In this document: piece by piece, positions 1 to 64,000 of the stretch
Numbering within the stretch: position 1 is the first letter of the stretch
Layout: every line of letters starts with the position of its first letter
Assembly: GCF_014873495.1 (NCBI RefSeq)
Contig: NZ_JADBGF010000001.1
Coordinates: 6,758,001 to 6,822,000 of the forward strand
Direction: 5' to 3'
DNA length: 64,000 nt
From: Streptomyces stelliscabiei
Lineage (GTDB): Bacteria; Actinomycetota; Actinomycetes; Streptomycetales; Streptomycetaceae
Translations under genes and position numbers: made by a program
The notes under the pieces: generated by a model
Databases searched by the model: none
Seen by the model: the letters and a program-made list of their open reading frames with translations, nothing else
Told to the model about the DNA's origin: nothing

Positions 1-2069
1 AGCGTCACGTCCAGGACCTCGCCCAGGACGCGGGCCGAGACCTTGGCCGCGTCGCCGCCGGCCATGAACGTCGTCTTGGACAGCTCGACGTACCAGTCGA
101 AGACCTCGTCCCACGCGAAGTGGTACAGGGCGTCGGCGAGCTTCGCGAACTGGTAGTCGTCGTAGTACGCGTCCGCCTCGGCCACGACGGTGTTCAGCCG
201 GGACAGGATCCAGCGGTCCGTGGCCGACAGCTGCTCGGTCGGGGGCAGTTCGCCCTCGATCGTGGCGCCGTTCATCATCGCGAACCGGGTCGCGTTCCAG
301 ATCTTGTTGGCGAAGTTCCGGGACGCCTGGACCCAGTCCTCGCCGATCGGCACGTCGGTACCGGGGTTGGCGCCCCGCGCGAGCGTGAACCGCAGAGCGT
401 CGGAGCCGTACTTGTCCATCCAGTCCAGCGGATTGACCGTGTTGCCGAACGACTTCGACATCTTCTTGCCGTGCTCGTCACGGACCATGCCGTGGAACGC
501 GATGGTATGGAAGGGGATCTCGCCGTCCATCGCGTACAGGCCGAACATCATCATCCGCGCGACCCAGAAGAACATCAGGTCGTAACCGGTGACCATGGCC
601 GAGTTCGGATAGAACTTGGCCAGGTCCGCGGTCTTCTCCGGCCAGCCCAGCGTGGAGAAGGGCCACAGGCCTGACGAGAACCAGGTGTCTAGGACGTCGG
701 TGTCCTGCTCCCAGCCCTCGCCGGTCGGCGGCTGCTCGTCGGGGCCGACGCACACGGTCTCACCGTTCGGGCCGTGCCAGACGGGGATACGGTGGCCCCA
801 CCACAACTGCCGTGAGATACACCAGTCGTTGAGGTTGTCGACCCAGTCGAAGTAGCGCTGCGACAAGTCGGCGGGGTGGATGTTCACCCGGCCGTCGCGG
901 ACCGCGTCTCCCGCGGCCTTGGCGAGCGTCTCGACCTTCACCCACCACTGCAGGGACAGCCGCGGCTCCAGGGTCGTCTTGCAGCGCGAGCAGTGGCCCA
1001 CCGAGTGGACGTACGGCCGCTTCTCCGCGACGATCCGGCCGTCGGCGCGCAGCGCGGCGACGATCGCGGAACGTGCCTCGAATCGGTCGAGCCCCTCGAA
1101 CGGCCCGTGGGCCGTGATGACACCGCGCTCGTCCATGACGGTCAGCGACTCCAGGTCGTGCCGCTGGCCGATGGCGAAGTCGTTGGGGTCGTGGGCGGGC
1201 GTGACCTTGACGGCGCCGGTGCCGAACTCGGGGTCGACGTGTGTGTCGGCGACGACGGGAATCGTGCGGCCCGTCAGCGGCAGCTTGATGCGCCGGCCGA
1301 CGAGGTGCTTGTAGCGCTCGTCGTCGGGGTGAACGGCGACGGCGGTGTCACCGAGCATGGTCTCGGCACGGGTGGTGGCGACGACGACCGTGTCGTCCCC
1401 CTCGCCGTACTTGATGGAGACGATCTCGCCGTCGTCGTCCTGGTAGTCGACCTCGATGTCCGAGATGGCCGTCAGACAGCGCGGACACCAGTTGATGATG
1501 CGCTCGGCGCGGTAGATCAGGCCGTCGTCGAACATCTTCTTGAAGACGGTTTGAACGGCACGGGACAGGCCCTCGTCCATGGTGAAGCGGTCGCGGCTCC
1601 ACGCGACGCCGTTGCCCAGGCGCCGCATCTGCCCGGCGATCTGGCCGCCGGACTCGGCCTTCCACTGCCAGACCCGCTCGACGAACGCCTCGCGGCCCAG
1701 GTCGTGGCGGGACTTGCCTTCCTTGGCGAGTTCCCGCTCGACGACGTTCTGCGTGGCGATGCCGGCGTGGTCCATGCCGGGCTGCCACAGCGTCTCGTAG
1801 CCCTGCATGCGCTTACGGCGGGTGAGGGCATCGATCAGCGTGTGCTCGAAGGCGTGCCCCAGGTGCAGGGAGCCGGTGACATTGGGCGGTGGGATGACGA
1901 TGGTGTACGCGGGCTTGTCGCTCTTCGCGTCAGCCTCGAAGTAACCGCGCTCTACCCAGCGCTCGTACAGCGTTCCCTCTACCTCGGCCGGCGCATATTG
2001 GGTCGGCAGTTCGGGGGCGCTGTTCGGCCCGCTGTCGGGGCGCTGAGTGTTGTCGGTCACGACGGCCAT
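1..2069 (-). CDS. valS: Valyl-tRNA synthetase, C-terminal end missing
   Basis: Cytoplasmic class Ia aminoacyl-tRNA synthetase that charges tRNA-Val. The reading frame starts at an ATG ([11 protein letters not shown]) and runs off the left edge after about 689 residues, of roughly 870 expected. The HIGH-type motif is seen in [15 protein letters not shown] near residue 60, the editing-domain segment [17 protein letters not shown] follows, and the KMSKS loop is present as [10 protein letters not shown]. It looks intact and is the clearest housekeeping gene in the window, so it probably marks chromosomal backbone next to accessory DNA. No T-box leader was recognised upstream. Confidence 0.97.
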
Positions 2070-2373
2070 TCTATGGGCCCGGCGTCCCTGCACTTGCCTG
2101 GCTTTTCGTCTCAAGATCGACAGGGGGCAGGCCATGCAAAAGGCCGCACGGATACGATTCAAGTGTGACCAAGAACGCTCCCGTACGGCCACTCTCAGTT
2201 TACCGCCTTCGGGGCCGTCCTTCTGCAGGGTGGTGGCGACTCACATAGTTGGAGGAGCTCGTCGGCGGCTGCGGCTGCACGCTGTGATCCACTTGGTTCA
2301 TGGGGCGGACGTGGTCGCCTCTGTTGTTCTCCTCGGCCGCTGACGCGCAGGACTGCTGCCGTGACCCCGGTCG
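2070..2373. other. Intergenic region upstream of valS
   Basis: About 300 bases between the valS start and the next small minus-strand ORF. I see no convincing gene. A short plus-strand frame beginning GTG ACC AAG AAC near 2165 is open for under 30 codons and has no homology I recognise. The valS promoter should lie at the left end of this stretch but no clear -35/-10 pair stands out. Confidence 0.4.
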
Positions 2374-2628
2374 TCAGGGCCGGGGCCCGAACAGGATCTG
2401 CGCGAGGCGCTGCCGCACCTCTGGTCGAGCGAGAGCGTTGCCGGCGCTGAAGAACGTGATGTTGCCCGAGTCGCTGATGAGCTGGGGTGCGAAGTGCTCA
2501 AGCCCAGGGTGTTTCCGCATCACGGGGCACGTCGGTTCGTGTGGCAGGCGGTGGCCTCCCCGCCTAGCGCACGACGTGCACCGGCCGGTGGCGTCTCGTC
2601 GTCGCCCGTCTTCAGGCAGCGGCGTCAC
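2374..2628 (-). CDS. Small hypothetical protein, Cys-containing
   Basis: An 84-residue frame starting at GTG, directly abutting the stop of a 28-residue frame upstream (TGA then GTG with no gap), which suggests coupled translation. The N-terminal third has a CTSC motif and further His/Cys residues (HRLPHEPTCPVM) that could bind a metal. The C-terminal half is hydrophilic and ends FGPRP. I do not recognise the family. Codon bias is only moderately typical, so it may not be a real gene. Confidence 0.35.
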   Translation of the reverse strand: MTPLPEDGRRRDATGRCTSCARRGGHRLPHEPTCPVMRKHPGLEHFAPQLISDSGNITFFSAGNALARPEVRQRLAQILFGPRP

Positions 2629-2715
2629 TCACCCTTCGCCTTTGCAGTCCTGACAGAAGCTGCCCTTCGCAGTGCAGCTACAAGCTTCGGTGGTTTCGGC
2701 GACCTGTGACTTCAT
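2629..2715 (-). CDS. Very small Cys-rich peptide ORF
   Basis: A 28-residue frame from ATG (MKSQVAETTEA) with two paired cysteines, CSC and CQDC, ending immediately before the GTG of the next small frame. The Cys spacing resembles a minimal zinc knuckle. There is little independent support beyond the open frame and its exact abutment with the next gene. Confidence 0.3.
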   Translation of the reverse strand: MKSQVAETTEACSCTAKGSFCQDCKGEG

Positions 2716-2876
2716 CGGGGGACGGTAGCCAACACGACTTGGCCAGAGGTGGCAGATCCGGAGAACGGTTATGACGATCTATGACAGAGGGCAAAGTTGT
2801 CCGTTCTCACCCAAGCCAGCCGCCGTCTCATCGAATCCAGTCGGCTGACCTGAAGGGCGGGCATCATGTTGCGTCA

Positions 2877-3317
2877 TCACAGGCTCCGCAGCAGACGGTC
2901 CCGCTCGTACGCGGCCTGTTCCTCCTCACGCCGACGTGCGTACTCCGCCGAGCTCGCGACTTCTGAGGCGTCGAGGTGCACGAGATAGTCCCAGCGGCCC
3001 CGGTCGTAGCCGTCGGTGTTCTCCCAGGGCTCTGCGAGGCCGCGCAGTCGGTTCCAGTGACGCATCCGAGCCCGGAGGAGTTCGGGCGAGCCGTCGTCGT
3101 AGCGGAACGAGGCGCGCACCGGCTTGACTAGGTCCCGCAGGACACGCGCCAGAGCGGCCGCCGCGTTGTACGCGTCGCTGGAGAAGTGGTTCGCAGACCG
3201 CATCGCGTCGAACCGCGCGCTGAGGAAGGCTTCCAGTGCGTCGACGTCAGCTTTGGTGAGCGCGGCGGCATGGGTCAGCTCGCCAGCCGGGGCCGCGGAC
3301 TCAGTGACGGTGCTCAT
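2877..3317 (-). CDS. Hypothetical protein, 146 residues
   Basis: A soluble, charged, mostly helical protein with strong third-position GC, so the frame is very likely real. ATG is preceded by GGGGA at suitable spacing; a TTG one codon upstream is less likely. The N terminus is Ala/Thr-rich, the middle has an Arg-rich helix (LRARMRHWNRLRGL), and the end is a charged helix (ARRREEEQAAYERDRLL). No catalytic motif is visible and I do not recognise the family. It stands alone between the small ORFs and the STAND NTPase gene. Confidence 0.6.
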   Translation of the reverse strand: MSTVTESAAPAGELTHAAALTKADVDALEAFLSARFDAMRSANHFSSDAYNAAAALARVLRDLVKPVRASFRYDDGSPELLRARMRHWNRLRGLAEPWENTDGYDRGRWDYLVHLDASEVASSAEYARRREEEQAAYERDRLLRSL

Positions 3318-3748
3318 CAATCCCCTATCGGAAGGACCGGCACGGACCGGCCGTCATTTCGCGATTGTCGCGTTGGGAGGTTATCCGACGCAATTGTCCG
3401 TGACTCGTGGACGCGTTCCGGGCAAGTCGGCGACGGACGTCCTCTGCGCGGCCGGACATCAATGAGACGGCGGCTGACTTGAGTGTAGGGTCCACGACTT
3501 CGTGAGCAGTGCGTCCTGCGACGATGCCGAAATCCGAGCTCCGTGAGCACTGGCTGAGTCGGTCTGGCATGAGCAATCTCGCATGTGAACGGCCGCTGGC
3601 AGTCACGGTCGGTAGGGATGCCGGTTCCGCTCACAGCTGTTCAGCAGAGAAGGCTGGTTCGGGCGGGCGGGGTAGTGTCGGACGGGTACGGCTCGGCTCA
3701 TCTACAGGGATGGGGCCGAAGCTCGCTGTCCGCGCCGAGACGGGCTGT
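3318..3748. other. Gene-free stretch
   Basis: About 430 bases between the hypothetical gene and the 3' end of the large NTPase gene. Open frames here are short, overlap on both strands and have irregular codon use; none looks like a gene. No hairpin followed by a T run is evident. Confidence 0.4.
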
Positions 3749-6700
3749 TTACACGACAGGAGTGCCGGGCTCGGCGCGCCACGGTTCGTCAGGTCCGGGG
3801 AGGCGGCAGTCGAGGACTTTCGCCGCGACGATGGCGCCATGCTGATCGCGTTGTTCCTGGGCGCTCGCATCCTGTTCGTGTTGCACGGACAGGATCGTGT
3901 GTGCCCGGTGTCGCTTCCTTCGCTCTCTTTCGTTCCAGCGGTCGCAGTCGAAGTAGCCGATGAGGTAAATGCCTGCGGTTCGGGGGGTGCGCAGGTAGTC
4001 GCGGACGAGTTGGTTGGCCAGCGCGGTGGGCAGGTCCTGGTTCCAACATCCTTTGCATTCGATGACGACGGTCAGCGGGTCGTCACCGTCGGCGGGCGGA
4101 GCGGTGGCCTGGATCTGGATGTCGGTGCGTCTGCCGGCCAATCCGGGACGGGCAACTTGGACCTCGCGGTTGATCACTACGCGGTGGCCACCGATGTCTT
4201 GGCGCAGGAAGGCGGCGACCAGGTCGCTGAAGTCTTCTTCCCAGCACGGCCACCATTCAGCGTGGTCCACTTGCCCCTTCTGGCGGTTCCACAGGGCCAC
4301 TACCAGGCCGTTGGGACCTTGGAGGACCGCTTCGAGTCTTTGCAGGCTGGCCACCACGATGTCCAGAAGGTGGCGTTCATCGGAGATGATCCGGAGGCTG
4401 GCGTCCCTGGCCAGGCGCAGAAGAGTGGACGGGGCCACGGGAACGGCTTGACGGTCGGCGGCAGAGTAGGCGACCTCCTTGGCGCGCCTGCGCAGATAAG
4501 CAAGATCCGGAAAACGGGTTGCAAGGGCATCCAATTGCCGGGCTGCTGCCATGGTGTTCTTGTCGATTAGCAGGACAAGCAGGCTGTTTTGCAGCTCGCG
4601 GTTCCAGTCACGGACGGCCCCTGTTACGGAGGCACGGGTATCGGGTGATGGGCCGACGTGGTCGGTGACCATGGCATACAGGTCCGCCAGGTCAGCCTCC
4701 GGGAGGCTTGCCACCTCGGGCGGCCATTTGTCAAAGGTCGCAAAGAACTGATCCAGCAGAGCCGCCAGGACACCTGGCCGTAGCAGAATGTTCTTGAGGG
4801 TGGGCCAGAGGCTGTGCAGCCGGGGGCTTGCCAAGACTGCGGTGGCGGCACAGATCCACCGTGGGGACTCGGCGGCGCTGCGTTGCAATTCCGAGTCCGC
4901 CACGATTGCGCCCAAGGCTTCGTCGGCCTGCTGGTTGCCAGCGAGGGCGAGAGACATGAGGACCGTGTTCCACTGCCAGACCTCACGTCCGGAAGCCTGT
5001 GCCCACGTGAGCACAGCCTCGACGGCAGAGGTCGCGTCCGCTCTCTCGTAGACGTGGGTGAGGTAGCTGAGGACTGAGTAATCGCATCCGTCCAGCGCCT
5101 GCGTAAGCAGAATCGAGAGCTCTCGGCCGGCCAGGTTGTTGCAGCGGTTGATCAGCGTACGCCGCAGGGCGACGTCGTCCTCTGTATAACAGGGGCTGGC
5201 CGCAGCCGCGATCGAGGCTGCGGCCGCGCGGCGGGGATCGTTCAATGCGTCCGCCAGACGGGATGGGTTCAGCACGGCGAGCGCCGTAAGTGTGGTGACG
5301 GCCTGGCTCCAGGTGTTGACGTCCTGACTCCATTCCGTGCCGACTGGGTCGGAGGCACCTGCGCTGAGTAGCGGTGAGCGGTGAACGACAGTCGTAGCCG
5401 CGTCGAGTAGCAGGTGATGCAGCTCGCTGCCCTTGGACGGGAACGACGGAGCCGCCGCCACGAGACCCAGCCAACCGTGGTGCGTCGCCGCCTCACTGCC
5501 GTCCGAGGTGCGGTACAGCTCAGCGACAATCTCCCGCCACCGGAGCTCCGGTGACTCCTCGCTGGCGCTGATTGCGGTGAGTGCCTGCCGCATTCGGGTC
5601 TCGTCGAATGCCGAGCGGTGGTGCTGTTCTTCCTGCTCGCGCCGGTGCTCGGTTTCTTCTGCCGCGCGGGTGTCCCACCGTACGGTGGCGGCTTTAAGCT
5701 GCGGGTCGCACTCGCGCAGTTCAAGAGCGCGCGGCAGGTCCGGGTCCGCCAGGTCCGGCGATTTCTCTACGAGGAGTGCAGCGTGTCGGCGAGCCTTGGG
5801 GGCGAGCGTGGGCCATTGCAGGGCCCAGTACACCGGCTCGTCCGTGGCGAACAAGGCGGGACTGCCCGGCCGGGATATGAGCCGGGCGACCTGGTGGTCG
5901 TCGGCGCGTTCTAGGACGCGGCGGCCAAGTTCCCGGCGCAGTTTCGGCTGGTCCTCCAGTACCTCGGCCAGTTGGTGCCGGTCATCGAAATCGGCACGTC
6001 CTGCCAGGGTGAGCAGGGCCTCGGCGATCTGGGCGAGCCGCCGGTCGCGCGGTGCGTGATCGGTATTTGCGGCGTCGTCGAGGAGCGCGATCGCCCTGGC
6101 GAGTACACGCACTGGAAGCTGCACGGACAGCTGTGATTCACCGGCGGGGGTCAGGCCGGCTCGGGGGTGCCGGGAACCCAAAACCCGTGTCGCCCAGCCC
6201 ACAGCATCGTCGATATCCTCCGGCCTCAGCCGGTGCAGAGCTCGCTCGATCAGAAGCCACGCGGCATGGAACTGGGTGGGCTCGCCTGAGGGCGGGATCA
6301 AGTCCAAGAAGTCGGGCAGCCGCAGGTACTGCGGCCACAACCGCTCGAGCGCGGTCGCGACAAGGTCTGCATCACCGCGCCAGGCCAACGCCCTCAGCCA
6401 AGCCACTCGCTCCGGGGCCAGCTCCTGGACCGGCGTCCGGCCCAGGTCCGCGTCGTTACGCTCGGCCAGCGCCCTCAGCCGGGTCGCGTGGCTCGCTTCG
6501 AGGTCCTCACTCAGTGCCTGGATAGCTAGCTGGCGCAACTTCGAATCGACCGTCTGCTCCTCTGCCACGGTCAGCAACTGATCGTTGACCTCCGACAGTC
6601 GGCAGGCGCGGGCAATACTGAGCGCGGCGGAAAGCACAGGACCAGCTGTATCGGGGCGTAGAAGGGGCCGCAGCTGGGCGGACAGCCCTCGATGATCCAG

Positions 6701-8140
6701 TCGGTGCAGCAGCCACCGGTCCAGACCCACCGTGTCATCGCTGCGCACCAGGTCGAGGAGCCGGTCCACCACATACTCGCGTTGCCCATCGGGGAGCGCG
6801 GTAAGGTCCGCCAGCAACAGCACCTCAGGGTCGTCCTGCAGGACCTCTGCGAACAGCTCAGGATCGTCCACCACCCGCCAGGCAGCGACCTCACGATGCC
6901 GCGTCACTACGTGCCGGGACGCTCCGTCACCGATCCACAGAAGCTGCCGCTGCGCCTCCCTGCCTATGCCGTGCCGAGCCAAGAACTGGGCGGCAAGGTA
7001 TTCCTGGTAGCTGTCGTGGGCGAAGGCCCAGCGCCGCAGCCCGACCTCGACCATCAACCCGGAATCCACCAGCGCCAGCAGTTCCTCCGCCCCACAGCGA
7101 AACGACGTACCGGCAGAGCCCGGCTCGTTACCGCCCTCCAGGTCATGCAGCGCCACGTCGTTCAGCTTGGGGTCACCCTGGGTGTCATGCACTGCCTCGC
7201 AGTGGCCGAACTGCAGGGCCGCGGCAACGCGGGTGGCGAGTGCGGTCAGATGATCGGGCCCCACCCGGCACCTGTCGCGGTGGCCATGTGAGCACAGCTG
7301 CCTGCAAGCATGCCTGTAAGCGTCCGCCACCGTGGCGGGCAGGGCGCGTCCTGCCCGTTCCGCTTCCAGCAGCGGCTTCAAGGTGATCGGGGACCGGGCC
7401 AGGGCCACCGCGCCTTTCTGCTGGAGGCGTCGGGTGACCGTACGGCCGTCGAGGCCATCGCAGGCGGCAGCCATCTCCACGTCGGATCGGCTCAGCGGTG
7501 TCACACCTACCACCCGCACGGCTCTAGGCGCCCACAGCCGCTCAAGATCTTCTTCAAGACCCCTGGGCCACCGGCCCGAACGGCAGGCGATACGCAACCG
7601 AAGTCTCCCTCGCCGCTCCCGGCCGAGTTCCTCCAGGCAGGCGACCAGGACCTCATGCAAGACCCCGAGCCGGTCCAGGCCCTCATCAAGGCTGTCTAAC
7701 AGGACGTACCCTGGCTCGGCCTCTGAAGCCTGCTCGAAAACGGCGCCCAACTCCTGGCGCGCACCACCCGCTTCGTAGAACCGGCCCCGCACTTTCAGAT
7801 CGATCAGGTCCACGGTGTGTCCCTCGGACTTCAGCGCCGCGGCTTCCTGGATGAACAGGTCGCTCTTACCGCATCCCCGCTCGCCCAGTACCACGAGCAG
7901 TGGGTCCTCGCGTCGCTTGGTCAGCGGGACTTCGGCCCGCGCCCACGGAGACTCGACCACCCACCCGAAGTGGTCGACTTCGGGTGGAGAGCTGATCTCA
8001 TGCACACGACGTATCCAGGGGTACCGGCTCCCGCCTCTGCTTACCTCGGCTACAGCACCCACGCCGTTCATGTCGGCCGAGAGTACGCGCCTTGTGACCC
8101 ACCATGGAAGCGAGGTAGGCCGAGACTGGGAGTGCCGCAC
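3749..8140 (-). CDS. STAND/NACHT-like NTPase with C-terminal PD-(D/E)XK-like nuclease
   Basis: A 1,463-residue protein. The Walker A motif is GERGCGKS near residue 86 and the Walker B region is GYVLLDSLDEG near 145-155, the acidic pattern seen in NACHT/STAND NTPases. A long alpha-helical, Leu-rich middle (about 400-1300) resembles a HEAT-like sensor repeat region. Near 1338-1362 the motifs RRTDIQIQA and VVIECKGCWN give the D...ExK arrangement of a PD-(D/E)XK nuclease. This layout is typical of anti-phage STAND proteins (Avs and relatives): a sensor triggers NTPase assembly and an effector cuts DNA. Here the nuclease is at the C terminus. The start is uncertain: GTG at 8140 has no ribosome site but a TAGTGAT -10-like box just upstream, which could mean a leaderless mRNA; ATG at 8071 is the alternative. 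Function is inferred from architecture. Confidence 0.8.
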   Translation of the reverse strand: MRHSQSRPTSLPWWVTRRVLSADMNGVGAVAEVSRGGSRYPWIRRVHEISSPPEVDHFGWVVESPWARAEVPLTKRREDPLLVVLGERGCGKSDLFIQEAAALKSEGHTVDLIDLKVRGRFYEAGGARQELGAVFEQASEAEPGYVLLDSLDEGLDRLGVLHEVLVACLEELGRERRGRLRLRIACRSGRWPRGLEEDLERLWAPRAVRVVGVTPLSRSDVEMAAACDGLDGRTVTRRLQQKGAVALARSPITLKPLLEAERAGRALPATVADAYRHACRQLCSHGHRDRCRVGPDHLTALATRVAAALQFGHCEAVHDTQGDPKLNDVALHDLEGGNEPGSAGTSFRCGAEELLALVDSGLMVEVGLRRWAFAHDSYQEYLAAQFLARHGIGREAQRQLLWIGDGASRHVVTRHREVAAWRVVDDPELFAEVLQDDPEVLLLADLTALPDGQREYVVDRLLDLVRSDDTVGLDRWLLHRLDHRGLSAQLRPLLRPDTAGPVLSAALSIARACRLSEVNDQLLTVAEEQTVDSKLRQLAIQALSEDLEASHATRLRALAERNDADLGRTPVQELAPERVAWLRALAWRGDADLVATALERLWPQYLRLPDFLDLIPPSGEPTQFHAAWLLIERALHRLRPEDIDDAVGWATRVLGSRHPRAGLTPAGESQLSVQLPVRVLARAIALLDDAANTDHAPRDRRLAQIAEALLTLAGRADFDDRHQLAEVLEDQPKLRRELGRRVLERADDHQVARLISRPGSPALFATDEPVYWALQWPTLAPKARRHAALLVEKSPDLADPDLPRALELRECDPQLKAATVRWDTRAAEETEHRREQEEQHHRSAFDETRMRQALTAISASEESPELRWREIVAELYRTSDGSEAATHHGWLGLVAAAPSFPSKGSELHHLLLDAATTVVHRSPLLSAGASDPVGTEWSQDVNTWSQAVTTLTALAVLNPSRLADALNDPRRAAAASIAAAASPCYTEDDVALRRTLINRCNNLAGRELSILLTQALDGCDYSVLSYLTHVYERADATSAVEAVLTWAQASGREVWQWNTVLMSLALAGNQQADEALGAIVADSELQRSAAESPRWICAATAVLASPRLHSLWPTLKNILLRPGVLAALLDQFFATFDKWPPEVASLPEADLADLYAMVTDHVGPSPDTRASVTGAVRDWNRELQNSLLVLLIDKNTMAAARQLDALATRFPDLAYLRRRAKEVAYSAADRQAVPVAPSTLLRLARDASLRIISDERHLLDIVVASLQRLEAVLQGPNGLVVALWNRQKGQVDHAEWWPCWEEDFSDLVAAFLRQDIGGHRVVINREVQVARPGLAGRRTDIQIQATAPPADGDDPLTVVIECKGCWNQDLPTALANQLVRDYLRTPRTAGIYLIGYFDCDRWNERERRKRHRAHTILSVQHEQDASAQEQRDQHGAIVAAKVLDCRLPGPDEPWRAEPGTPVV

Positions 8141-8165
8141 AGTCGATCACTACCGACCGTAACGG

Positions 8166-8223
8166 TTGCTAAGGCGGTCAGGGATTTGCTAATCCACTGC
8201 TAACGAACGGCCTTCATTGCTAA
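8166..8223. repeat. Four phased TTGCTAA direct repeats
   Basis: TTGCTAA occurs at 8166, 8186 and 8217, with CTGCTAA at 8197. Start-to-start distances are 20, 11 and 20 bp, close to whole helical turns, so all copies face the same side of the DNA. The array sits in the gap between the divergent NTPase gene and the DUF317-like gene. It may be a regulator binding array or iteron-like sites. Confidence 0.6.
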
Positions 8224-8242
8224 CTAAGTCGCGGATCCTAGA

Positions 8243-8725
8243 TTGAGTGAGAACGGACAAAAGTTCGCCTGGGGCAGACAGGAAAGATCACGGAAGGACT
8301 GGCCAACGCTTCCGAAGCATGTCAACGTGGACGTCTTCCCGGAAAAGCTGCAGGTCAGAGAGGTGTCGCCAGTGACCGTGGAGGTTGCCCAGTCCGGGTT
8401 CGCTACGACCGTCCATGCCCTACGCCTGCGCTCCTGGAAACTCGGTCCAGGTCAGCCGGCGCTGGTGACCGACCAGTTCACCGATGCCGACTTCAAGCTG
8501 GTCGTGGACGACCGCGCCGATGTTCATGTGAACAGCATGGACGGCCGGTTCTACCTCGGCTGGTTCCCGACGGGCCGTCCAGGCACCGATGGTGAGGGAT
8601 GGGTGATCGCGGTCACCGGCACTGCTAAGACCCGCGGGTACCGGATGTCGTTCGACATCGAGACCCCGGCGGACATCGTCGCCGCCGCCGTGGCGCAAGT
8701 CCTGGCCACATCCCAGCCGTGCTGA
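8243..8725 (+). CDS. DUF317-like hypothetical protein
   Basis: 160 residues, read from a TTG start (MSENGQKFAWGRQ). The C-terminal half, with FYLGWFPTG, GEGWVIAVTG and a MSFDIETPADIVAAA tail, resembles the small beta-rich unit of DUF317 proteins, which are common on Streptomyces integrative elements and plasmids and have no proven function. It heads a same-strand run of five genes. The start is not certain because no clear ribosome site precedes the TTG. Confidence 0.6.
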   Translation: MSENGQKFAWGRQERSRKDWPTLPKHVNVDVFPEKLQVREVSPVTVEVAQSGFATTVHALRLRSWKLGPGQPALVTDQFTDADFKLVVDDRADVHVNSMDGRFYLGWFPTGRPGTDGEGWVIAVTGTAKTRGYRMSFDIETPADIVAAAVAQVLATSQPC

Positions 8726-8836
8726 TCGGCGTACAGCCATCGCCCCACGCCTAACGGGGCGCTCGTACGCACTGCATACCCTGCCCTGCCCGACCCTTGG
8801 GGCACCCGTGTGTCCGCTACCGCAAGGAGTACCACC

Positions 8837-9142
8837 GTGGATCAACCGCCCATCCCGGAGATTACCGTCGGCGAACTCATCGAGCTTCTGTCCGCCTGCG
8901 ACCGCGACGCGCCGGCCCAACTCGCCATCAACCCTCTCTTCCCTATGGCCCACCGCATCGGCGCAGTGATCCCTTCGCGGGACGAGAATGGCACACCGCT
9001 GGTCTTCATCGCGGAGGCCAATGACGCCGAACAGATCGGCCATCTCCCGCCCGACGTCGCCGTCGCCCTCGCCTGGCACGAGCCGACCGAGGCTCCCGCC
9101 CGCCGCCGACGCAAGGCGACCGGGCCTGACAACGGCAGCTGA
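8837..9142 (+). CDS. Hypothetical protein, 101 residues
   Basis: GTG is preceded by AAGGAG eight bases upstream, which favours this start over one 27 bases further 5'. The protein begins VDQPPIPEITVGELIELLS, is acidic in the middle, and ends in a basic tail (ARRRRKATGPDNGS). It resembles small proteins that accompany DUF317 genes on mobile elements. No enzyme motif is visible. Confidence 0.6.
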   Translation: MDQPPIPEITVGELIELLSACDRDAPAQLAINPLFPMAHRIGAVIPSRDENGTPLVFIAEANDAEQIGHLPPDVAVALAWHEPTEAPARRRRKATGPDNGS

Positions 9143-9157
9143 ACCACCCCCGAGCCC

Positions 9158-9907
9158 ATGGAGGCGCCCCTGAACCCCTATCACCCCCTCGATCCTTCCC
9201 ACCCCGATTCGCCAGACCCGGTGTACTGGGTCACCCCGCGCCATCTGGCCGGTGACGACGGCGCTCTCGCCGAGCGGATCTGCGACCTCCTGGCCGGCAT
9301 GGGCTGGCGTATGTGGCCGACGTCCCGTCACACCCTGCTGTACGTGAGCCCGGATGAGCTGCGTGGAGCCGAGTGGATCCTGGCGGGCTATCCGTTCGAA
9401 CTCGGCGGACTGCCCGTCGCCTGGCAACTCTCCGCCCGGACCCACTCCTTCAGCGCCATGACGGAATGGAACGCCTACTTCACCGCGGGCGTCCCGCACG
9501 AGGCGCTTGCCGACCTCCTCCTCGCGCTCGACGCCGGCGAGAGCCCCGACGCCGGATTCGACGAGCCGGAGACGGTCCTGACCGCGCTGGTCGCCCGGGG
9601 CTGGATACGGGACGTGGACCGCCCTCGCACGACGGTCACCGACCCCGGCTTCTCCTCCAGCGTGTCGCTGGAGGAGGTGCCGCCTCTGATCCAGGACGCG
9701 GACCCGCGCCCCGATCTTGCGGGCTGGCAGGCGTGGGCGGAACCCGTTCTGGGCGCCCCGTATCTGTGGTGCGCCAGCTTCAGCTCCAGCGTCCCCCACG
9801 ACCTGGTCGCGGTCTTCGCCTCTTCGCTCGCCTCCTCGGCCCCCGTGCCACGGCGCACCCTGCCGGACGGCGCGGAGGGCCGCCTGACCGTCGTCCGCCG
9901 AAGCTGA
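9158..9907 (+). CDS. DUF317 domain protein
   Basis: 249 residues with two DUF317-like units. The first begins YWVTPRHLAGDDGALAE and contains WRMWPTSRHTLLYVSP; the second begins around residue 180 (PDLAGWQAWAEPVLG). The pattern of a 'WxVxPRxLAG' opening followed by short beta strands and a C-terminal helix is characteristic. The family is tied to Streptomyces conjugative and integrative elements. It lies 15 bases after the preceding small gene and is probably co-transcribed. Confidence 0.8.
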   Translation: MEAPLNPYHPLDPSHPDSPDPVYWVTPRHLAGDDGALAERICDLLAGMGWRMWPTSRHTLLYVSPDELRGAEWILAGYPFELGGLPVAWQLSARTHSFSAMTEWNAYFTAGVPHEALADLLLALDAGESPDAGFDEPETVLTALVARGWIRDVDRPRTTVTDPGFSSSVSLEEVPPLIQDADPRPDLAGWQAWAEPVLGAPYLWCASFSSSVPHDLVAVFASSLASSAPVPRRTLPDGAEGRLTVVRRS

Positions 9908-9948
9908 CGACGGCACCCTCCGCAGGCGCCCCTTTCAGGAAAGGTCAC

Positions 9949-10413
9949 TTGACCCTGTCTGTTTCACCCATGTCCCCGGGACGCCGTGCGATCGCAGATG
10001 CCATCGCGGCGGCCGGACCGGGACGGCACTACCTGCACATTGTCCGACCAGTGATTGCCCGGGAGGTACTTGCCGAAGTCCTCTACCTGGGCGGTAACCG
10101 CCTGGCCCTCGGCCCTGTGAGCGCACAGCGGCTCGACCGCCTGGCCCACCTGGTGGATATGGCCTTGTCGGACACGACGAGTCGGTGCGGATCATTTGTG
10201 CTGTCGCTGGTCTCGGATGTGCCCACCGACACGGGCCCGGTCCGCAAGGTAACCCGCTACGTCCTCGAAGACGGCCGGTGTACGGAGGCCGGGGAGCTGA
10301 ACCGGCGCGAGTACGGCGCCTGCTCCGTGACCCTCGCCCGAATGGAAGCCGAACGAGCCGCCGAGGACGTACGGGTGCTTACCACTCTGCCCAGCCGCTT
10401 CCCGACCCTCTGA
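9949..10413 (+). CDS. Hypothetical protein, 154 residues
   Basis: TTG is preceded by AGGAAAGG; ATG at 9970 is the alternative start. The protein opens with SPGRRAIADAIAAAGPGRHYLH and is a mix of helices and strands with no catalytic motif I can name. Strong codon bias and position inside a same-strand run with 40-50 base gaps support it as a real gene of the mobile-element block. Confidence 0.6.
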   Translation: MTLSVSPMSPGRRAIADAIAAAGPGRHYLHIVRPVIAREVLAEVLYLGGNRLALGPVSAQRLDRLAHLVDMALSDTTSRCGSFVLSLVSDVPTDTGPVRKVTRYVLEDGRCTEAGELNRREYGACSVTLARMEAERAAEDVRVLTTLPSRFPTL

Positions 10414-10462
10414 CGACACCACCGTCGTCACCCCATCCCACGCCCGACTCCCGGAGGTCCGC

Positions 10463-11356
10463 TTGCCCCTGCCCTTGATCCGGCTCGCCATCAGTGCCAC
10501 CACCGGCACGGCCCACCACGGTGTGCTGCTTGACTCCGAGCCCTTGACGGCCTGCGCCACGCACTCACCCGACTTGGCGCCGATCGCCCCGGACACTGCG
10601 CACTCCCTGTGCCAGAGCTGCACCCGGGCCCGTCTCATCCTCACTACGCCGCCGCACTCCGGCGGCGAACCCGAGACCCGGCCCGCCGCCGGCACCGGCA
10701 AGGGCGCTGCCGCGCATCTGCCGATCCCGGGCCACCTGATGGGCTACTGCGGCAAATCCCTCGATTGCCGCCGGAGCATGGCCCGACGGGTGTGCGCCAA
10801 CTGCACCAGCTTGCGCGCTGCCCTCGACCGCTTCCGACGGCGTGCGGGTCAGCTCCTCTTGCCCGATGCCGACCCTTGCCATGGTGACGACACCTTGCTG
10901 TGGACTGCCAAGGGGAGAGTGAACCTGGTGACAGGGCACCGGCGCAACTCCGTCACGGGCAACGCCTACTGCGAGCGGCACCTCGCCGGCCCCAACCCTG
11001 GGGCCCCGAACGAATGCGCACCGTGCCGACGCCACTATCGGGAAGCCCAGGCCGGACGCCACGCCCACACCCTGCCCCACATGCAGACGCACGCTGCAGG
11101 CTGGGCGCAGCGCGCCCTCGATGTCTTCGATGCCCCTGCCTGCTCCCTGCGCTCCGGGGACGCCTACACCCTCTCCGGCTGCTCCCAGACTCACTTCGTG
11201 GTCGCCATGACCGACCGTGCCGGTGAGAGCCACACCGACGTCCTCCTCTACCTCCCCGCCGAGGAACGCGTCACCGACGTCCGCGTACGCAGGGACCGTC
11301 TGGTCACCATCCAGCGGCCACGGCCCGGCGCCGTGCCGAACCCGCCTGCCTCATAG
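10463..11356 (+). CDS. Cys-rich, probably zinc-binding hypothetical protein
   Basis: 297 residues from a TTG with a GGAGG site five bases upstream. Several paired cysteines occur: CQSC near residue 50, YCGKSLDC and CANC near 95-115, and CAPC near 182. This suggests two or more structural zinc sites. The C-terminal part (HFVVAMTDRAGESHTDVLLYLP) is beta-rich. I do not recognise the family. It is the last gene of the plus-strand block and is followed by a strong terminator. Confidence 0.6.
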   Translation: MPLPLIRLAISATTGTAHHGVLLDSEPLTACATHSPDLAPIAPDTAHSLCQSCTRARLILTTPPHSGGEPETRPAAGTGKGAAAHLPIPGHLMGYCGKSLDCRRSMARRVCANCTSLRAALDRFRRRAGQLLLPDADPCHGDDTLLWTAKGRVNLVTGHRRNSVTGNAYCERHLAGPNPGAPNECAPCRRHYREAQAGRHAHTLPHMQTHAAGWAQRALDVFDAPACSLRSGDAYTLSGCSQTHFVVAMTDRAGESHTDVLLYLPAEERVTDVRVRRDRLVTIQRPRPGAVPNPPAS

Positions 11357-11377
11357 GCGAATTCCGCTGTCCGCCGT

Positions 11378-11785
11378 TCAACCGTCGTGCTCGGCAGGCC
11401 TATTCGGCCTGCCGGGCTTTTGCGTATCGGGGACCTGCGGGGCACGCTGAACGAAGCGGGCGACGCCCTCACCGGCGGCGATGTGGATGTGCAGGTGACG
11501 GTTGTGCTGCTCGTCGCCGATGCTGGTGATCGCCTGACACCCGCCGTGGCGGTCGATGACCTCCGCCGCCACGGTCTGCTGCACCGCAAGGAGCTTCACG
11601 GCGGTGTCCGCGTCCAGCTCCAGCAGCGAGCGGACGTGCTGTTTGGGGATGACGATGATGTGCTCGGCGCCGAATCCCGGCACGGGAGGGCGGAAGGCCA
11701 GCACGTCATCCGTCTCGCACACCACGTCCACAGCGATATGCCCGGGCAGAACCTGCGCGCAGTACCAGTCCAGTCCGTCTGCCAT
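11378..11785 (-). CDS. HIT family hydrolase
   Basis: 135-residue histidine-triad protein of the nucleotide hydrolase/transferase superfamily. The active-site triad is NRHLHIHIAAG with His97, His99 and His101. The GHIAVDVVCETDDVLAF and HIIVIPKQHV segments match the HIT fold. The ATG (MADGLDWY) was chosen because it begins the conserved domain; a GTG three codons upstream is possible. Its last residues are encoded across the hairpin that terminates the converging plus-strand block. The substrate cannot be read from the sequence. Confidence 0.85.
   Translation of the reverse strand: MADGLDWYCAQVLPGHIAVDVVCETDDVLAFRPPVPGFGAEHIIVIPKQHVRSLLELDADTAVKLLAVQQTVAAEVIDRHGGCQAITSIGDEQHNRHLHIHIAAGEGVARFVQRAPQVPDTQKPGRPNRPAEHDG
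11392..11421 (+). terminator. Rho-independent terminator of the DUF317 block
   Basis: Perfect 9-bp stem CGGCAGGCC / GGCCTGCCG with loop TATTC, followed by GGCTTTT. It lies 35 bases after the stop of the Cys-rich gene. Confidence 0.9.
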
Positions 11786-11834
11786 GACCTGCACCGTAGA
11801 GCCGTCACGGCGGCGCCGCGAGCACCGGATACGA

Positions 11835-11865
11835 CAGTGCCCTCTGCCGAAGACAGAGGGCACTG
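11835..11865 (-). terminator. Hairpin between lipoprotein and HIT genes
   Basis: Perfect 12-bp stem CAGTGCCCTCTG / CAGAGGGCACTG with a 7-base loop, placed between the end of the minus-strand lipoprotein gene and the HIT gene start. There is no T run, as is common for Streptomyces terminators. Confidence 0.75.
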
Positions 11866-11879
11866 CGGGTGGAAGGTGG

Positions 11880-12560
11880 TCAGCGTGCGGACTGGGCCTT
11901 GTCGAGCGCCTTCTTCAGGTTGGCGTCCACGAGCCCCGGCGAGCCGGAGACGATCACCACAACGGTGCCCGAGCGGAGTGCCGTCTGCTTGACGATGCTG
12001 CGCTGCCCGCCAGCGGAGAACGTGAGTAGCTGGCTCCACTGCTCGTCGCCCAGTGCCGGCGCGGCCGTCTCCTGGGTGCGCATGTCGATGGCCGTACTGC
12101 CCGACAGCACCTGATAGGCGGGGCATGACACCATCGCGTCGAAGATCTCGCCGATGCCCTTCGACAGCTTCGCCGCGGTGTCGCTGTAGAGCTCCTCGCT
12201 CAACTCGGAGCCCGTGGCGCCAGCGTAGGTGAAGGACGCCTTCGCCTTGCGCGGGAAGGCGAGGCTCGTGCCGGTGGCGGTGTCGCCGCCGAGCTTTTCC
12301 AGCGTCGGGCAGCCGATCACGGTGACGTCGTCGTGTGCCGCAGGCCGCTGCGGCACACGGGTGTAGTCCTCGCCCAGGTCGCTCTCGTCGAGGAGCCGCT
12401 TGTCCAGTGCGGCCGAGGACAACGGCGCGGGCGCGGAGGCGCTCGTGCCGTCCTGCCCTGCTGGGGAGTGGGCCGAGTGCGCCGGGCTGGTGGAGCAGCT
12501 CGCCACGGTCAGGACGGCGAGGGCGCTGAGGCTGAGGACGGTCGTGGTGGGAAGGCGCAT
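11880..12560 (-). CDS. Secreted lipoprotein of unknown function
   Basis: 226 residues. The N terminus is a type II signal peptide: MRLP, a hydrophobic stretch (VLSLSALAVLTVAS) and a lipobox VASC whose Cys would be lipidated, then an Ser/Ala/Pro-rich linker. The mature part (DLGEDYTRVPQRP, SGTVVVIVSGSPGLVDANL) resembles small Streptomyces sensor-like lipoproteins. It should be anchored outside the membrane. The hairpin downstream suggests its own transcript. Confidence 0.8.
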   Translation of the reverse strand: MRLPTTTVLSLSALAVLTVASCSTSPAHSAHSPAGQDGTSASAPAPLSSAALDKRLLDESDLGEDYTRVPQRPAAHDDVTVIGCPTLEKLGGDTATGTSLAFPRKAKASFTYAGATGSELSEELYSDTAAKLSKGIGEIFDAMVSCPAYQVLSGSTAIDMRTQETAAPALGDEQWSQLLTFSAGGQRSIVKQTALRSGTVVVIVSGSPGLVDANLKKALDKAQSAR

Positions 12561-12655
12561 GCGAAAACCCCTAAGTGGCCTGCGAACGGTCTGACTGGGC
12601 CGGCCCTCCGGGCGCCGACGTACGCGGGAATAAGGGGGTTGGGGTTTCGCGGGCT

Positions 12656-13111
12656 TTAGTGACCGAGGTGGCGCAGGCCCTCTTCGAGGGTGGGGTGGAA
12701 GTGGTCCACCGGACCGGAGTTGCGGTTGTACCAGGCCGGGTCTAGGCCGGGCTCCTTCGTCTCGTGTCCGGCGCGGCAGCGCAGCCAGATCGAGTCGTCG
12801 CGCATGCTGAAGATGATCCAGTCCCGGTACGCGCCGCACTGCGGGCAGGCACGGACCTCGCCGTCGATGACGAGCGGACGCTGCCAGCGCATCATCAGCC
12901 CCGCCACCTCCGTCCGCGACGGCACCCGCAGGTCCGGCGGCAGGAAGTCGGGCACCACCGTCTCGGCGGCCGGGGCAGGCGCGGGCGGCTCGAAGGACTG
13001 AACGGCTTCCAGCAGCGCTTGGCCCGCCTGCTGGGCCTCACGGAACTCACGGTCGGCACGACCACGTTGGAATCCGAACACCCGGTGCCCTTCTTTCGTC
13101 TGACAGGCCAC
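12656..13111 (-). CDS. Zinc-ribbon-like hypothetical protein
   Basis: 151 residues from a GTG (MACQTKEGHRVFGF). The C-terminal half has a treble CPQCGAYRDW followed by RCRAGHETKEP, which could form a Cys3-His or Cys4 zinc site; the rest is Pro/Ala-rich. The region upstream has TATAAG 16 bases before the start. It lies just downstream of the relaxase gene in the same direction and may belong to the mobile module. Function unknown. Confidence 0.6.
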   Translation of the reverse strand: MACQTKEGHRVFGFQRGRADREFREAQQAGQALLEAVQSFEPPAPAPAAETVVPDFLPPDLRVPSRTEVAGLMMRWQRPLVIDGEVRACPQCGAYRDWIIFSMRDDSIWLRCRAGHETKEPGLDPAWYNRNSGPVDHFHPTLEEGLRHLGH

Positions 13112-13161
13112 AGCGAGAGTGCCTTATACGCCTGACCTGCTTCAACTCTCAGACTCCGTAA

Positions 13162-14889
13162 TCAGCGGGCCTTGCCCGGCCCCTCGCTGCGGCTCGCCCT
13201 GGGCGTCGTCCGCCGCGGGGAGCTGGTCGAGGCGCTGCTGGTGTGGTCGGGCATCGTCGAGGCGTCGGCGGGCAGGCCGGCCGTGCGGCGCAGCCGCCAC
13301 ACCAGGACGTCGCTGACCGAGTCGGCGGTGTCCAGTTCCCGCCGCTCGGCGGCCTCGGTCAGGAGCGCGGCCGGGTCGTGGCCGGCGTTCTCGGCGTCGG
13401 CGAGGGTGGCCGCCAGCGCGTACCAGCCCGGCTCGGCCAGGATCTGCTCGGCCAGATGCGGCACGGTCGCCCGCAGGTAGGCGGCTTGCTTGTGCCGAAG
13501 AGGCTGCGACAGGCGTCGGCCGCGCTGGAACAGCACGCCCAGCGGAACCTCGGCCGCGGCTTGGTAGGCGACGCGCAGATACTCGGTGGCCTGGCGTGCG
13601 GCGGCGGCCTGCTGGGCATGCTGCTTCTTGTCATGCCAGTGGGCGGCGGCGGTGACCAGAAAGAACGCCATGTCGATCAGCATCGCCGTGGTCGCCCCGT
13701 CCTCTCCGCGGCCGAGCGCGGGGCCGCTGTAGACGAGGTCGCGGGCGGCCTGGCGGAGGGCGCGGTCGTGTCCGCGTTCGGCCTGGATGTGGGAGCGGGT
13801 GGCCCGCTCGAACGCGAAGGCCGCCTCGCGCAGTTGGGCACGGGTGTGTGCGGCGGAGGTCTGGGCGAGCGCGTCCAGGACTTCCCCGGCTGCCGCGATC
13901 TGCGCCGCCACGAGCGTGTCCTCACCGCCATCGATGACCAGCACCGCCTGCCACGCCGCCGCAGCGGCCCGCCGGCGTGCCGTGGCCGGTCCGCTCGGCG
14001 CGGGAGCTGCGGTGGTCGGGTCAGACAGGCCGTCGGCGTTCTGGGGTGGGGCGTCGGACGACCAGCGTTTGCGGATGCGGGGCAGGGAGAGGTCGGGGGA
14101 GAGGGTGGAGCCCGCGTAGTAGACCGGTTCCTTGTTCCCGTTGCGGTCATCGGGGAGGGCGACCTTGTATCCGAGCAGGTTGCCGGAGGGCGCGACGCGT
14201 TTGCGGATCAGCACGCCGGCGGCGGTCAGCCGGTCGAAGAACTCCTTCTCGCTGGTGGCGCCGGCGACCGCGCGGCGCACGGTTTCCCTCAACTCCTCGC
14301 GGGAGGCACGGTCCTTGCCCTGGCGTTCGGCCTTGTGGCGTTCGGCGCTGGTGGGGCGCTTGGCGGCGGTGCCGTCCCCCTTGTTGAGACGGCGCAGTCC
14401 TAGCTCGGCCTCCAGGAGGCGAGCCTCGGCCTGGACGCGGGCGGCGTCGTGGTCGAGGTCGGGCTTGTAGCCGTCTTCGCGCACCAGGGTGGCGATGATG
14501 TGGATGTGGTCGTCGGCGTGCCGTACGGCCGCCCACCGGCAGCCCGCGCCCTGGGCGGGGTCGTCGATGCCGGCGGCGGCAACCATGCGGCGGGCGATGT
14601 CGCCCCACTGCTTGTCGCTGAGCAGGGGGTCTTCGGGGGCGTTACGGACGGACAGGTGCCACACGTGCTTCTTCGGCCGGTCGTCCTGGTCGATGGCGTC
14701 CAGGGGCTGGTCCAGCAGCCGCTGCAGGTCCTTGTACGTGGCCTGCGGATCGCGTCCGGGATCGGGGGCGTTGTTGTCCCAGGACGCCACGAGGTGCGGG
14801 TCGATGTGTTCTTCGTGGGTGCCCGGCCCGTACAAGTAATACAGCAGGCCGATGGTCCGCTTCCCGCGGGCGTGGATCTTGGGAACCAT
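13162..14889 (-). CDS. MobA-type relaxase
   Basis: 575-residue relaxase/mobilization nuclease that would nick at oriT and pilot single-stranded DNA in transfer. The metal-binding His cluster is RHADDHIHI (His124, His128, His130), and the N terminus KIHARGKRTIGLLYYLYGPG is typical of the actinobacterial relaxases next to MobC. The catalytic Tyr is probably one of the N-terminal pair at 17-18 or 20. The C-terminal half is an Ala-rich helical region of unknown role. The start ATG follows the MobC stop by 16 bases. No TraB/FtsK transfer ATPase is seen in the window, so the element would be mobilizable rather than self-transmissible, or its other genes lie elsewhere. Confidence 0.85.
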   Translation of the reverse strand: MVPKIHARGKRTIGLLYYLYGPGTHEEHIDPHLVASWDNNAPDPGRDPQATYKDLQRLLDQPLDAIDQDDRPKKHVWHLSVRNAPEDPLLSDKQWGDIARRMVAAAGIDDPAQGAGCRWAAVRHADDHIHIIATLVREDGYKPDLDHDAARVQAEARLLEAELGLRRLNKGDGTAAKRPTSAERHKAERQGKDRASREELRETVRRAVAGATSEKEFFDRLTAAGVLIRKRVAPSGNLLGYKVALPDDRNGNKEPVYYAGSTLSPDLSLPRIRKRWSSDAPPQNADGLSDPTTAAPAPSGPATARRRAAAAAWQAVLVIDGGEDTLVAAQIAAAGEVLDALAQTSAAHTRAQLREAAFAFERATRSHIQAERGHDRALRQAARDLVYSGPALGRGEDGATTAMLIDMAFFLVTAAAHWHDKKQHAQQAAAARQATEYLRVAYQAAAEVPLGVLFQRGRRLSQPLRHKQAAYLRATVPHLAEQILAEPGWYALAATLADAENAGHDPAALLTEAAERRELDTADSVSDVLVWRLRRTAGLPADASTMPDHTSSASTSSPRRTTPRASRSEGPGKAR

Positions 14890-14905
14890 TCGGTGAGGCG
14901 ACTTT

Positions 14906-15538
14906 CTAGGACTGGGCGAGGAACTGGTCGGTGGCGTGCTGGACGCGTTGGACGGCGTGTTCGGTGGCGGCGATGACGGCATCGAGTTCGGCAGGCTGGG
15001 CACCAGAGTTGAGGGCGCGGGCGACCTGGTTGAGGTTGTTACCGACGTGGCCGAGGTGCCGGCGGGCGGCGAAGAGTTCCGTGATCAGTTCGCGGCGCCC
15101 GGCGATGGCGGCGGCACTGGCGTCGAGGTCACTGGCGGCGGCCAGCCCGCTGCGGGCGAGGAAGGCGGGCAGGCTGGTGCGCGTGGCGGTGGCGGCTGCG
15201 GTGAGCACGTACTTCTCGTCGTCGTTGAGGCGGACGCTGCACACGTGAACGCGCTTGTTGGCGTGGGACTTCGGGGAGCGTTTGCGTGAACGGTTCTTCG
15301 TGGCACGGCGCTTGCGCTGCGGCGCGGGCTTTTCCTGCTGCGATCCGCCCTCGGTCGCTGCCTGTCCGACCTGCGCCCCCCGGTGCCGGTCGGCTCCCGC
15401 CACCCCTGGGGCGGGCAAGGCCAAGGACGCCTTCCCCAACGGGGAAGAGTGTCTTGGCCGATAACTTGCTCGCACTGGGAGCGAGTTGGAGACCGGCTCA
15501 CCAGGGGTGGGGGCGGGGCTTGAGCTCGGGTTCGTCAC
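14906..15538 (-). CDS. MobC-type mobilization accessory protein
   Basis: 210 residues. A basic, disordered N terminus (KRRATKNRSRKRSPK) precedes a ribbon-helix-helix-like part (VHVCSVRLNDDEKYVL) and the MobC signature near the C terminus, HVGNNLNQVARALNSG. MobC proteins bind oriT and help the relaxase open it. The GTG start overlaps the stop of the preceding gene by four bases. Confidence 0.85.
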   Translation of the reverse strand: MTNPSSSPAPTPGEPVSNSLPVRASYRPRHSSPLGKASLALPAPGVAGADRHRGAQVGQAATEGGSQQEKPAPQRKRRATKNRSRKRSPKSHANKRVHVCSVRLNDDEKYVLTAAATATRTSLPAFLARSGLAAASDLDASAAAIAGRRELITELFAARRHLGHVGNNLNQVARALNSGAQPAELDAVIAATEHAVQRVQHATDQFLAQS

Positions 15539-15768
15539 TGCCCACCGTCCTGAGCGTCGTGGATGATCTCCAGGATGTCGAGGACGAAGTCGAAGGCGTC
15601 CTCAACGTCGGTGAGGTGATGGATCTGCTCGGTGGGGGAGATCTGGACGAACCACTGTCCCTCGGGGCCGTCCACGGCCGAGTGGATCAGCCGGTACTGG
15701 AGGAAGGCGTGCAGGAACGCCCAGATCAGGCGGTTTCCGAAATGGTTGGGCGCGGATGCGCGTGTCAT
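15535..15768 (-). CDS. Small hypothetical protein of the mob operon
   Basis: 77 residues, ATG preceded by AAAGGA. Aromatic and hydrophobic N-terminal half (NRLIWAFLHAFLQYRLIHSAV) and an acidic C terminus (DVEDAFDFVLDILEIIHDA). First gene of the mob operon, overlapping mobC by GTGA. It may be a small plasmid accessory protein; no family recognised. Confidence 0.6.
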   Translation of the reverse strand: MTRASAPNHFGNRLIWAFLHAFLQYRLIHSAVDGPEGQWFVQISPTEQIHHLTDVEDAFDFVLDILEIIHDAQDGGQ

Positions 15769-15792
15769 GGTGTTTTCCTTTTGTGGCGGGAG

Positions 15793-15821
15793 CGGTGGCC
15801 CGGCACGATGCCGGGCCACCG
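15793..15821. repeat. Perfect 13-bp inverted repeat upstream of the mob operon
   Basis: CGGTGGCCCGGCA / TGCCGGGCCACCG around a 3-base loop, between the 63-residue gene and the mob operon. It may end the upstream transcript, or form part of oriT, since oriT inverted repeats usually lie just 5' of mobC/mobA. A second, imperfect stem (CTGACCTGC and GCAGGTGTCAG) follows at about 15847-15872. Confidence 0.65.
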
Positions 15822-15868
15822 GATCGATTCAGTGGAATGGAGTCGCCTGACCTGCTTCTTTGCAGGTG

Positions 15869-16060
15869 TCAGCCGCACTCGCGGCAGCGTGCGAAGTGCC
15901 GACTCATCGCGCGGGCCATGTTGTGCTTGACCGTGATCGCCTGCTTCGCGCTGGTCTTGGCCGGTGGGGTGCCGGCGTTGCGCTCCGCATAGCTGATCAG
16001 GAAGCAGATGTCCTTCTCGAAGTCGGACTTGATGCGCGACATGCGCGGGCACGACTTCAC
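15869..16060 (-). CDS. Small hypothetical protein, 63 residues
   Basis: Starts at GTG (MKSCPRMSRIKSDF) overlapping the stop of the membrane-protein gene by GTGA, so translation is coupled. It has a single Cys near the start and a CREC-type pair at the C terminus (ARCRECG). Basic in the second half. Likely part of the mobile module; function unknown. Confidence 0.55.
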   Translation of the reverse strand: MKSCPRMSRIKSDFEKDICFLISYAERNAGTPPAKTSAKQAITVKHNMARAMSRHFARCRECG

Positions 16061-17709
16061 CGTGCACTCCTCTTCTTCGTGGTGGACGTGGCCGTTTCAC
16101 GGCGCAGACGTTCTAGGACAGGCGTCAGGCGGTCGTTGCGGATGCCGATGTTGTGGGCGCGCATGATCTCCCTGAGCTGGGTGCGCGTGACCTCGGCGTT
16201 CCCGTCCCGTTCCAGCAACCCGGGTACGTGGGGGCGGAGCTGGGCGACGAGTTGGTCCACGCTCGGCCGCGGCTGCTTCAGGGACGGCTTGCCTTGCCCG
16301 CCTCGGGACCGGTTCCGGGTCGCCTTCGGCCTCCTGCGCGTGGGGACCGCGTGGGGACGGTCCCCAGTCGGGTCGGTCCCCGTCTCGGAGCCGGAGTCTG
16401 CGGGGTCCCCATCCCTGTCGTCGGGGACCGGTCGGGGACGGTTCTCGGCGGGCTCGGTCCCCGTGTCGGAGTCGGGGGCACCACGGTCCCTGGTGGTGGG
16501 GACCGGCGTCAGGGACGAGCTATCCGCGCTTTGAGCTGCAGTTTTGTCCCCGTCGATCCGCCGGTCCCCGTGGTCCCCGGCCTCGTAATCCTCGTCCCCG
16601 TGGTCCCGGTCCCCGCCTGCGTCTGCCCGGTCCCCGGTAGCGTCGATGTCGGGGACTGGGTGCTCCTCTTGGTCCCCGTTCTGTGCGGGCGCCGTCCCCG
16701 CGACCTGATCAGGACGGTCCCCATGGGGACCGTCCCCGGCCGGTGCGGTGTCTGCGTCGGGGACCGTGCGTGGCTGGCTCGTCTGGTCCCCGGCTGCCGT
16801 CCCGTCAAGGGCGGGCCGGCCGAGGGGAGTGTGGTCCGCGCCCGGTGAGGGCTGCGTCCAGGGCGAGGGCAGGTCGATCGTGGCGAGCGCGGTGGCATGT
16901 CGGCGGGCGGCGAGCTGGTTCAGGAGCATGCGGAGCTGCTGGGGATCGCTGCCCACGCCGGAGCGTTCGAGGGCCGACTCAAGTCGGCGTGCGATCCATC
17001 GGCTCCGCCAACTGTCGCCCTGCTTCGGGGACCGTCCGGCCAGGCGGGTAGCCAGGGTGACCGCGCGGGCGGTGGCGCGGTCGCGGGTGATCTGGGCTGC
17101 GTCGCGGTCGCGCTCGGCGATGCCGAGGCGGGACAGCAGGCGCTCGCGTGCTTCCCGTCCGAGGACGGCCAGGATGCCGTGCGAGGCGGCGCCGGGCTTG
17201 CGCAGGCGCAGCTCGATCCCCATGGCCTGGTGCCACAGCATCGCCGCCATGACGGGCCCGACGAACGCCCGTACGGTGCCCCCGACCGGGCCGGATTCGG
17301 CGTAGGCGGGGATCACCTGGACGCCGGTGATCATCCAGACCAGGATCCCCGGCAGGCCCGGAGCGCCCTGGATGGTGAGGTTCTGGCGGGCCATCAGCGC
17401 GGTGGCGAACAGCGCCAGTTCGGCAGCGCCGAACATGGCGGCACGCTCGGCGGTGCCGGCCATGTCGAGGTAGTCGGCGGCGAACCGCCAGCTGGTGTCG
17501 GCGCTGTAGGCGGTGCAGCCGAGCGCGGCGAGCGCCGCGACCCACACCGCTGGGGCGGACGAGCGAACCCTGCCCGCGCGGGCACCACGGCGCAGGACCA
17601 GCCAGCCGCCCGCCAGCACGGCGAGGCCCGACAGTGCAACGGCGCCGGTGATCAGGTGCGATAGCTCGATGGAGACGCCGGCCAGACGTATGGCGGTGGG
17701 GTGGGTCAT
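16057..17709 (-). CDS. Multi-spanning membrane protein with Gly/Asp-rich linker and HTH-like tail
   Basis: 550 residues. About four to five membrane segments lie in the first 170 (for example LITGAVALSGLAVLAGGWLV and AALAALGCTAY). Residues 170-290 are charged and helical. From about 300 to 460 is a disordered, strongly acidic Gly-Asp-rich linker. The last 80 residues (VDQLVAQLRPHV, TRTQLREIMRAHNIG) look like a winged-helix DNA-binding domain. This order, membrane domain plus HTH, resembles DUF2637-type proteins of Streptomyces plasmids and integrative elements, which are thought to act in transfer or spread. It overlaps its neighbours on both sides by four bases (ATGA and GTGA). Confidence 0.7.
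   Translation of the reverse strand: MTHPTAIRLAGVSIELSHLITGAVALSGLAVLAGGWLVLRRGARAGRVRSSAPAVWVAALAALGCTAYSADTSWRFAADYLDMAGTAERAAMFGAAELALFATALMARQNLTIQGAPGLPGILVWMITGVQVIPAYAESGPVGGTVRAFVGPVMAAMLWHQAMGIELRLRKPGAASHGILAVLGREARERLLSRLGIAERDRDAAQITRDRATARAVTLATRLAGRSPKQGDSWRSRWIARRLESALERSGVGSDPQQLRMLLNQLAARRHATALATIDLPSPWTQPSPGADHTPLGRPALDGTAAGDQTSQPRTVPDADTAPAGDGPHGDRPDQVAGTAPAQNGDQEEHPVPDIDATGDRADAGGDRDHGDEDYEAGDHGDRRIDGDKTAAQSADSSSLTPVPTTRDRGAPDSDTGTEPAENRPRPVPDDRDGDPADSGSETGTDPTGDRPHAVPTRRRPKATRNRSRGGQGKPSLKQPRPSVDQLVAQLRPHVPGLLERDGNAEVTRTQLREIMRAHNIGIRNDRLTPVLERLRRETATSTTKKRSAR
16340..16790. repeat. Dense GGTCCCCG / CGGGGACC repeats inside a coding region
   Basis: About 25 copies of GTCCCC or GGGGAC in both orientations within 450 bases, several as back-to-back inverted pairs such as GGGGAC-GGTCCCC. 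They encode the Gly-Asp-rich linker of the membrane protein, with the unusual Gly codon GGG used repeatedly. The repeats could be simple codon expansion or clustered protein-binding sites. Confidence 0.6.
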
Positions 17710-18410
17710 GCTGCCTTTCCTAGAGCGGTGATCAGCGCGCGGGTCTGCACCTGCCGGGGCACGGGCGAGGAGATGGCCTCGTCCTCGTCTTCGTCGGCGG
17801 TGGGGGCGGTCTCGTCGTACAGGCCCCAGTAGCGGTCGCGGTCGGCGACGGCATGGGCCGCCCGGCGCATCAGGTCGCGCGCCCAGTCGAGTTCGAGCTG
17901 GAGGGTGTACGCGAGGCGCTCAGGGCTCCATCCGCGGACGTAGGCGTGTCGGACGACGGCCTCGCGTTCGGCGTCGCTGAGGTGCACGTCGCGGCCCTGG
18001 AAGGCCGCCTTGACCCGGGCGTAGTCGAGGCGCTTGCTGACCCGGGCGTGCCAGGGGCGGCGCTCGATCTCAGTCAGCCCGCCCCACATCCCGTGGCGGA
18101 TGTCGTTGTCCAGGGCGTAGTTGAAGCAGTCCTTCTTGACCGGGCACCGGCCGCAGATGGACTTGGCCTCCGCGGCGGCCTCGTGGTCGCGCGGGGCGTG
18201 GAAGAACAGCTCGTCGGCGTCCTCGGCGGGCATCCCGTGGCACAGGCCCCGGGCATGCCAGCTGTGGTCGGCGATCCCGCGCAGCGTCGGGCGCGCGGTG
18301 TCGTTCGTGGTGATAGTGCGCAAGAGGATCTCCGGGTACGCCTCAGCACTCGCGCGGCGCCGGCGTGGGTGAGGGCGGCGTGGCGCGGAGGTGAGGCGGG
18401 GCGAGGGCAC
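17706..18410 (-). CDS. WhiB-family Fe-S transcription factor
   Basis: 234 residues. The WhiB domain is clear: Cys57 (RGLCHG), then ICGRCPVKKDC giving Cys86, Cys89 and Cys95, and the GMWGGLTE turn near 107-114. The four cysteines hold a [4Fe-4S] cluster. It is longer than classic Wbl proteins (about 85-130 residues), with an extra helical C-terminal region (SDAEREAVVRHAYVRGWS) that looks like another HTH. Wbl proteins of this length are often carried by actinobacterial plasmids and phages. The GTG start is tentative; the domain itself begins about residue 42. Confidence 0.85.
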   Translation of the reverse strand: MPSPRLTSAPRRPHPRRRRASAEAYPEILLRTITTNDTARPTLRGIADHSWHARGLCHGMPAEDADELFFHAPRDHEAAAEAKSICGRCPVKKDCFNYALDNDIRHGMWGGLTEIERRPWHARVSKRLDYARVKAAFQGRDVHLSDAEREAVVRHAYVRGWSPERLAYTLQLELDWARDLMRRAAHAVADRDRYWGLYDETAPTADEDEDEAISSPVPRQVQTRALITALGKAA

Positions 18411-18456
18411 GGCGATGCCGCACCGGAGGTGAGGGAGGTGTGCGAGAAGGGCCGGT

Positions 18457-19212
18457 TCAGCGGCGCTGGAAGCGGCGGTCCGGGCCGTCGAAGTGAACCG
18501 GGGTGCACATGCCGGACAGGCGGGACAAGATCCGGTCGCCGATCACGTCGCGCAGGACCGGCTGCCGTGGGGGCATGCCAGGCTCGCGTACGGGCGGCAG
18601 GTTCGTGGTGAAGATCGTCGGCAGGCGGTTCTGGCAGCGCCAGTTCACCAGCCGGAAGGTGATCTCCTCCGTCCACGTGCTGCTCTTGGCGGCGCCGAGG
18701 TCGTCGAGCAGCAGCAGCGGCACCCGTACGATCCGGCGCAACATGTGCTCCGGGTCCACGCCGGACTTCGGGCGCATGTCGGCGTACATGTCGGCGGCGG
18801 TGGTCGCGTGCCAGGACACACCGCATCCGGCGCCGGTCAGGGCGCGGATCGCGCCGTACGCCTGGTGGGTCTTGCCCGCCCCGGTGCTGCCCCACAGCAG
18901 CAGCGACGGGCCGTGTGCGATCCGCCGGCGTCCAGCCGTGCCGAAGTGCGGATTGAGCCCGCCGGCGTTCGGTTCGACCGCCGCCTCGGTGATGGAGCGG
19001 ACCCAGGCCGTGACCTCAGGGTGCTCGACCACGGCGTGGCGGTAGTCGACCGGGATGCGCGCCTGTGCGGCCTCCAGGGCCGGGATCGGCTCCGGGGTGT
19101 CCGGCAGCGGCGCGGTCGGGTCGATGCCGCGTTCGGCCAGCTTGGCCTCCAGGCGGGCGCGGAGCCGCTCGCCGATGGCGGGCTGGGGGTCGGCGAGATG
19201 CGCGCGGGTCAC
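18457..19212 (-). CDS. DnaC/IstB-like replication ATPase
   Basis: 251-residue AAA+ ATPase. Walker A is LLWGSTGAGKTHQ near 106-118 and Walker B is PLLLLDDLGAAKSS near 153-166; the TIFTTNLPP sensor-1 and GDRILSRLSGM segments match DnaC/IstB helicase loaders. On an integrative element it would load the helicase at the origin. The GTG chosen overlaps the upstream stop by GTGA; an ATG 69 bases upstream gives a longer form. Confidence 0.85.
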   Translation of the reverse strand: MTRAHLADPQPAIGERLRARLEAKLAERGIDPTAPLPDTPEPIPALEAAQARIPVDYRHAVVEHPEVTAWVRSITEAAVEPNAGGLNPHFGTAGRRRIAHGPSLLLWGSTGAGKTHQAYGAIRALTGAGCGVSWHATTAADMYADMRPKSGVDPEHMLRRIVRVPLLLLDDLGAAKSSTWTEEITFRLVNWRCQNRLPTIFTTNLPPVREPGMPPRQPVLRDVIGDRILSRLSGMCTPVHFDGPDRRFQRR

Positions 19213-20258
19213 AGGCGGCCTCCAAACGTCGTCGGCTCGGTCGGATTGAGGTAGGGCGTGTAACCGGAGGTGCTGGCCCATGGCCCCGCGCCGGAGGCGG
19301 ACGACGGCACCGAGGCGGCCTGCGGGGCGGCGTTGACGACCTCGTTCACCAGGCTCGGCAGGACGCTCGGGTGCAGGCCCTTGGCCCGCAGCCGCTCCAG
19401 CGCGGTGCCGATGTCCTGCGGGTCGAAGCGCTCGTCCAGGAGCGCCTTGATCTTGCGCCCCAGGAGCCCGAGGAAGTCCTCAGGCGGTCGGCGCTGGCAG
19501 TCCCGGATGTACTCGGCCACCAGCTCCTTGGCGGAGACCGATCCGGGGACGGCGTCGGGTGCGGGCGCCTCGCGCCCCGTAAGGAATGATCCAGGATCCA
19601 AGATCCTAGATCCAGAGCGGGAGTCCTCCCGTAGTCCTCCGGTAGTCCTCAGTGAGTCCTCCGGGAGATCCCTCTGAGCTGGGCTTTTCGTTGGCGTTGC
19701 CGCAGTGGGGGCAGCTAGGCCAGCCAGCGGCACGGACACCGGCTCTCCAGGGTCCGCCGTGGTCCCCGCTGGCTGCGTGGCGGTCGGAACCGGGCGGTGC
19801 ACCCCGCGCTGAGGGCTCCCGGAGTCATTCGGGAGGGTTCCGGGAGGCGTCATGGATGGCACTATGCGCGTGGGGCAGTCCCGGGTCTGGCACTTGCCGC
19901 AGGGGTGGTGGCCCTGGTGGCTGGGGCAGCGCGGCACTCGGGACGCCGTGGGCTTGTTGATCTTCTGGTGCTGCTCCCACGTCATCACGTGGAGCCACGT
20001 GCGCCCGTCACAGCCGGTGTAGCGGCAGATCAGCCCAGCGGCGGCCAGTTCCTCCAGGTCCTGGGCGACGTGGGCGGCGGTGTGCTCCGGGCGCAGGGCC
20101 CACAGCCGTCCGGCGATGATCGCCGGGTGGTCACGGTGTCGGCCGGAGTCATCGGCCTGCGTCAGCAGCCCGATGAAGGTGAGCATGGCGGTCACCGAGC
20201 ACTCGGCCAGCGACTCCGACTCGAACATCTCGGGCTTGACGGTGCGGATGCGTGCCAT
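19209..20258 (-). CDS. Replication-initiator-like protein
   Basis: 349 residues beginning MARIRTVKPEMFESESLAE, the typical opening of actinobacterial element/phage replication organiser proteins with an N-terminal winged helix (VTAMLTFIGLLTQADDSGR). The middle is Pro/Thr-rich and disordered; the C terminus (DIGTALERLRAKGLHPSVLPSLVNEVVNA) is helical and may contact the helicase loader, whose gene overlaps by four bases. The pair resembles phage O/P or DnaD-DnaC modules. Confidence 0.75.
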   Translation of the reverse strand: MARIRTVKPEMFESESLAECSVTAMLTFIGLLTQADDSGRHRDHPAIIAGRLWALRPEHTAAHVAQDLEELAAAGLICRYTGCDGRTWLHVMTWEQHQKINKPTASRVPRCPSHQGHHPCGKCQTRDCPTRIVPSMTPPGTLPNDSGSPQRGVHRPVPTATQPAGTTADPGEPVSVPLAGLAAPTAATPTKSPAQRDLPEDSLRTTGGLREDSRSGSRILDPGSFLTGREAPAPDAVPGSVSAKELVAEYIRDCQRRPPEDFLGLLGRKIKALLDERFDPQDIGTALERLRAKGLHPSVLPSLVNEVVNAAPQAASVPSSASGAGPWASTSGYTPYLNPTEPTTFGGRL

Positions 20259-20386
20259 CAGGCATCACCCCCACACTGCCGCACCGACGGTTGATCCGTT
20301 GCCAGCCCTTGGCGGATGGAGGTGGAGGGGGCACAGGCTGCCGCGCAGGCAAGGCCGTCGGGCCTTTTGCGCAGGGCAGATCGCAT
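20258..20386 (-). CDS. Small ORF coupled to the replication gene
   Basis: A 42-residue frame (MRSALRKRPDGLACAAAC...) with a good AAGGAG site nine bases upstream of ATG. Its TGA overlaps the ATG of the replication gene as TGATG, so it could be a leader peptide or a real small protein. It contains three cysteines. No homology recognised. Confidence 0.5.
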   Translation of the reverse strand: MRSALRKRPDGLACAAACAPSTSIRQGLATDQPSVRQCGGDA

Positions 20387-20925
20387 GCGAGAATCTCCTT
20401 TGGTGTTGCCGCGCTGAAACGCCCCGTGGAAGGGATCAGCGTGGTGATGGTGGCGATATCCGCCCTTGCCGGGGCGGTTTGTGCCGTGAGGCGTTCGGCG
20501 TCCGCGAGTTGCGTCTCTCGGGCGCCGTCGCTGTATGCGGGCTTAGGGAGCCCGAAGTGTGGGCATGCCGCTGCTCCTCGTGTTCGACGTGCCGGGCGGG
20601 CTGCCCGGAGGGACGACGAACATACGCACGACCCTGCGTCAAGATCCAGACTTGGCTCTTAAACCCTCTACAAGTCGCACGGTTGGGCGCGACGCGGGGC
20701 GGGTGATCATGAGTGGTCCTCGTGCCTAGGGGTGCAGCGAACGCCACGGGTAGCGATGCGAGCAGCATCCCTCGCCACGGCTGCAACACTTTGGTGTTGC
20801 CGTACCTGGAACATACGCCAAAGTGATCCCGAGCTGTCAACACCGTAGTGTTCCGTCTCGCGGGTTGGTCTCACGTCAACACTGGAGTATCGTCGGCGCC
20901 TCAGGGTGTAGATGGGAGGAGCCGA
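20387..20925. promoter_or_regulatory. Divergent control region of the mobile module
   Basis: About 540 bases without a convincing gene between the replication operon (minus) and the XRE gene (plus). It holds the three operator-like sites described separately and a further half-site, GGTGTTGC, at about 20402, which shares the 13-mer TTTGGTGTTGCCG with the site at 20790. The AT-richer pockets here probably contain both divergent promoters. Confidence 0.6.
20783..20890. promoter_or_regulatory. CAACAC-N4-GTGTTG operator sites
   Basis: Site 1 is a perfect palindrome, GCAACAC-TTTG-GTGTTGC, at 20783-20800. Site 2, CAACAC-CGTA-GTGTTC, is at 20838-20853. Site 3, CAACAC-TGGA-GTATCG, is at 20877-20892 and is weaker on its right side. 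All three lie just upstream of the XRE gene, which is the likely repressor binding them. Confidence 0.75.
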
Positions 20926-21423
20926 GTGATGGTGGAGTCCAGCGGATCGGCGGAGGTGCCCTCGGGGGCGTCCGGCGGTCGGCAGCTGAGCCTCGCCGAC
21001 AAGCTGAACCACCTCTTCGAAACGGTGAAAAACCCGGCGACGGGCAAGAAGTTCACCAATGCGGAGGTGTCTCGCGCGATTCGTGAGGCCGGCGAGGCGG
21101 ATGGCCTCACTGTCTCGGAGAGCGCCATTTCGCAGCTACGCTCCGGAGCCAAGCCGAACCCGACCGTGAATACCGTCGAAGCGCTGGCGCGCCACTTCAA
21201 TGTCACGCCCCAATACTTCTTCCCTGACTTCGACGCCGAGGAGTCCGAGAAGATCCGGGCCTCCATGGAGTTGATCGCGGCCGTGGGAGACACCAAGGTG
21301 CGAGGGCTCGCACTGCGAGCCAATGGGCTCTCGGCTGACAGCCTCAAAATGATCACGACGGTAATTGAACAGGCGCGTCGCCTAGAGGGCCTTGATAAGC
21401 CTGATAATCCCTCAGTAACGTGA
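20926..21423 (+). CDS. XRE-family transcriptional regulator
   Basis: 165 residues. An N-terminal HTH of the XRE type lies at about 20-95 (LADKLNHLFETV, FTNAEVSRAIREA, VSESAISQLRSG, VNTVEALARHFNVTPQYF). The C-terminal helices (KVRGLALRANGLSADSLKMI) probably dimerise. GTG is preceded by GGGAGGAG; ATG one codon later is equally possible. Paired with an ImmA/IrrE protease just downstream, it fits the ImmR/ImmA scheme in which the protease removes the repressor to activate the element. Confidence 0.85.
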   Translation: MMVESSGSAEVPSGASGGRQLSLADKLNHLFETVKNPATGKKFTNAEVSRAIREAGEADGLTVSESAISQLRSGAKPNPTVNTVEALARHFNVTPQYFFPDFDAEESEKIRASMELIAAVGDTKVRGLALRANGLSADSLKMITTVIEQARRLEGLDKPDNPSVT

Positions 21424-21599
21424 CCTCTCTCACCCGCTATCCCGTTTTGACGGATATGCCTTCAAGATCCTCTTGGTCGCCCGGCGAGGCTGTGTAAAGC
21501 TCCGCTTGGTCGCGGGGGATTCTCCGCATGTCAGTGAGTAAGAGTCGAGTGAGAACCGCGTACTGCGCTTGCTCGGGGGTCATAGCGAGGATCTCGTTC

Positions 21600-22154
21600 A
21601 TGTTCAATCGGCGTTATGCGCGGAAAGAAGCGCAGCTGAGGCGACTGTGCGAGGAGCAACTGCGGGGAATCGAAATATCTGACCCCTACGCGGTGGATGA
21701 AGTATGCCGCCAGTTGGCGGTCAGGCGTGGGCGCCCGCTGCACCTCCACGAATTGCCCGACCTGGGGGGTGTCAATGCACCGTGCGGTCTCATGATCTCC
21801 TTCGAAAGTGGAGATCACATATTTCATGTGACGGCCACAAGTGAGCGGCATCGCGCGCAAATAGTCCGCCATGAATTGGCGCACCTACTCCTCGGGCATG
21901 CAAGCGAGAACACGAGCGTCGTGGAGTCGCTCCTGTCGATCATGCCGCAGGGCGTCGACCCCTCGGCCGTGCTCACAGCGCTCGGACGGACCAGCTACGA
22001 CAGTGAGACCGAGTATGACGCCGAGATGGCTGCCTCGTCCCTCGGTGAGCTGTTCGAGGAACTGGCCTACTCAGGCCGAGAACCAGGGCGGCCGGGCGCC
22101 ATGACGCGTCTTGACGACGCCCTCGTCCATCCCCGGAGGAACCGCCGCTCATGA
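21600..22154 (+). CDS. ImmA/IrrE-family metallopeptidase
   Basis: 184 residues with the zinc motif RHELAHLLLGH (HELAH at 91-95) and a downstream acidic segment (ETEYDAEMAAS) that would supply the third ligand. In ICEBs1 and phages, such proteases cleave the partner XRE repressor and induce excision. ATG (MFNRRYARKEAQ) follows GAGGA at nine bases. It ends four bases into the next gene (ATGA). Confidence 0.85.
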   Translation: MFNRRYARKEAQLRRLCEEQLRGIEISDPYAVDEVCRQLAVRRGRPLHLHELPDLGGVNAPCGLMISFESGDHIFHVTATSERHRAQIVRHELAHLLLGHASENTSVVESLLSIMPQGVDPSAVLTALGRTSYDSETEYDAEMAASSLGELFEELAYSGREPGRPGAMTRLDDALVHPRRNRRS

Positions 22155-23347
22155 ACACCCCGACCCTCGTCGCCGGTTCCCTGTGGCTCGTGACCGTGTG
22201 GCGTCTGCCGTCCATCCGTCACTCCCACAAGCAGCGGAGCCTTGCGCTCACGTTCGCGGCCCTGGCTGCGGCCATGACCTTCGAGGTGCCCGCCGTCAAA
22301 GCCGCTATCAGCGACAACGCCGGCGTCACCAGCCTTACTCCGCTGCTGAAGCACCTGCTCGGCGTTACCTCCGCGGCCTTCCTCCTGGACTTCATCGTCG
22401 CCGTCGTCCGCCCGCAGGGCCTGGCCCGCCGCACCAGGCTGGCAGCGATCGCAGCCACGCTCCCCCTCATGGTCCTCTTCTATACGCTGGCCAACTGGAT
22501 GCCAGGTGGGCCAGTACGGGTCGGCGAGGGCGAGCGCGCCATCTATCCGGTTCTCTACACGGCGGTCTTCACGCTGTACATCGGCATCGCCATGTTCGTC
22601 GCCACCTGGCTTTTCCTCAGCGGCGTCCGGCACAGCCGCACCCTCCTGGGCAGGGCCGGCCTCGGCCTCATGGGGCTCGGCACGCTGCTCGGCAGCCTCT
22701 ATGCCCTGCAGCGCATCGGCTTCGTCACGCTGGACCTCACCACCGGAGTCCGGTATTCGACGCTGGAGTACCAGATCTCCACCGTACTCAAGCAACTGGC
22801 GATTCTGTCGATCGCGCTCGGCAGTTGCCTGCCACCGCTCTCCGTGGCCGTGGAGTACGTCAGATCCTGGATCATGCTCAGGCGGCTCCAGCCTTTGTGG
22901 AAGCGCCTGACAGACGCCGCTCCCCACGTGGTGCTCTCCACATCGGTTCCAAAGCAGCGTGTCGGCTTCCGACTTGAACGATGCGTCATCGAAATCGAGG
23001 ACGCGTGCCTGGCCCTACGTGAATACGTGTCAGTAGATGTCCGCGAGCGTGCTCGCGCGCTCGCCTTCCAAAAAGGCGTAAGTGAGCAGGAAGTTGATGC
23101 GGTGACAGAAGCCGCCTGGCTGCACGTGGCCGCTAGCGCCGCTCGAACAGGAAACCAACTTGAAGGTGTTGAGTACCCGCCCCTCGGTGTCACTGGAAGG
23201 GACCGGCCGAGTGAACTCGCGTGGCTCCACGCGGTATCCCGCGCCTACGCTTCTTCACCCGTCGTAACAGAATTCACCCGCCAGGAAGTCGCGCTTGCCT
23301 CCTTGCCGACAGGCGGACCGGAAAAGGACTCCTCCCATGACAACTGA
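22151..23347 (+). CDS. Membrane protein, MAB_1171c/DUF6545-like
   Basis: 398 residues. Seven or so hydrophobic segments occupy the first 240 (for example LALTFAALAAAMTFEVPA, IAATLPLMVLFYTLANW, LAILSIALGSCLPPLSVAV). A cytoplasmic helical domain follows (ALREYVSVDVRERARAL, DAVTEAAWLHVAA). This layout matches the family found beside XRE/ImmA genes in Streptomyces and mycobacteria; its job is not known. Coupled to the protease gene by ATGA. Confidence 0.75.
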   Translation: MNTPTLVAGSLWLVTVWRLPSIRHSHKQRSLALTFAALAAAMTFEVPAVKAAISDNAGVTSLTPLLKHLLGVTSAAFLLDFIVAVVRPQGLARRTRLAAIAATLPLMVLFYTLANWMPGGPVRVGEGERAIYPVLYTAVFTLYIGIAMFVATWLFLSGVRHSRTLLGRAGLGLMGLGTLLGSLYALQRIGFVTLDLTTGVRYSTLEYQISTVLKQLAILSIALGSCLPPLSVAVEYVRSWIMLRRLQPLWKRLTDAAPHVVLSTSVPKQRVGFRLERCVIEIEDACLALREYVSVDVRERARALAFQKGVSEQEVDAVTEAAWLHVAASAARTGNQLEGVEYPPLGVTGRDRPSELAWLHAVSRAYASSPVVTEFTRQEVALASLPTGGPEKDSSHDN

Positions 23348-23930
23348 CGTGCACCCCGCGGAGTCCAAACTGGCGCGCCGCATCACCGACTGGCTTGAGC
23401 CGAAAAACTGGATTATCGCCGTCACCCTCCTGATCGGCTGGCACACGGCGCAATGGACCGGCGTGGCTTGGGGAGCGGTCGGCGCACTCTTCGCCGCCAT
23501 CATTCCCATCACCTTCATCAAGTACGGAATTCGGAAGGGCCACTGGGGCGATCGACACGTCGGGGCCAAGCCTGCACGGCTCGTCGTCATGGCCGTCATC
23601 CTGCTCTCCGTGGCCACCGGAATCCTCCTCATGGCCGCTGCAGGCGCCCCGCGGACGATGACCGCCCTCATCGTGTCGATGCTGGTCACCCTCGCGATCC
23701 TCGCCGTGATCACGTTCGTCTGGAAGATATCCGTGCACCAGGCCGTCTCGGCAGGTGCCTGCGCGATGCTCGTACAGACCTACGGTGCGTGGATGACCCT
23801 CGGGTTCCTCCTGGTCGTCATCGTCGGATGGTCCAGGGTCGAGCTGCGGGACCACACACGCAACCAGGTCATCGCGGGCACAATCCTCGGCACCGTCGTG
23901 GCCGCCGCCGTGTTCCAGCTGGCACGCTGA
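23337..23930 (+). CDS. Integral membrane protein, PAP2-like
   Basis: 197 residues with five to six membrane segments (IIAVTLLIGWHTAQW, AIIPITFIKYGIRKGHWGDRHVG, LVVMAVILLSVATGI, LVTLAILAVITFVWKISVHQ). The KISVHQAVSAG segment and later VGWSRVELRDHTRNQVIAGTILG resemble the conserved His regions of PAP2-type phosphatases in reduced form. The ATG overlaps the preceding gene by 11 bases. Confidence 0.65.
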   Translation: MTTDVHPAESKLARRITDWLEPKNWIIAVTLLIGWHTAQWTGVAWGAVGALFAAIIPITFIKYGIRKGHWGDRHVGAKPARLVVMAVILLSVATGILLMAAAGAPRTMTALIVSMLVTLAILAVITFVWKISVHQAVSAGACAMLVQTYGAWMTLGFLLVVIVGWSRVELRDHTRNQVIAGTILGTVVAAAVFQLAR

Positions 23931-23933
23931 TCA

Positions 23934-23958
23934 GCCCGCCGTCGGTCTGACGGCGGGC
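23934..23958 (+). terminator. GC-rich hairpin after the membrane-protein operon
   Basis: Perfect 10-bp stem GCCCGCCGTC / GACGGCGGGC with loop GGTCT, three bases after the stop codon. No T run. It also lies opposite the end of the converging YrdC-like operon, so it may serve both strands. Confidence 0.8.
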
Positions 23959-23991
23959 GGTCGGCGCCCGCTACCCCACGCTCGGCGAATC

Positions 23992-24642
23992 TCAGGTGCC
24001 GCGGACGTCGCGTCCCAAAGCGGCCGAGATAGCGCGCTGATGGACAAGTCCGGTGCGTACCAGCCGGGCCTCCGGCGTGAAGCAGTCGACGATCGTCATG
24101 TGGTTGGCGGCCGGGCAGATGCCGCCATCCACGATCACGGATGCGCCCACGCCCGTTGTTGTCAGGAAGTGGTTGACCTCGTCGACGGTGATGGCAGGAC
24201 CGGGGTCGTCCGGGCCTGCGTCGCCGGAGATGTTGACCGTGGTGGCGGCGACGGGTGCGGTGGAGAGGGACGCCAGGCGGCCGAGGAGACCGGAGTCGTA
24301 GGTGGTCAGAGCGGGGGAGCCGACGGCTGTGTACCCGGCGGCGTCGGCCGGATCGCGCCACGGCAGGAGGAGCGCGAGATCTCCGGGCCAGAACGCGTCG
24401 GCGAGCCGCCTGGCCTCCGCCGTGAGCTGGAAGCGTTGCTCGCATGCCTCAAGGGAGGGCAGGACGAACGCCAGAGACTTGCCGGGCGGGCGTTTCTTGC
24501 CGTCGAAGATGCGCTTGCAAGCATCCGCGTTTCCGGCGTCGGCGCAGATCATGTACCAGCGCTTGGTCGGCACGATCACCAACTCGCCGGCCTCGATCGC
24601 GCGTGCGGCGATGTCGAGGTCGGTGGGGTGGATCAGACGCAT
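23992..24642 (-). CDS. Sua5/YciO/YrdC-like protein
   Basis: 216 residues with the YrdC fold signature: an N-terminal strand-loop IVPTKRWYMICADAGN in place of the usual PTDTVYGL, KKRPPGKSLAFVL (the KxR motif), and TTVNISGDAG (the S/TxN motif). YrdC enzymes make L-threonylcarbamoyl-AMP from threonine, bicarbonate and ATP; standalone relatives in biosynthetic clusters may make other carbamoyl-adenylates. The altered N-terminal loop argues against the housekeeping enzyme. Last gene of the cluster I operon, with a GAGGAG ribosome site. Confidence 0.8.
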   Translation of the reverse strand: MRLIHPTDLDIAARAIEAGELVIVPTKRWYMICADAGNADACKRIFDGKKRPPGKSLAFVLPSLEACEQRFQLTAEARRLADAFWPGDLALLLPWRDPADAAGYTAVGSPALTTYDSGLLGRLASLSTAPVAATTVNISGDAGPDDPGPAITVDEVNHFLTTTGVGASVIVDGGICPAANHMTIVDCFTPEARLVRTGLVHQRAISAALGRDVRGT

Positions 24643-24674
24643 GGACGTGCTCCTCACGAGATGGCGGTCGGCTT

Positions 24675-25442
24675 TCATCGGGCGGTCGGCGCGGTAGCCG
24701 TGACGGTGGCGAGGGGCGGGTAGTCGAGCCACGGGTCGCGGAGGGCTTCGAGGCGGCGTTGGGCGTGGCTGGAATGCGACACACGGAAGTACGCCATGAC
24801 TCTGGGTGTCGAGGTGTAGTTGCGGCCCACCGAGTGCGGAACGAGGTGGTGCATGAGCAGGACGTCGCCAGGCTTGCCCAGAAAGGCTGTTCCGCTCTCG
24901 GTATCGATCTGCGGGGGGACCTGCTCGGTGACGCCGAGGGACCACTCGGAACGGAACCACCGGGCCATGGCCTGGTGCCCACCGGGCAGGTACCGCAACG
25001 CCCCGCCATCCGGATCGCTGATGTCGGATAGCACCACGCCGACGAGCAGTGAGAAGGTGCGCAGTTCATCAGGATCGAGATGCGGGCAGGCGACTCCGTC
25101 GACGTGCATCGCCTTCTCGGGCTGTGACGTTGGCAGTGCGTCCTCGGGTATCCGGATCTGGATCTGCGTCGTGGTGACCGGCTGGATGTCACCGAGTAGA
25201 TCGGTCGCCAGTTCCTCCGCTCCCGAATCCGAGAACAGGCCCAGCAGGTCCGGGTGTTGGCCGAGTTCGGGTGCGAAGGTGCGTTGCGTGTACGCGGAGA
25301 TCTGCGAGGCGTCCATCTCCTCGCGGAACCAGGCGTCGATGAGGGACGAGGCTCGGGCGATCAGGGCATCGGGTACGAGGCCGCGTCGGACGGCAACGCC
25401 GTCCCTTGCGAAACCGGCCTTCTCTTCATAGGTGAGGGACAT
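24675..25442 (-). CDS. PhyH-family Fe(II)/2-oxoglutarate oxygenase
   Basis: 255 residues. The facial triad is visible: His113-x-Asp115 in AMHVDGVACP and His203 in LVPHSVGRN, with Arg214 of TPRVMAYFR as the probable 2-oxoglutarate anchor. These enzymes hydroxylate, halogenate or rearrange unactivated C-H bonds. ATG lies five bases after GGAGG, and the gene overlaps the creatininase-family gene by 17 bases. Substrate unknown, presumably a product of the upstream enzymes. Confidence 0.85.
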   Translation of the reverse strand: MSLTYEEKAGFARDGVAVRRGLVPDALIARASSLIDAWFREEMDASQISAYTQRTFAPELGQHPDLLGLFSDSGAEELATDLLGDIQPVTTTQIQIRIPEDALPTSQPEKAMHVDGVACPHLDPDELRTFSLLVGVVLSDISDPDGGALRYLPGGHQAMARWFRSEWSLGVTEQVPPQIDTESGTAFLGKPGDVLLMHHLVPHSVGRNYTSTPRVMAYFRVSHSSHAQRRLEALRDPWLDYPPLATVTATAPTAR

Positions 25443-26256
25443 TGGTCCTCCGAAGGGTGTCCGGGACATCGGTATTGGGGGCCGCAAGGCGGGCGAGTAC
25501 CTCCGCGCCAGCGTCCACGGCGCTCGCGATGATCGAGTGGCCGGCGGCGGCGCTGGCTTTTCGGGGATCGCCGCCGATGATGCCGAGTGAGGAGATCGCC
25601 GGGTCGCAGGATGACCACGGCCACGCGGTGCCGCGTCGGAGTATGAGCCGCTGAATCTCCTCGCGTCGGCCCGGATCGGGGGTGTGGTCGGCAGGGATTC
25701 GGCCGAGGTGCACCATGTCCGGGGCGAGGGCGAGCATCATCGAGGTCTCGCGGACACCCGCGTGGATCTCGGGCAACTCGCTGACGGTGGCCTCGGGCGA
25801 CAGCGAGACGGGGTTGATGACGCAGACGGCGATGCCGTAGGTCTGCTGGAGTTCGTAGGCCAGCGTTTCGAGGACGCCGCGGTTTCCGCCGTGCCCGTTG
25901 ACGATGAGCAGCCGACGGGCGGTGGTGGCGCTGACGTACTGACCGACGATGGTGTCAAGCAGGCTGCTGAATGTCGTGGTCTTCAACGAGACGACGCCGG
26001 CCGACCACGCGTGCTCCGGGGAGAGCCCGTACGGCAGGGCGGGCAGGGCCCACAGGTCGTGGTGGTCGCCGTAGCGTCCGACCAGCATCTGGGCGAATCG
26101 TTCGGCTATGACGGTGTCGGTATTGAGCGGCAGGTGTGGGCCGTGCTGCTCCGTCGAGCCGATCGGCAGGACCAGGACCGAGTGGCGGCTGAGCCGCGCC
26201 GAGACGTCCGGCGCGGTCAGCTGGTCATACGTGCGCGGTCTCCCGGTTTCCCTCAT
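25426..26256 (-). CDS. Creatininase-family amidohydrolase
   Basis: 276 residues. Metal-binding motifs are complete: LPIGSTEQHGPHLPLNTD near 30-47, VNGHGGNRG near 118-126 and IHAGVRETSMM near 165. The family includes creatininase, the archaeal F420/riboflavin-pathway hydrolases and MftE, which works beside a radical SAM enzyme in mycofactocin formation. All cleave amide bonds with two metal ions. ATGA overlap with the methyltransferase gene. Confidence 0.85.
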   Translation of the reverse strand: MRETGRPRTYDQLTAPDVSARLSRHSVLVLPIGSTEQHGPHLPLNTDTVIAERFAQMLVGRYGDHHDLWALPALPYGLSPEHAWSAGVVSLKTTTFSSLLDTIVGQYVSATTARRLLIVNGHGGNRGVLETLAYELQQTYGIAVCVINPVSLSPEATVSELPEIHAGVRETSMMLALAPDMVHLGRIPADHTPDPGRREEIQRLILRRGTAWPWSSCDPAISSLGIIGGDPRKASAAAGHSIIASAVDAGAEVLARLAAPNTDVPDTLRRTNVPHL

Positions 26257-27047
26257 GTCCGGTTCCTGCGGCCGATCCTGAGGAGGAATTCGTTCTCCTC
26301 GCCGAACGTGTCGTCGTCGCTGAACTCGGCCAGCGTCGTCTTCACCCTCGACTCGAACTCGCCCAGGCGGGCGCCGAACAGGTGCGGAGCCGCGAAGGAG
26401 GTCGAGTACAGGTATCCGAGGATGCTGTCGGTCGTCCAGGTGCGCTCGACCGGAACCCGTACCTCCTCGACCTGGTTGAAGGGTGACTCCTCCATGATCT
26501 CGCTGTACGGCCGGTTGTGGTGCTGGAAGGTCCCCTGACCAGCGCGCCGTTCCTCGCCGAGGAACTCCTTGATGACGCTGCGGACGGCTTCCTTCCAGGG
26601 ACTTCCCGCCGCCCAGAAGCTGTTGTCGCCGAAGATGGCGACAGCTCCGTCCGGGGCGACCTGCGCGTCAAGACCGGAGAGAACCGCTGCCTGGTCGAGC
26701 CAGTGGAATGCCCGGCAGATCGTCACAAGGTCCGCGCGCCAGCCGGACGGCGGCGTGAACTCCTCGGCCGTGCATTCGACGAGCGACAGACTCGCGCCTT
26801 CCGGAAGCGCCGGGCGGAGCGCCGACTCGGCGGCGGCGAGCATGTCGGCGTCGTTGTCGATGGCGATGATGTCGTCGAAGCGGTCCAGCAGCGCTTCCAC
26901 GACAAGGCCCGTTCCGGTACCGACGTCCAGCAGGCGGCGCGGGCGGTCGGTGGCCGTCGCCCGGTTCAGGACGTCGGCCACCTCGGCCGGGATGCCCGGA
27001 CGGTACTGCCGGTAGAAGCCGACGGTGCCGGTGAACAGGCTGCTCAT
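26253..27047 (-). CDS. Class I SAM-dependent methyltransferase
   Basis: 264 residues. SAM-binding motif I is RRLLDVGTGTGLVVEAL near 37-54, motif II acidic loop IIAIDNDADM, and motif IV region ADLVTICRAFHWLD. The overall pattern (FYRQYRPGIPAEVADVL start) resembles methyltransferases of small molecules rather than of RNA. Coupled to both neighbours by ATGA overlaps. Confidence 0.85.
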   Translation of the reverse strand: MSSLFTGTVGFYRQYRPGIPAEVADVLNRATATDRPRRLLDVGTGTGLVVEALLDRFDDIIAIDNDADMLAAAESALRPALPEGASLSLVECTAEEFTPPSGWRADLVTICRAFHWLDQAAVLSGLDAQVAPDGAVAIFGDNSFWAAGSPWKEAVRSVIKEFLGEERRAGQGTFQHHNRPYSEIMEESPFNQVEEVRVPVERTWTTDSILGYLYSTSFAAPHLFGARLGEFESRVKTTLAEFSDDDTFGEENEFLLRIGRRNRT

Positions 27048-27712
27048 GGGATTTCCTCCGTGCGTGAGAATGCTTGGACGTGCTTGGCTGCGGCCGAGAG
27101 GTCGTCGGCGACGAGCACGCCGTGATCAACGATTAGATCCGGCTCGGGAGTTGGTCGGCCACGCGATATCCAGACGGCCCCAAATCCGGCGTTGACGGCC
27201 CCGACCACGTCACAGGCCCAGTCGTCACCGATGTGGAGGATGCGCGCAGGATCCACCGCGCAGTGTTCGGCGACCGCGAGGAACGCCCGCCGGTCCGGCT
27301 TGGCGTAGCCGATACGGCACGAGGGGAAGAAGTCGCTCACCCACGGCGCTGTGCGACGCCGGAGCCCGTCGGTGTCCGCGTCCGCGCAGGTCACGTTGGA
27401 CAGGGTCACGACCGTCGCCACCTCGCTCAGCACGCGCAGGGCGTCCATGGTCCCGGGGAACAGCGTGAGGGGAGCCGGTGGTAGATCCCGGGGGAAGTCG
27501 GCGGGTGCGACCTGCAGGGCCTCGCACACGTCGGCCACGACGGCGTCGCCGAGCGACGGTTGCGTGTGCAGGCGGTCGCGCATGATCTCGCGCGCCTGCT
27601 TCGCCGGCAGGGGGGATGCCGCGGTCAGCCGCATCGTGAGGCCGGGGCCTTCCGCGGTTCCCAGCGTTCCGCCGACGTCGACGCTGATGAGGTGGGGGCG
27701 CCGGCGGGTCAC
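27044..27712 (-). CDS. HAD-family hydrolase
   Basis: 222 residues. Motif I is LISVDVGGTLG, so the nucleophile Asp is present but the second Asp of DxDxT is Gly. Motif II VTLSN, motif III Lys in GYAKPDRRAF and motif IV HIGDDWACDVVGA are present. The changed second Asp, normally the general acid, makes ordinary phosphatase activity less certain. Likely acts on a phosphorylated intermediate of the cluster I operon. GTG start overlapping the upstream stop by GTGA. Confidence 0.8.
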   Translation of the reverse strand: MTRRRPHLISVDVGGTLGTAEGPGLTMRLTAASPLPAKQAREIMRDRLHTQPSLGDAVVADVCEALQVAPADFPRDLPPAPLTLFPGTMDALRVLSEVATVVTLSNVTCADADTDGLRRRTAPWVSDFFPSCRIGYAKPDRRAFLAVAEHCAVDPARILHIGDDWACDVVGAVNAGFGAVWISRGRPTPEPDLIVDHGVLVADDLSAAAKHVQAFSRTEEIP

Positions 27713-28152
27713 GCGGCACTCCTCGCGGGAGGCAGTGCGGAGACGATGGCCGCGATGCGGGCGCTACGGATCTCACGCGTCGTGGCCTCGGACAGGAAGG
27801 TGAGGGCGTAGCGCAGTTCCGCGTCGTCCAAGGCCTCGAGGATCCGCCCCTCGGCTTCGGCGGCCGACTCCAAGTCCCCTGGTGCCGTTTGCGGACGCAG
27901 GCCGTGCGGTAGGTGCAGTGTCCCGGACCAGCGTGCTCGGAGCGCGGGTACGGTTCCGGGGTTCGTGGGGTGCAGGACGGTGACGTCGTCCAGGGTCATG
28001 ATGCGTACGGGGATGTTCGTACCGTCCAGGTCGAGACGTCCGGACAGGAAGGTGTCGTGCCCGCCGAGGCGTTCGGTCAGCACCAGGAGCGGTCCGTCGG
28101 GCGTGCGCCCCACGGATCCCTCGACAGGGAGGCTTACTGATGTTCGCGGCAT
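27709..28152 (-). CDS. Unknown protein of the cluster I operon
   Basis: 147 residues after a strong AGGAGG site. It begins MPRTSVSLPVEGSVGRTPDG, has a beta-rich first half (DTFLSGRLDLDGTNIPVRIM) and a helical C terminus (RILEALDDAELRYALTFLSEA). No catalytic motif is obvious. It overlaps the enolase-like gene by 19 bases, so it is surely part of the operon; I do not recognise the family. Confidence 0.7.
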   Translation of the reverse strand: MPRTSVSLPVEGSVGRTPDGPLLVLTERLGGHDTFLSGRLDLDGTNIPVRIMTLDDVTVLHPTNPGTVPALRARWSGTLHLPHGLRPQTAPGDLESAAEAEGRILEALDDAELRYALTFLSEATTREIRSARIAAIVSALPPARSAA

Positions 28153-29204
28153 GGTGTCCTCCTCGGGATGGTGCCGAGACCGGGAGATTCCGGCAGGCGT
28201 AGGTGTCCGTGTTCGGGGAGCCAGGTGTGGTCGTAGAGTCGCTGCCGGCCCGGCTCCCACTGAAGGCGGTACTCGATCGCGGGGGCGGCCTCGGGGAACG
28301 CGGCGGCAAGGTGGATGCCGGGGACCAGCGAGCGGCCATGCGGATAGACCGGCACCTTGCGGGCGCGAGCAGCTGCCAGGACTTCGACAGCCCTGGTGAG
28401 ACCGCCGCATCCGACGACGTCGAGTGTCAGGGCCACAGGGCGGGTCGTGTCGAGCACGGTGGCGGGGTCCTCGCGGAGCGAGAGGCGCTCGCCTATGGCC
28501 ACGGGCACGGGCGTCGATGCCAGTCGGTCGTATGCCCGTAGATCGTGACGTGGCAGAGGATCCTCCAGCCAGATCAAGGCGGACGGATCGACCAGTCCAG
28601 CAAATGCCATGGCCAGGGAGGGAGTCCACGTACCCACAGCGTCCACGGCGATCCGGACCCCTGTTTCCTCGGCCGCGTGTTCCACAGCCCTGGCGAGAGT
28701 CCGCGCTGCCCCCGTCGCGTCGTGTGGTGTTCGGCAGCGGAGCCCCCACTTGGTGAAGGCCCAACCGCCTGCCAGGACTTCGCTCAGGACGTCCGACTCG
28801 ACAGGGCCGGTCAGCTCCTGTGTCAGCCACGACGCGTACGCCGGTACGGATCGGCGCGCGGTCTTCGGAGTCAGGAGGTCCGCCACCGGACGACCGTCAA
28901 GGCGCCCGTGCAAATCCCACGCCGCGCAGTCGATGGCACCCATGGCCCACCGGGCATGCGGGTGCGGACTCGCGATCGCAGGCCCCAACAGGCGTCGGCA
29001 GAGCGCCTGATGGTCTGTGGCATCAGCGCCGATCACGGTCGGCGCGAGGACCTTGTCCGCGTAGGAGGCGATGGCAGCGCTGACGGGGCCGTACCAGCCC
29101 GTCTCCCCAGCAGCGTGAAGCGCGATGAACGCCGTGTCATCCCCCGCAGGTTCGGCATCCCGTACGTCGACGACTTCGATCCGGTCAATGCGGATCGCGC
29201 TCAT
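28134..29204 (-). CDS. Enolase-superfamily enzyme (MR/MLE group)
   Basis: 356 residues. The N-terminal capping domain is followed by the TIM barrel with AFTKWGLRC (Lys on strand 2), VRIAVDAVGTW and LIWLEDPLPRHD and PVAIGERLSL carrying acidic metal ligands on strands 3 to 5, and a His in VYPHGRS. Members abstract a proton alpha to a carboxylate (racemases, dehydratases, cycloisomerases). An acid-sugar dehydratase or racemase would fit the sugar-phosphate chemistry next door. ATGA overlap with the phosphoketolase gene. Confidence 0.8.
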   Translation of the reverse strand: MSAIRIDRIEVVDVRDAEPAGDDTAFIALHAAGETGWYGPVSAAIASYADKVLAPTVIGADATDHQALCRRLLGPAIASPHPHARWAMGAIDCAAWDLHGRLDGRPVADLLTPKTARRSVPAYASWLTQELTGPVESDVLSEVLAGGWAFTKWGLRCRTPHDATGAARTLARAVEHAAEETGVRIAVDAVGTWTPSLAMAFAGLVDPSALIWLEDPLPRHDLRAYDRLASTPVPVAIGERLSLREDPATVLDTTRPVALTLDVVGCGGLTRAVEVLAAARARKVPVYPHGRSLVPGIHLAAAFPEAAPAIEYRLQWEPGRQRLYDHTWLPEHGHLRLPESPGLGTIPRRTPCREHQ

Positions 29205-31261
29205 CAGGCCGCCTCCCGGGCCGCGAGAAGGCGATTCGCCACCTGGACCAGGCCGGCGGGGGTCAGACCCAGAGTGTCGGCGAGTTGCGCCTGGGGCGTC
29301 GGCCCGGTCGGCTCCTGCCAGCCGATGACCTCGGCCGGACGGCGAAGCCTTCCCGCCAGTAGGCCCCAAACCGCGGCCGGATGGCCGAGGGTGACCACGA
29401 GAACAGCGGCGTGCTGGCCGAAGTATTGATCGATGTCCGCGTCGGACAACCCTCGCGGCCATGTCGTGGGATCACCGAGCACGGTCAGGTCGAGGAGATT
29501 CACGGCCCGGACGCGGCATCCGCGGTTTCCGCGAAGCAGCGGGATGGCCTCAGCGGCGACGGCGGCCGGGAGGTCGCCCGCGGTGACGATGGTGATGTCC
29601 GGTTCGCCGTCATCGCTCAGATGCGGCCAGATGGCGAGCCCGTACGCCTGCTCTTCGTGCACCGTGTCAGTGGGGTGGGCGGTCGCGGTGTGCTTGCCCG
29701 CCACGACGACGTTGACACCTCCATCCGAATGGAGAGCCTCTTCCAATGCGACTGCGGTACGGGTCGGATCGGCGGGTGTGAGCACTCGGACAGCGGGGTC
29801 GCCCATGGCCAGGAGTGCTGTGGCGAAGGACGGATCTCCGTGCGTGAAGACGTTGTTCCAGCCGTACGACGTCAGAAGCAGGTTCAGGCTGGGCAGAACC
29901 GGCGCCCCCGCGAGGCGGCGCTGTTTGAGGTGAGCGGCGACTCCGCTCAGCAGCAGCGGAGCGAAGGCTTCGTAGGAGACCAGGACTCCGCGACGGCCGC
30001 TGGCTGTCCAGCCGGCGAGCCACTCCAGCAGGACCTCCTCGGCCAGCAACTCCTTCGTCCAGGGTTCTCTGGCCAAGCCCCCGAGACGGTTGGAGGCCAG
30101 CTCGTCCGGGCTGAACACCTGGAACCCGCCGTCCGCGGCGTGGTCGCGGATCACGGTGGTCACGGCGTCGGCGAACGTGCCAAAGCCCTTGTAACCGAGC
30201 GGCGTTCGGTGATCGGCCGGCCTCTGTTCGGCGTGCGTCGGGCGTAGCCGGCACCACCGGGCCGCTGCCATCGCACGAGCCAGTCCGCCTAGCGGGCGCC
30301 CGTCGGGATCGAACAGCTCGTGTGGCGAGTACCGGGCGAGCCACCGTTCCAGGAGTTCCAGTTGGTCGGCCACGCGTCCGGGGGCTGACAGCGGGGTCTT
30401 GTGGGCGCGCGGGGTGCCGAGAATCCGGCGGCCTTCCACCGTCTCCGGTCCACCCCAGCCCTTCGTGCACCGTAGGAAGACGGCGACACGGCGGCTACGG
30501 CTGGTCGTGTCCAGGGCCTGCTGGAACACCTCGTGAAAGGCCGCGTGCTCCTCCTGGGAGCCCTCGACGACATGCACCACTCGGGCGTCCCAGCCCTGGC
30601 CGATGGCGTACGCGCGCAGTTGGTCGTCGGTCATTCCTCCCAGCAGGCTTTGGCCGCCCATCCGGAATCCGTTGACGTGGATGACGGGGAGAACCTGTGC
30701 GCCCGGCACGACGCCTGTCGCCAGCCACGAGGCCGCCGTCGTGGGCGTCTCGCATTCACCGTCCCCGACGACGGGGACCAGAACGCGGTCGGGCGCGTCG
30801 AGCGCGGCACCCTGGGCGAACGCCAGCGCACCGCCGAGCCGTCCTCCGAGGTAGTCACCGGCCCACAGGGCGGGATGTACCTCGGCGCCGAGTCCGTCGA
30901 CATGTGGGAACGCCCGTGAAAGCCGGATCAGGCCGTCCACGTCAGGCGTGAACTGGGGGCGGATCGCCTGGAGTTCTCCGCTGAGCCAGGCCATCGACAG
31001 CTGGACGATCCCCGCATGGCCGGCGCCGAGGATCGGCACCACGTCCCGCTCGGGGGACGTCTGGCCCGCGGCCAGCGCGACATGCGCCAGTGCCCAGGCC
31101 GTGCCCGGAACGGTGCCCCAGTGACCGGAGGGGTCGGGCTTCACGTGTTCGTGGGACAGGGGCTCGGAGAGCAGTACGTTCCCGCGGAGGTGCAGCTGGC
31201 ACACCGAGGCGTATGTCGTGGCTCGCCAGAGGGCGTCGGCCAGGACCGCGACGCCGGTCAT
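29204..31261 (-). CDS. Phosphoketolase-like ThDP enzyme
   Basis: 685 residues, slightly short of the usual 790. Phosphoketolase landmarks are present in altered form: DPSGHWGTVPG, ILGAGHAGIV, VVGDGECETPTTAASW (ThDP-magnesium motif), HVNGFRMGG, RCTKGWGGPE, and FSPDELASNRLGG. Family members split xylulose-5-P or fructose-6-P into acetyl phosphate plus an aldose phosphate. Divergence at usually fixed positions (GPGHGG to GAGHAG, ETGP to ETPT) suggests a different substrate. Start overlaps the radical-SAM-like gene by ATGA. Confidence 0.85.
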   Translation of the reverse strand: MTGVAVLADALWRATTYASVCQLHLRGNVLLSEPLSHEHVKPDPSGHWGTVPGTAWALAHVALAAGQTSPERDVVPILGAGHAGIVQLSMAWLSGELQAIRPQFTPDVDGLIRLSRAFPHVDGLGAEVHPALWAGDYLGGRLGGALAFAQGAALDAPDRVLVPVVGDGECETPTTAASWLATGVVPGAQVLPVIHVNGFRMGGQSLLGGMTDDQLRAYAIGQGWDARVVHVVEGSQEEHAAFHEVFQQALDTTSRSRRVAVFLRCTKGWGGPETVEGRRILGTPRAHKTPLSAPGRVADQLELLERWLARYSPHELFDPDGRPLGGLARAMAAARWCRLRPTHAEQRPADHRTPLGYKGFGTFADAVTTVIRDHAADGGFQVFSPDELASNRLGGLAREPWTKELLAEEVLLEWLAGWTASGRRGVLVSYEAFAPLLLSGVAAHLKQRRLAGAPVLPSLNLLLTSYGWNNVFTHGDPSFATALLAMGDPAVRVLTPADPTRTAVALEEALHSDGGVNVVVAGKHTATAHPTDTVHEEQAYGLAIWPHLSDDGEPDITIVTAGDLPAAVAAEAIPLLRGNRGCRVRAVNLLDLTVLGDPTTWPRGLSDADIDQYFGQHAAVLVVTLGHPAAVWGLLAGRLRRPAEVIGWQEPTGPTPQAQLADTLGLTPAGLVQVANRLLAAREAA

Positions 31262-32355
31262 CGCCCACCGACCAGGCTCTCGCCGGCGAAGGTGAAGTAC
31301 CACAAGGGCCGGTAGCACTCCCACGCCACGGGACGCAGGCCGCTGGAGCCCATGATTTCCTCGATGGCCCGGCGAGCCTGGAGGTAGAACTCCAGGTCCT
31401 GGGCACCCTCGGACCGCAACCCGGCCATGATCGAGTTGTGGGCCTGGTACACCTGGAAGTTCGGGAACTCCGTGACGTACGGCGCGAGAGCCGCGACACC
31501 CTCGCGGAGTGCTTTGAGGCCGTCCAGGCCGACGATGTACGTGAACGAGGTGCCGTGGCCGACGCGCAGCGCGCGCTGGAGTACCTGCGCCATCTCGGAG
31601 GTCGCGAGTGTGGCCTTGCTGGCCTTGAGCAGCAGGTCGCGCCGGGTGAAGCACTCGGCGGTGAGGCGCAGCACGAAGGGGGACGCGTGCTTGGCGAGGT
31701 CCTCGAACGCTTCCTCGGTGCGCAGCACCGAAGTGAGGAAGCCGATCCGTGCGTTGATGTTGTGCTCGGTGAGCACGCTCCGGAGCGATCGGAGGTGGTC
31801 GGTCGCTGCCCGCTCGCGTTCGAAGCAACCGGTCGAGACAGTGATCTCACGAAGTTCGGTCAGGTCGCCGTGGGGATGCTGTTCCAACATCGCGGCCAGC
31901 AGTTCGTTCAGCTCCCGCTCTTCCGACAGGCGGGGATCAGCGGCGGCCTCCAGGGTGTTGGGGCAGAAGGCGCATCCGACACAGCGGCTCCGGGCGTTCG
32001 GGTTGAGCGTCGCGGCTCGGCCGCCGTCACGGAAGTACCCGCCAACGGCCTCGTCGGCATCGATGCGTTCAATGCTCCCGATCGGCTCACCGCCGATCGT
32101 CAGCTGTCCGTCCTCCAGACGGAACGGCGAACGAGCCGCGTTCAGAGGGACGATGACCTGCCAGGGCACGGACGGAGCGGTGGCAAGGCGCACCAGCACG
32201 CGTGCCCGGTGGCGTGGGAGGTCCGACGAGATCCCGTGCAGGTTGATGGAAATGAGCAGCGCGTCCTCGACGGGAACCGCGTATCGGGCCGCGAGGCGCT
32301 CAACAGACGTGAGCGAAGCCGTCGATGCGGGTAGTTCACCAAGCACTGCGGACAT
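31258..32355 (-). CDS. Radical-SAM-like protein with CxxCxxC cluster motif
   Basis: 365 residues. After about 120 residues of N-terminal domain comes RSRCVGCAFCPN with Cys125, Cys128 and Cys131, close to but one residue shorter than the canonical CxxxCxxC. A TIM-barrel-like series follows (ITVSTGCFERE, IGFLTSVLRTEE, VLRLTAECFTRRD, FTYIVGLDGLKALREG), as expected for radical SAM enzymes. First gene of the nine-gene coupled operon. The non-canonical spacing is a real oddity and lowers certainty about the family. Confidence 0.7.
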   Translation of the reverse strand: MSAVLGELPASTASLTSVERLAARYAVPVEDALLISINLHGISSDLPRHRARVLVRLATAPSVPWQVIVPLNAARSPFRLEDGQLTIGGEPIGSIERIDADEAVGGYFRDGGRAATLNPNARSRCVGCAFCPNTLEAAADPRLSEERELNELLAAMLEQHPHGDLTELREITVSTGCFERERAATDHLRSLRSVLTEHNINARIGFLTSVLRTEEAFEDLAKHASPFVLRLTAECFTRRDLLLKASKATLATSEMAQVLQRALRVGHGTSFTYIVGLDGLKALREGVAALAPYVTEFPNFQVYQAHNSIMAGLRSEGAQDLEFYLQARRAIEEIMGSSGLRPVAWECYRPLWYFTFAGESLVGGR

Positions 32356-32506
32356 GCGCACACTCCATCCCAGCCAGCTGTATGGGGGTTCTGGTACTGC
32401 ATCGGCGGCCCGTTCCACCTCGGGGCCGATGAGAGAAGAGCGTGCTGGAGAACACCGGGACGGCAGAACCGCATCCCGGGACGATCCGAGGACGTCTTGG
32501 GACGTT

Positions 32507-33199
32507 TCAGGGGCGAGCGAACTCGCGAAGCTGAACCATGAGGGCGTCGACGTCGCTCAGGTCAGGGAGAACAAGGTGGGCGCCGGCTTGTCGTAGCTCG
32601 TCTTCGCTGTTGACTCCGGATGCCACCGCCACGATGTGCGCGCCTGATGTGATGGCGGCATCGACATCGCGGGGGGTGTCGCCGACGAGCACCACGGCGG
32701 TGTCGTCCGGAAGGTCGTAGACGGCCCGGACCCTGCTCCGCGCCACGTCCACCAACGCCGCCCTGTCAGCGGAGTCGGCACCGTAGGCGCCGACTCCGAG
32801 GTCCACGAGGGCGTCCAGTCCGAAGGCGCCGAGTTTCACCCGCGCGTTCGCAGCGATGTTCCCCGTAAGGACGGAGGAGACCATGCCGTCCTCCTCTGCC
32901 ACGGCCTTGAGGGCTTGGCGAACTCCTGGCAGAACCCGGCCCCGCTGGTTGAGGTCCGCTTCACGGCCTGCCCCTGCCGCCTCCAGCGCGACCAGCGCGT
33001 CTTCCCACTCAGGCGGTTCCAGGCCGTGATCGTGGAACATGCCCGCGATGATCAACCGGTCTGTCCGACCCTCCGTGCGTGCGGGACGTACCGGCGCCCG
33101 ACCGGCGAGAGCCGTGAACGCGGCGGCATAAATCTCTTTGCTGACACCGGCGTTGTCGATGAGGGTGTGGTCGATGTCCCAGAGCACGATGAGCGGCAT
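32507..33199 (-). CDS. HAD-family phosphatase
   Basis: 230 residues with all HAD motifs: VLWDIDHTLID (DxDxT), SVLTGN, and VLVGDTPRDVDAA. It resembles phosphoglycolate-phosphatase-like enzymes and is clearly similar to the other stand-alone HAD protein of this window (46,713-47,441). Divergent from the XRE/DUF5919 gene 87 bases away; 151 bases upstream of the radical-SAM-like gene, so it may head the cluster I operon. Confidence 0.85.
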   Translation of the reverse strand: MPLIVLWDIDHTLIDNAGVSKEIYAAAFTALAGRAPVRPARTEGRTDRLIIAGMFHDHGLEPPEWEDALVALEAAGAGREADLNQRGRVLPGVRQALKAVAEEDGMVSSVLTGNIAANARVKLGAFGLDALVDLGVGAYGADSADRAALVDVARSRVRAVYDLPDDTAVVLVGDTPRDVDAAITSGAHIVAVASGVNSEDELRQAGAHLVLPDLSDVDALMVQLREFARP

Positions 33200-33286
33200 C
33201 CTGCCAGCGTAAGCACACCGCTCGCGTACTCTCGCTGAGCCGGTCGTCCTTGCGAGTGTGACCATGGGTGCGATTGGATTATCCGA

Positions 33287-34057
33287 GTGAATGAACGATT
33301 GCGCTCGGCACTCGTCCAGCGGGGGATCACCGAAGAAGATCTCGCCAAGCTCTGTTCCGTCGACCCGAAGACCGTGGGCCGCTGGCTCTCCGGACGGGTG
33401 CCCCACCGCCGGCACCGCTTCGTCGTCGCGAAACACCTGCAGGTGGACGAGGTGTACCTCTGGCCGAACGATCGCCAGCGACCCGTGCACCTCGAAGCCC
33501 TGCGGTCGGAGATCGTCGAGGTCTACCCGAACCGCGCCAGCGTCCCCAGGGACGTCTGGATCTCCCTCCTGCTCGGCGCCGTGAAGCACATCGACGTCCT
33601 CGTCTTCTCCGGTACCTTCTTCGCCCAGACCAACCCACGCATCGCCCGCATGCTGCAGGAACGCGCACAGGCCGGAGTCAAGGTCCGACTGTGCTTCGGC
33701 GATCCATATGGAGAAGCGGTAGCCGTCCGGGGCCGCGAGGAAGGGATCGGCGACACCCTCGCCGCGAAGATCCGGGCCTCTCTGACGTACTACCGCGGCC
33801 TGGTCGGCGCCCCCGGCTGCGAGGTCCGACTGCACGACACGACGCTGTACAACTCGATCTTCCGGTACGACGACCAGTTACTGGTCAACCCGCACATCTG
33901 GGGCCAGCCAGCGAGCGCCAACCCTCTCTTCCAGCTCCGGCGCACGGACGGCACCGACTGGTGCGACCGCTACACCGAGAGCTTCGAAGCCGTATGGAAC
34001 ACCGCGCGCCCCTGGGCGCCCAACCGTCAGGAGCACCACCAGCGTGGGCAGGACTGA
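33287..34057 (+). CDS. XRE-type regulator with DUF5919-like C-terminal domain
   Basis: 256 residues from GTG. An HTH at 1-60 (ITEEDLAKLCSVDPKTVGRW, RHRFVVAKHLQVDE) is followed by a domain resembling a degenerate phospholipase-D-like fold (IDVLVFSGTFFAQTNPRIARML, AQAGVKVRLCFGDPYGEAV, VRLHDTTLYNSIFRYDDQLL). Such C-terminal domains may sense a nucleotide or phosphate ligand. It is the likely regulator of cluster I, which is transcribed away from it. Confidence 0.75.
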   Translation: MNERLRSALVQRGITEEDLAKLCSVDPKTVGRWLSGRVPHRRHRFVVAKHLQVDEVYLWPNDRQRPVHLEALRSEIVEVYPNRASVPRDVWISLLLGAVKHIDVLVFSGTFFAQTNPRIARMLQERAQAGVKVRLCFGDPYGEAVAVRGREEGIGDTLAAKIRASLTYYRGLVGAPGCEVRLHDTTLYNSIFRYDDQLLVNPHIWGQPASANPLFQLRRTDGTDWCDRYTESFEAVWNTARPWAPNRQEHHQRGQD

Positions 34058-34511
34058 GTACTACAACGACCCGATGGCACCCAAGGCCAACACCCTGATC
34101 CCAGCCAGCAACCTCCTCGTCGTCAACAGCGAAGGCGCGATCCTGCTCCAGCGGCGCCGCGACACCGGACAGTGGGCCCTGCCAGGTGGCGCCCAGGACA
34201 TCGGGGAGAGCCCCGCGCAGTGCGCCGTGCGCGAATGCGAGGAGGAGACCGGCATCGTCGCCGAAGTCACCGGGTTCCTCGGTGTCTACTCCAACCCGGC
34301 GCACATCATCGAGTACACCGATGGAGAGATCCGGCAGCAGTACGAAGCCGCCTACATCGGCCGCCCGGTCGGTGGCGCTCCGACGGTGAACGACGAGGCC
34401 GACGGCGTGCGCTGGGTACTGCCGGAAGAACTCGACGGCCTCGACATCCACGCCAGCATGCGGGAGCAGATCGGCCACTACCTCTCCGGCGAATACCCGT
34501 ATCTGGGCTGA
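34044..34511 (+). CDS. Nudix hydrolase
   Basis: 155 residues with a complete Nudix box, GGAQDIGESPAQCAVRECEE followed by ETGI, near 48-71. Cleaves a nucleoside diphosphate linked to another group. GTG start with AGGAG eight bases upstream, overlapping the regulator gene by 14 bases. The YxxPxH-like segment YSNPAHIIEY fits NDP-sugar or nucleotide substrates. Confidence 0.85.
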   Translation: MGRTEYYNDPMAPKANTLIPASNLLVVNSEGAILLQRRRDTGQWALPGGAQDIGESPAQCAVRECEEETGIVAEVTGFLGVYSNPAHIIEYTDGEIRQQYEAAYIGRPVGGAPTVNDEADGVRWVLPEELDGLDIHASMREQIGHYLSGEYPYLG

Positions 34512-34518
34512 GCCGGGC

Positions 34519-35082
34519 CTATACCGTCAGCCCAGCCGCGTCGGCTCGCGCCTGCACCCGCGCCACACTCTCGTGGATGGCGGGTGCGGCTCTGCGGATG
34601 AAGCGTCCGACCACGCTGTCCGTTCCGTAGCGACCGAGGATCTCGCCCACCCGCGCATACGACGTCGTTGGCGATCCGTCGGGAGTGGTGGTCATGTCGC
34701 AGTACACCAGGGCATCCACCAGGACTTCGTCGTCCAGCTGCGGAAACTCCGCCGCCAGGATCTCCCGCAGCCCACGTTCCTCGGCTTCGAGCGGGGCGAA
34801 GGAATGGTTGGCCACCAGCCGCACGACCCGCTCTTCCACCCCAGGCAGCGTTCGCAGGTGGCGAGCCCCGTCCAGAGGGTGGAAGCCCGTCAGCGCCACG
34901 ACCGGCGCATACCCGATGTCGTGCAGCACCGCGGCTGCGACCAGCGCCTCGCCATCATCTCCGAGTGCCGGCGCCAGCCACTCGGCACGGGCCGCCACCC
35001 CGCGAGTGTGAGCCCACCGGCGAGGCAGGGACTCAGCGAGCAGGGACTCCGCGAGTTCGTATGCCCAACCGACCACAGCCAT
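34519..35082 (-). CDS. HD-domain phosphohydrolase
   Basis: 187 residues. His25 in WAHTRGVA, the His-Asp pair in AAVLHDIGYAP (54-55) and ALVYCDMTT near 140 give the H...HD...D ligand set of HD hydrolases. Likely a nucleotide or cyclic-nucleotide phosphohydrolase. The ATG (MAVVGWAYEL) was preferred; an ATG eight codons upstream is also open. Converges with the Nudix gene. Confidence 0.75.
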   Translation of the reverse strand: MAVVGWAYELAESLLAESLPRRWAHTRGVAARAEWLAPALGDDGEALVAAAVLHDIGYAPVVALTGFHPLDGARHLRTLPGVEERVVRLVANHSFAPLEAEERGLREILAAEFPQLDDEVLVDALVYCDMTTTPDGSPTTSYARVGEILGRYGTDSVVGRFIRRAAPAIHESVARVQARADAAGLTV

Positions 35083-35224
35083 GGCGCGAGCGTACCTTCC
35101 GATCACGCGGCGGAGCAGGGATCAGGTGTGTCGGCTCCGTCGTCAACCTTGCACGGGATGTCGCGCCTGGCGGGAGACGTCGTGTCTGCTCACCTCTGGG
35201 TCCTTCTCTCGGATGTCGAATCGT

Positions 35225-37195
35225 TCAGAACAAGGCTGGCTGGTTCAGCGGCACGTTCTCTTCGGAGTCGGCCGGGGCTGGTACACGCCCGGAGCGCTCG
35301 TTCTGCAGGTCCCACAGTTCACGGAACAAGCCGTCACGCTGGGCCAGCAGCTCGTCGGGAGTGCCCTGCTGGATCACACGCCCCTTGTCCAATACAACGA
35401 CGCGGTCTGCGACGGTCACGTTGGTGAGCCTGTGGGTGACCAAGACGACTGCGCGGTCGGCGGCGAGGCGGCGCAGTCCGGTGAAGATGCGGTGCTCGGC
35501 CCTCGGGTCGAGGGCAGCCGTCGGCTCGTCCATGACGAGCAGTCCGGCCGGCCGATGGAACGCCCGGGCGAGCGCGATCCTCTGCCACTGCCCACCGGAC
35601 AGTTCCTGACCGCCCCACCACTCCTTGGCCAGCAGGGTGTTCAACCCGCTGCGCAACCCATCGACGACCTCGTCGGCACCTGCGGCACGCGCTGCGGCGA
35701 GCACCGCGTCGTCTCCTTCCTCGGTGGACTGGCCGAGGGTGATGTTCTCCCTCGCAGACAGAGGCCAGTTCGCGTAGGACTGCGGTACGACCGCGACACG
35801 GTTCCAGGCGGCATACGCGTCCAAGTCCCTGGTGTCGGTGCCGTCCCAGGAGACGGCTCCTTGATCAGGTAGGTACAGCGCTGAGAGGATCTTGCTAAGG
35901 GTGGTCTTGCCTGAGCCGTTCTCGCCGACCAGCGCGACGACTTCGCCTCGCCGGACCTCCAGGGACACGTCGTGGAGAGCAGGTCGGTCGGCGCTCGGGT
36001 ACTTGAAGGTGATGTTCTCGGCGCGGACGACCATGGGCGCGGTCGGCACCCGAGGGCCGCGGTCGATGCGGTGGCCGCCGGCTTCGTCGATGAAGTCCGC
36101 CCAGTCGTCCAAGTACATTCCCGTGCGGAAGAGTTGGGCTCCGTAGCCGACGATCCCGTCCAGTCCCGCGCTGACGCGGCCCAGCGCGAGGAAAGCGGTG
36201 CCGAGCGCGGCGACCGTGATCTGACCGGCGGACACCAACAACGCCAACGCCACCCACACGACCGCGTGGGCGAGACCTCCCGCGGCCCCACCCACAAGGG
36301 AGATCCTGGCAGAGCGCCAGCTGGCCTGGTCGGTCGTCGCGTCAATCCGCGACCCAGCCGTGCGGTACTTGTCGAGCAGGAACGGCGCCATGGTGCCCGA
36401 GCGGACCTGGTCGGCGGTCTGCTTGTCGACCATGTACCAGCGCAGCATGCCCAGTAGCCGCCGGTCCTTCGACGTGGCAAGCGAGGCGATGTAGCTGATA
36501 CGTGCTGCCCTCACGCTGGCCAGGCCCTTCGGCAGGGCCGCCGTGACGAGCAGAGGCAGAAGGATCGGGTGCACAGCGGTCAGAACGGACGCTGAGGCGA
36601 TCAGCGATGCCGATGCGGCGAGGATGTACTGGGCTTGGGTGAGAAGGTCCCTGGACACCTCCACTCCCCGGTCGGCCGCGTCCCAGCGGTCGTTGTATCC
36701 GGGGTTGTCGTACGCGGCCAGTTCCGCCTTCGTCGCCGCGTCCAGGAGCTTGAGTTCGGCCTCCCGGGCGATACGCGGGGCCAATCGGGCCGACAGCGCG
36801 GTGGAGGCAATACCCAGCAGGGCGCGCAGACCGATGGCACCCGACAGGACGACAAGGGAAGGTACGGCGGCGCGGAGCTGGTCGCCGCTGATGTGCTGCG
36901 AGGCGATCAGCGGCTTGATCACCCCGGTTGTGGCCATCAGCCCGAACGCCTCCAGCACGCCGGAGAGGAGCTGAACGCCGAGCAGCGCGATGACCGCGGT
37001 GCGGTCCACCTGCCAGCCCAATGCGAGGGAGCGGCGGATCAGCTGGGGCAGACGCTTGGCCATCGAGCGGGTCGTGATCGCGTTGGCAGCCTCGATGCGG
37101 CGATCGCCGGGGATGACGAACTTCAGTTCCTCGTCCGAGACCTCCGACTCGTCCGTCGGCGCGGTTGTCCCGGCGGGCTTTGGGATGGTTGTCAT
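35225..37195 (-). CDS. ABC transporter, fused membrane and ATPase domains
   Basis: 656-residue half-transporter of the exporter type, acting as a homodimer. Membrane segments include VIALLGVQLLSGVLEAFGLM, LVVLSGAIGLRALLGIAST and LAHAVVWVALALLVSAGQ. The ATPase domain has Walker A GENGSGKTT near 420, the LSGGQ signature near 528 and Walker B LLVMDEPTAALD near 550. No peptidase C39 domain is present. It ends the cluster II minus arm and is the probable exporter of its product or of the small peptide encoded just upstream. Confidence 0.9.
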   Translation of the reverse strand: MTTIPKPAGTTAPTDESEVSDEELKFVIPGDRRIEAANAITTRSMAKRLPQLIRRSLALGWQVDRTAVIALLGVQLLSGVLEAFGLMATTGVIKPLIASQHISGDQLRAAVPSLVVLSGAIGLRALLGIASTALSARLAPRIAREAELKLLDAATKAELAAYDNPGYNDRWDAADRGVEVSRDLLTQAQYILAASASLIASASVLTAVHPILLPLLVTAALPKGLASVRAARISYIASLATSKDRRLLGMLRWYMVDKQTADQVRSGTMAPFLLDKYRTAGSRIDATTDQASWRSARISLVGGAAGGLAHAVVWVALALLVSAGQITVAALGTAFLALGRVSAGLDGIVGYGAQLFRTGMYLDDWADFIDEAGGHRIDRGPRVPTAPMVVRAENITFKYPSADRPALHDVSLEVRRGEVVALVGENGSGKTTLSKILSALYLPDQGAVSWDGTDTRDLDAYAAWNRVAVVPQSYANWPLSARENITLGQSTEEGDDAVLAAARAAGADEVVDGLRSGLNTLLAKEWWGGQELSGGQWQRIALARAFHRPAGLLVMDEPTAALDPRAEHRIFTGLRRLAADRAVVLVTHRLTNVTVADRVVVLDKGRVIQQGTPDELLAQRDGLFRELWDLQNERSGRVPAPADSEENVPLNQPALF

Positions 37196-37311
37196 CAGCT
37201 CCAGCCCTCCATGGACTTGCGGTGCCCGACCAGGGGAGTACGGGATCCCAGCGCCGCACGCCGTTCGCGGATGAGTAACGGGTGCGGGCCGGTCACGGTT
37301 CGATGCGCCAA
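37195..37311 (-). CDS. Small peptide ORF coupled to the ABC exporter
   Basis: 38 residues from a TTG with AGGGGG six bases upstream; or 33 residues from an internal GTG. It ends in GHRKSMEGWS and its TGA overlaps the exporter ATG by ATGA. Third-position GC is about 80 percent, like a real gene. It contains a TTA leucine codon, which in Streptomyces requires the bldA tRNA. No Cys; Ser/Thr and basic residues are frequent. It could be a peptide precursor, a signal peptide or a small accessory of the transporter. Confidence 0.5.
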   Translation of the reverse strand: MAHRTVTGPHPLLIRERRAALGSRTPLVGHRKSMEGWS

Positions 37312-37397
37312 GACGTCCCCCTGTGTGGTGTAGGTGGTTGAGGTCGTCGCTCGTCGGTCGTTTCGTTCGGCACGGTCGGAAGCAGACGGATGGTCAC
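37293..37397 (-). CDS. Possible second small peptide ORF
   Basis: 34 residues from a GTG that overlaps the kinase stop by GTGA, with GGAGG six bases upstream. It begins MTIRLLPTVPNETTDERR and is Pro/Thr/Arg-rich, ending TSWRIEP. Codon bias is weaker (about 60 percent third-position GC) and it overlaps the longer form of the next small ORF, so it may not be translated. Confidence 0.25.
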   Translation of the reverse strand: MTIRLLPTVPNETTDERRPQPPTPHRGTSWRIEP

Positions 37398-38440
37398 GCC
37401 GTGCCTCCGCTCGCTCCGAGGGCGGTGAGCTCGTCTTCGAGGCCCTCAAGGTCACCGAGCAGGTGGCGGATTGCGATCTGGCGCTCACGCCAGTAGCGCT
37501 TCAGATCCGTCTCCGCCTCTCCGGGCAGGTCGAACTCGGCCGTGGTGGCCCCATAGAGGCTGGACAGCATGTACAGCAGGGCGATCCGAGCGGAGGCCCG
37601 CACTTCCCGAATCGGAAGGCTGGGGTGCTCCGAGCGGTAGGCCCTGGCCATGGCCAGGGCGCAAGCGGCCCACTCGGTGCTGGTCGCGACGGTGCGCGGG
37701 TCGAACGCCGCCCGCCCCAGCTCCCAGGCCGGCAGCGCGCCGGCGCAGCGGAAGTCGATTACACCGGTGACGGCATCGGCGAGGGTGATCAGATTGGTGC
37801 GGGTCAGGTCCGCGTGCAGCGCCTGTTCGACCAGCGTCTCGGGGAGATGAGCCCTCAACCGGGGGACGTGTGTGCGCAGGTCCTCACGCCGCTGGCCGAG
37901 GTCGACACGCAGTTCATCCAGATGGTCGTGGCCTTGGCGCCTGGCCCTGGCCATCACGGTGTCGCATCTCGCTACCGCGTCCTCGACGGGCTCGGTCCGC
38001 CAGCGGGTGTGCTGCACGCGCCTGGGCATCGGATACGCGGCGAGCGCACGGTGCATGCGCCCCATAACGACGCCGATGTGCTCGGCGAGCCGGATCGTCA
38101 TCGCCGACGAGGTCACCCGGCCGGGAGCCTCGTCGACAACGGCCCATGCGCTGCCTCCCGCGATGGTGACCAGGTTGTCGTCGGCATCGGGCCACACCCG
38201 TGGAACGGGAAGCCTCGCGGCCCGGCAGTACTCCGACATGTCCCACGCGTTGCGTGCCGCGTCCAGGTCGGCCATCGAGCGGTACTGCTTGACGAACAGC
38301 CGCACCCCGTCGTCCGTCAGGACTCGCCGGTTGATGGTGTCCGTGCCTATGTGCACCGGTTCGACGACATCAACGACCAGCCCGTACCTTTCCTCCAACA
38401 CTTCAGCGGCGAGCGTCTCGCCCCAGCCTGCTGCGTCCAT
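37394..38440 (-). CDS. Aminoglycoside-phosphotransferase-like kinase (second copy)
   Basis: 348 residues of the APH/choline-kinase superfamily. The catalytic loop is QALHADLTRTN (His209, Asp211, Asn216) and the metal Asp229 is in VTGVIDFRCAG. An N-terminal lobe (VRLFVKQYRSMADL) carries the ATP Lys. May phosphorylate the pathway's sugar or amino-alcohol intermediate, or protect the host by inactivating the product. Confidence 0.8.
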   Translation of the reverse strand: MDAAGWGETLAAEVLEERYGLVVDVVEPVHIGTDTINRRVLTDDGVRLFVKQYRSMADLDAARNAWDMSEYCRAARLPVPRVWPDADDNLVTIAGGSAWAVVDEAPGRVTSSAMTIRLAEHIGVVMGRMHRALAAYPMPRRVQHTRWRTEPVEDAVARCDTVMARARRQGHDHLDELRVDLGQRREDLRTHVPRLRAHLPETLVEQALHADLTRTNLITLADAVTGVIDFRCAGALPAWELGRAAFDPRTVATSTEWAACALAMARAYRSEHPSLPIREVRASARIALLYMLSSLYGATTAEFDLPGEAETDLKRYWRERQIAIRHLLGDLEGLEDELTALGASGGTA

Positions 38441-38504
38441 TCAGATCACCGACCGCCGTGCACAAGGAGACAGCGGTCCGTGCGAACCGTTCCCGAGAAG
38501 GTGT

Positions 38505-39398
38505 TCACGCACGCCACCCGCCCCACACGCTCTTGCCGATCTCCAGACGCAGGTTCTCCAGCATGGTGTGTGCCTCGTCGACCAGTCCGATGGCGCGCTG
38601 CCTGATCCCCCAGTCCAGGCAGTCCAGGGCATCCAGTGCCCCGTACGTCCGGCACGCGATCTGTTCCTCCTCGGTGAGTGGGCGGCCGTATCCCTGGTGG
38701 AAGGCGGCGTTGAGGTCGGGGCGGTTGCACAGGATCCGGTAGCGCAGTCGGCTCAGGTCACGGTAGGCGGCGGGCCGAAGTTCGGCGCGTTCGAAGTCGA
38801 TGACCCGCAGGCACTGCTCGGTCTCGTCCCACATCCAGTTCTTGGGCATGTAGTCGCCGTGTTGCGATACCGAAGGAAGGCGGGGAGGAGCCTCCCCGGC
38901 GAGCGTGCGCACCATCGCGACGTCGTGTTCCGGCGCGTTCCTCGCCGTACGGCCCAGCAGTCGGGCGACCGTCTCGTCCCAGGCCTCCTCGGTCACTTCC
39001 GGCATCGACTCGTCGGCCGCCGCGGTGTGGAACCGGGCGAGCAGTTCGCCGGCCTGCTCGTAGGCCGCCCGTTCCTGCTCGGCCGGCAGTCGCAGCGTGT
39101 CGAGGCCGCGTCCGGGCACGGCCGTGACCAGGACGGTGCGCGTCTGCGTGTCCGCGGAGACCAGCTCGGGGGCGCGGTCTGCGCCCAGGGCCACGGTCCA
39201 CTTCTCGTACGCGGTCACCTCGCGTCGGTGGAGCTTCGCGCCCGCGTGGCACTTCCCGAACCACCTTTGGCCGCCAGGCCCGTTGACCTCCCAAACGGAA
39301 GGCCGGATGTCTCCGGGCCGGCAATGCTCGGCGACCACCGCGTACGTGTCGGTCGCCGACTCCACCAGGTGGTGGAGCGCGCTGGGCATGTCGGTCAA
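38505..39398 (-). CDS. Aminoglycoside-phosphotransferase-like kinase (first copy)
   Basis: 297 residues from a TTG with GAAGGG seven bases upstream; ATG three codons later is the alternative. Catalytic loop SVSQHGDYMPKNWMW (His180, Asp182, Asn187) and metal site RVIDFERAEL (Asp201) are intact. The N-lobe is RWFGKCHAGAKLHRREVTAY. Only distantly like the next kinase, so the two probably have different substrates. Confidence 0.8.
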   Translation of the reverse strand: MTDMPSALHHLVESATDTYAVVAEHCRPGDIRPSVWEVNGPGGQRWFGKCHAGAKLHRREVTAYEKWTVALGADRAPELVSADTQTRTVLVTAVPGRGLDTLRLPAEQERAAYEQAGELLARFHTAAADESMPEVTEEAWDETVARLLGRTARNAPEHDVAMVRTLAGEAPPRLPSVSQHGDYMPKNWMWDETEQCLRVIDFERAELRPAAYRDLSRLRYRILCNRPDLNAAFHQGYGRPLTEEEQIACRTYGALDALDCLDWGIRQRAIGLVDEAHTMLENLRLEIGKSVWGGWRA

Positions 39399-39523
39399 CG
39401 GTGCGCCCTTCCGCTCGCCGGGCCGCCCGACCGCGCCACGACGAGTGACAGGTCGGACGCGCTCAGTGTCCTGTTGTGGGTGGGTAGCTTGCCAAGTGCC
39501 ACTGACAATGCGCTCTGAGCTGG

Positions 39524-40024
39524 TCATTTGCCTGCCCGGAGGCGAAGGACGGCGCCGGAGGCCATCTCGAGGAGGGACTCGCTCAGAACTCCGTACCTCC
39601 AGCCGAGCGTCACCAGGTGCGGGTCGTTTTCCGCCTCGACGCGCTGCCGCAACGCCCGTACTCGTCCCAGGGCTTCTTCGTGGCTGATGCGGGCGCGCAC
39701 CGCGTACTCCTTTGACGTCGCACCGATGGCGACCATCCGCCACGTCTCGATCTCCGCCTCCGAGAAGGCTCCCGGGAGGGTGGCCATCTCGGGGCGCCGG
39801 AGCTGCTCGGTGACAAAGCAGGCGTGGACGACTGCGGCCCGGCCACGGGTGCCGAACTTCTGTCCGCAGTGCTTCAACTGCACGTTGATCGTGCCAGCCG
39901 TGATCGTGAGGTCGGAGGCGATCGCGTCGGTGCTCTTGCCCTCCGCGACCTGGTGGACGATCCGGATCTGCGCTGGTGTCAGGTCGAGCGACGTCGGGGA
40001 CGGGCGCGCCGGTCGGGCACTCAC
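39524..40024 (-). CDS. LuxR-type regulator with two HTH units
   Basis: 166 residues, GTG start. The first HTH is LTPAQIRIVHQVAEGKSTDA with SDLTITAGTINVQLKHCGQK (about 14-65). A second, divergent unit is FSEAEIETWRMVAIGATSKE with ISHEEALGRVRALRQRVE. There is no receiver or ATPase domain, so it is a stand-alone DNA-binding protein. Sits inside the cluster II minus arm, 34 bases after the ligase gene. Confidence 0.75.
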   Translation of the reverse strand: MSARPARPSPTSLDLTPAQIRIVHQVAEGKSTDAIASDLTITAGTINVQLKHCGQKFGTRGRAAVVHACFVTEQLRRPEMATLPGAFSEAEIETWRMVAIGATSKEYAVRARISHEEALGRVRALRQRVEAENDPHLVTLGWRYGVLSESLLEMASGAVLRLRAGK

Positions 40025-40058
40025 GGGAGCTCTCGGTCCTTTCGGGGAGGAACGGCGG

Positions 40059-41483
40059 TCAGGCGCGGGCCAGCCACCGACGCCGCTCGGCGTCGGTGAC
40101 CAGGCTCCGCTCGTGCTCCAGTTCCAGTTGGGCAAGACGGGTGTAGTGCTCGACCACATCGGTTCCGAAGGCTTTCTGCGCGAGGGCGCTGTTCTGGAAG
40201 AGGACGAGGGCGTCGGCCAGGGTGGGCGGGACGGAGGTGCCGCCCACCCGGTAGGAGTTGCCCGTCTCCGCCGGACCGGGGGTGAGTTTCTGTTCGATGC
40301 CGTGGTCGATGGCCGCCAGGACCGCGGACAACGCCAGGTACGGGTTGGCATCCGCCCCCGGCACGCGGATCTCCAGATGGAGACCCTCGCCGTGGCCGAC
40401 GACGCGGACAGCACAGGTGCGGTTGTCGTAGCCCCAGCTGAACGTGGTTGGCGCGAACGAGCCAGGCGTGAACCGCTTGTAGGAGTTGGTGTTCGGGGCG
40501 TAGAGGGGGACCAGCTCCGGCAGGCCGGCGAGCAGGCCCGCGATGGCGTGCCGCCCTGTCTGGGACAGTCCACCGCCGGGCTCGTCGAGCTGGCTGATGG
40601 CCTTCGACCACAGCGACACGTGGAGGTGCAGACCGTTGGCACGGCCGGTTTCCGGGGCTGCCATGAAGGTGGGCGCCAGTCCGGTACGCGAGCCGAGGGT
40701 GCGCACCGCGTGCTTGAAGAGCAGGTGCCGGTCGCAGGCGGTGAGGGCAGGCCCGTACGGGAAGGTCACCTCGACCTGGCCGGGACCGGCCTCCGTCTTG
40801 ATCGCTTCCACAGGCATTCCGGCGCCCGCGAGCGCGCGCTGAAGGCGGCGGAAGAACCGGTCGGAGACCGGATCATGCTCGAGGGCGTAGTCCAGGTTCT
40901 CCGTGGCCACCGGCCGTAGGCCCTGATATCCGGCCTGCTCCGCTTCCCCGTATGTCCCCCTGTAGAGGACGAACTCGGTCTCGATCCCCGCCTTGGGGTG
41001 CAGCCCGTGCCTGGACAGCCGGGTCAGCTGCTGGTGGAGAACCTGGCGGGGCGCGATCTCGATGGGCGTTCCGTCGTGGGTCACGGCGTCGCCGAGCACG
41101 ACGGCGGTACGCGGATGCCACGGCACCACCCGCAGGGTCGACAGAGCCGGCTGCACGGACAGGTCCTGAAAGCCGGTCTCCCACGAACTCAGCGCGAAGC
41201 CGTCCGCCGGGCTCATGTCGACGTCAGTGGCCAGGACGTAGGCACACACCTCGGCGCCGTGGTGCGCGACGCGCTTGAGGAAGTGGTTCGCGTCGTAGCG
41301 CTTCCCCTTCAGCCTCCCCTGCATATCGGGGACGGCGAGCAGCACCGTGTCGATGGCACCCGCTTTGACGAGGTTGCGCAGGTCCGACAAGGAGAACGCC
41401 TTGTCGGGGCGCCCGCTCCGCTCGGGTCCGGAAGCGACAGCCAGACGCGCCACGGTGCTGTCGCCGCTCGTGGTGCCCGGCAT
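40059..41483 (-). CDS. Glutamine-synthetase-like ligase (gamma-glutamyl-amine type)
   Basis: 474 residues. Type I glutamine synthetase motifs are present: GIETEFVLYRG, QVEVTFPYGPAL, NGLHLHVSLW, YAPNTNSYKRF and RVPGADANPYLALSAVLAA. The missing adenylylation loop and the pairing with an APC permease resemble the PuuA/GlnA3/GlnA4 group, which joins glutamate to polyamines or ethanolamine. In this cluster it may glutamylate an imported amine or the pathway product. ATGA overlap with the permease gene. Confidence 0.85.
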   Translation of the reverse strand: MPGTTSGDSTVARLAVASGPERSGRPDKAFSLSDLRNLVKAGAIDTVLLAVPDMQGRLKGKRYDANHFLKRVAHHGAEVCAYVLATDVDMSPADGFALSSWETGFQDLSVQPALSTLRVVPWHPRTAVVLGDAVTHDGTPIEIAPRQVLHQQLTRLSRHGLHPKAGIETEFVLYRGTYGEAEQAGYQGLRPVATENLDYALEHDPVSDRFFRRLQRALAGAGMPVEAIKTEAGPGQVEVTFPYGPALTACDRHLLFKHAVRTLGSRTGLAPTFMAAPETGRANGLHLHVSLWSKAISQLDEPGGGLSQTGRHAIAGLLAGLPELVPLYAPNTNSYKRFTPGSFAPTTFSWGYDNRTCAVRVVGHGEGLHLEIRVPGADANPYLALSAVLAAIDHGIEQKLTPGPAETGNSYRVGGTSVPPTLADALVLFQNSALAQKAFGTDVVEHYTRLAQLELEHERSLVTDAERRRWLARA

Positions 41484-43015
41484 CAGACGACCTCGTCTTC
41501 GTACGCGCTCGTCGAGCGGTCGAAGTGCTGTGCCGGCACTTCGTACGAGCTGCCCTTCGCCCGCCACCACCCCCAGGCCAGGGCGAGGACCACGAGCAGA
41601 GCGACCGGCGCGTAGTTGAAGGTCTCCACCGACACGAAGCCGCCCTTGGCGGGGCGCGTCTGGGGCAGACAGAACAACACCGTCACGAACGCCACCCAGA
41701 GAACCGCGATCGTGCCCACGATCACGCCCCAGTTGCCGAGGTTCCACGGTCCGGGCCGGAACCGCCGGCGGTTCTTGACGCGCAGGAAGATCGGGATCGC
41801 GTAGGCCGGGGTGATGCCGACCACGTTGATGCTGGTGATCGCCGCGTAGGCGACCGGGCTGTACAGGCTCGGCAGGGCCAGCACAGCGGCGCACACCACG
41901 GAGAGCAGCACCGCCATGCGCGGGGTGCCGGTGCGACGGTCCACCCGTCGCCACAGGTGCGAGCCCGGCAGCGCCCCGTCACGCGAGAACGCGAAGACCA
42001 TCCGGCTGGCCGCGGCGGTCTCGGCGTTGCCACAGCACAACTGCGCGACGATGACGACCAGGAGCAGTGCCTTCGCCCCGGCCACTCCGAGCGCGTCCAG
42101 GAAGATCTGCGCCGGCGGCACTCCGGTCGCGGTGCCGACGGTGCCCGTGTAGTCCTGGATCGCGAAGGTGAGTCCCGCCAGCAGGACGAACCCGGCCAGC
42201 CACGACCAGCCTATGGAATGGATGATTCCGCGGGACGCGGACACCTGGGCGTCGGTGGTCTCCTCCGACAGGTGCGCGGAGGCGTCGTAACCGCAGAACG
42301 TGTACTGGGCCAGGAGCAGACCCAGCACGGCCACGTAGAGCGGGCTCGACCAGCCCGTCTTGTTGACGAACTCGCCGAACACGAAGTCGGCGGACCGGTG
42401 GTGGGAGGGCACGATCGCGAGCGCACCGACGATCACCGTGACGCCGGCGAGGTGCCACCAGACGCTGATGCTGTTGAGGATGCTGACCAGCCGGACCCCG
42501 AACAGGTTCAGGGTGAGATGCAGGGCGAGGATGCACAGGAAGATCGCCATGATCCTGCCCGGCGTCGGCTCGAACCCCCACTGCAGGTTGAACAGGGCGC
42601 CCGTGAAGAGCGCGGCCCCGTAGTCGATGCCGGCGATCGCGCCGAGCAGGCCCAGCAGGTTCAACCAGCCCGTGTACCAGCCCCACTTCCGCCCGCCGAG
42701 TTGCTCCGCCTGGTAGTACAGGGCTCCGGAGGTCGGGTAGGCGGAGGTCACCTCGGCGAGCGAGGCGCCGATGAACATGACCATGGCACCGACGACCAGC
42801 CAGCCCCACAGCATCACCGACGGGCCACCGGTGTTCAGGCCGAAGCCGTAGAGGGTCATGCAGCCGGACAGGACGCTGATGACGCTGAAGGAGATCGCGA
42901 AGTTCCCGAACGGCCCCATACGTCGGGTGAGCACGGGCTCGTAGCCCAGTTCGCGCAGGTAGGTGTCATCGGACTTCCGTGGTGTCGCGTGGCGGTTCGG
43001 ACTCAGACGGGACAT
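41483..43015 (-). CDS. APC-family amino acid or amine permease
   Basis: 510 residues with about twelve membrane segments. The APC start FGNFAISFSVISVLSGCMTLYGFGL and the conserved SAYPTSGALYYQAEQL are clear. Typical substrates are amino acids, GABA or polyamines. ATG has GGAGG 10 bases upstream. Its coupling to the ligase gene suggests uptake of that enzyme's amine substrate. Confidence 0.9.
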   Translation of the reverse strand: MSRLSPNRHATPRKSDDTYLRELGYEPVLTRRMGPFGNFAISFSVISVLSGCMTLYGFGLNTGGPSVMLWGWLVVGAMVMFIGASLAEVTSAYPTSGALYYQAEQLGGRKWGWYTGWLNLLGLLGAIAGIDYGAALFTGALFNLQWGFEPTPGRIMAIFLCILALHLTLNLFGVRLVSILNSISVWWHLAGVTVIVGALAIVPSHHRSADFVFGEFVNKTGWSSPLYVAVLGLLLAQYTFCGYDASAHLSEETTDAQVSASRGIIHSIGWSWLAGFVLLAGLTFAIQDYTGTVGTATGVPPAQIFLDALGVAGAKALLLVVIVAQLCCGNAETAAASRMVFAFSRDGALPGSHLWRRVDRRTGTPRMAVLLSVVCAAVLALPSLYSPVAYAAITSINVVGITPAYAIPIFLRVKNRRRFRPGPWNLGNWGVIVGTIAVLWVAFVTVLFCLPQTRPAKGGFVSVETFNYAPVALLVVLALAWGWWRAKGSSYEVPAQHFDRSTSAYEDEVV

Positions 43016-43094
43016 AGATCGGCCTCCAGGACTCGGAGAAGTGGGCAAACTAGACAGGTTCATGCCAATAGGTTGTTGTGGTGGCGGCTGTAGA

Positions 43095-44099
43095 TCACGG
43101 GTGCGGCCCGGCGCGTGGCCTACGGGTACGGGCATAGGAGAGGGACTCGGCACGCGCCCGAAGGAGCAGCGCCTCACCGGGATCCGGCCCAGCGGCTCCG
43201 TCATGCACCGATGCCCATGGCTCACGAGCCGCGTACGAGCCCATCGCCTCGAACACCTCGGCGGCCTCCAGGTATCGGTGTCCCGCCCACAACGCGTATG
43301 CGAGGAGGTGTAGATCGGCCACCGAACGGTGCCCGACGGATGCCTTGTGGAACCAGTCGTGGAAGGCGGTCAGTGTGTAGTCGAGCGTCGACTCCTGCGC
43401 CCACTGCCGCCGCCACAGCGGATCGGCGCGCGACTGTCGTCGCTGCTCGACCTGCGCGTACGCCGGCAGAAGCAGCAGCGGCGATCCGACCGGTCGCTGC
43501 GAGGCCACGGACCGGCCGAAGTCGAAGACCGCGGCCAGCGAGGCGCCTGACGGCCCCTCAAGACCGAGCATGCACTGTGTCACTCGGTGGTAGGCCTCGC
43601 GGTTGTACGGATCACGCTGGTTGACCTCATAGAGCAGTCCCCACGGGCCGCTCGGCAGCATCGGTTCGGCGGACGTCACGCGATGTTCGGGCCGCAGTTG
43701 GCGGGTGTCGACCTGGGCCAGGGCGACAAGACATACCCACGGCACGGGATCGTGGGGCGCACGACGGGCCGCCAGCAGCGCCGCACGCCGCGCTCGCATC
43801 TCGAACTCCAGGGTCTGCGGGTGGCGTTGGCGATGGGCACGCAACGCCCTCTCGACGGCGACACGTACAGCCATCAGCTGCGCGTCGTAGCTGTCGGGCT
43901 CCTCGGCGACCCACACGTCGACGACGTCCGACCGGGCGGCTGCCACGGCCAGCAGCTGGGTGCGGGCCGTGCGCAGTGCCCAGTGCGTACCCGTCTTCCA
44001 GAGCAGCTCCCGCGACTGCCTCCAGCGCCCCGCCTGCAGTTCGACCAAGGCCACACGAAGGTCGTCGTCGTGACCTGCCGGGTGGTAGACGAGACGCAT
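43095..44099 (-). CDS. Helical, TPR-like protein of unknown function
   Basis: 334 residues, mostly helical, with repeated amphipathic pairs (LVELQAGRWRQSRELLW, LLAYALWAGHRYLEAAEVFEAMG) like TPR units. No catalytic motif. Conserved-looking segments such as PWVCLVALAQVDTRQ and GLLYEVNQRDPYNREAYHR suggest a defined fold. It precedes the permease gene by 79 bases on the same strand and may be a scaffold or regulator. Confidence 0.65.
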   Translation of the reverse strand: MRLVYHPAGHDDDLRVALVELQAGRWRQSRELLWKTGTHWALRTARTQLLAVAAARSDVVDVWVAEEPDSYDAQLMAVRVAVERALRAHRQRHPQTLEFEMRARRAALLAARRAPHDPVPWVCLVALAQVDTRQLRPEHRVTSAEPMLPSGPWGLLYEVNQRDPYNREAYHRVTQCMLGLEGPSGASLAAVFDFGRSVASQRPVGSPLLLLPAYAQVEQRRQSRADPLWRRQWAQESTLDYTLTAFHDWFHKASVGHRSVADLHLLAYALWAGHRYLEAAEVFEAMGSYAAREPWASVHDGAAGPDPGEALLLRARAESLSYARTRRPRAGPHP

Positions 44100-44310
44100 C
44101 AGAGTCCCTCGGAGGGAACCGTGTGCCGTCGGCAAGCGGGGTCGGGCCAGTTCCTCAGCTGCGGGCGGACCGTGGGGGTTAACGTGCTCTGCGAGCTGGA
44201 CGGGAAGGTCATCGGGAGCCTCTGGCAGGTTGGAGGGAGGGCCGTGAAACGCATGAAGGCGGACCGTCGGCCGAGCGGGGGGATGGGCCTCGCACGCCGG
44301 TTTCAGCTCG

Positions 44311-44505
44311 CTAGAAACGGATCTGTCCGATCATGTCGGCGACGCCGGTCATGAACCGGTTGATGCTCGGGGCCATGGAAGTACTCGCCAGGAAGAACCC
44401 AAAGAGCACACAGACGATCGCGGGACCGGGTTTCACGGACTTGCTGCGAATCAAAACGACCACGACGATGCCGAGCAGCACCACGAAGGAGATACTCAGA
44501 GCCAT
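44311..44505 (-). CDS. Small membrane protein
   Basis: 64 residues with two membrane helices (SISFVVLLGIVVVVLI and GPAIVCVLFGFFLAST) joined by a basic loop (RSKSVKPG) and a short soluble tail. Coupled by ATGA to the preceding gene. Such proteins often accompany Streptomyces plasmid genes, but here it is the second gene of the cluster II minus arm. Confidence 0.7.
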   Translation of the reverse strand: MALSISFVVLLGIVVVVLIRSKSVKPGPAIVCVLFGFFLASTSMAPSINRFMTGVADMIGQIRF

Positions 44506-44945
44506 CAGGAGGCCACTTCCTCCGCGGGCCCTCGCCGCTCCCGGCGAGCCTGACTCAGGGCTCGGCGCAGAGCATCGGGCCGTGTCAGCGATCGCGGGCC
44601 TTGGGGGAAGACGTGCCAGTGCATCCCCGGAGGCGTCGTGCTCTCGGCGGACGGCACGACGACGTGGCACTTCTGCCCCAGCGCGACAGTACCCGGTTCC
44701 TCCCAGCGGGCCGCGGTGCCCACGGGAACCAGGAAGTACAGCCGGGGCTCCGGACCTCCGTGGTCCAGGATCACCGGGCCTACCGGTTCGTCACCCTCGC
44801 CGAGGATCTCGATCGCGCGTCGGCCCACGGCCTCCACGGCGCGTACGGCATCCCACCACTCCCCCGCCGAGCACAGCTCGGGCTCCTCGCCGATAGGCAT
44901 CCAGCGCGGCGGGTTCGCACGGGCTGCGGGATTGTCGTCGGACAT
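44505..44945 (-). CDS. Hypothetical protein heading the cluster II minus arm
   Basis: 146 residues, soluble, beginning MSDDNPAARANPPRWMPIGE. The middle (EPRLYFLVPVGTAARWEEPG) is beta-rich; the end is basic (LSQARRERRGPAEE). No motif recognised. It is the first gene after the palindromic operator at 45,007 and overlaps the small membrane protein gene by ATGA. Confidence 0.6.
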   Translation of the reverse strand: MSDDNPAARANPPRWMPIGEEPELCSAGEWWDAVRAVEAVGRRAIEILGEGDEPVGPVILDHGGPEPRLYFLVPVGTAARWEEPGTVALGQKCHVVVPSAESTTPPGMHWHVFPQGPRSLTRPDALRRALSQARRERRGPAEEVAS

Positions 44946-45006
44946 GGAAAAGGCCTCCTCACCACTGCGTGTGAAGAGACCATTCCATTCAGCAAGGTGC
45001 CCTGCG

Positions 45007-45049
45007 CGGACAGTCTGTCCGTGGGGTCCGTTCGCCAAAGTCCTTGACT
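45007..45049 (-). promoter_or_regulatory. Operator A of cluster II
   Basis: Perfect palindrome CGGACAG-T-CTGTCCG at 45007-45021, 62 bases upstream of the first gene of the minus arm. On the minus strand a GTCAA box lies 27 bases before it, as in operator B. A regulator dimer probably binds here. Confidence 0.8.
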
Positions 45050-45054
45050 GAGGC

Positions 45055-46293
45055 TCAGGTTGTGCTAATGCCCGTCCAACTACCAAACGCGGAAAGCTCG
45101 TTGGAGGGATGGGCGTCCATCCTCAGCAGTGCGGCGGTCGTCTCGCGAACGGACGGGTGGAACCGCGTGTGGTTGGGTGCGACCTTCCGTGCGCGCTTGA
45201 GGTCCGCGAAGGCACCCTCCCGGTCGTTCTCCGCGAGCTTGGCGGACGCCACGTCGATGAAATGGTGGCTCGACCGCTCGCCGACAGTCGTGATGGGCGG
45301 CGCCCACTCGCCGCCGGGAACCGAAGACCACTCGGTGAGGCGGGCGAGGGCCTGCTCCGTGTCGCCCGTGTCGATCATCGCGTGCACCTCGTGGATGCGG
45401 ATGTTCGTCGGGCCGAAGGACATCTCGTACGCCAGGGAGTCGCGGTTGCCAGCCATGGCCGCGACCTGCTCCGCCTCCCTCAGGTAGTCGTCGGCGCGAT
45501 CGGCGTTGTTCTCGCGGGCTTCAAGAACGGCAAGCTTCAGCAGTAGCGCGCCGTCGACGGCGAGCGAGTCCTCCGTGAAGGAGCGTTCGGGCTGGAACCG
45601 CTCCAACTCGGTCCGCAGTCCGAGGAGCTTGCGGCGCGCCGGCGAGTACGCGCCCTGGCGCAGCATCGCTCCGGCGACGAGGTAGCCGGCGGTGAACTGC
45701 AGCAGCGGATCGCCGGAGCGGTCCGCTGCCCAACGGACGCGCTCCAACGCCGTGTTCGACAGATCGTGGTGACCCATCTTGTGGGCGAGGGAGTTAACGG
45801 CGCGATAGGCGCGCGCCAGGTGCCAGAACGCCTTGGCCCGGTCGCCGTTGTCGCCGCCGAGGGCGACGTGCGTGAGTTCGGTGATGATCGGCGGCAGCAG
45901 GGGGCCCATCGGGGCGTAACGGGCGTCACGGCGCAGGGCCGCCACCTGGTCGACCTCCGAGGCGAGCACGGGAAGCGCCCGCGGAGCGACATCCAGGTCG
46001 TCGGGGCTGTCGTAGCAGAGCAGGAGACGGCGGAGCTCGGGTATGACGGCGTGGACGCCGTCCTCCGCCTCCGGCTCGCCGTAGTACGGCTGGCCGGTCA
46101 GGACCTCGGGGCCGAAGCGCAGGGCCTTGGCGAGAGCCAGCACCAGCGAGGGTGAAGCCTTGCGCGCGCCCGACTCCAACTTCTGCACGTAGCTCGGGGA
46201 GACCGCGATCTTCTGTGCCAGTTGGGCGGCAGACAGTTTCCGTGTCCTACGAGCGATACGGAGACGGTCTCCCAGCGTCAGGTTTTCACTCAT
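45055..46293 (-). CDS. XRE regulator with TPR-like C-terminal domain
   Basis: 412 residues. The HTH is at about 6-62 (LGDRLRIARRTRKLSAAQLA, IAVSPSYVQKLESGARKASP). The rest is helical repeats (LARAYRAVNSLAHKMGHHDL, LLKLAVLEARENNADRADDY, DTGDTEQALARLTEWSSV) like TPR sensor domains. Proteins of this layout, related in shape to the PlcR/Rgg group, bind small ligands or peptides. It stands at the centre of the cluster II regulon and is the best candidate for binding the three CGGACA-N3-TGTCCG operators. Confidence 0.8.
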   Translation of the reverse strand: MSENLTLGDRLRIARRTRKLSAAQLAQKIAVSPSYVQKLESGARKASPSLVLALAKALRFGPEVLTGQPYYGEPEAEDGVHAVIPELRRLLLCYDSPDDLDVAPRALPVLASEVDQVAALRRDARYAPMGPLLPPIITELTHVALGGDNGDRAKAFWHLARAYRAVNSLAHKMGHHDLSNTALERVRWAADRSGDPLLQFTAGYLVAGAMLRQGAYSPARRKLLGLRTELERFQPERSFTEDSLAVDGALLLKLAVLEARENNADRADDYLREAEQVAAMAGNRDSLAYEMSFGPTNIRIHEVHAMIDTGDTEQALARLTEWSSVPGGEWAPPITTVGERSSHHFIDVASAKLAENDREGAFADLKRARKVAPNHTRFHPSVRETTAALLRMDAHPSNELSAFGSWTGISTT

Positions 46294-46712
46294 CGGTGGA
46301 CCTGTCCCTTCGCGATGAAGCACTTGGATCAGAGTACGGATAATGTCCAAGCCTGCGCCCTTGGTCGCCAACTGTTAACAGAGTCGATGGCCCTGCGCCC
46401 ACGACGTGGATCCGCGGCACGGGCCCGAAGCGGTTTGTCGCTCCCTCCTGACCCTCCGATCGCATGAACGAATCGAGGCATATCGCCACGAAGTGGGCGA
46501 GAGATGAGTAGGTTTGTCGCCATCTTGTCAATAGGTCGGCGTCGAAATACCTACGGACAGTTTGTCCGCGCGAATTCCGCAAGTGCCCGAAACCCGCCTT
46601 CGGTATCCGGCTGCAGACAGTAGCCAAGCGCTCACGTCGACATGATGGACGGGCGTGACCCACGTACGCTCGCCGCTCCAGAGTGGTCCCGGTCAAGGGC
46701 AAGGAGTCGGGA
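46294..46712. promoter_or_regulatory. Control region between the XRE-TPR and HAD genes, with operator B
   Basis: Gene-free. On the plus strand TTGTCA (46524-46529), a 17-base spacer and TACCTA (46547-46552) form a plausible promoter, directly followed by the operator CGGACA-GTT-TGTCCG at 46553-46567. Binding there would cover the transcription start. The leader to the HAD gene is 145 bases. The XRE-TPR promoter must lie nearer 46,300-46,400. Confidence 0.75.
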
Positions 46713-47441
46713 GTGGCTGAAGCCGAACGGTCCCTCGTGTTGTGGGACATCGACCGCACGCTGCTGTACGTCGGTGAGATCGATCGGCAGGTCTACCGCG
46801 AGGCCTTCGCCGAGATCGTTGGGCGCCCCGCGGAGCGCCTTCCAGCCCGGGGAACTGGCGTCACCATGCCCCTCGCGATCCGATCCCTGCTCCTGGACAA
46901 CGGCGTGTCGGCATCGGACGTCCCCCAACTGCTGCCGCGCCTGGTCGAACTCCTGCCGCAACGCCTCGCCGCGCATGAGGAAAACCTGCGCGAGCAGGGC
47001 GTCCTCATGCCCGGTGCCGTGTCGGCGCTGAAGGCGGTGCACGAGCAGACGCATTGCGTGCCGACCGTCGTCACAGGGAACCTCAAGCCCAACGCACTGT
47101 TGAAGCTCGAAGCGTTTGGCCTCGACGACTTCCTGGACACCGAAATCGGCGGGTACTCCTCCGACGACGAGCACCGTCCTGCTCTCGTCGCCGTCGCGCA
47201 AAAGCGAGCTCAGGCCAAACTCGGGGCAGCCTTCACTCGATCCAACACCGTCATCATCGGAGACTCCCTCGAAGATGTCCGCACAGGAGTTGAAGGCGGC
47301 GCTTCGGTGATTGGAATCGCGTCCGGCAAGACCACGGCTCGTGAACTGGCCTCAGCGGGCGCCGATGTGGTGCTCGACAGTCTCGAGGACGTACCGCAGC
47401 TCTTGGAGGAGATCACGACAGTGATCTCCTCCAAGAGCTGA
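46713..47441 (+). CDS. HAD-family phosphatase
   Basis: 242 residues from GTG with AAGGAG eight bases upstream. Motif I LVLWDIDRTLLY, motif II TVVTGN, a late Lys (VAQKRAQAKL) and motif IV VIIGDSLEDVRTG are all present. Close in sequence to the HAD protein at 32,507-33,199, with the same divergent position beside an XRE regulator. The C-terminal codons lie inside a 20-bp perfect hairpin. Confidence 0.85.
   Translation: MAEAERSLVLWDIDRTLLYVGEIDRQVYREAFAEIVGRPAERLPARGTGVTMPLAIRSLLLDNGVSASDVPQLLPRLVELLPQRLAAHEENLREQGVLMPGAVSALKAVHEQTHCVPTVVTGNLKPNALLKLEAFGLDDFLDTEIGGYSSDDEHRPALVAVAQKRAQAKLGAAFTRSNTVIIGDSLEDVRTGVEGGASVIGIASGKTTARELASAGADVVLDSLEDVPQLLEEITTVISSKS
47397..47440 (+). terminator. 20-bp perfect hairpin at the end of the HAD gene
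   Basis: Arms of 20 bases (left 47397-47416, right 47421-47440, beginning CAGCTCTTGG and ending CCAAGAGCTG) around the loop GACA. It ends inside the stop codon. No T run follows. Likely a terminator, unusual in being translated through. Confidence 0.75.
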
Positions 47442-47458
47442 CGGTCAATCAATCATGG

Positions 47459-48103
47459 CTACGACTCCCCGCGCTGCCGCGTGCTCTCGTCTCCCCGCCG
47501 TTCCACGGCTCCTCCACCGGAGCGCGACTGGCCGAGAAGCGTTCGCGGTCGGGCCTCGGGCCGGTGTGCGGGGTGCCCGAGGGAGTTGCGCAGCCGGATG
47601 CCGTTGAACCCGCACGTGCTGGAGGTGATGGTCTCCCAGTACGGCCACAGGATGTCCAGAACCCGCAGCTGGATGCCGGCCTCGGCGTGCAGGGCAAGGA
47701 GGTCACCGACGGGCTCGGGTGGGCCCAGCGGCTGGACGGGTTCCTCCGCCACGTGGGCGCGTGGGACGGGCTCCCCGATGGGTCGGAAGGGTGTGGAGTC
47801 GAACCGGTAGGCGTAGAGGCGAACGTCGCGGATCTCCTCCAGCCAGTCGTACTCGATCGCGTGTACTCGATCTCCCCCGCCCGGGCCGATGATCCGCTCG
47901 CGGTCCGACGGGGACGTGTCGGGTGTCATCCATGCCATCGCCCGGGGACACTGCTTGGGGAACCAGTAGTCGGGGGAACGGACCGCGTCGACGGCCCAGA
48001 CAAAGGCCCCCCGGTCCTTCGACGTCGGGGAGGCGCGCGGGACGAAGCGGGTGATCGTGGGATCCTCGGAGAAGTGCAGTAACTGTCCAGGCTCTGGCCG
48101 CAT
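47459..48103 (-). CDS. DUF6886-like protein
   Basis: 214 residues, ATG at MRPEPGQLLHFSEDP. The pattern FSEDPTITRFVPR, AFVWAVDAVRSPDYWFPKQC and AIEYDWLEEIRDVRLYAYRF matches a small family common in Streptomyces, with no known function. The last 35 residues are Arg/Gly-rich and look like extension beyond the normal end (FNGIRLRN), possibly from loss of the original stop. Confidence 0.7.
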   Translation of the reverse strand: MRPEPGQLLHFSEDPTITRFVPRASPTSKDRGAFVWAVDAVRSPDYWFPKQCPRAMAWMTPDTSPSDRERIIGPGGGDRVHAIEYDWLEEIRDVRLYAYRFDSTPFRPIGEPVPRAHVAEEPVQPLGPPEPVGDLLALHAEAGIQLRVLDILWPYWETITSSTCGFNGIRLRNSLGHPAHRPEARPRTLLGQSRSGGGAVERRGDESTRQRGES

Positions 48104-48238
48104 CGGGGCATCGTAAGTCCCCACGCGCGGTACTCGCCTTCCGCGTTTCCAGGCGCACCACTGCGACGCACCAGAACGAGCCGCCGGGTAACCGGTACAG
48201 GAAGCGCCGAGCGTCAGGCGCAACCAACGAGATCCGCT

Positions 48239-49735
48239 TCAACGACTCCGGGCTGGGCCCCTCCATCGTGATGGGCGGCAGGGTGCGGATCGATGGCAGG
48301 GCGACCGCACCATGGACGCGCGTCCCCGTAGGAGATCGTTGAGCACGCGCACCGGAGAAGTCGGGGACAGGACCAGTCGGGCGTCGAGCGCTGCCTCCCA
48401 CTGCCCGGTCAGCCCGACCATCAGTCGTTTGCGCATGCCGGGCGTGACGTGGGCGTAGCGCGCCGAGACGGAGCCGTCGATGTGGCCCATCCTCTGGTCC
48501 ATCAGGACCCGCTCAGTGCCGAGGTCCTCCATCACGGTCCGGTGGGTGTGGCGGAGGCCGTGGGGTGTGAGGCCCTTGGCGATCGGGAGCCAGCAGGCCT
48601 CGGCCCGATCGCTGGCCGCGCGGCCTCGGGCCGGGACGCCGGGCCACGGCTCTCCGAGCAGGGGTACGGGGCGGGCCGGCTGCGGAGCCTTCTTCGGGTA
48701 CCAGCCGGAGACCGCAGGGGTGAACAGCCACGTCGCGAAGCCGTTTCGGCGCCAGTGGGCGGCGTGCTCTGGCACCGCACCGCCGCGCACGAATCCCAGG
48801 TCTGCGATGGCCTGCTCCACCCTCATCCGCTTGGCTTCGGTGACGCGGTCGGGGTGGTTGAGGACGTTGGACACCGTACCCGCGGAGACTTCTGCATGGC
48901 GTGCGACGTCGACGAGTTTCGCGCCTTGGTGGCCGCTGCCGCGAGCCGCGCCCTGCCCGCGGAAAACATAGGTCTTGCCGTGACACAGGCAGGGTCTCGG
49001 CTTCGTGCGGGTGACGTGGTTAGCGACCAGGGCCGACAGCCAGTCCATCGAGTCGATGGTCCGGTAGCTGTCGTCCTTGGGCGGGCAGCGCACCAGCTCG
49101 CCGGTGTCGAGTTCGTACAGCTGCCACTCGACACGGACGGAGCTCGGGCGGGCGAATTCCGTTTCCAGGCCGACGATTTCGCCCCAACGCATGCCGGTGT
49201 ACCCCTTCAGGACGACGGCGACGAACTCGTCATCGCGGCCGGCGAGCAGGGCGGCGCGTTCGGCGGTCAGTAGGATGCCGAGCGCGTCGGTGACGACCTT
49301 CTCCGGGCCGCGGTTGCGGGAGCGGCCGGCGCGCTTGCCGCGTCCGCGCCGTCTGGCAGCTGGGTTGGTCGTGATCAAACCCTCGTAGATCGCGTCTTCG
49401 AAGATCACGTGGAGTGTCGAGCGCCAGGTTCTGACACTGGAGGCCGCGTAGACGGCCTTCTCCTTTTTCTCCCACAGGTCGACGTCCGTGTGCAGGATGC
49501 CGGCGAGCGCCTTGTCCTCGAAGGCTGGGAGCAGGTGCTCCTCGATGTGGCGCTTGTAGTTCTGCATGGTCGAGGCGGCCAGGTCCTGTGCCTCGTACCA
49601 GCGGTTCGCGTATTCGCCGAAGGTCTCCTGGCCGAGTGCCGGGTCGGGCCAACCACCGCCCCGGCCCTTGCTCTCGGCGACGGCCGCGGCCCGTCGCACC
49701 TCGCCCTCGTCCCTGGCGATTCCGAGCGTGAGCAC
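48239..49735 (-). CDS. Tyrosine recombinase with inserted LacI-type HTH
   Basis: 498-residue integrase. Catalytic residues are present: Arg183 (YTGMRWGEIVG), His392-x-x-Arg395 (PHGLRHTHRT), His418 (MGHIDG) and Tyr427 (SARYAHVTPGM). Between boxes I and II sits a LacI-family HTH (LVDVARHAEVSAGTVSNVLN, VTEAKRMRVEQAI). GTG follows GGGAGGAGG. The N-terminal arm-binding domain seems short or missing and the last 20 residues look like read-through, so one end may be damaged. No excisionase gene or tRNA target is seen next to it. Confidence 0.85.
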   Translation of the reverse strand: MLTLGIARDEGEVRRAAAVAESKGRGGGWPDPALGQETFGEYANRWYEAQDLAASTMQNYKRHIEEHLLPAFEDKALAGILHTDVDLWEKKEKAVYAASSVRTWRSTLHVIFEDAIYEGLITTNPAARRRGRGKRAGRSRNRGPEKVVTDALGILLTAERAALLAGRDDEFVAVVLKGYTGMRWGEIVGLETEFARPSSVRVEWQLYELDTGELVRCPPKDDSYRTIDSMDWLSALVANHVTRTKPRPCLCHGKTYVFRGQGAARGSGHQGAKLVDVARHAEVSAGTVSNVLNHPDRVTEAKRMRVEQAIADLGFVRGGAVPEHAAHWRRNGFATWLFTPAVSGWYPKKAPQPARPVPLLGEPWPGVPARGRAASDRAEACWLPIAKGLTPHGLRHTHRTVMEDLGTERVLMDQRMGHIDGSVSARYAHVTPGMRKRLMVGLTGQWEAALDARLVLSPTSPVRVLNDLLRGRASMVRSPCHRSAPCRPSRWRGPARSR

Positions 49736-50255
49736 CTACGTCCTCCTCCCGCGCGAACTTCATGGCTCACGCAGGCTCCCCGCGGAACTCCAAGGTCAAC
49801 TCGACGCGCCGGAGAAGATCACGCGAAAAGACCGCCCAAGGTCACACGAAGGGTGCGGAGATCAGCCGAGCAGGTTTGCTGGCGGTTTCCAGCACTCTCT
49901 GCCTTCGGCCTGCCGAGTTCGTCCAGGCAGCCCGATAGGACCTCGTCGCGCCTGCGGAGCGCATTCGCGCGGGGTGGCGGGCGTACGCCCGAGCAATCCC
50001 TACCGGCCCGAAGCGATCATTCAGGACCTCGGTAACCCTCAACGCTCCGGGAAACAAAGCCTGTTGCTGTCAATAGGTCGTCGGCGAATTCCTGCGGACA
50101 CTTTGTCCGCTCGTCGCACTCGCGGAATGGAATCGTCTCTTCACGCTCCGTTGCGCGAATCCCCGACGGACCGCACCACCAATGCGCGACCCGGGTGCCT
50201 CTCTACCCGAGCCATCGCTCTCCCCCCGCCTATCCCGCACTGGAGGAGTCTTCCC
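49736..50255. promoter_or_regulatory. Upstream region of the cluster II plus arm, with operator C
   Basis: No gene seen in about 520 bases. CTGTCAATAGGTCG (50067-50080) repeats the promoter sequence of operator B, and CGGACA-CTT-TGTCCG lies at 50095-50109. The leader to the glycosyltransferase ATG is 146 bases, nearly the same as for operator B. Confidence 0.75.
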
Positions 50256-51617
50256 ATGGCAACCCGTACGCGCAGTTCAGACGACGTAGCCTCCGTTCCG
50301 ACCGCCAACACGGTCCCCCTCCAGCGTCAGCGAGGTACCGAGGGAACCGTCGAGCCGGCCGCAACCACGATCTCGCCGAAGATCGCCGTCGCACTGCATG
50401 ACGGCTACTACGGGTGCACCTCGGGCACGGGCTTCAGCAACAGGGCCTTCCTTGAGGTACTCGCGCGGACGCTGCCGCGAGGACGCCTCCTGGTCATGCC
50501 CGTTCACATCTCACGCTCCGACCCCAGTTACGACCCCGTGTGGGGAGCCGAGACGGAGGAAATGCTGCGGCAGGCCGGGGCCAAGGTCGTTCCGGTTCCG
50601 GGTGGCCGAGCGGCGACCGCCACCCTCGCGGGCTGCGAAGCACTGTGCGAGCAGGTCACGGAAGCCGCCCGGGAACGTCTCGCCGACGCGCCCATGGCCC
50701 AACTGATCGGCCTGGATATCCCCTTCCTCGGGCTCGGCCCCTATCGGCGCGCCGATGATCCGTTCAGCCTCCTTCTCCTGCCTCGGTCGACGAGCGAACT
50801 CGCCTCCCCGGAGGACCGGCGACGCATCCGATGGGAGCACAAGGGGCTGACAGCGGCAGTGCGTGGCGGTGCACGCGTAGCCTCCATCTCGCACCACATG
50901 CGCGGCCATCTTGAGCAGGTCTACGGCGTCCCGCGGCACGTGGTGGTCGATCTCCCCAACGGCCTGCTCCTGAGCGACCACGAGGACATGGCCCCGGCTC
51001 CGCTGCCGCCGCAGGCCGAAGCGGGGTTCCTGCTGGCCATGGGCCGGGCGGTGGAGAGCAAGGGCTTCGAGGACCTGCTTGAGGCCGTCCGCATCCTCGG
51101 TATGCAGGGCGAACGGGTGCCGCACCTCCTACTCGCGCCCACGACGCACACAGAGACTCTGACCGGCTACCAGCAACGACTCCAGACGATGGTCCGCGAC
51201 TACGCGATCGACGCGACGTTCCTGCCGCGGTTCTCCCCTCAGTACCGCTCATGGCTGCGGAGCCCGGCCCTCCGTGGAGTCGTGGTGCCCTCCCGAGCCG
51301 AACCGTTCGGGAGGATTCCTCTCGAAGCCTTCGCCTCGGGGGCCGCGCCGGTAGTGGCGACTCGGGCGGGCGGGCTCATGGAGACCGTCGTCGACGGGGT
51401 GACCGGGTTCACGGCGGAAGCTGGTGACCCCATGGACCTCACCCACGCGATCAGGCGGGCGCTTCACATCAGCGCCCAAGAACGTGAGCAGATGCGTGAA
51501 CGCGGCAGGGCCCTGCTCATGGCCCGGCACGACTACGAGGCCACGATCCACTCCTACCTGCGCCAGTACGTCCCTTGGGCGATGGCCCTCAGCGCCTCCT
51601 CGAGGAGTGGAGCGTGA
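50256..51617 (+). CDS. GT4-family glycosyltransferase
   Basis: 453 residues of GT-B fold; ATG 7 bases after GGAGGAG. N-lobe: VALHDGYYGCTSGTGFSNR. C-lobe with donor-binding motifs: FLLAMGRAVESKGFEDLLEA, VVPSRAEPFGRIPLEAFASG (the E-x7-E pair) and VATRAGGLMETVVDG. Retaining transfer from an NDP-sugar. First gene of the eight-gene plus arm; GTGA overlap with the next gene. Confidence 0.85.
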   Translation: MATRTRSSDDVASVPTANTVPLQRQRGTEGTVEPAATTISPKIAVALHDGYYGCTSGTGFSNRAFLEVLARTLPRGRLLVMPVHISRSDPSYDPVWGAETEEMLRQAGAKVVPVPGGRAATATLAGCEALCEQVTEAARERLADAPMAQLIGLDIPFLGLGPYRRADDPFSLLLLPRSTSELASPEDRRRIRWEHKGLTAAVRGGARVASISHHMRGHLEQVYGVPRHVVVDLPNGLLLSDHEDMAPAPLPPQAEAGFLLAMGRAVESKGFEDLLEAVRILGMQGERVPHLLLAPTTHTETLTGYQQRLQTMVRDYAIDATFLPRFSPQYRSWLRSPALRGVVVPSRAEPFGRIPLEAFASGAAPVVATRAGGLMETVVDGVTGFTAEAGDPMDLTHAIRRALHISAQEREQMRERGRALLMARHDYEATIHSYLRQYVPWAMALSASSRSGA

Positions 51618-52606
51618 CAACCACCGCGCTGGTCGCCATCAATTCCCCTTACCCTTTCTGGCGGTTATCCGATCGGCACGCCGGACAGTTACGGTCCGCC
51701 TTTCCCGACGTCCGCTTCCTGATCGCCCACGAGCACGACGTCCCCGTCGAGATCCGCACCGCTGACGTCTATTTCGGCTGGTCCTTCGACGCCGAGTGGT
51801 TGAAGACCTCCCCACGGCTCCGCTGGACGGCCACCCCGTCGGCCGGCGTCGATCACTGGCCGGCCGCCGCGCTCGATGCCGCGGGCATCACGCTCACCCG
51901 CGGGTACGGCTACCACGGGAGGCCGATGGCCGAGCACGCGATCGGCCTGCTTCTCGGATTCTCGCGGGGCCTGTTCACGAGTGCACGACTTCAGACCTGG
52001 TCCGTCTGGTGGAAGGACCTCCTCGCAGACAGCTTCTTCGACCTCTACGGCGAGACGCTCACGATCGTCGGCTGCGGCTCCGTCGGCCTCCGCCTCGCGG
52101 AGGTGGCGCAGGCATTCGGAATGCATGTCATAGGAGTACGCCGCAGCGCTCCTCGCTCCGAACCCGACGGGATCGAATGGGTGCCGGCACACCGCGTTCG
52201 TGAAGCACTCCCGCGCTCACGCGCCGTCGTCAACCTGCTTCCCGCGACCGACGAGACGCACGGCTTCTTCAACGAGAGCACCTTCAAGGCGTGCCACCCC
52301 GGGACGGTCTTCATCAACCTAGGGCGGGCCAGCACAGTCGACCACGACGCGCTCCTCGGCGCCCTCGATCAAGGCCCGCTGGTCGGCGCCGCCCTCGACG
52401 TACAGCCGCGTAAGCCGCCAGCGCTCGACGATCCGCTCCGCCACCACCCGCGGATCGTGCTCACACCGAAAAGCGCCGTCTTCAGCCACGCCTACATGGA
52501 CCAGGCGGTCGCCTTCTTCGTCGACAACCTCCGGCTTCACCTCGCCGGCCAGCCCCTCAACGGTGCTGTCACCCCAACCCACGGAGGGACACATGCCCCC
52601 CACTGA
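51614..52606 (+). CDS. D-2-hydroxyacid-dehydrogenase-like protein lacking catalytic His and Glu
   Basis: 330 residues. The NAD-binding loop IVGCGSVGLRLAEVAQAFG and catalytic Arg (INLGRASTVD) are intact. In the place of the usual EPL and TPH motifs it has PRKPPALDDP and LTPKSAVFS, so the catalytic Glu and His are both Lys. It may therefore bind NAD(H) but act differently, or use Lys as the proton donor. Confidence 0.8.
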   Translation: MTTTALVAINSPYPFWRLSDRHAGQLRSAFPDVRFLIAHEHDVPVEIRTADVYFGWSFDAEWLKTSPRLRWTATPSAGVDHWPAAALDAAGITLTRGYGYHGRPMAEHAIGLLLGFSRGLFTSARLQTWSVWWKDLLADSFFDLYGETLTIVGCGSVGLRLAEVAQAFGMHVIGVRRSAPRSEPDGIEWVPAHRVREALPRSRAVVNLLPATDETHGFFNESTFKACHPGTVFINLGRASTVDHDALLGALDQGPLVGAALDVQPRKPPALDDPLRHHPRIVLTPKSAVFSHAYMDQAVAFFVDNLRLHLAGQPLNGAVTPTHGGTHAPH

Positions 52607-53714
52607 CCAGCAGTCGTCCAGGAACGACCTGTTGCGGCGGTTCGCCGAGTCGGGCCGGAACCATCCCTACCTGGCATTCACTCTCAACTCGATCTGCAAT
52701 CTCGACTGCGTCTTCTGCAAGCCACGGTGCATGCCCGACTACGGGCACAAGGACAAGACGCTCACCGTCTCCGACTACGCGGGCATCGCGAACGAGGCCG
52801 GGCTCTGGGGCATCCGCAAGGCGCACTGCTCAGGCGGGGAGCCGACGCTGCGTGCCGACATCCTCGACATCATCGGAGCGCTCTCCGACGGGCTCGGCGA
52901 CGAGGCGACCGTCGGCATGACCAGCCACGGCAACCTGCGCCGCGGCCTGACCGTGGACGAGTTGCACAATGCCGGGCTCACGTACCTGAACATCAGTCTG
53001 CACAGCCTCGATCCCGCACGGTCTACCGAGATCATGGGCGGCGGCGACCCACGAGTCGCCCGCGCAACGATCGGCCGCGCACTCGAACTCGGCCTCAAAG
53101 TCAAGATCAACTGTGTGCTCCAGCGGTCGTACCTGGACGACGCCTTCGGTGTCGCTGAACTCGCCAAGCGACTCCCCATCGCCGTACGGCTGATCGAACT
53201 GCAGCGCATCGGACCGGCGGAGGCGCTGTTCCCCACGGAGTTCGTGTCTGAGGCGGAGGTCCGCGAACGCCTCCACGCCTGGTTCGAGAAGGCCGGCGAG
53301 ATCTCCCGGACCGAGTTGGGAGTGCGAAGCCCGGGCCAGTACCTGCGGCCGCCCGGCTGGGCGGGCTCCATCGGGTTCATCTCCAACTCCTCCTGCGCCA
53401 CCTGCTCCGACGCCAACCGCATCAAGGTCACGCCCACCGGCATCGCCCGGCCCTGCATCCTGCACAACCGCGACATCGCCCTGAAGCAGCACCTCGCGGA
53501 CGGCACCATGGCCGACGCCTACGCCCACCTCTTCAACGCCATGCTCGAACGGGACAGCAACGAGGCCTGGCAGGGCTTCCACTACGTCGACTACGACCTT
53601 CGCTGGGACCGCATGGAGCGACCGCAGGGCGTGCCCGTCCTTCCCTTGCTGCCCGTGGCCAGCGGTACGGGTGGGGGCTGCTCACTTCGCCGACCCGGAG
53701 GTGAATCCGAGTGA
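52593..53714 (+). CDS. MoaA-like radical SAM enzyme
   Basis: 373 residues. Radical SAM cluster SICNLDCVFCKP (Cys35, 39, 42), the SAM motif HCSGGEPTLR, and a C-terminal second cluster (SSCATCSDANRIKV, then ARPCILHN), just as in MoaA. In MoaA this second cluster binds GTP. The substrate here is presumably another nucleotide or a peptide. ATG after GGAGG; overlaps the previous gene by 14 bases. Confidence 0.85.
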   Translation: MPPTDQQSSRNDLLRRFAESGRNHPYLAFTLNSICNLDCVFCKPRCMPDYGHKDKTLTVSDYAGIANEAGLWGIRKAHCSGGEPTLRADILDIIGALSDGLGDEATVGMTSHGNLRRGLTVDELHNAGLTYLNISLHSLDPARSTEIMGGGDPRVARATIGRALELGLKVKINCVLQRSYLDDAFGVAELAKRLPIAVRLIELQRIGPAEALFPTEFVSEAEVRERLHAWFEKAGEISRTELGVRSPGQYLRPPGWAGSIGFISNSSCATCSDANRIKVTPTGIARPCILHNRDIALKQHLADGTMADAYAHLFNAMLERDSNEAWQGFHYVDYDLRWDRMERPQGVPVLPLLPVASGTGGGCSLRRPGGESE

Positions 53715-54811
53715 CCACGGCTCGTTCCACCGCGTCGTACGCGCAGCTCGGCGTCGTCTACGCCGAGCAGTTGGCCGCCCAGGACGTCACCGCGAGCATG
53801 CTCACGCACAAGTGGCAGGCCGACGACCTCATCGCACCGCACTCGGACATCGACATCCGCGTCGTCCTCGACGAGACCCCTGCCTCATGGTGGGAGTGGA
53901 ATGAGCGGCTGGCCACCGCCCACCACCGGGCGGTACTCCTGGATCCATCCCACAGCCGACTGCTCGAACATCCACCCGGGTTCGCGTTCACTACGGGCGA
54001 GCTCGATCGGAACCAGGTGTCACCAGCCGAGACCTCCACCTGGAGCCTGGTCACGGGCAGCGCGGCCACTCTCGGGCGGTGGCAGTCCCGTGCGCAGATG
54101 ATGCCCTGGAGCCGCGCGGACGAGAGGTTCTATCGCGGGATCCTCGACGCACGGATCGGAGGCCGCTACCAACTCGACAAGGACAGCGCCGACAACGTCC
54201 ACCACGACCTCGACGGCTACCGAAGGCACTGCGTCGCCTGGCACTACGTGGCGCCGTGCTGGTTCGCGTCGGCGGCCCTCGCCACCCGTACCCGCGGCCC
54301 CGGGAAGACGGCAGCCCTCAGCCAGTGGCATCCTGGCGAACTCGAGGTCCTTGCCGAGGCGATCCTCCGCCTGTCCGCCACGTCCTCGGATCCGGAGCCT
54401 TCTCCCACGCAGCTACTGCGCTCGGCCCACGTCGCCGTGGACGCCGTACTGCGACGCACACCGCGCCCCAGGCCGCTGCCGGAGGGGTCGGAAGCGGAGG
54501 CGGAGGCCTGGACCACCACCGCCGGCATGCTCCGCGTACGTGCCGCACGCTGGATCTACTACCTGGATCCTCCGCCGGAGACCGCGACCGGCTACTTGAT
54601 CGCTCGCGAGGAGAAGGAACTCCGTTCCGCCAGGAACACCTTGACCCGCCTCGCCGACCGGACCTCCGGTGACGACGCGCTGCTCGTGAAGGCCATGACG
54701 GAGCTGCTGCCACCAGGCCCGACCACGGCGAGCACCCTTCACGACCTCCTCGCCCTGTGGAGTCGTCACCGCTCCGTCGTCGAGGACTTCCTCTCCGCCC
54801 ACTCCACGTGA
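53711..54811 (+). CDS. Nucleotidyltransferase-like protein
   Basis: 366 residues. Near the N terminus, APHSDIDIRVVLDE (Asp46, Asp48) resembles the metal site of minimal DNA polymerase beta-type nucleotidyltransferases, though the GS motif is not clear. The rest is helical (LRSAHVAVDAVLRRTPRP, LRSARNTLTRLADRTS). It may attach a nucleotide to the product or to its carrier. GTGA overlap with the radical SAM gene. Confidence 0.6.
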   Translation: MTTARSTASYAQLGVVYAEQLAAQDVTASMLTHKWQADDLIAPHSDIDIRVVLDETPASWWEWNERLATAHHRAVLLDPSHSRLLEHPPGFAFTTGELDRNQVSPAETSTWSLVTGSAATLGRWQSRAQMMPWSRADERFYRGILDARIGGRYQLDKDSADNVHHDLDGYRRHCVAWHYVAPCWFASAALATRTRGPGKTAALSQWHPGELEVLAEAILRLSATSSDPEPSPTQLLRSAHVAVDAVLRRTPRPRPLPEGSEAEAEAWTTTAGMLRVRAARWIYYLDPPPETATGYLIAREEKELRSARNTLTRLADRTSGDDALLVKAMTELLPPGPTTASTLHDLLALWSRHRSVVEDFLSAHST

Positions 54812-54826
54812 CCAAAGGGGCTCTCC

Positions 54827-55639
54827 ATGACGTCCTCCGTGCTGTCCAACGCGCAAAGGACCCTCAAGACCGCGAAAATCAAGATCACGACCAAGTGCAA
54901 CCGCCACTGCGACTTCTGCATCTTCGCCGAAGGCGGCCAAGGCGAGAACATGCCGCTGGACACGTTCAGGCAGGTCCTCGACCGCCTCGGACAGATCCCA
55001 TTCCGACAGCTGCACATCAACGGCGGAGAACCCACCGTCCACCGCGACTTCAGCGAGCTCAGCGGCCTGGCCCGTGACTGCTTCCCGGAGCAGATCATGG
55101 TGCTCGGCTCCAACGCGATCACCCTGGCCCGCAACGAGCGCCTCCTCCAGGCGACCCTCGCGCACTACGACCAAGTCCTGATCGGCTGCGACGAGGAGCA
55201 CGACAACTACGACGAGGTCAGCGCCGTCGTCCCCGTACTCCGTGACGCCGGAAAGACCGTCGTCATCAACAGCGTGCTGGAGGCCATCGCCCCCGACCGC
55301 CTCAGCCAACTGGCCGCCCTGTGCGACGAGTACGGCGCCATCCACGTCACCAACCACGTCCACCACATCGACGTCGGCCAGCCCGCCAACGATCTCGGCG
55401 GCCTCTGCGACCGCAACGTCGACCAGCACCTCATGATCGAGGTCGACGGCGACTGCTACCGGTGCTTCAACGCCATGGCCAAGAACGACAGCGAGTTCAC
55501 GGTCTGGGACGACGACTTCGCCACCAAGGTCTTCGCGCCGCGCCGCGAGCACTACGACTTCTGCCTGAAGTGCCATGAGTACAGGGACTCGGGCCTTCAG
55601 GTCGTCCCCTCCCTCGCCCATCGCACGGCTTCCGTCTGA
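54827..55639 (+). CDS. Radical SAM enzyme with SPASM-like C-terminal cysteines
   Basis: 270 residues. TTKCNRHCDFCIFAEG (Cys24, 28, 31), LHINGGEPTVH, then a Cys set near the C terminus (GGLCDRN, GDCYRCFNAM, FCLKCHEY) that could hold an auxiliary cluster. Short for a SPASM protein. ATG with GGGGCTC-type spacing after the previous gene, 15 bases away. Confidence 0.85.
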   Translation: MTSSVLSNAQRTLKTAKIKITTKCNRHCDFCIFAEGGQGENMPLDTFRQVLDRLGQIPFRQLHINGGEPTVHRDFSELSGLARDCFPEQIMVLGSNAITLARNERLLQATLAHYDQVLIGCDEEHDNYDEVSAVVPVLRDAGKTVVINSVLEAIAPDRLSQLAALCDEYGAIHVTNHVHHIDVGQPANDLGGLCDRNVDQHLMIEVDGDCYRCFNAMAKNDSEFTVWDDDFATKVFAPRREHYDFCLKCHEYRDSGLQVVPSLAHRTASV

Positions 55640-55662
55640 CCACCCTCTTCCCGGAGGTCCCC

Positions 55663-57390
55663 ATGCCCGCAGCGCTCGGTCTGAACTTCCACCACGACAC
55701 CTCCGCCTGCCTCGTCGTCGACGGGCGCATCTACGCGGCCGAGGAAGAGCGATGGAGCGGCGTCAAACACAACCGCACCACACGCAAGGGCATCCTCAGC
55801 ACCCCCACCCATGCCCTCGACTGGTGCCTGCGGTCCGCCGGCATCAGCGTCGACGACATCGACCACGTGTGGACCCCGTCCATGCGGCCTTCCCCCCGGC
55901 ATGGATCGTGGGTGTCCACGGAACAGACCGAACTCGCCGCCCTGCTCCCCGAGACGCTCGGGCAGCGGCTGCAGCTCATCTCCCACCACACCGCCCACGT
56001 CCTGGCCGGCTATCTGCTCTCCGGCCAGGAACACGCCGCCGGACTGGTTATCGACGCGGGCGGTTCCGTCCTCGGCACGGACATCGCATCGGGACGCGAA
56101 CGGATCACCGGCTACGACCTGACGCCGGACAGCATCGACCGCGTCCACCAGGTCGCACCAGCCATCGCCCCCGGCCCGTCCGGACCCGTGCGCACCCACC
56201 CGTCCCTCGGCCACTTCTACCGCAACCTCGCGCTGCGGGTGATTCCGCCAGGCAACGAAGTCGAGGGCAGCATGATGGCCCTGGCCGCGTTCGGGGATCC
56301 GGACCGCTACTACAAGGAACTCCGCGACCTCGTCCATCTCGGCGAGCACGGACACGTACACATCGTGGCGCCTTGGGGCTCGTACGACGCCGACACCCCG
56401 CTCAGGATCGAAGGCACCATCTGGACCGCGCGGTCTGCCGACTCGAAGCCGCTGGACACCCGCGCCGACCTGGCCGCGGCGGCACAGCGGGTCTTCGCAG
56501 AGGCGGTCATCCACGTGGCCCGTCATCTGCGCCACCTCACGGCCGCCCACACACTGGTCTTCTCCGGCGGCTGCGCCCTGAACTCCCATCTCAACGGCAC
56601 CCTCACCGAGGAATCCGGCTTCGAGAACCTGTTCGTCGCCCCGGCGCCGCACGACGCCGGCACCGCGGTCGGCGCCGCCCTTTACGCCTGGAACTACATC
56701 CTCCGACAACCCCTTCTGCCGAAGCCCGAGGACGCCGACTGGGGCCCGCTCCCCGGTCCGGTGCCCGACGGAGCGCTGGCGGGCGGCTACCGCAGCGTCT
56801 CCGGCCTCGGTGAACGGCTGATCCCCACCGTCGCCGCGCTCCTCGCAGACCACCACGTCGTCGGCTGGGTACGGGGCGGCATGGAGTTCGGGCCGAGGGC
56901 CCTCGGTCACCGCTCGATCCTCGCCCACCCCGGCAAGGCGGAAACCAAGACCCGCCTGAACGCCCTCAAACAGCGAGCCGACTACCGCCCGTTGGCGCCC
57001 TTGGCACTGGCCGAGGAAGCCGACGCGTGGTTTCTCGGCGACGGCGACCCGTTCATGAACCGCGTCGTACGCGCAAGGCACTGCAAGTCCGACCGGATGC
57101 CCGCGGTTGTCCACCACGACGGAACCGCCCGTCTCCAGACCGTGGGCCGAGGGCACTCGGGCGTGCGCCCGCTCCTGGAGGATTTCCACCGGCTCACCGG
57201 CGTGCCCGTCCTCCTGAACACCTCCCTGAATTTCAAGGGAACGCCCATCCTCCGCACTGCCGAGCAGGCCGTCACCGCCGCGGTCGAGCTCGGTCTCGAC
57301 GCCTTGGTCGTGGAGGACACGCTGGTCCTCGCCCCACATGTGCGGCTCGACACGGCCCTGACGGCCCCCGACGGAACGGACCGCGCATGA
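55663..57390 (+). CDS. O-carbamoyltransferase (NodU/CmcH/TobZ family)
   Basis: 575 residues. ALGLNFHHDTSACLVVDGRI, AAEEERWSGVKHN and LISHHTAHVLAGYLLSG (metal-binding His) form the Kae1-like N-terminal domain; VFSGGCALNSHLNG and GWVRGGMEFGPRALGHRSIL lead to a C-terminal YrdC-like domain. Transfers carbamoyl from carbamoyl phosphate via carbamoyl-AMP to a hydroxyl, usually of a sugar. GGAGG seven bases upstream of ATG. Confidence 0.92.
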   Translation: MPAALGLNFHHDTSACLVVDGRIYAAEEERWSGVKHNRTTRKGILSTPTHALDWCLRSAGISVDDIDHVWTPSMRPSPRHGSWVSTEQTELAALLPETLGQRLQLISHHTAHVLAGYLLSGQEHAAGLVIDAGGSVLGTDIASGRERITGYDLTPDSIDRVHQVAPAIAPGPSGPVRTHPSLGHFYRNLALRVIPPGNEVEGSMMALAAFGDPDRYYKELRDLVHLGEHGHVHIVAPWGSYDADTPLRIEGTIWTARSADSKPLDTRADLAAAAQRVFAEAVIHVARHLRHLTAAHTLVFSGGCALNSHLNGTLTEESGFENLFVAPAPHDAGTAVGAALYAWNYILRQPLLPKPEDADWGPLPGPVPDGALAGGYRSVSGLGERLIPTVAALLADHHVVGWVRGGMEFGPRALGHRSILAHPGKAETKTRLNALKQRADYRPLAPLALAEEADAWFLGDGDPFMNRVVRARHCKSDRMPAVVHHDGTARLQTVGRGHSGVRPLLEDFHRLTGVPVLLNTSLNFKGTPILRTAEQAVTAAVELGLDALVVEDTLVLAPHVRLDTALTAPDGTDRA

Positions 57391-57992
57391 CCAGTACCCC
57401 CGCCGTGACAGACGAACTCGGCTTCAAGGACTGGCCGGAGCCGGAACGAGCACGTGGGCGGCTCGCCGCGATCCTCGCCACGACGGTCTACGCCGGTCAC
57501 GTCCGTGACCAGGGATCGCCCTACATCAACCACCCAGTGCGCGTCGTGACCGTCCTGAAGGACGAACTGGGTGTCACCGATCCCCAACTGCTCATCCTCG
57601 GCTTGCTGCACGACGCGCTGGAGATCGCGCCGTCGGCTGAGCGCCTCATAGCGTCCCAGCTGGGCCCAGCCCTCACACAACGGCTGCGTTCCATGACCCC
57701 CGATCACCGGCTGGAGCAGCGCCCCAAGCAGCCGTGGGACTCGGACGTCTGGCACAACAAGATCAGGTGCCTCGGCCCGGAGGAACTGCTCATCCGTCTC
57801 GCCGACCGCATCGACAACCTGCGCGACCTTCGACACTCGCCGGACCCTGACCGCCGGGCGCGCTTCCTTGACAGCCTGACCAGCACCTACCTGCCGCTCG
57901 CCGAGGCGTCCCGCGATGTGAGTCCACCACTACGAGCCGCGTACGAGGTGCTCCACGCCGACTACCGACAGCAAGCGGAGGCGAGCAGGTGA
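57387..57992 (+). CDS. RelA/SpoT-type HD hydrolase
   Basis: 201 residues, similar to small alarmone hydrolases. VYAGHVRDQGSPYINHPVRV, LGLLHDALEIAPS and LLIRLADRIDNLRDLRHSP give the H...HD...D manganese site. There is no synthetase domain. In a biosynthetic context it may remove a pyrophosphate or 3'-phosphate from a nucleotide intermediate. ATGA overlap with the carbamoyltransferase gene. Confidence 0.8.
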   Translation: MTSTPAVTDELGFKDWPEPERARGRLAAILATTVYAGHVRDQGSPYINHPVRVVTVLKDELGVTDPQLLILGLLHDALEIAPSAERLIASQLGPALTQRLRSMTPDHRLEQRPKQPWDSDVWHNKIRCLGPEELLIRLADRIDNLRDLRHSPDPDRRARFLDSLTSTYLPLAEASRDVSPPLRAAYEVLHADYRQQAEASR

Positions 57993-58981
57993 CCCCAGTC
58001 GTCCACTCCATGTCGCCGCAGGGCCGCACCGGAGGCCGCGTCTACCTCCGCATGATCCATGAGGTCACAGCCAACTCGATCGAATGGCGCACGGTGCCGG
58101 ACTACAAACGCACCTACACGGTCCGCCGAGGACGGAAGGTGCGCCACCTGGCCCGCCTCGCCCCCCGCGTCCGCGAACTCAGAGACGAGCCGGGCGCGTT
58201 CCTCTGGGACGACCTGAGCATCCTGTTCTTCACCCCGGAGATGCGGGCCCGGACCGTCTTCGTCTTCCACCACTACGAGCCCCTCCAGTTTGACTCCTGG
58301 CCCCTCGAACCGCTGCTGTGGCGCAGGCTCTTCGCGGTTCTGCCCTTTTGCCGTGCGGTGGTGTGCGTCGCCCCATCCTGGGCGGCATTCCTGAGGGAGC
58401 ACGGAGTGGACAACGTCCAGGTGATCTACAACGCCTTCGACCTCGCCGAGATCGACGGAGTCCGCGGCATGGACCCGGCCGAAAGTAAGGCCCGCCTCGG
58501 TCTCCCGCAGGACGAGATCATCGTCTACGCGGGCAAAGCTGTGCACTGGAAAGGCATCGAGACGGTCGCCACGGCCATCGAGGGCGAACCCGGGCTCCGT
58601 CTCGTGACCACCGGGAGCAACACTATGGGCTCCCCGGGACTCCACTTCGACCTGCCTCGTCCCCGGTACCTCGAACTGCTGCGGGCCTGCGACGTCGGGG
58701 TCTTCACCCCGCGCATGCGGGAAGGGTGGAGCCGGTGCGCCGCAGAAGCGCTGCTCCTGGGCATGCCGTGCCTCATCCAGCCGATCGCCGGACTCGGTGA
58801 CCTCGCGCGTCTGACCGAGCAGCCGCCCCTGGATCCGCGTCGGCTCGCTCAGCAGATACGGGATCGGGCGGACGCTGCGCCCGCCGAGTCGAAGACCGTG
58901 TACGAGACGCTGGCTCGCTTCGACACGACGTACTTCCGCGACGCATGGTCCCGCCTCCTCGCGCAGGCGGCGGGACCATGA
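57989..58981 (+). CDS. GT4-family glycosyltransferase (second)
   Basis: 330 residues, GT-B fold. C-lobe has IIVYAGKAVHWKGIETVATA and VGVFTPRMREGWSRCAAEAL with the E-x7-E-like pair, then GMPCLIQPIAG. Less conserved than the first glycosyltransferase. Last gene of the plus arm (GTGA overlap upstream) and ends 11 bases from the converging gltX-type gene. Confidence 0.8.
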   Translation: MTPVVHSMSPQGRTGGRVYLRMIHEVTANSIEWRTVPDYKRTYTVRRGRKVRHLARLAPRVRELRDEPGAFLWDDLSILFFTPEMRARTVFVFHHYEPLQFDSWPLEPLLWRRLFAVLPFCRAVVCVAPSWAAFLREHGVDNVQVIYNAFDLAEIDGVRGMDPAESKARLGLPQDEIIVYAGKAVHWKGIETVATAIEGEPGLRLVTTGSNTMGSPGLHFDLPRPRYLELLRACDVGVFTPRMREGWSRCAAEALLLGMPCLIQPIAGLGDLARLTEQPPLDPRRLAQQIRDRADAAPAESKTVYETLARFDTTYFRDAWSRLLAQAAGP

Positions 58982-58992
58982 TCAGGAAGTGA

Positions 58993-60408
58993 TCAGCCGG
59001 CGAGCTTCGCCAGCGCGGCGTCGATCCGGGCGAGTGTGCGGTCCTTGCCGAGGACCTCCAGGGACTCGAAGAGGGGCAGACCGACCGTGCGGCCCGTGAC
59101 CGCGACGCGCACCGGGGCCTGGGCCTTACCCAGCTTCAGGCCGTGCTCCTCGCCCGCGGCCAGGACCGCCTCCTTGAGGGACTCGGGGCTGGTCCAGTCG
59201 GCCGTCTCCAGCTTGGCTCGGGCCGTGGTGAGGAGAGCCACAGGGTCGCCCTTCATCGCCTTGTCCCAGGACGCCTCGTCCTCCACCGGCTCCTTCAGGA
59301 ACAGGAAGTCGACGTTGGCCGTGATGTCCGACAGGACGGCCACGCGTGTCTGGGCGTGAGGGGCGATCGCCTCCCACGCGGCCTGGTCGAAGTTTTCGGG
59401 CGCCCAGTTGGCGTACGGGGCGAGCAGCCACGGCTCGCATGCCTCGACGAACTTCTCCAGCGGCAGGGCGCGGATGTACTCGCCGTTGAAGGCGGTCAGC
59501 TTCTTGATGTCGAAGAAGGCCGGCGAGGTGTTCACGTCCTCGACGCGGAACTTCTGCTCCAGCTCCTTGTACGGGCGGAGCTCGATGTCGTCCCCAGGGC
59601 CCCAGCCGAGCAGCATCAGGTAGTTGGTCATTGCCTCCGGCAGGTAACCCTCGGCGAGGTAGTCCTCAAGAGCGACCTTGTCCCGGCGCTTGGACAGCTT
59701 CTGCCGCTTCTCGTTCACGATCACCGGCAGGTGCGCCCACACTGGGGCCTTCGCGCCGAGCGCCTCCCACAGCAGCTGCTGCTTGGGCGTGTTCGACAGG
59801 TGCTCGTCGCCACGGATGACCAGGGTGATGCCCTCGTCGAGGTCGTCGACCACGTTGGCGATAAGGAAGACCGGGGAGCCGTCGCCGCGGGCGATGACGA
59901 AGTCCTCGATCGCCGAGTTCGGGAAGGAGGGCTCACCCCGGATCAGGTCCACGACGACCGTCTCGCCCTCAGTGGGCGTGCGGAACCGCAGCGCCCGGCC
60001 CTGCACGTACTCCAGACCCCGGTCCCGGCAGAAGCCGTCGTAGCCGAGGTGCTGCGAACCGGTGCGCTCCTGGAGCTGCTCACGGGTGCAGTCGCAGTAG
60101 TACGCGCGGCCCTGCGTGTAGAGCTGCTGGGCGGCCTCGCTGTGACGGTCGGCGTTCTGCGACTGGAAGTACGGACCCTCGAAGGCGGGATCGTCCTTGG
60201 AGATCCCGATGGACGCGAGCGCGCTGATGATGCCGTCGATCCACTCCGGCTTGTTGCGGGCCGCGTCGGTGTCCTCGATCCGCAGAACGAACTTGCCCCC
60301 TGACTGTCGTGCGACGGCCCAGTTGTAGAGAGCCGACCGGGCCCCGCCAACATGGAACATTCCAGTCGGGGACGGGGCGAAACGCACGCGTGTGGAGGCT
60401 GTAGACAT
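58993..60408 (-). CDS. gltX: Glutamyl-tRNA synthetase, divergent type
   Basis: 471-residue class Ib synthetase. HIGH region [20 protein letters not shown] near 10-30 and KMSKS-like [12 protein letters not shown] near 240 are present, as is a Cys pair in [17 protein letters not shown]. The housekeeping actinobacterial enzyme usually reads PSPTGNPHVGLVRTALFNW here, so this is likely a second, divergent GluRS. It could supply Glu-tRNA to biosynthesis or resist an inhibitor. Confidence 0.9.
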
Positions 60409-60732
60409 GCCTGCAAGCCTACCGATTTCCAACGGCTGCTCGGCCGCTGCAGACGATCACATTATTCGGCCCGTCGGAGATCTTGTGATGCCGTCCGGCT
60501 GAGGTGGGCATCCACCGCGCGCGTGATGCTGCGTCCTGTGGCGATCTGCTTGTTGCTGAGCACGTCGGGAATCACCGTGAAGCCCTGCTGACGGAAGGAA
60601 GTCCTCGTCTCGTCAGTGATGGTTCGGCATGCCGTTCAGTTCACCAGGCAGCGTCTTGCCCAGCAACCAAATTGCCCTGGCTGTCCGCGCCGACAGAATC
60701 GCTCCACACAGCGCGACCCGGCACATGCATGT
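60409..60732. other. Gene-free stretch upstream of the GluRS gene
   Basis: About 320 bases with only short overlapping frames on both strands and irregular codon use. The GluRS promoter should lie within the first 150 bases; no clear box or attenuator is seen. Confidence 0.4.
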
Positions 60733-61515
60733 TCAGTCTGGAGCTGATCCACGACAGCGTTTGTAGACGTGCCAAGCCGTGGACTCACTGATGCCGAACG
60801 CGGCGCCGAGTTGGGCGTACGTGGACCCGCTCTGCTCACGCATCCCTACGAGGTCAGCTTCCTGTTCACTGGTGAGTGCATGTCGTCCGCCCCGCCCGGT
60901 GGCTGGAACAGGGGGCGGATCGGTGAGGTGACGCCAGGTTGCCCCCCGTACTGCCGCTCGGACCGTTGCGTACTCCAGGCGAAACTTGTCAGCAAGCGAT
61001 CGCAAGGAAGCGCCTCCAGCATGCGCCCGCCGCATCTCTCCCACTGACGCCGCGGTCAGGAGCACACCTGGGCGACGCGGCTCTCCGGGGAGGTCCTCCG
61101 GGACCTGACCACCGACATGTCCCCAGGTGACGCCCCTGATCGCATCGTGAACAGTGTTGTAGGGAAGGCCGTTTCTCGTTGCGAGATAGCGCACCGACGC
61201 GCCATCAGCGTGCTCGCGCCTCAACCTACGCACGTGATCTTCATTCAGGACGGTCGGGCTGGGCTGATCCGGATCAGCGGGCATGGGCCGGCTGATCGGC
61301 GGTGGATCGTCCACGCGCCGCCAGGTGGCGCCATAGACCGCCTTTGAGAGCGCTCTACTGCTCACTCCGATCGCACGTGCGAGGTGATCTACCGAAGCCC
61401 CGCTTCGTACCTGCCGCCGGGCGTCACGAACCAGCTCCTCCGTGAGAACCCTTCGACCGCCGAGGTGCTCCCGCGGTGAGCCGTCGGAATGCCCATCCGA
61501 AGCATGTGGCGACAC
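60733..61515 (-). CDS. Protein of four tandem HTH modules
   Basis: 260 residues from GTG with GGGGAG seven bases upstream. Four similar units of about 50 residues: VLTEELVRDARRQVRSGASV, VLNEDHVRRLRREHADGASV, LLTAASVGEMRRAHAGGASL and ALTSEQEADLVGMREQSGST. The first three end in a turn like GATWRRVDDPPP, GVTWGHVGG or GATWRHLTDPPP. Each unit looks like a resolvase/homing-type HTH (for example LARAIGVSSRALSKAVYGAT). A DNA-binding protein with no other domain. Confidence 0.7.
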   Translation of the reverse strand: MSPHASDGHSDGSPREHLGGRRVLTEELVRDARRQVRSGASVDHLARAIGVSSRALSKAVYGATWRRVDDPPPISRPMPADPDQPSPTVLNEDHVRRLRREHADGASVRYLATRNGLPYNTVHDAIRGVTWGHVGGQVPEDLPGEPRRPGVLLTAASVGEMRRAHAGGASLRSLADKFRLEYATVRAAVRGATWRHLTDPPPVPATGRGGRHALTSEQEADLVGMREQSGSTYAQLGAAFGISESTAWHVYKRCRGSAPD

Positions 61516-61761
61516 GTAAACACTCCCCACTCCCAATGCCTGAGCTGGGCAGGAGGACTCGGGCTGCGGCAGTATCGCCGTGGAGAGCGATGTGCGGCCG
61601 GAGGTCTCCGCCGCGATCAGATGTACGCAGACAACGTCTACGGGCCTACTCCGACCGTATGCGTCTTCTGCCCACGGCCGGCCACCCTGCTGGCGATGGG
61701 CGCGTTTACCGACGCACTTGCGTGATGGGGATCTCTGAAATTCGCACAGTCTCATCATCGA

Positions 61762-63804
61762 TCAACTGGAAGGAAGTCCCAATTTGTCGAAGAATGCGCG
61801 GTTTCGCTCGGTGGCCGCGTTGACGAGACGGTTGAAGTTTATGACCTCGATGTAGGCCTTGTTCGCCTCGTTGAAGCCGAAGTAGCCCATTCCGTCGTGA
61901 GTCGCCCGCAGGTTCGCGTACTCGCAACGGCTAACCATCGTCGGCGTGAGGTCGGCGACGATATAGCAGAACGCGGGCGGCTCTTGGGACGGGGGGATCG
62001 GACGACCGAACGCGGTCCTCACCCCGCCTTTCCGTACCCGCTTCACGTAGTCAAGGCATTGCTGGATCGGATCCTTGTCTTCTGACGCGTCGTTACGCAT
62101 CGGCCTCTTGATCTCGACTACGACGATGGACGGCAGGGGTAGCCTCTCGCCCTCCGCGGCTAGCATCGGGGAGTCGACGAGCCGAGTCGCGAGCACGTCG
62201 GGCTCCCTGGTCGACTCGGATCCGGTAATGGGCATGCTCTTGAGCGTCTTGTCGGAGGCGAGGTATTCGTGGAACGCAAGCCGCTCGTCGATGATCCAAA
62301 GATTCGAGGCGTCGGTGCCGATCTTGTTGGAGTCGGTCCGCATCGGGATGAGCAGGGAGTGGATTGCGTCCTCCCTGCTGTAGTTGCCCTGGTCGTCGGA
62401 CCTGATCAGTCTGTCGAGGGCATCGAGCATCACTCGTCTGCGCGAGACGTACGCGGCCAGGTCGGACTGGTTGATGTCCGTCACCGTGTCGAGATACCGG
62501 GTGAGCCGTTCGGCGTAGTCCTCCGGCTGTGTGGAGCCCGCTTCGGCGAAGACGGCTTGGCCCTCGGCGATCGCGGCGGCTTCGAGCTTCTGCAGTTTGC
62601 CGTGCAGCAACAACTCAAGGTCCTGGTCCTTGATGGACGGATCCACGGTCACGCCGAGCGACTCTAGCCGCGACAGAACGGGCCGGTACCTCGGAGCACG
62701 GTTGCTCACGAAATCGTTGACCCGAGCCTTGCCCTCCTCGCGCGCCGCGCTGAGCGGGACGGCCAGGATCCTCTCGACTTCCTCCAGCACGCCCGCGCGG
62801 ATGTCGTCCAGCGAAACATCTTCGGTTAGTGTCGCGCCCTGCACGTCCTCGGCGATGTCGAAGGCCGTGCGGTCGGCGCGGACGTGATCGTCGAGGAAGC
62901 TGGAGGACAGGTAGCAGACATACGTAAACTCGGTGGACGCTTCGTCCTTGAGCTTCCCGTAGAGCCCCGGCACCTTGCTCGTGAGGTTCTCCTCCACGAC
63001 AACGCGGCTCGCGGCGCACCAGTGCAGCCGTGGGGCGGGATTGCGCGTCGAGGACTTGAGGCAGAGGTTGACCATGTCGAACTTCTCACCCTTGACGTCG
63101 ATCGTGGTCGCCGGCATCTCGGAGTACACGAAGTCGGCCATGAGGTTGTTGAGCGAGACGGTCTCGTCGCCGTCGGTCACCGTAACGTCAGGTGCGCCGC
63201 CTGGGCGGAGGAAGTACCAGATGCAGTGCTCGAACATCTCGCGAGCGATGGCGTCGACGGTCTTCACCGCGCTTTGCTGGAAGGGCTTCTTGAACCCGTC
63301 GAGGCTCACGATCGTGCCGGCGTCTCCGAGGGCGTGCGCTTCCCCGTCCGGCTCGACATCCCGCTCGACCGAGAACCGGAACTGCTGTCCGTGGAGGCCG
63401 CCGGCGTCATCCTCATACGTGCTGCGGATCGCAACCCTGTCGAACGCCTTGAGCCAGAGCAGGCGTCCCACACCACGGCAGCCGAGGGTCTCCTTGTGGT
63501 CGCTGTCCAGTGTCTCGAACGAGGTCATGTTCTCCGGGGTGAAGCCCTCCCCGTTGTCCTCAACGCTGAAGCCGACGATGGGCTTCAGCGCCACTCGTCC
63601 GGGGCCAGCGGGACCGAGGTCGAGTTCCTCCTGCGGGCTGCGCTGGATCCTGACGCTCAGACGGCCACGCTCCACGTCGTCGCCGAATCGGGCGTCGATC
63701 GCCTGGATGCCGTTAACGACGGCCTCAAGGAGCGGCAAGAGGGCATGGCTCTTCGGCAGGCTCGTGTTCCGGACCCGGCCAGCCAGCGACGTGGTCAGCG
63801 CCAT
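61762..63804 (-). CDS. GHKL ATPase with C-terminal nuclease-like domain
   Basis: 680 residues. GHKL Bergerat fold: N box LLEAVVNGIQAID (Glu27, Asn31), G1 box VEDNGEGF (83-88), and the lid ETLGCRGVGRLLWLKAF. After a long helical middle (about 300-500), EPDVLATRLVD near 536 and SIVVVEIKRPMR near 563 form a D...ExK motif of PD-(D/E)XK nucleases. The layout suggests a DNA-damage or anti-phage function. ATG has GGAGGA seven bases upstream. Confidence 0.75.
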   Translation of the reverse strand: MALTTSLAGRVRNTSLPKSHALLPLLEAVVNGIQAIDARFGDDVERGRLSVRIQRSPQEELDLGPAGPGRVALKPIVGFSVEDNGEGFTPENMTSFETLDSDHKETLGCRGVGRLLWLKAFDRVAIRSTYEDDAGGLHGQQFRFSVERDVEPDGEAHALGDAGTIVSLDGFKKPFQQSAVKTVDAIAREMFEHCIWYFLRPGGAPDVTVTDGDETVSLNNLMADFVYSEMPATTIDVKGEKFDMVNLCLKSSTRNPAPRLHWCAASRVVVEENLTSKVPGLYGKLKDEASTEFTYVCYLSSSFLDDHVRADRTAFDIAEDVQGATLTEDVSLDDIRAGVLEEVERILAVPLSAAREEGKARVNDFVSNRAPRYRPVLSRLESLGVTVDPSIKDQDLELLLHGKLQKLEAAAIAEGQAVFAEAGSTQPEDYAERLTRYLDTVTDINQSDLAAYVSRRRVMLDALDRLIRSDDQGNYSREDAIHSLLIPMRTDSNKIGTDASNLWIIDERLAFHEYLASDKTLKSMPITGSESTREPDVLATRLVDSPMLAAEGERLPLPSIVVVEIKRPMRNDASEDKDPIQQCLDYVKRVRKGGVRTAFGRPIPPSQEPPAFCYIVADLTPTMVSRCEYANLRATHDGMGYFGFNEANKAYIEVINFNRLVNAATERNRAFFDKLGLPSS

Positions 63805-64000
63805 GGTTTTCCTCCTCGCTCCGACGCCGCCAACCCTATCGGCGGGCGCGGTGGGGAGGGTGCTCGGCGACGGAGATGCTCACGGAGTGGCCTCGATGTC
63901 CTCGCGGCTGCGGCTGCGGCTGCGGCTGCGGGTGCGGGTGCGCCGGTGACGGTGGGCCGGGCCGGCCGAGCCTTGACGGGTCTTCATGTTCTGCCAGGTG
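63805..64000 (-). other. Right edge: possible gene end and GC repeat
   Basis: A minus-strand frame entering from the right edge and stopping at 63880 (about 40 codons, with MKTRQGSAGPAHRHRR and then Arg-Ser repeats) may be the C-terminal end of another gene. The Arg-Ser tail comes from four GGCTGC-type hexamer repeats at about 63903-63928. It cannot be judged without the next sequence. Confidence 0.25.

Follow-up and report, generated by a model that had tools for sequence, protein, structure and literature searches.

Nine genes in the window, the 64,000-nucleotide stretch of Streptomyces stelliscabiei DNA that was analysed, probably form a horizontally transferred orphan biosynthetic operon, whose six-gene core would build a small polar metabolite that lineage-specific modules tailor into what is likely an antimetabolite, perhaps mimicking a nucleotide. 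The product is most likely a small, polar, perhaps nucleotide-like molecule that has not been described before. The core comprises a radical SAM enzyme (rSAM), a phosphoketolase-like enzyme (PK), an enolase-type enzyme (ENO), a beta-barrel/OmdA protein (UNK), a HAD hydrolase and a methyltransferase (MT). All nine open reading frames reported in the first-pass annotation were present on the minus strand, running from 32355 to 23992 without internal stops, and domain searches confirmed their assigned families:

31258..32355, minus strand: radical SAM enzyme (rSAM), operon gene 1, with CX2CX2C (C125, C128, C131) and an invariant C177 (TGCF)
29204..31261, minus strand: phosphoketolase-like TPP enzyme (PK), of a subfamily that lacks three residues of the canonical WRQDHNG loop and carries HK instead of HQ
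28134..29204, minus strand: mandelate-racemase-type member of the enolase superfamily (ENO), with Lys, D-E-E metal ligands and an Asp/His dyad
27709..28152, minus strand: 147-aa protein (UNK), a six-strand beta-barrel with C-terminal OmdA/YdeI-type helices
27044..27712, minus strand: HAD-family hydrolase with a DVGGT motif, a likely phosphatase
26253..27047, minus strand: class I SAM-dependent methyltransferase (MT) of the BioC/trans-aconitate type
25426..26256, minus strand: creatininase-family amidohydrolase (CRE), an accessory gene of type A and type C loci
24675..25442, minus strand: PhyH-type Fe(II)/2-oxoglutarate oxygenase
23992..24642, minus strand: YrdC/Sua5-like protein with an altered acceptor pocket (PTxRWYM)

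Seven of the eight junctions are overlaps: exactly 4 bases at rSAM/PK, UNK/HAD, HAD/MT and MT/CRE, 1 base at PK/ENO (with the ENO start taken as the ATG at 29204), 19 bases at ENO/UNK and 17 bases at CRE/PhyH. A 32-base gap lies between PhyH and YrdC. The earlier description of the genes as linked mostly by 4-base overlaps is thus accurate for four junctions of eight, although overlap of some length is the rule. Most starts are preceded by a purine-rich ribosome-binding site. The Rfam scan of the window found no element belonging to the operon, its sole match being Scr6925 at 20400, and a promoter and terminator scan was uninformative.

Horizontal transfer has spread the unit through many actinobacteria, and its carriers include plasmids of Nocardia and Mycobacterium associated with humans. 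The rSAM gene was detected in 20 of 296 Streptomyces genomes, on 8 plasmids and on 52 genome contigs, and the same gene set and order were recovered elsewhere in actinomycetes, all six core genes being kept in 50 of 58 de-replicated loci and all nine genes in 23. Such co-retention of the core is far beyond chance. Distances of the other genes correlated with those of rSAM (Mantel r 0.69–0.96, with none of 500 permutations as high). On an archaeal contig carrying TFIIB and HerA-like genes the set occurs in a different order; it is likewise re-assembled in a distant actinobacterial lineage, and an ATP-grasp-like homologue accompanies it in both settings. Conserved order, re-assembly and co-varying distances together uphold the first-pass claim that the genes act together. 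Plasmid copies were found in Streptomyces, Nocardia farcinica and Mycobacterium intracellulare, Saccharopolyspora was nested inside Streptomyces with starred support in the tree, and the GC content of the operon was 0.688, compared with 0.71–0.74 at four other loci of the same genome. Since the operon is absent from 93% of Streptomyces and several copies are decayed, it is unlikely to belong to primary metabolism, for which presence in most of the genus would be expected; among 396 Actinomycetota genomes it occurred in 3. The set is not peculiar to this strain.

PK matches XFP_N at 5e-61 and retains the XFP_N, XFP, XFP_C domain order together with the TPP and catalytic residues. Like the ordinary housekeeping XFP encoded elsewhere in the same genome, it keeps GHWG, GxGHxG, GDGE, KG, the H before HQ/HK, SNR, the catalytic Glu and YEAF; unlike that enzyme, it sits in a dedicated operon, lacks the QDH of the WRQDHNG loop, as do all aligned members including the archaeal one, and has HK in place of HQ, a change shared by nearly all members (HR in one). 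It reaches roughly half the score that the nearest NCBIfam model requires, below the curated thresholds for canonical XFP. The sugar-phosphate origin proposed earlier stands insofar as retention of the TPP and phosphate-site residues makes a phosphoketose-type substrate plausible. The enzyme is nevertheless not an ordinary phosphoketolase, so that assays with X5P or F6P may well fail. A literature search, in which subscription journals were thinly covered, found nothing relevant on phosphoketolase-like enzymes of natural-product pathways.

ENO (MR_MLE_C, 4e-32) is nearest to acid-sugar dehydratases and conserves the D-E-E ligands, the Lys and the His-Asp pair across the alignment, residues which we take to serve as metal ligands and acid/base groups as in mandelate racemase. 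This kinship, and the fact that phosphoketolases are usually catabolic, are what a catabolic or detoxifying operon would offer, one in which the enolase-type dehydratase, PK, HAD and creatininase degrade an unusual sugar acid or nucleoside. We consider this rather unlikely: MT, rSAM, YrdC and PhyH would be costly and unusual for catabolism, no conserved sugar transporter or kinase accompanies the genes, and the substrate loop of PK is incomplete.

The Pfam match of rSAM is weak (7e-4), whereas a structure model (pLDDT 86.5) confirms the radical SAM fold, with Z of about 13–14 against PylB, MqnE, LipA, HydG and NosL. From these enzymes it differs in having CX2CX2C rather than the canonical CX3CX2C, an extra invariant Cys (TGCF) and an N-terminal extension of about 100 residues. 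The CX2CX2C motif is invariant in 51 rSAM sequences, and a 4Fe-4S cluster is still possible because three Cys are present. A PDB sequence search with the rSAM profile gave chance matches only, and nothing relevant on CX2CX2C radical SAM enzymes was found in the literature, in which subscription journals were thinly covered. In structure comparison, the modelled fold appears close to RlmN, Elp3 and LipA.

The YrdC-like protein (Pfam, 6e-25) is accompanied by a housekeeping YrdC copy elsewhere in the genome. It resembles the L-threonylcarbamoyladenylate synthase TsaC/Sua5 in keeping KxR and mostly SxN (TxN in the window, SxN in the archaeal member, lost in type A' members), but PTxTVYG has become PTxRWYM, the VRxP arginine is lost and the score lies below the TIGR00057 cut-off. 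Of the carbamoyl-adenylate chemistry suggested earlier, the KxR signature thus remains, while the acceptor-side residues are gone. The KxR motif, the mostly kept SxN and the kinship of the rSAM fold with RlmN, Elp3 and LipA would fit an operon that modifies a macromolecule (tRNA or DNA), as YrdC, rSAM, MT and PhyH resemble parts of tRNA hypermodification. Such a role is very unlikely, as that route has no place for the PK-like, enolase-type and creatininase enzymes, the operon holds no TsaD-like or RNA-binding partner, and type B loci lack YrdC while retaining the other genes.

UNK, called an unknown protein earlier, indeed has no Pfam match of its own, yet it could be resolved as a small beta-barrel with an OmdA/YdeI-type helical domain; its model had no significant structural match, and a PDB sequence search with its profile returned chance matches only. 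CRE (Pfam, 5e-56) belongs to the creatininase family like MftE of mycofactocin, its best NCBIfam match reaching 134.8 bits against a cut-off of 172, but the operon lacks the mycofactocin gene set and leaves no space in which a precursor peptide could be encoded. A RiPP or mycofactocin reading was rejected given the overlapping genes, the lack of a free small ORF in the operon and the beta-barrel/OmdA nature of UNK. The DxG motif of the HAD protein was initially considered odd; this was dropped, since some active HAD phosphatases carry a motif of this kind. PhyH matches its Pfam family at 3e-11.

In many type B loci the UNK counterpart is fused to a GGDEF domain, with GGDE intact in every actinobacterial type B locus and GGDD in the archaeal one. 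With this domain as signal generator, the enzymes could be imagined to make a nucleotide-type alarm molecule for anti-phage defence or signalling, and the sporadic, plasmid-borne occurrence and one locus near CRISPR genes would be in keeping with it. Several observations make this quite improbable: PADLOC gave only a generic methyltransferase-domain match (mad2), short of a known defence system; there is no conserved effector such as a nuclease or membrane protein; GGDEF is missing from type A loci; the operon has numerous, specific metabolic enzymes; and no relatives were found in phage and IMG/VR viral-contig collections.

Upstream of the operon lie four further genes, overlooked in the first-pass annotation:

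32507..33199, minus strand: second HAD protein (HAD2), weakly PhnX/phosphoglycolate-phosphatase-like, directly upstream, conserved in the subclade to which the window belongs; a candidate for a further member of the operon
33287..34057, plus strand: HTH regulator, divergent, conserved in the same subclade; a candidate for the regulator of the operon
34044..34511, plus strand: NUDIX hydrolase, conserved, adjoining the HTH regulator
34519..35106, minus strand: HD-domain phosphohydrolase, conserved at the same position

NUDIX and HTH genes are frequent in Streptomyces, and their proximity to the operon may be incidental. A phosphonate-like pathway, hinted at by the weak TIGR03351 (phosphonatase-like) match of HAD2 and by a distant rSAM homologue (locus L110) adjoining a sulfopyruvate/phosphonopyruvate-type decarboxylase (TIGR03845, above cut-off), is extremely unlikely, as no PEP-mutase-type gene was recognised in the operon or among its conserved neighbours, and L110 is a 3.7-kb contig with the decarboxylase genes on the other strand.

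The first-pass suggestion of a joint product with the adjacent cluster II was not borne out: among 14 other genomes with the operon (a near-identical strain being left out of the count), a close ortholog of the cluster II carbamoyltransferase was absent from 13 and on another contig in one. That the enzyme combination fits no known pathway was corroborated, with no counterpart in family libraries or literature; searches on the combination, and on pNF1 with radical SAM, yielded nothing comparable or relevant, subscription journals being thinly covered. No transporter or resistance gene proved to be universal among the loci, nor was there a PepM, NRPS, PKS or precursor gene to fix the chemistry.

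For the favoured biosynthetic operon, we infer the following product and step order. The rSAM would rearrange or join a phosphorylated sugar or nucleotide-derived precursor, and the specialised PK would cleave a ketose phosphate, passing the two-carbon acyl unit to an acceptor other than free phosphate. ENO would then epimerise or dehydrate the resulting acid, and HAD would remove phosphate. Methylation by MT, hydroxylation by PhyH, amide hydrolysis by the creatininase and carbamoylation by YrdC may complete the molecule, the lineage-specific tailoring modules being creatininase, one or two PhyH, YrdC, GGDEF and ATP-grasp. Rather than serving housekeeping, the molecule, derived from a phosphosugar on this reading, would probably act as an antimetabolite. 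We know of no counterpart of the PK-like and enolase-type enzymes in nucleoside antibiotic clusters (minimycin, pyrazofurin).

A hint towards nucleotides comes from the NUDIX, HD and HAD neighbours, the GGDEF partner and an extra OMP decarboxylase gene (pyrF) that adjoins the operon in a few Nocardia, to which it is confined. OMP decarboxylase is the target of pyrazofurin, and the minimycin cluster encodes protection of the UMP pool (PMC8724604). As in these clusters, phosphatases and hydrolases lie with the enzymes of the operon, joined in Nocardia by a gene of the pyrimidine pool (compare PMC8724604). Speculatively, and with considerable doubt, the operon may represent an unrecognised mobile pathway class common to actinobacterial plasmids and an archaeon, in which a re-purposed PK and a CX2CX2C rSAM yield a new nucleotide-mimicking metabolite and the adjacent Nocardia OMP decarboxylase is a resistant target copy. 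The pathway is uncharacterised, occurs on plasmids both of soil actinomycetes and of human-associated Nocardia and Mycobacterium, and has its gene set kept across domains. Recruitment of a phosphoketolase into biosynthesis would be new to enzymology, as would a radical SAM enzyme whose cysteine motif is shifted; the extra pyrF in Nocardia makes the target hypothesis directly testable.

The genome carrying the window measures 10.5 Mb and its relatives are Streptomyces. Four further features were recorded in the window alongside the operon:

32355 to 23992, minus strand: nine successive open reading frames encoding a radical SAM protein (rSAM), a phosphoketolase-like enzyme (PK), an enolase-type enzyme (ENO), a 147-aa protein (UNK), HAD, a methyltransferase (MT), a creatininase-family protein (CRE), PhyH and YrdC
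12656-19281, minus strand: genes of relaxase-like (MobA/VirD2), WhiB and IstB-like type adjoining the operon, resembling an integrative conjugative element or the remains of one
20400-20530, plus strand: Streptomyces sRNA Scr6925 (Rfam match)
48239-49735, minus strand: phage-type tyrosine integrase with a LacI-type helix-turn-helix match between its central and catalytic parts
50256-58981, plus strand: cluster II, with glycosyltransferases, a 2-hydroxyacid dehydrogenase, a MoaA-like and a second radical SAM protein, and a NodU-type carbamoyltransferase

Seven of the eight junctions overlap, by 4, 1, 19, 4, 4, 4 and 17 bases (the 1-base PK/ENO overlap being counted with the ENO start at its ATG), and the remaining one is a 32-base gap. 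The nine-gene coupled operon proposed in the first-pass annotation thus stands, though not its description as linked mostly by 4-base overlaps, which occur at four junctions.

The rSAM gene is present in 20 of 296 Streptomyces genomes and on eight plasmids, and a profile search retrieved 52 contigs, with hosts including Streptomyces, Actinacidiphila, Streptacidiphilus, Saccharopolyspora, Actinoplanes, Salinispora, Plantactinospora, Geodermatophilus, Nocardia, Actinomadura, Nocardiopsis, Actinophytocola and one archaeal MAG. Four architectures were distinguished, type C being represented by two loci in which UNK was assigned by its C-terminal motif only:

Type A (window): rSAM-PK-ENO-UNK-HAD-MT-CRE-PhyH-YrdC
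Type A': rSAM-ENO-UNK-HAD-MT-PhyH-YrdC-PK, plus a second PhyH
Type B: rSAM-ENO-HAD-GGDEF-UNK-PK-(PhyH2)-MT
Type C, archaeal locus L082: HAD-MT-CRE-PK-rSAM-UNK-PhyH-ATPgrasp-ENO-YrdC-GGDEF
Type C, L109 (distant actinobacterial genome): CRE-PK-rSAM-UNK-PhyH-YrdC-ATPgrasp-like-ENO-HAD-MT

L082 looks truly archaeal, since TFIIB and HerA-like genes lie within ~5 kb on its contig. In type B, GGDEF and UNK form a single fused protein in Streptomyces but are separate in Nocardia. The operon genes form a unit: the six core genes (rSAM, PK, ENO, UNK, HAD and MT) are kept in 50 of 58 de-replicated loci and all nine in 23, and for each gene the distances track the rSAM distances (correlation r 0.69-0.96).

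The nine genes are best read as a horizontally transferred orphan biosynthetic operon making a small polar metabolite, a reading that is fairly probable; its biosynthetic steps and product are inferred. The AlphaFold model of rSAM (pLDDT 86.5) matches the radical SAM enzymes PylB, MqnE, LipA and HydG (Z ~14), but the cluster motif reads CX2CX2C in 51 of 51 sequences, and TGCF contributes one more invariant Cys. PK keeps the catalytic motifs of phosphoketolase, but three WRQDHNG-loop residues are missing from every aligned member, the archaeal one included, and HQ is replaced by HK (HR once) among aligned members. In Bifidobacterium phosphoketolase structures this loop closes over the substrate, which makes a change of acceptor or substrate likely. 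A separate normal phosphoketolase is encoded elsewhere in the genome, as are other YrdC-family proteins. ENO conserves mandelate-racemase-type metal ligands and Lys/His-Asp residues. YrdC keeps KxR and mostly SxN, with residues on the acceptor side replaced, and type B GGDEF proteins have intact LTGL-type, GDVD.LK and GGDE motifs in all actinobacterial members. UNK folds as a six-strand barrel followed by three helices; given OmdA matches for 10 of 32 relatives (best 8.6e-5), it is by sequence a YdeI/OmdA-type protein, probably non-catalytic.

A nucleotide-type antimetabolite is the most interesting specific version of the product, albeit a rather unlikely one. Four neighbours hold their positions in ~13 loci of the window's subclade, namely HAD2 (a second HAD gene directly upstream of rSAM) and the genes for a divergent HTH regulator, a NUDIX hydrolase and an HD protein; several NUDIX genes lie upstream of type A' loci. 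In three Nocardia species, a divergent subfamily-1 OMP decarboxylase gene (pyrF) adjoins rSAM, immediately upstream of the operon or of what is left of it; in the two of these genomes searched, it is the sole match of its class:

L023, 11866-12561: divergent subfamily-1 pyrF
L099, 8200-8955: divergent subfamily-1 pyrF
L098, 7863-8636: divergent subfamily-1 pyrF

OMP decarboxylase is the target inhibited by pyrazofurin, and host protection by the minimycin cluster works through a phosphatase and a raised UMP pool (PMC8724604). These neighbours and parallels lean towards a nucleotide-like product, short of proof.

A primary-metabolism role is strongly argued against by mobility and decayed copies. 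The operon is carried by linear Streptomyces plasmids, pNF1-type plasmids of Nocardia farcinica and one Mycobacterium intracellulare plasmid; several genomes hold truncated copies, and an IS3-family transposase gene interrupts rSAM in one N. farcinica plasmid. In a quick rSAM tree, with L082 and another locus (L024) on long branches, the nesting of Saccharopolyspora within a group of Streptomyces carries starred support, and no fewer than three changes for Kitasatosporales are required by starred branches.

The suggestion of a joint product for the operon and cluster II is unsupported: close orthologs of the cluster II carbamoyltransferase occur only in a near-identical strain and, among 14 other operon-bearing genomes, in one (S. 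glomeratus, 67%), on another contig than the operon; cluster II is a separate cluster.

Two minor observations concern further radical SAM genes. Nocardia type B loci (L023 20850-22947) contain two extra ones, one with a low-score viperin-type match and the other SPASM-like, and a second methyltransferase. On a 33% GC contig (L110, 1-3711) from a genome grouped with Actinomycetota, an rSAM relative with CX2CX2C kept and a methyltransferase adjoin a two-subunit sulfopyruvate/phosphonopyruvate-type decarboxylase.

Follow-up and report, generated by a model that had tools for sequence, protein, structure and literature searches.

A palindromic operator associated with the gene of an HTH-TPR regulator in a Streptomyces stelliscabiei gene cluster

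Genes and operator copies at the locus

The window analyzed here is a stretch of 64,000 nucleotides from the genome of Streptomyces stelliscabiei. It contains the gene of an XRE-type helix-turn-helix (HTH) protein of 412 amino acids with a predicted TPR-like C-terminal superhelix (45055..46293, minus strand), the proposed controller of its surroundings. The palindrome CGGACA-N3-TGTCCG occurs exactly three times, at 45007-45021, 46554-46568 and 50095-50109, all inside 5.1 kb. All three sites listed in the preliminary description were recovered as exact copies, two of them at the positions given there (45007 and 50095), while the middle one starts at 46554 rather than at 46553. The mean count expected in the window was 0.01 over 100 dinucleotide shuffles, none of which held three copies. 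The whole genome (10.5 Mb) contains six exact sites, compared with zero matches for a reversed-pattern control. Of the three sites outside the window, two (4598238 and 7110332) resemble terminator stems; at the third, located 5.9 kb to its left at 6752080, GTCAA abuts the palindrome instead of lying 21-22 nt off.

Operator A (CGGACAGACTGTCCG, 45007..45021, minus strand) lies 33 nt past the XRE stop codon, before a small gene of 146 amino acids that we call A1 (44505..44945, minus strand), the first gene after this site. Past A1, the minus strand carries at 40059..44135 an unknown gene (43095-44135), an amino acid permease gene (41483-43225) and a glutamine-synthetase-like gene (40059-41519), which are presumably co-transcribed. 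Operator B (CGGACAGTTTGTCCG, 46554..46568, plus strand), which lies upstream of the divergently oriented XRE gene at about 260 bp from its start, is followed by a HAD-type phosphatase-like gene (46713..47441, plus strand), for which the GTG at 46713 was assumed as the start; the GTG at 46683 is a possible alternative, and the HAD domain scan was run from there. Operator C (CGGACACTTTGTCCG, 50095..50109, plus strand) stands ahead of a GT4-type glycosyltransferase gene (50256..51617, plus strand). The plus-strand genes that follow (51575..58981), whose co-transcription is judged probable from spacing only, encode in order a 2-hydroxyacid dehydrogenase, a MoaA-like radical SAM protein, an unknown protein of 366 amino acids, a radical SAM protein, a carbamoyltransferase, an HD_4 protein and a second glycosyltransferase.

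Neighborhoods of about 9 kb on each side were compared in 18 of the 22 relatives fetched, namely those whose XRE protein shows at least 76% identity (L038-L041, with 36-57%, were left out). Operator A was present with at most one mismatch in all 18 and exact in 14 of them, and operator B, at the same tolerance, in 13; operator C was found ahead of the orthologous glycosyltransferase gene in L020, L021, L023 and L025. Among 18 genes looked for, XRE and A1 were the only ones present in every neighborhood. The unknown, permease and glutamine-synthetase-like genes all adjoin A1 in 12 of the 18 relatives, and the HAD gene occurs in 4. In other species, the genes downstream of sites B and C are different ones, as judged by eye. 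On sequence grounds, site A together with A1 is the constant target of the switch, and the comparison suggests that a single regulator-operator pair recruited different genes in different Streptomyces. A weaker copy, GTCAA-N21-TGGACAGATTGTCCT, with two mismatches, was located 2 kb beyond the window end (window coordinate 66045-66085, minus strand) and was found in one of 11 relatives searched (G201); this fourth promoter may belong to the operator set.

Co-occurrence of the operator with the regulator gene

We searched 295 Streptomyces genomes for GTCAA-N18-24-operator and obtained 33 matches in 18 genomes. An XRE ortholog is present in 23 of the genomes searched, and 15 of these account for 30 of the matches; the other three matches come from 3 of the 272 genomes lacking the ortholog. 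For operator-N16-22-TGGAATSGT there were 24 matches, all in genomes with the ortholog (17 of the 23) and none in the 272 others. The composite pattern is not common (3 of 272 XRE-less genomes) and is kept at orthologous places in relatives; a common motif and a lack of conservation at orthologous genes were two of the three outcomes that the preliminary description had named as evidence against its regulon. In G025, one of the XRE-less genomes with a match, an A1 paralog follows the site at a distance of about 35 nt; we take this match to be due to chance because the 260 nt ahead of 19 of 20 A1 paralogs, hand-picked from a longer list, contain no such palindrome.

Of 53 named relatives, 45 carry an ACA-N3-TGT palindrome 25-60 nt past the XRE stop codon (39 with all three outer pairs; rate in mononucleotide shuffles 0.0009), and the remaining 8 failed this test. 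GTCAA stood at 21-22 nt in 33 of the 45 palindrome-bearing relatives and was not at the expected distance in the other 12, which include the whole group L117-L121, L128, L130, L144 and L147. In addition, we observed that the outer arms of the operator vary with the residues after the recognition helix of the XRE protein, while GTCAAG is constant. TGT is followed by C in all 34 relatives whose XRE residues 43-46 are of the type [AKS]R[KR][AP]. The other 11 have G at this position, and the 10 of them with readable residues are all of another type. This split runs mainly between two clades, so that it may reflect few events.

It is very improbable that another regulator binds the palindrome, be it the LuxR-type protein (39524-40120), the LacI-like HTH protein within 48239-49735 or one encoded outside the cluster, with the XRE gene merely linked to it. 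Both of these HTH genes do lie in the cluster, but they occur in only 6 (LuxR-type) and 2 (LacI-type) of the 18 operator-bearing neighborhoods (about 9 kb on each side), and the operator arms vary with residues of the XRE HTH domain. The co-occurrence of the operator with the XRE gene, the change of its arms with the residues of the DNA-reading domain, and the presence of XRE and A1 in all 18 neighborhoods make the earlier proposal that the XRE-TPR protein is the controller well supported. The earlier interpretation as a whole, with 20 or so genes over 24 kb in one putative regulon, is partly supported. Because the shared docking site has been kept together in evolution with the regulator gene that lies between its copies, the operator and this gene very probably constitute a real regulatory switch.

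Candidate promoter elements and the A1 leader hairpin

In transcript direction, GTCAA precedes operator A by 22 nt (45044..45048, minus strand; a candidate -35 element), operator B by 22 nt (46527..46531, plus strand) and operator C by 21 nt (50069..50073, plus strand). Several points of the preliminary description hold here: GTCAA stands ahead of each operator, TGTCAATAGGTCG is common to B and C, TTGTCA-N17-TACCTA adjoins operator B, and the leaders are nearly equal, with 144 nt to the HAD GTG at 46713 and 146 nt to the glycosyltransferase ATG at 50256. The hexamer TACCTA (46548..46553, plus strand), a candidate -10 element as read from the letters, abuts operator B; of the 13 relatives having a B site, 8 show it unchanged. 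No -10 is common to the three sites, where the operator is directly preceded by TACCTA (B), TTCCTG (C) and ACCCCA (A). Two other roles for GTCAAG were considered and rejected. As a reverse -35 (CTTGAC), it lacks a properly placed -10 in the few rows inspected by eye, and it is not a second XRE half-site since it is constant while the operator arms differ.

The preliminary description mentions neither the fourth site nor the A1 leader hairpin treated below, nor a further box, (G/A)TGGAAT(S)GT, which lies 17-18 nt past operators A and C. This box is the basis of an alternative in which the XRE-TPR protein activates transcription, with the box as an extended -10, the operator centered near -41 and GTCAAG as an accessory site. 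This is consistent with the fixed spacing between operator and box at A and C, with GTGGAA at the fourth site, with the retention of the box in L033-L036 although GTCAA is lost there, and with the absence of a consensus -10 upstream of the operator. However, site B of the window and of its close relatives is without the box. Moreover, in relatives at 53-60% identity the same stretch is mostly GGCACGAT(Y)CCC, the 5' arm of a covarying hairpin; if this hairpin acts as RNA, the transcript has to include it, and transcription would start upstream of it. We regard activation as unlikely. The motif GGAAT-N16-GTTG, present at sites A and C and at part of the B sites, was considered as an ECF-type promoter and dropped because GTTG would place the start inside the A1 Shine-Dalgarno sequence and because in distant relatives this stretch forms one arm of a hairpin.

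In the leader of promoter A, GGAATGGTCTCTTCAC is predicted to pair with GTGAGGAGGCCTTTTCC (44946..44986, minus strand) in a hairpin of -25.7 kcal/mol (z -3.3), the 3' arm of which holds the Shine-Dalgarno sequence GAGGAGG and ends beside the A1 ATG. Against mononucleotide shuffles, 42 of 43 distinct leaders of A1 orthologs folded with z < -2, compared with 1 of 20 paralogs; this count used 49 of the 53 loci, leaving out L135, L138 and L143 (no A1 within 400 nt) and L146. The stem covaries among relatives, although two of five covariation measures were not above their shuffles. Paired positions amounted to 93.5% in 31 of the 53 loci plus the window, a value biased upward because loci where no stem was found (L126, L135, L143 and L146) and likely misaligned ones (L113 and L124) were left out, as were 16 near-identical loci. 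Around the starts, z was -3.6 at A versus -0.9 at B, -1.1 at C and +0.3 at the fourth site, and a sequestered Shine-Dalgarno sequence at the latter three was therefore rejected; in a consensus fold of six C leaders the start region lay outside the shared stem. This conserved start-site hairpin is without an Rfam match: 6 of the 53 relatives' loci, scanned at the gathering score, gave a tRNA match only, and a scan of window positions 44400-50600 at E 1 yielded two matches of eukaryotic type, both outside the A1 leader. The clade-2 hairpin was also searched for as a dispersed repeat, and GATCCCCTCA-N2-18-TGAGGGGATC was found in 0 of 61 genomes, a narrow test since the pattern misses even the hairpin of G008, itself among the 61.

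Inverted repeats can serve as DNA sites and as RNA structures alike, and the arms of this dyad are strong, reaching 22 positions in L131 and L133 according to the stem-finder. Instead of blocking ribosomes as an RNA hairpin, the dyad could then be a protein-binding DNA site or act in transcription attenuation. Against this, G-U pairs, which are unfavored in a DNA dyad, are frequent (11 G-U at pair 4-46 and 12 U-G at 10-40), and the 3' arm covers the Shine-Dalgarno sequence, reaches or includes the start codon and has no U-tract behind it. We consider such a role rather unlikely and favor the ribosome-blocking hairpin.

The regulator protein and the proposed switch

The XRE protein scored above the curated Pfam cut-offs for HTH_31 (50.0 bits; cut-off 27) and HTH_3 (40.4 bits; cut-off 23), and no Pfam TPR match was obtained at E 0.001. 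Its structural model (pLDDT 89), built from an alignment with 22 of the 25 rows wanted (L133, with a stop codon, L126 and L145 were left out), predicts an N-terminal HTH and, behind it, a TPR-like helical superhelix, a class that refers to architecture only. In Foldseek, no match reached E 0.001; PlcR with DNA and peptide ranked first (E 1.9e-3), and PrgX, ComR, Rgg2 and NprR took ranks 7, 10, 12 and 13, interspersed with eukaryotic TPR proteins. VIA Z scores were 17 for Rap, 16 for NprR, 15 for PlcR, 17.8 for MalT domain III and 19-20 for eukaryotic TPR proteins; such matches weigh less because all-helical repeats score easily.

The reading we favor, and hold to be probably correct, is that the HTH-TPR regulator represses promoters in its own neighborhood through the palindrome, with A as the constant core equipped with a hairpin and with B and C variable. 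The regulator (45055-46293) would bind the 15-bp palindrome at three neighborhood promoters, and a dimer would cover the transcription start and block RNA polymerase. Repression by covering the start is the likeliest mode, because the palindrome lies at the expected start, about one promoter length past the GTCAAG box. A ligand in the TPR superhelix would release the regulator, and the A1 transcript would additionally hide its ribosome-binding site in the hairpin. Different species seem to place different metabolic genes under this one switch through targets B and C. What we infer are binding, repression rather than activation, the start sites, the ligand, the operon extents and the direction of acquisition. 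The pair offers a testable operator and regulator for an uncharacterized carbamoyltransferase/radical-SAM/glycosyltransferase cluster and a probable way to switch this cluster on, and the HTH-TPR design poses the question of the signal that is sensed.

A1 has no Pfam match of its own, and one of 32 members of its family matches PF09250 (1.8e-4). Foldseek of its model returned nothing at E 0.001. The best structural matches by VIA-align were Prim-Pol domains, with a weak resemblance to that of ORF904 from pRN1 (Z 5.3 and 5.0; rmsd 3.9 over 117 aligned residues for the former) and Z 3.7 to CAPP; compared with these domains, A1 is a protein of 146 amino acids with weak Z scores. A more speculative extension, which we think quite unlikely, is a portable cassette with two locks, in which a PlcR/ComR-like HTH-TPR switch with a dedicated small ligand or peptide is combined with a catalytically dead partner of Prim-Pol/RRM fold. 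The regulator would lock transcription at the palindrome and the hairpin would lock translation, the partner would act on the hairpin or on the regulator, and copies of the promoter would receive different metabolic genes in different species.

RRNPP-type regulators of Firmicutes (PlcR, PrgX, ComR, Rgg2 and NprR) likewise combine an N-terminal XRE HTH with a TPR superhelix, and their operators lie near the regulator gene. In contrast, the present regulator is actinobacterial, its constant neighbor is a protein with a weak resemblance to Prim-Pol domains, and solved relatives match it by sequence in the HTH only. Another point of comparison is the NsdA family, whose members negatively regulate antibiotic production in Streptomyces. 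NCBIfam NF053720 weakly matches XRE residues 246-394, and by this test the XRE protein is not a member, because its 19.6 bits fall short of the cut-off of 75. For NsdAsr of S. rimosus, repression of targets and shifts of promoter DNA are reported in PMC12243394, the main text of which does not contain the words "palindrom" or "inverted repeat". XRE regulators in Streptomyces clusters are treated in general in PMC12224297. In the open-licence literature searched, no paper on the CGGACA-N3-TGTCCG operator was found. The phage 434 and P22 repressors (cI/c2 type) are among the solved structures with an HTH matching the XRE profile, and the 434 operators likewise pair ACA with TGT. In the operator described here, however, ACA and TGT form the inner core, separated by 3 bp, and relatives differ in the outer arms.

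Three candidate operators and their occurrence beside the proposed regulator gene

A pattern search of the window revealed the palindrome CGGACA-N3-TGTCCG in perfect form at 45007 (site A, minus strand), 46554 (site B, plus strand) and 50095 (site C, plus strand). With 0.01 palindromes expected and three reached in 0 of 100 dinucleotide-preserving shuffles, the three-operator finding of the preliminary description is real, and its main inference, that the sites would form one regulon under the XRE-TPR protein encoded at 45055-46293 (minus strand), survives. GTCAA lies 21 or 22 nt upstream of every window palindrome, oriented toward the gene that the site precedes. The whole 10.5-Mb genome holds six palindromes in total; of the three outside the window, two resemble terminator stems and one is without the GTCAA spacing.

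An XRE ortholog (E 1e-60) was found in 23 of 295 genus genomes, the own genome counted, with an identity of at least 76% in 19 of them. In all 18 relatives at or above this identity, the palindrome lies just past the XRE stop codon, exact in 14 and with one mismatch in 4; it was not found in this form after XRE in the four more distant orthologs (36-57%). GTCAA-N18-24-operator gave 33 matches, 30 of them from 15 of the 23 XRE-bearing genomes against 3 from the 272 genomes without XRE, which supports XRE-TPR as the controller. The operator followed by the downstream box TGGAATSGT had 24 matches, spread over 17 of the 23 XRE-bearing genomes, with not one in the other 272. In one XRE-less genome (G025), CGGACATCGTGTCCG lies roughly 35 nt upstream of the start of a paralog of A1 (L057 / L220), probably by chance.

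Of 18 window genes sought, only XRE and A1, the small gene following site A (44505-44945), were found in all 18 neighbourhoods; in L036, A1 is not adjacent and lies about 1.5 kb away. LuxR (39524-40120) was found in 6 and the HAD and glycosyltransferase genes in 4 each, distant genes being undercounted in loci that extend about 9 kb on each side. An ORF at 48239-49735 (minus strand), in which a LacI-type HTH stands between pieces of a tyrosine recombinase, was present in 2 of the 18.

The regulator and its predicted recognition of the palindrome

Pfam recognized only the HTH of the XRE protein; its C-terminus weakly matched an NsdA-type NCBIfam model (19.6 bits, cut-off 75). The structural model, built from 22 sequences, has a mean pLDDT of 89 and shows the HTH helices followed by 17 more. 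Foldseek returned no match at E 0.001; PlcR with peptide and DNA came first (E 1.9e-3), and PrgX, ComR, Rgg2 and NprR were also among the best structural matches, within the first 13 ranks and interspersed with eukaryotic TPR proteins. VIA-align gave Z 15-20 for TPR proteins generally, the eukaryotic ones scoring highest. The name XRE-TPR is therefore supported by the predicted fold.

Screening the GTDB genome collection yielded 53 loci, mostly from Streptomyces, with two from Kitasatospora and one from Wenjunlia. An ACA-N3-TGT core with two or more of its three outer pairs, 25-60 nt past the XRE stop, was present in 45 (all three pairs in 39), a test passed by 0.09% of mononucleotide-shuffled sequences. 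The left outer triplet among the 45 was CGG in 30, CCC in 7 and others in 8. The test failed at eight loci (L108, L109, L129, L135, L138, L142, L143 and L146), several of which have one damaged half-site or a different spacing. The Kitasatospora locus L129 carries a longer palindrome after the XRE stop, CCCCTGGACAGTTTCTGTCCAGGGG, with ACA and TGT five rather than three bases apart.

The base after TGT was C in 34 of 34 loci whose XRE residues 43-46, which follow the modelled third helix (33-41), read ARKA, ARRA, KRKA, KRKP or SRKA. It was G in the remaining 11, 10 of which have DRNP, DRSP, DRTL, QRVV or SRTP, the XRE N-terminus of the other not being readable. This split lies mainly between two clades and may reflect few events. 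GTCAA, found 21-22 nt upstream of the palindrome in 33 of 45 (GTCAAG in the tabulated rows), is identical in both clades, which argues that it would be recognized by something other than the variable surface of XRE, most simply a sigma factor.

Mode of control and the leader of A1

If GTCAAG were part of a -35 element, initiation would fall inside the palindrome, so that a bound regulator would block it. The preliminary description had proposed such a block, which stands as the likeliest reading only; we consider the whole explanation, with initiation blocked by a regulator predicted to bind the palindrome, probable. A simple promoter is disfavoured by the want of a common -10 consensus among A, B and C, and by the missing GTCAA at site A in L033-L036 and in 12 of 45 wider-set loci. 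The rival is activation by the regulator, with TGGAATSGT as an extended -10; it accounts for the fixed 17-18 nt between operator and box but leaves unexplained the distant relatives, where this stretch is one arm of a covarying hairpin.

The A1 leader is predicted to form a stem with the Shine-Dalgarno region as its 3' arm, and the stem-finder score was at least 22 in 49 of 53 relatives. In a 32-row alignment, whose rows were selected for having the stem and whose kinship can push values above shuffles, paired cells (93.5% vs a shuffle mean of 86.5), double-changed cells (49 vs 15.5) and the covariation score (0.378 vs 0.247) all had values that none of 500 shuffles attained. The number of pairs showing a double change (6 vs 4.2; 61 of 500) and that of further pair types (18 vs 17.5; 245 of 500) did not stand out there, and sliding the partners by 1-3 columns lowered pairing to 43-55%. 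Among leaders not selected for the stem, fold z was below -2 in 42 of 43 distinct A1 leaders vs 1 of 20 paralogs. The frequent G-U pairs favour an RNA hairpin over a DNA dyad; no Rfam family matched it in the window or in the loci of the six relatives scanned.

A1 has 146 aa. The sole Pfam match worth naming among 32 members was PF09250 Prim-Pol in one (1.8e-4); the best match of the A1 model (pLDDT 86), a weak one, was to the Prim-Pol domain of pRN1 ORF904 (Z 5.3), and Foldseek alone returned nothing at E 0.001. The family is common, with 1 to 13 copies in 60 of 61 genomes. In 19 of 20 paralogs selected from this 61-genome list, the palindrome was not found within 260 nt upstream; it thus goes with the A1 copy beside the XRE ortholog. 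A distant XRE-TPR relative (26% identity) lies close to 2 of the 20. One homolog (L132, 7326-8147; 274 aa) looks like two A1-like domains in tandem. A small ORF (44311-44670) overlaps the end of A1; its C-terminal part resembles a membrane segment, and its last 69 codons were matched in 10 of 18 relatives.

No account of the operator system was found in open-licence papers. It is of a known kind, a cluster-situated HTH-TPR regulator with its own predicted operators; what is added is a feature predicted at the RNA level, in the leader of the constant partner gene.

Candidate cargo genes and a possible fourth site

Of the 18 relatives, 13 carried B-type sites. In ten other species, the ORF that comes first behind a B or C site was judged by eye rather than by family search; it was NUDIX-like (L026), HAD-like of another kind (L027, L030), radical-SAM-like (L028), epimerase-like (L029), the glycosyltransferase (L025), or unclear or of other kinds (L020, L023, L024, L031, L032).

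Outside the window, at window coordinate 66045-66085 (minus strand; L170), a weaker fourth site with two mismatches keeps GTCAAGG and GTACCTG and precedes a gene that is HATPase-like by eye (65416-65979). It is one of three two-mismatch matches in the search, reverse readings excluded, and with up to three mismatches a control pattern gave 28 matches vs 65 for the search pattern, so it is not significant by score alone. The same site was found in G201 and not in 10 other relatives searched; its presence there and the kept flanks speak for a fourth operator. Beside the plus-strand cluster genes lies a glutamyl-tRNA-synthetase-like gene (58993-60432), which might represent a second copy or encode a biosynthetic enzyme.
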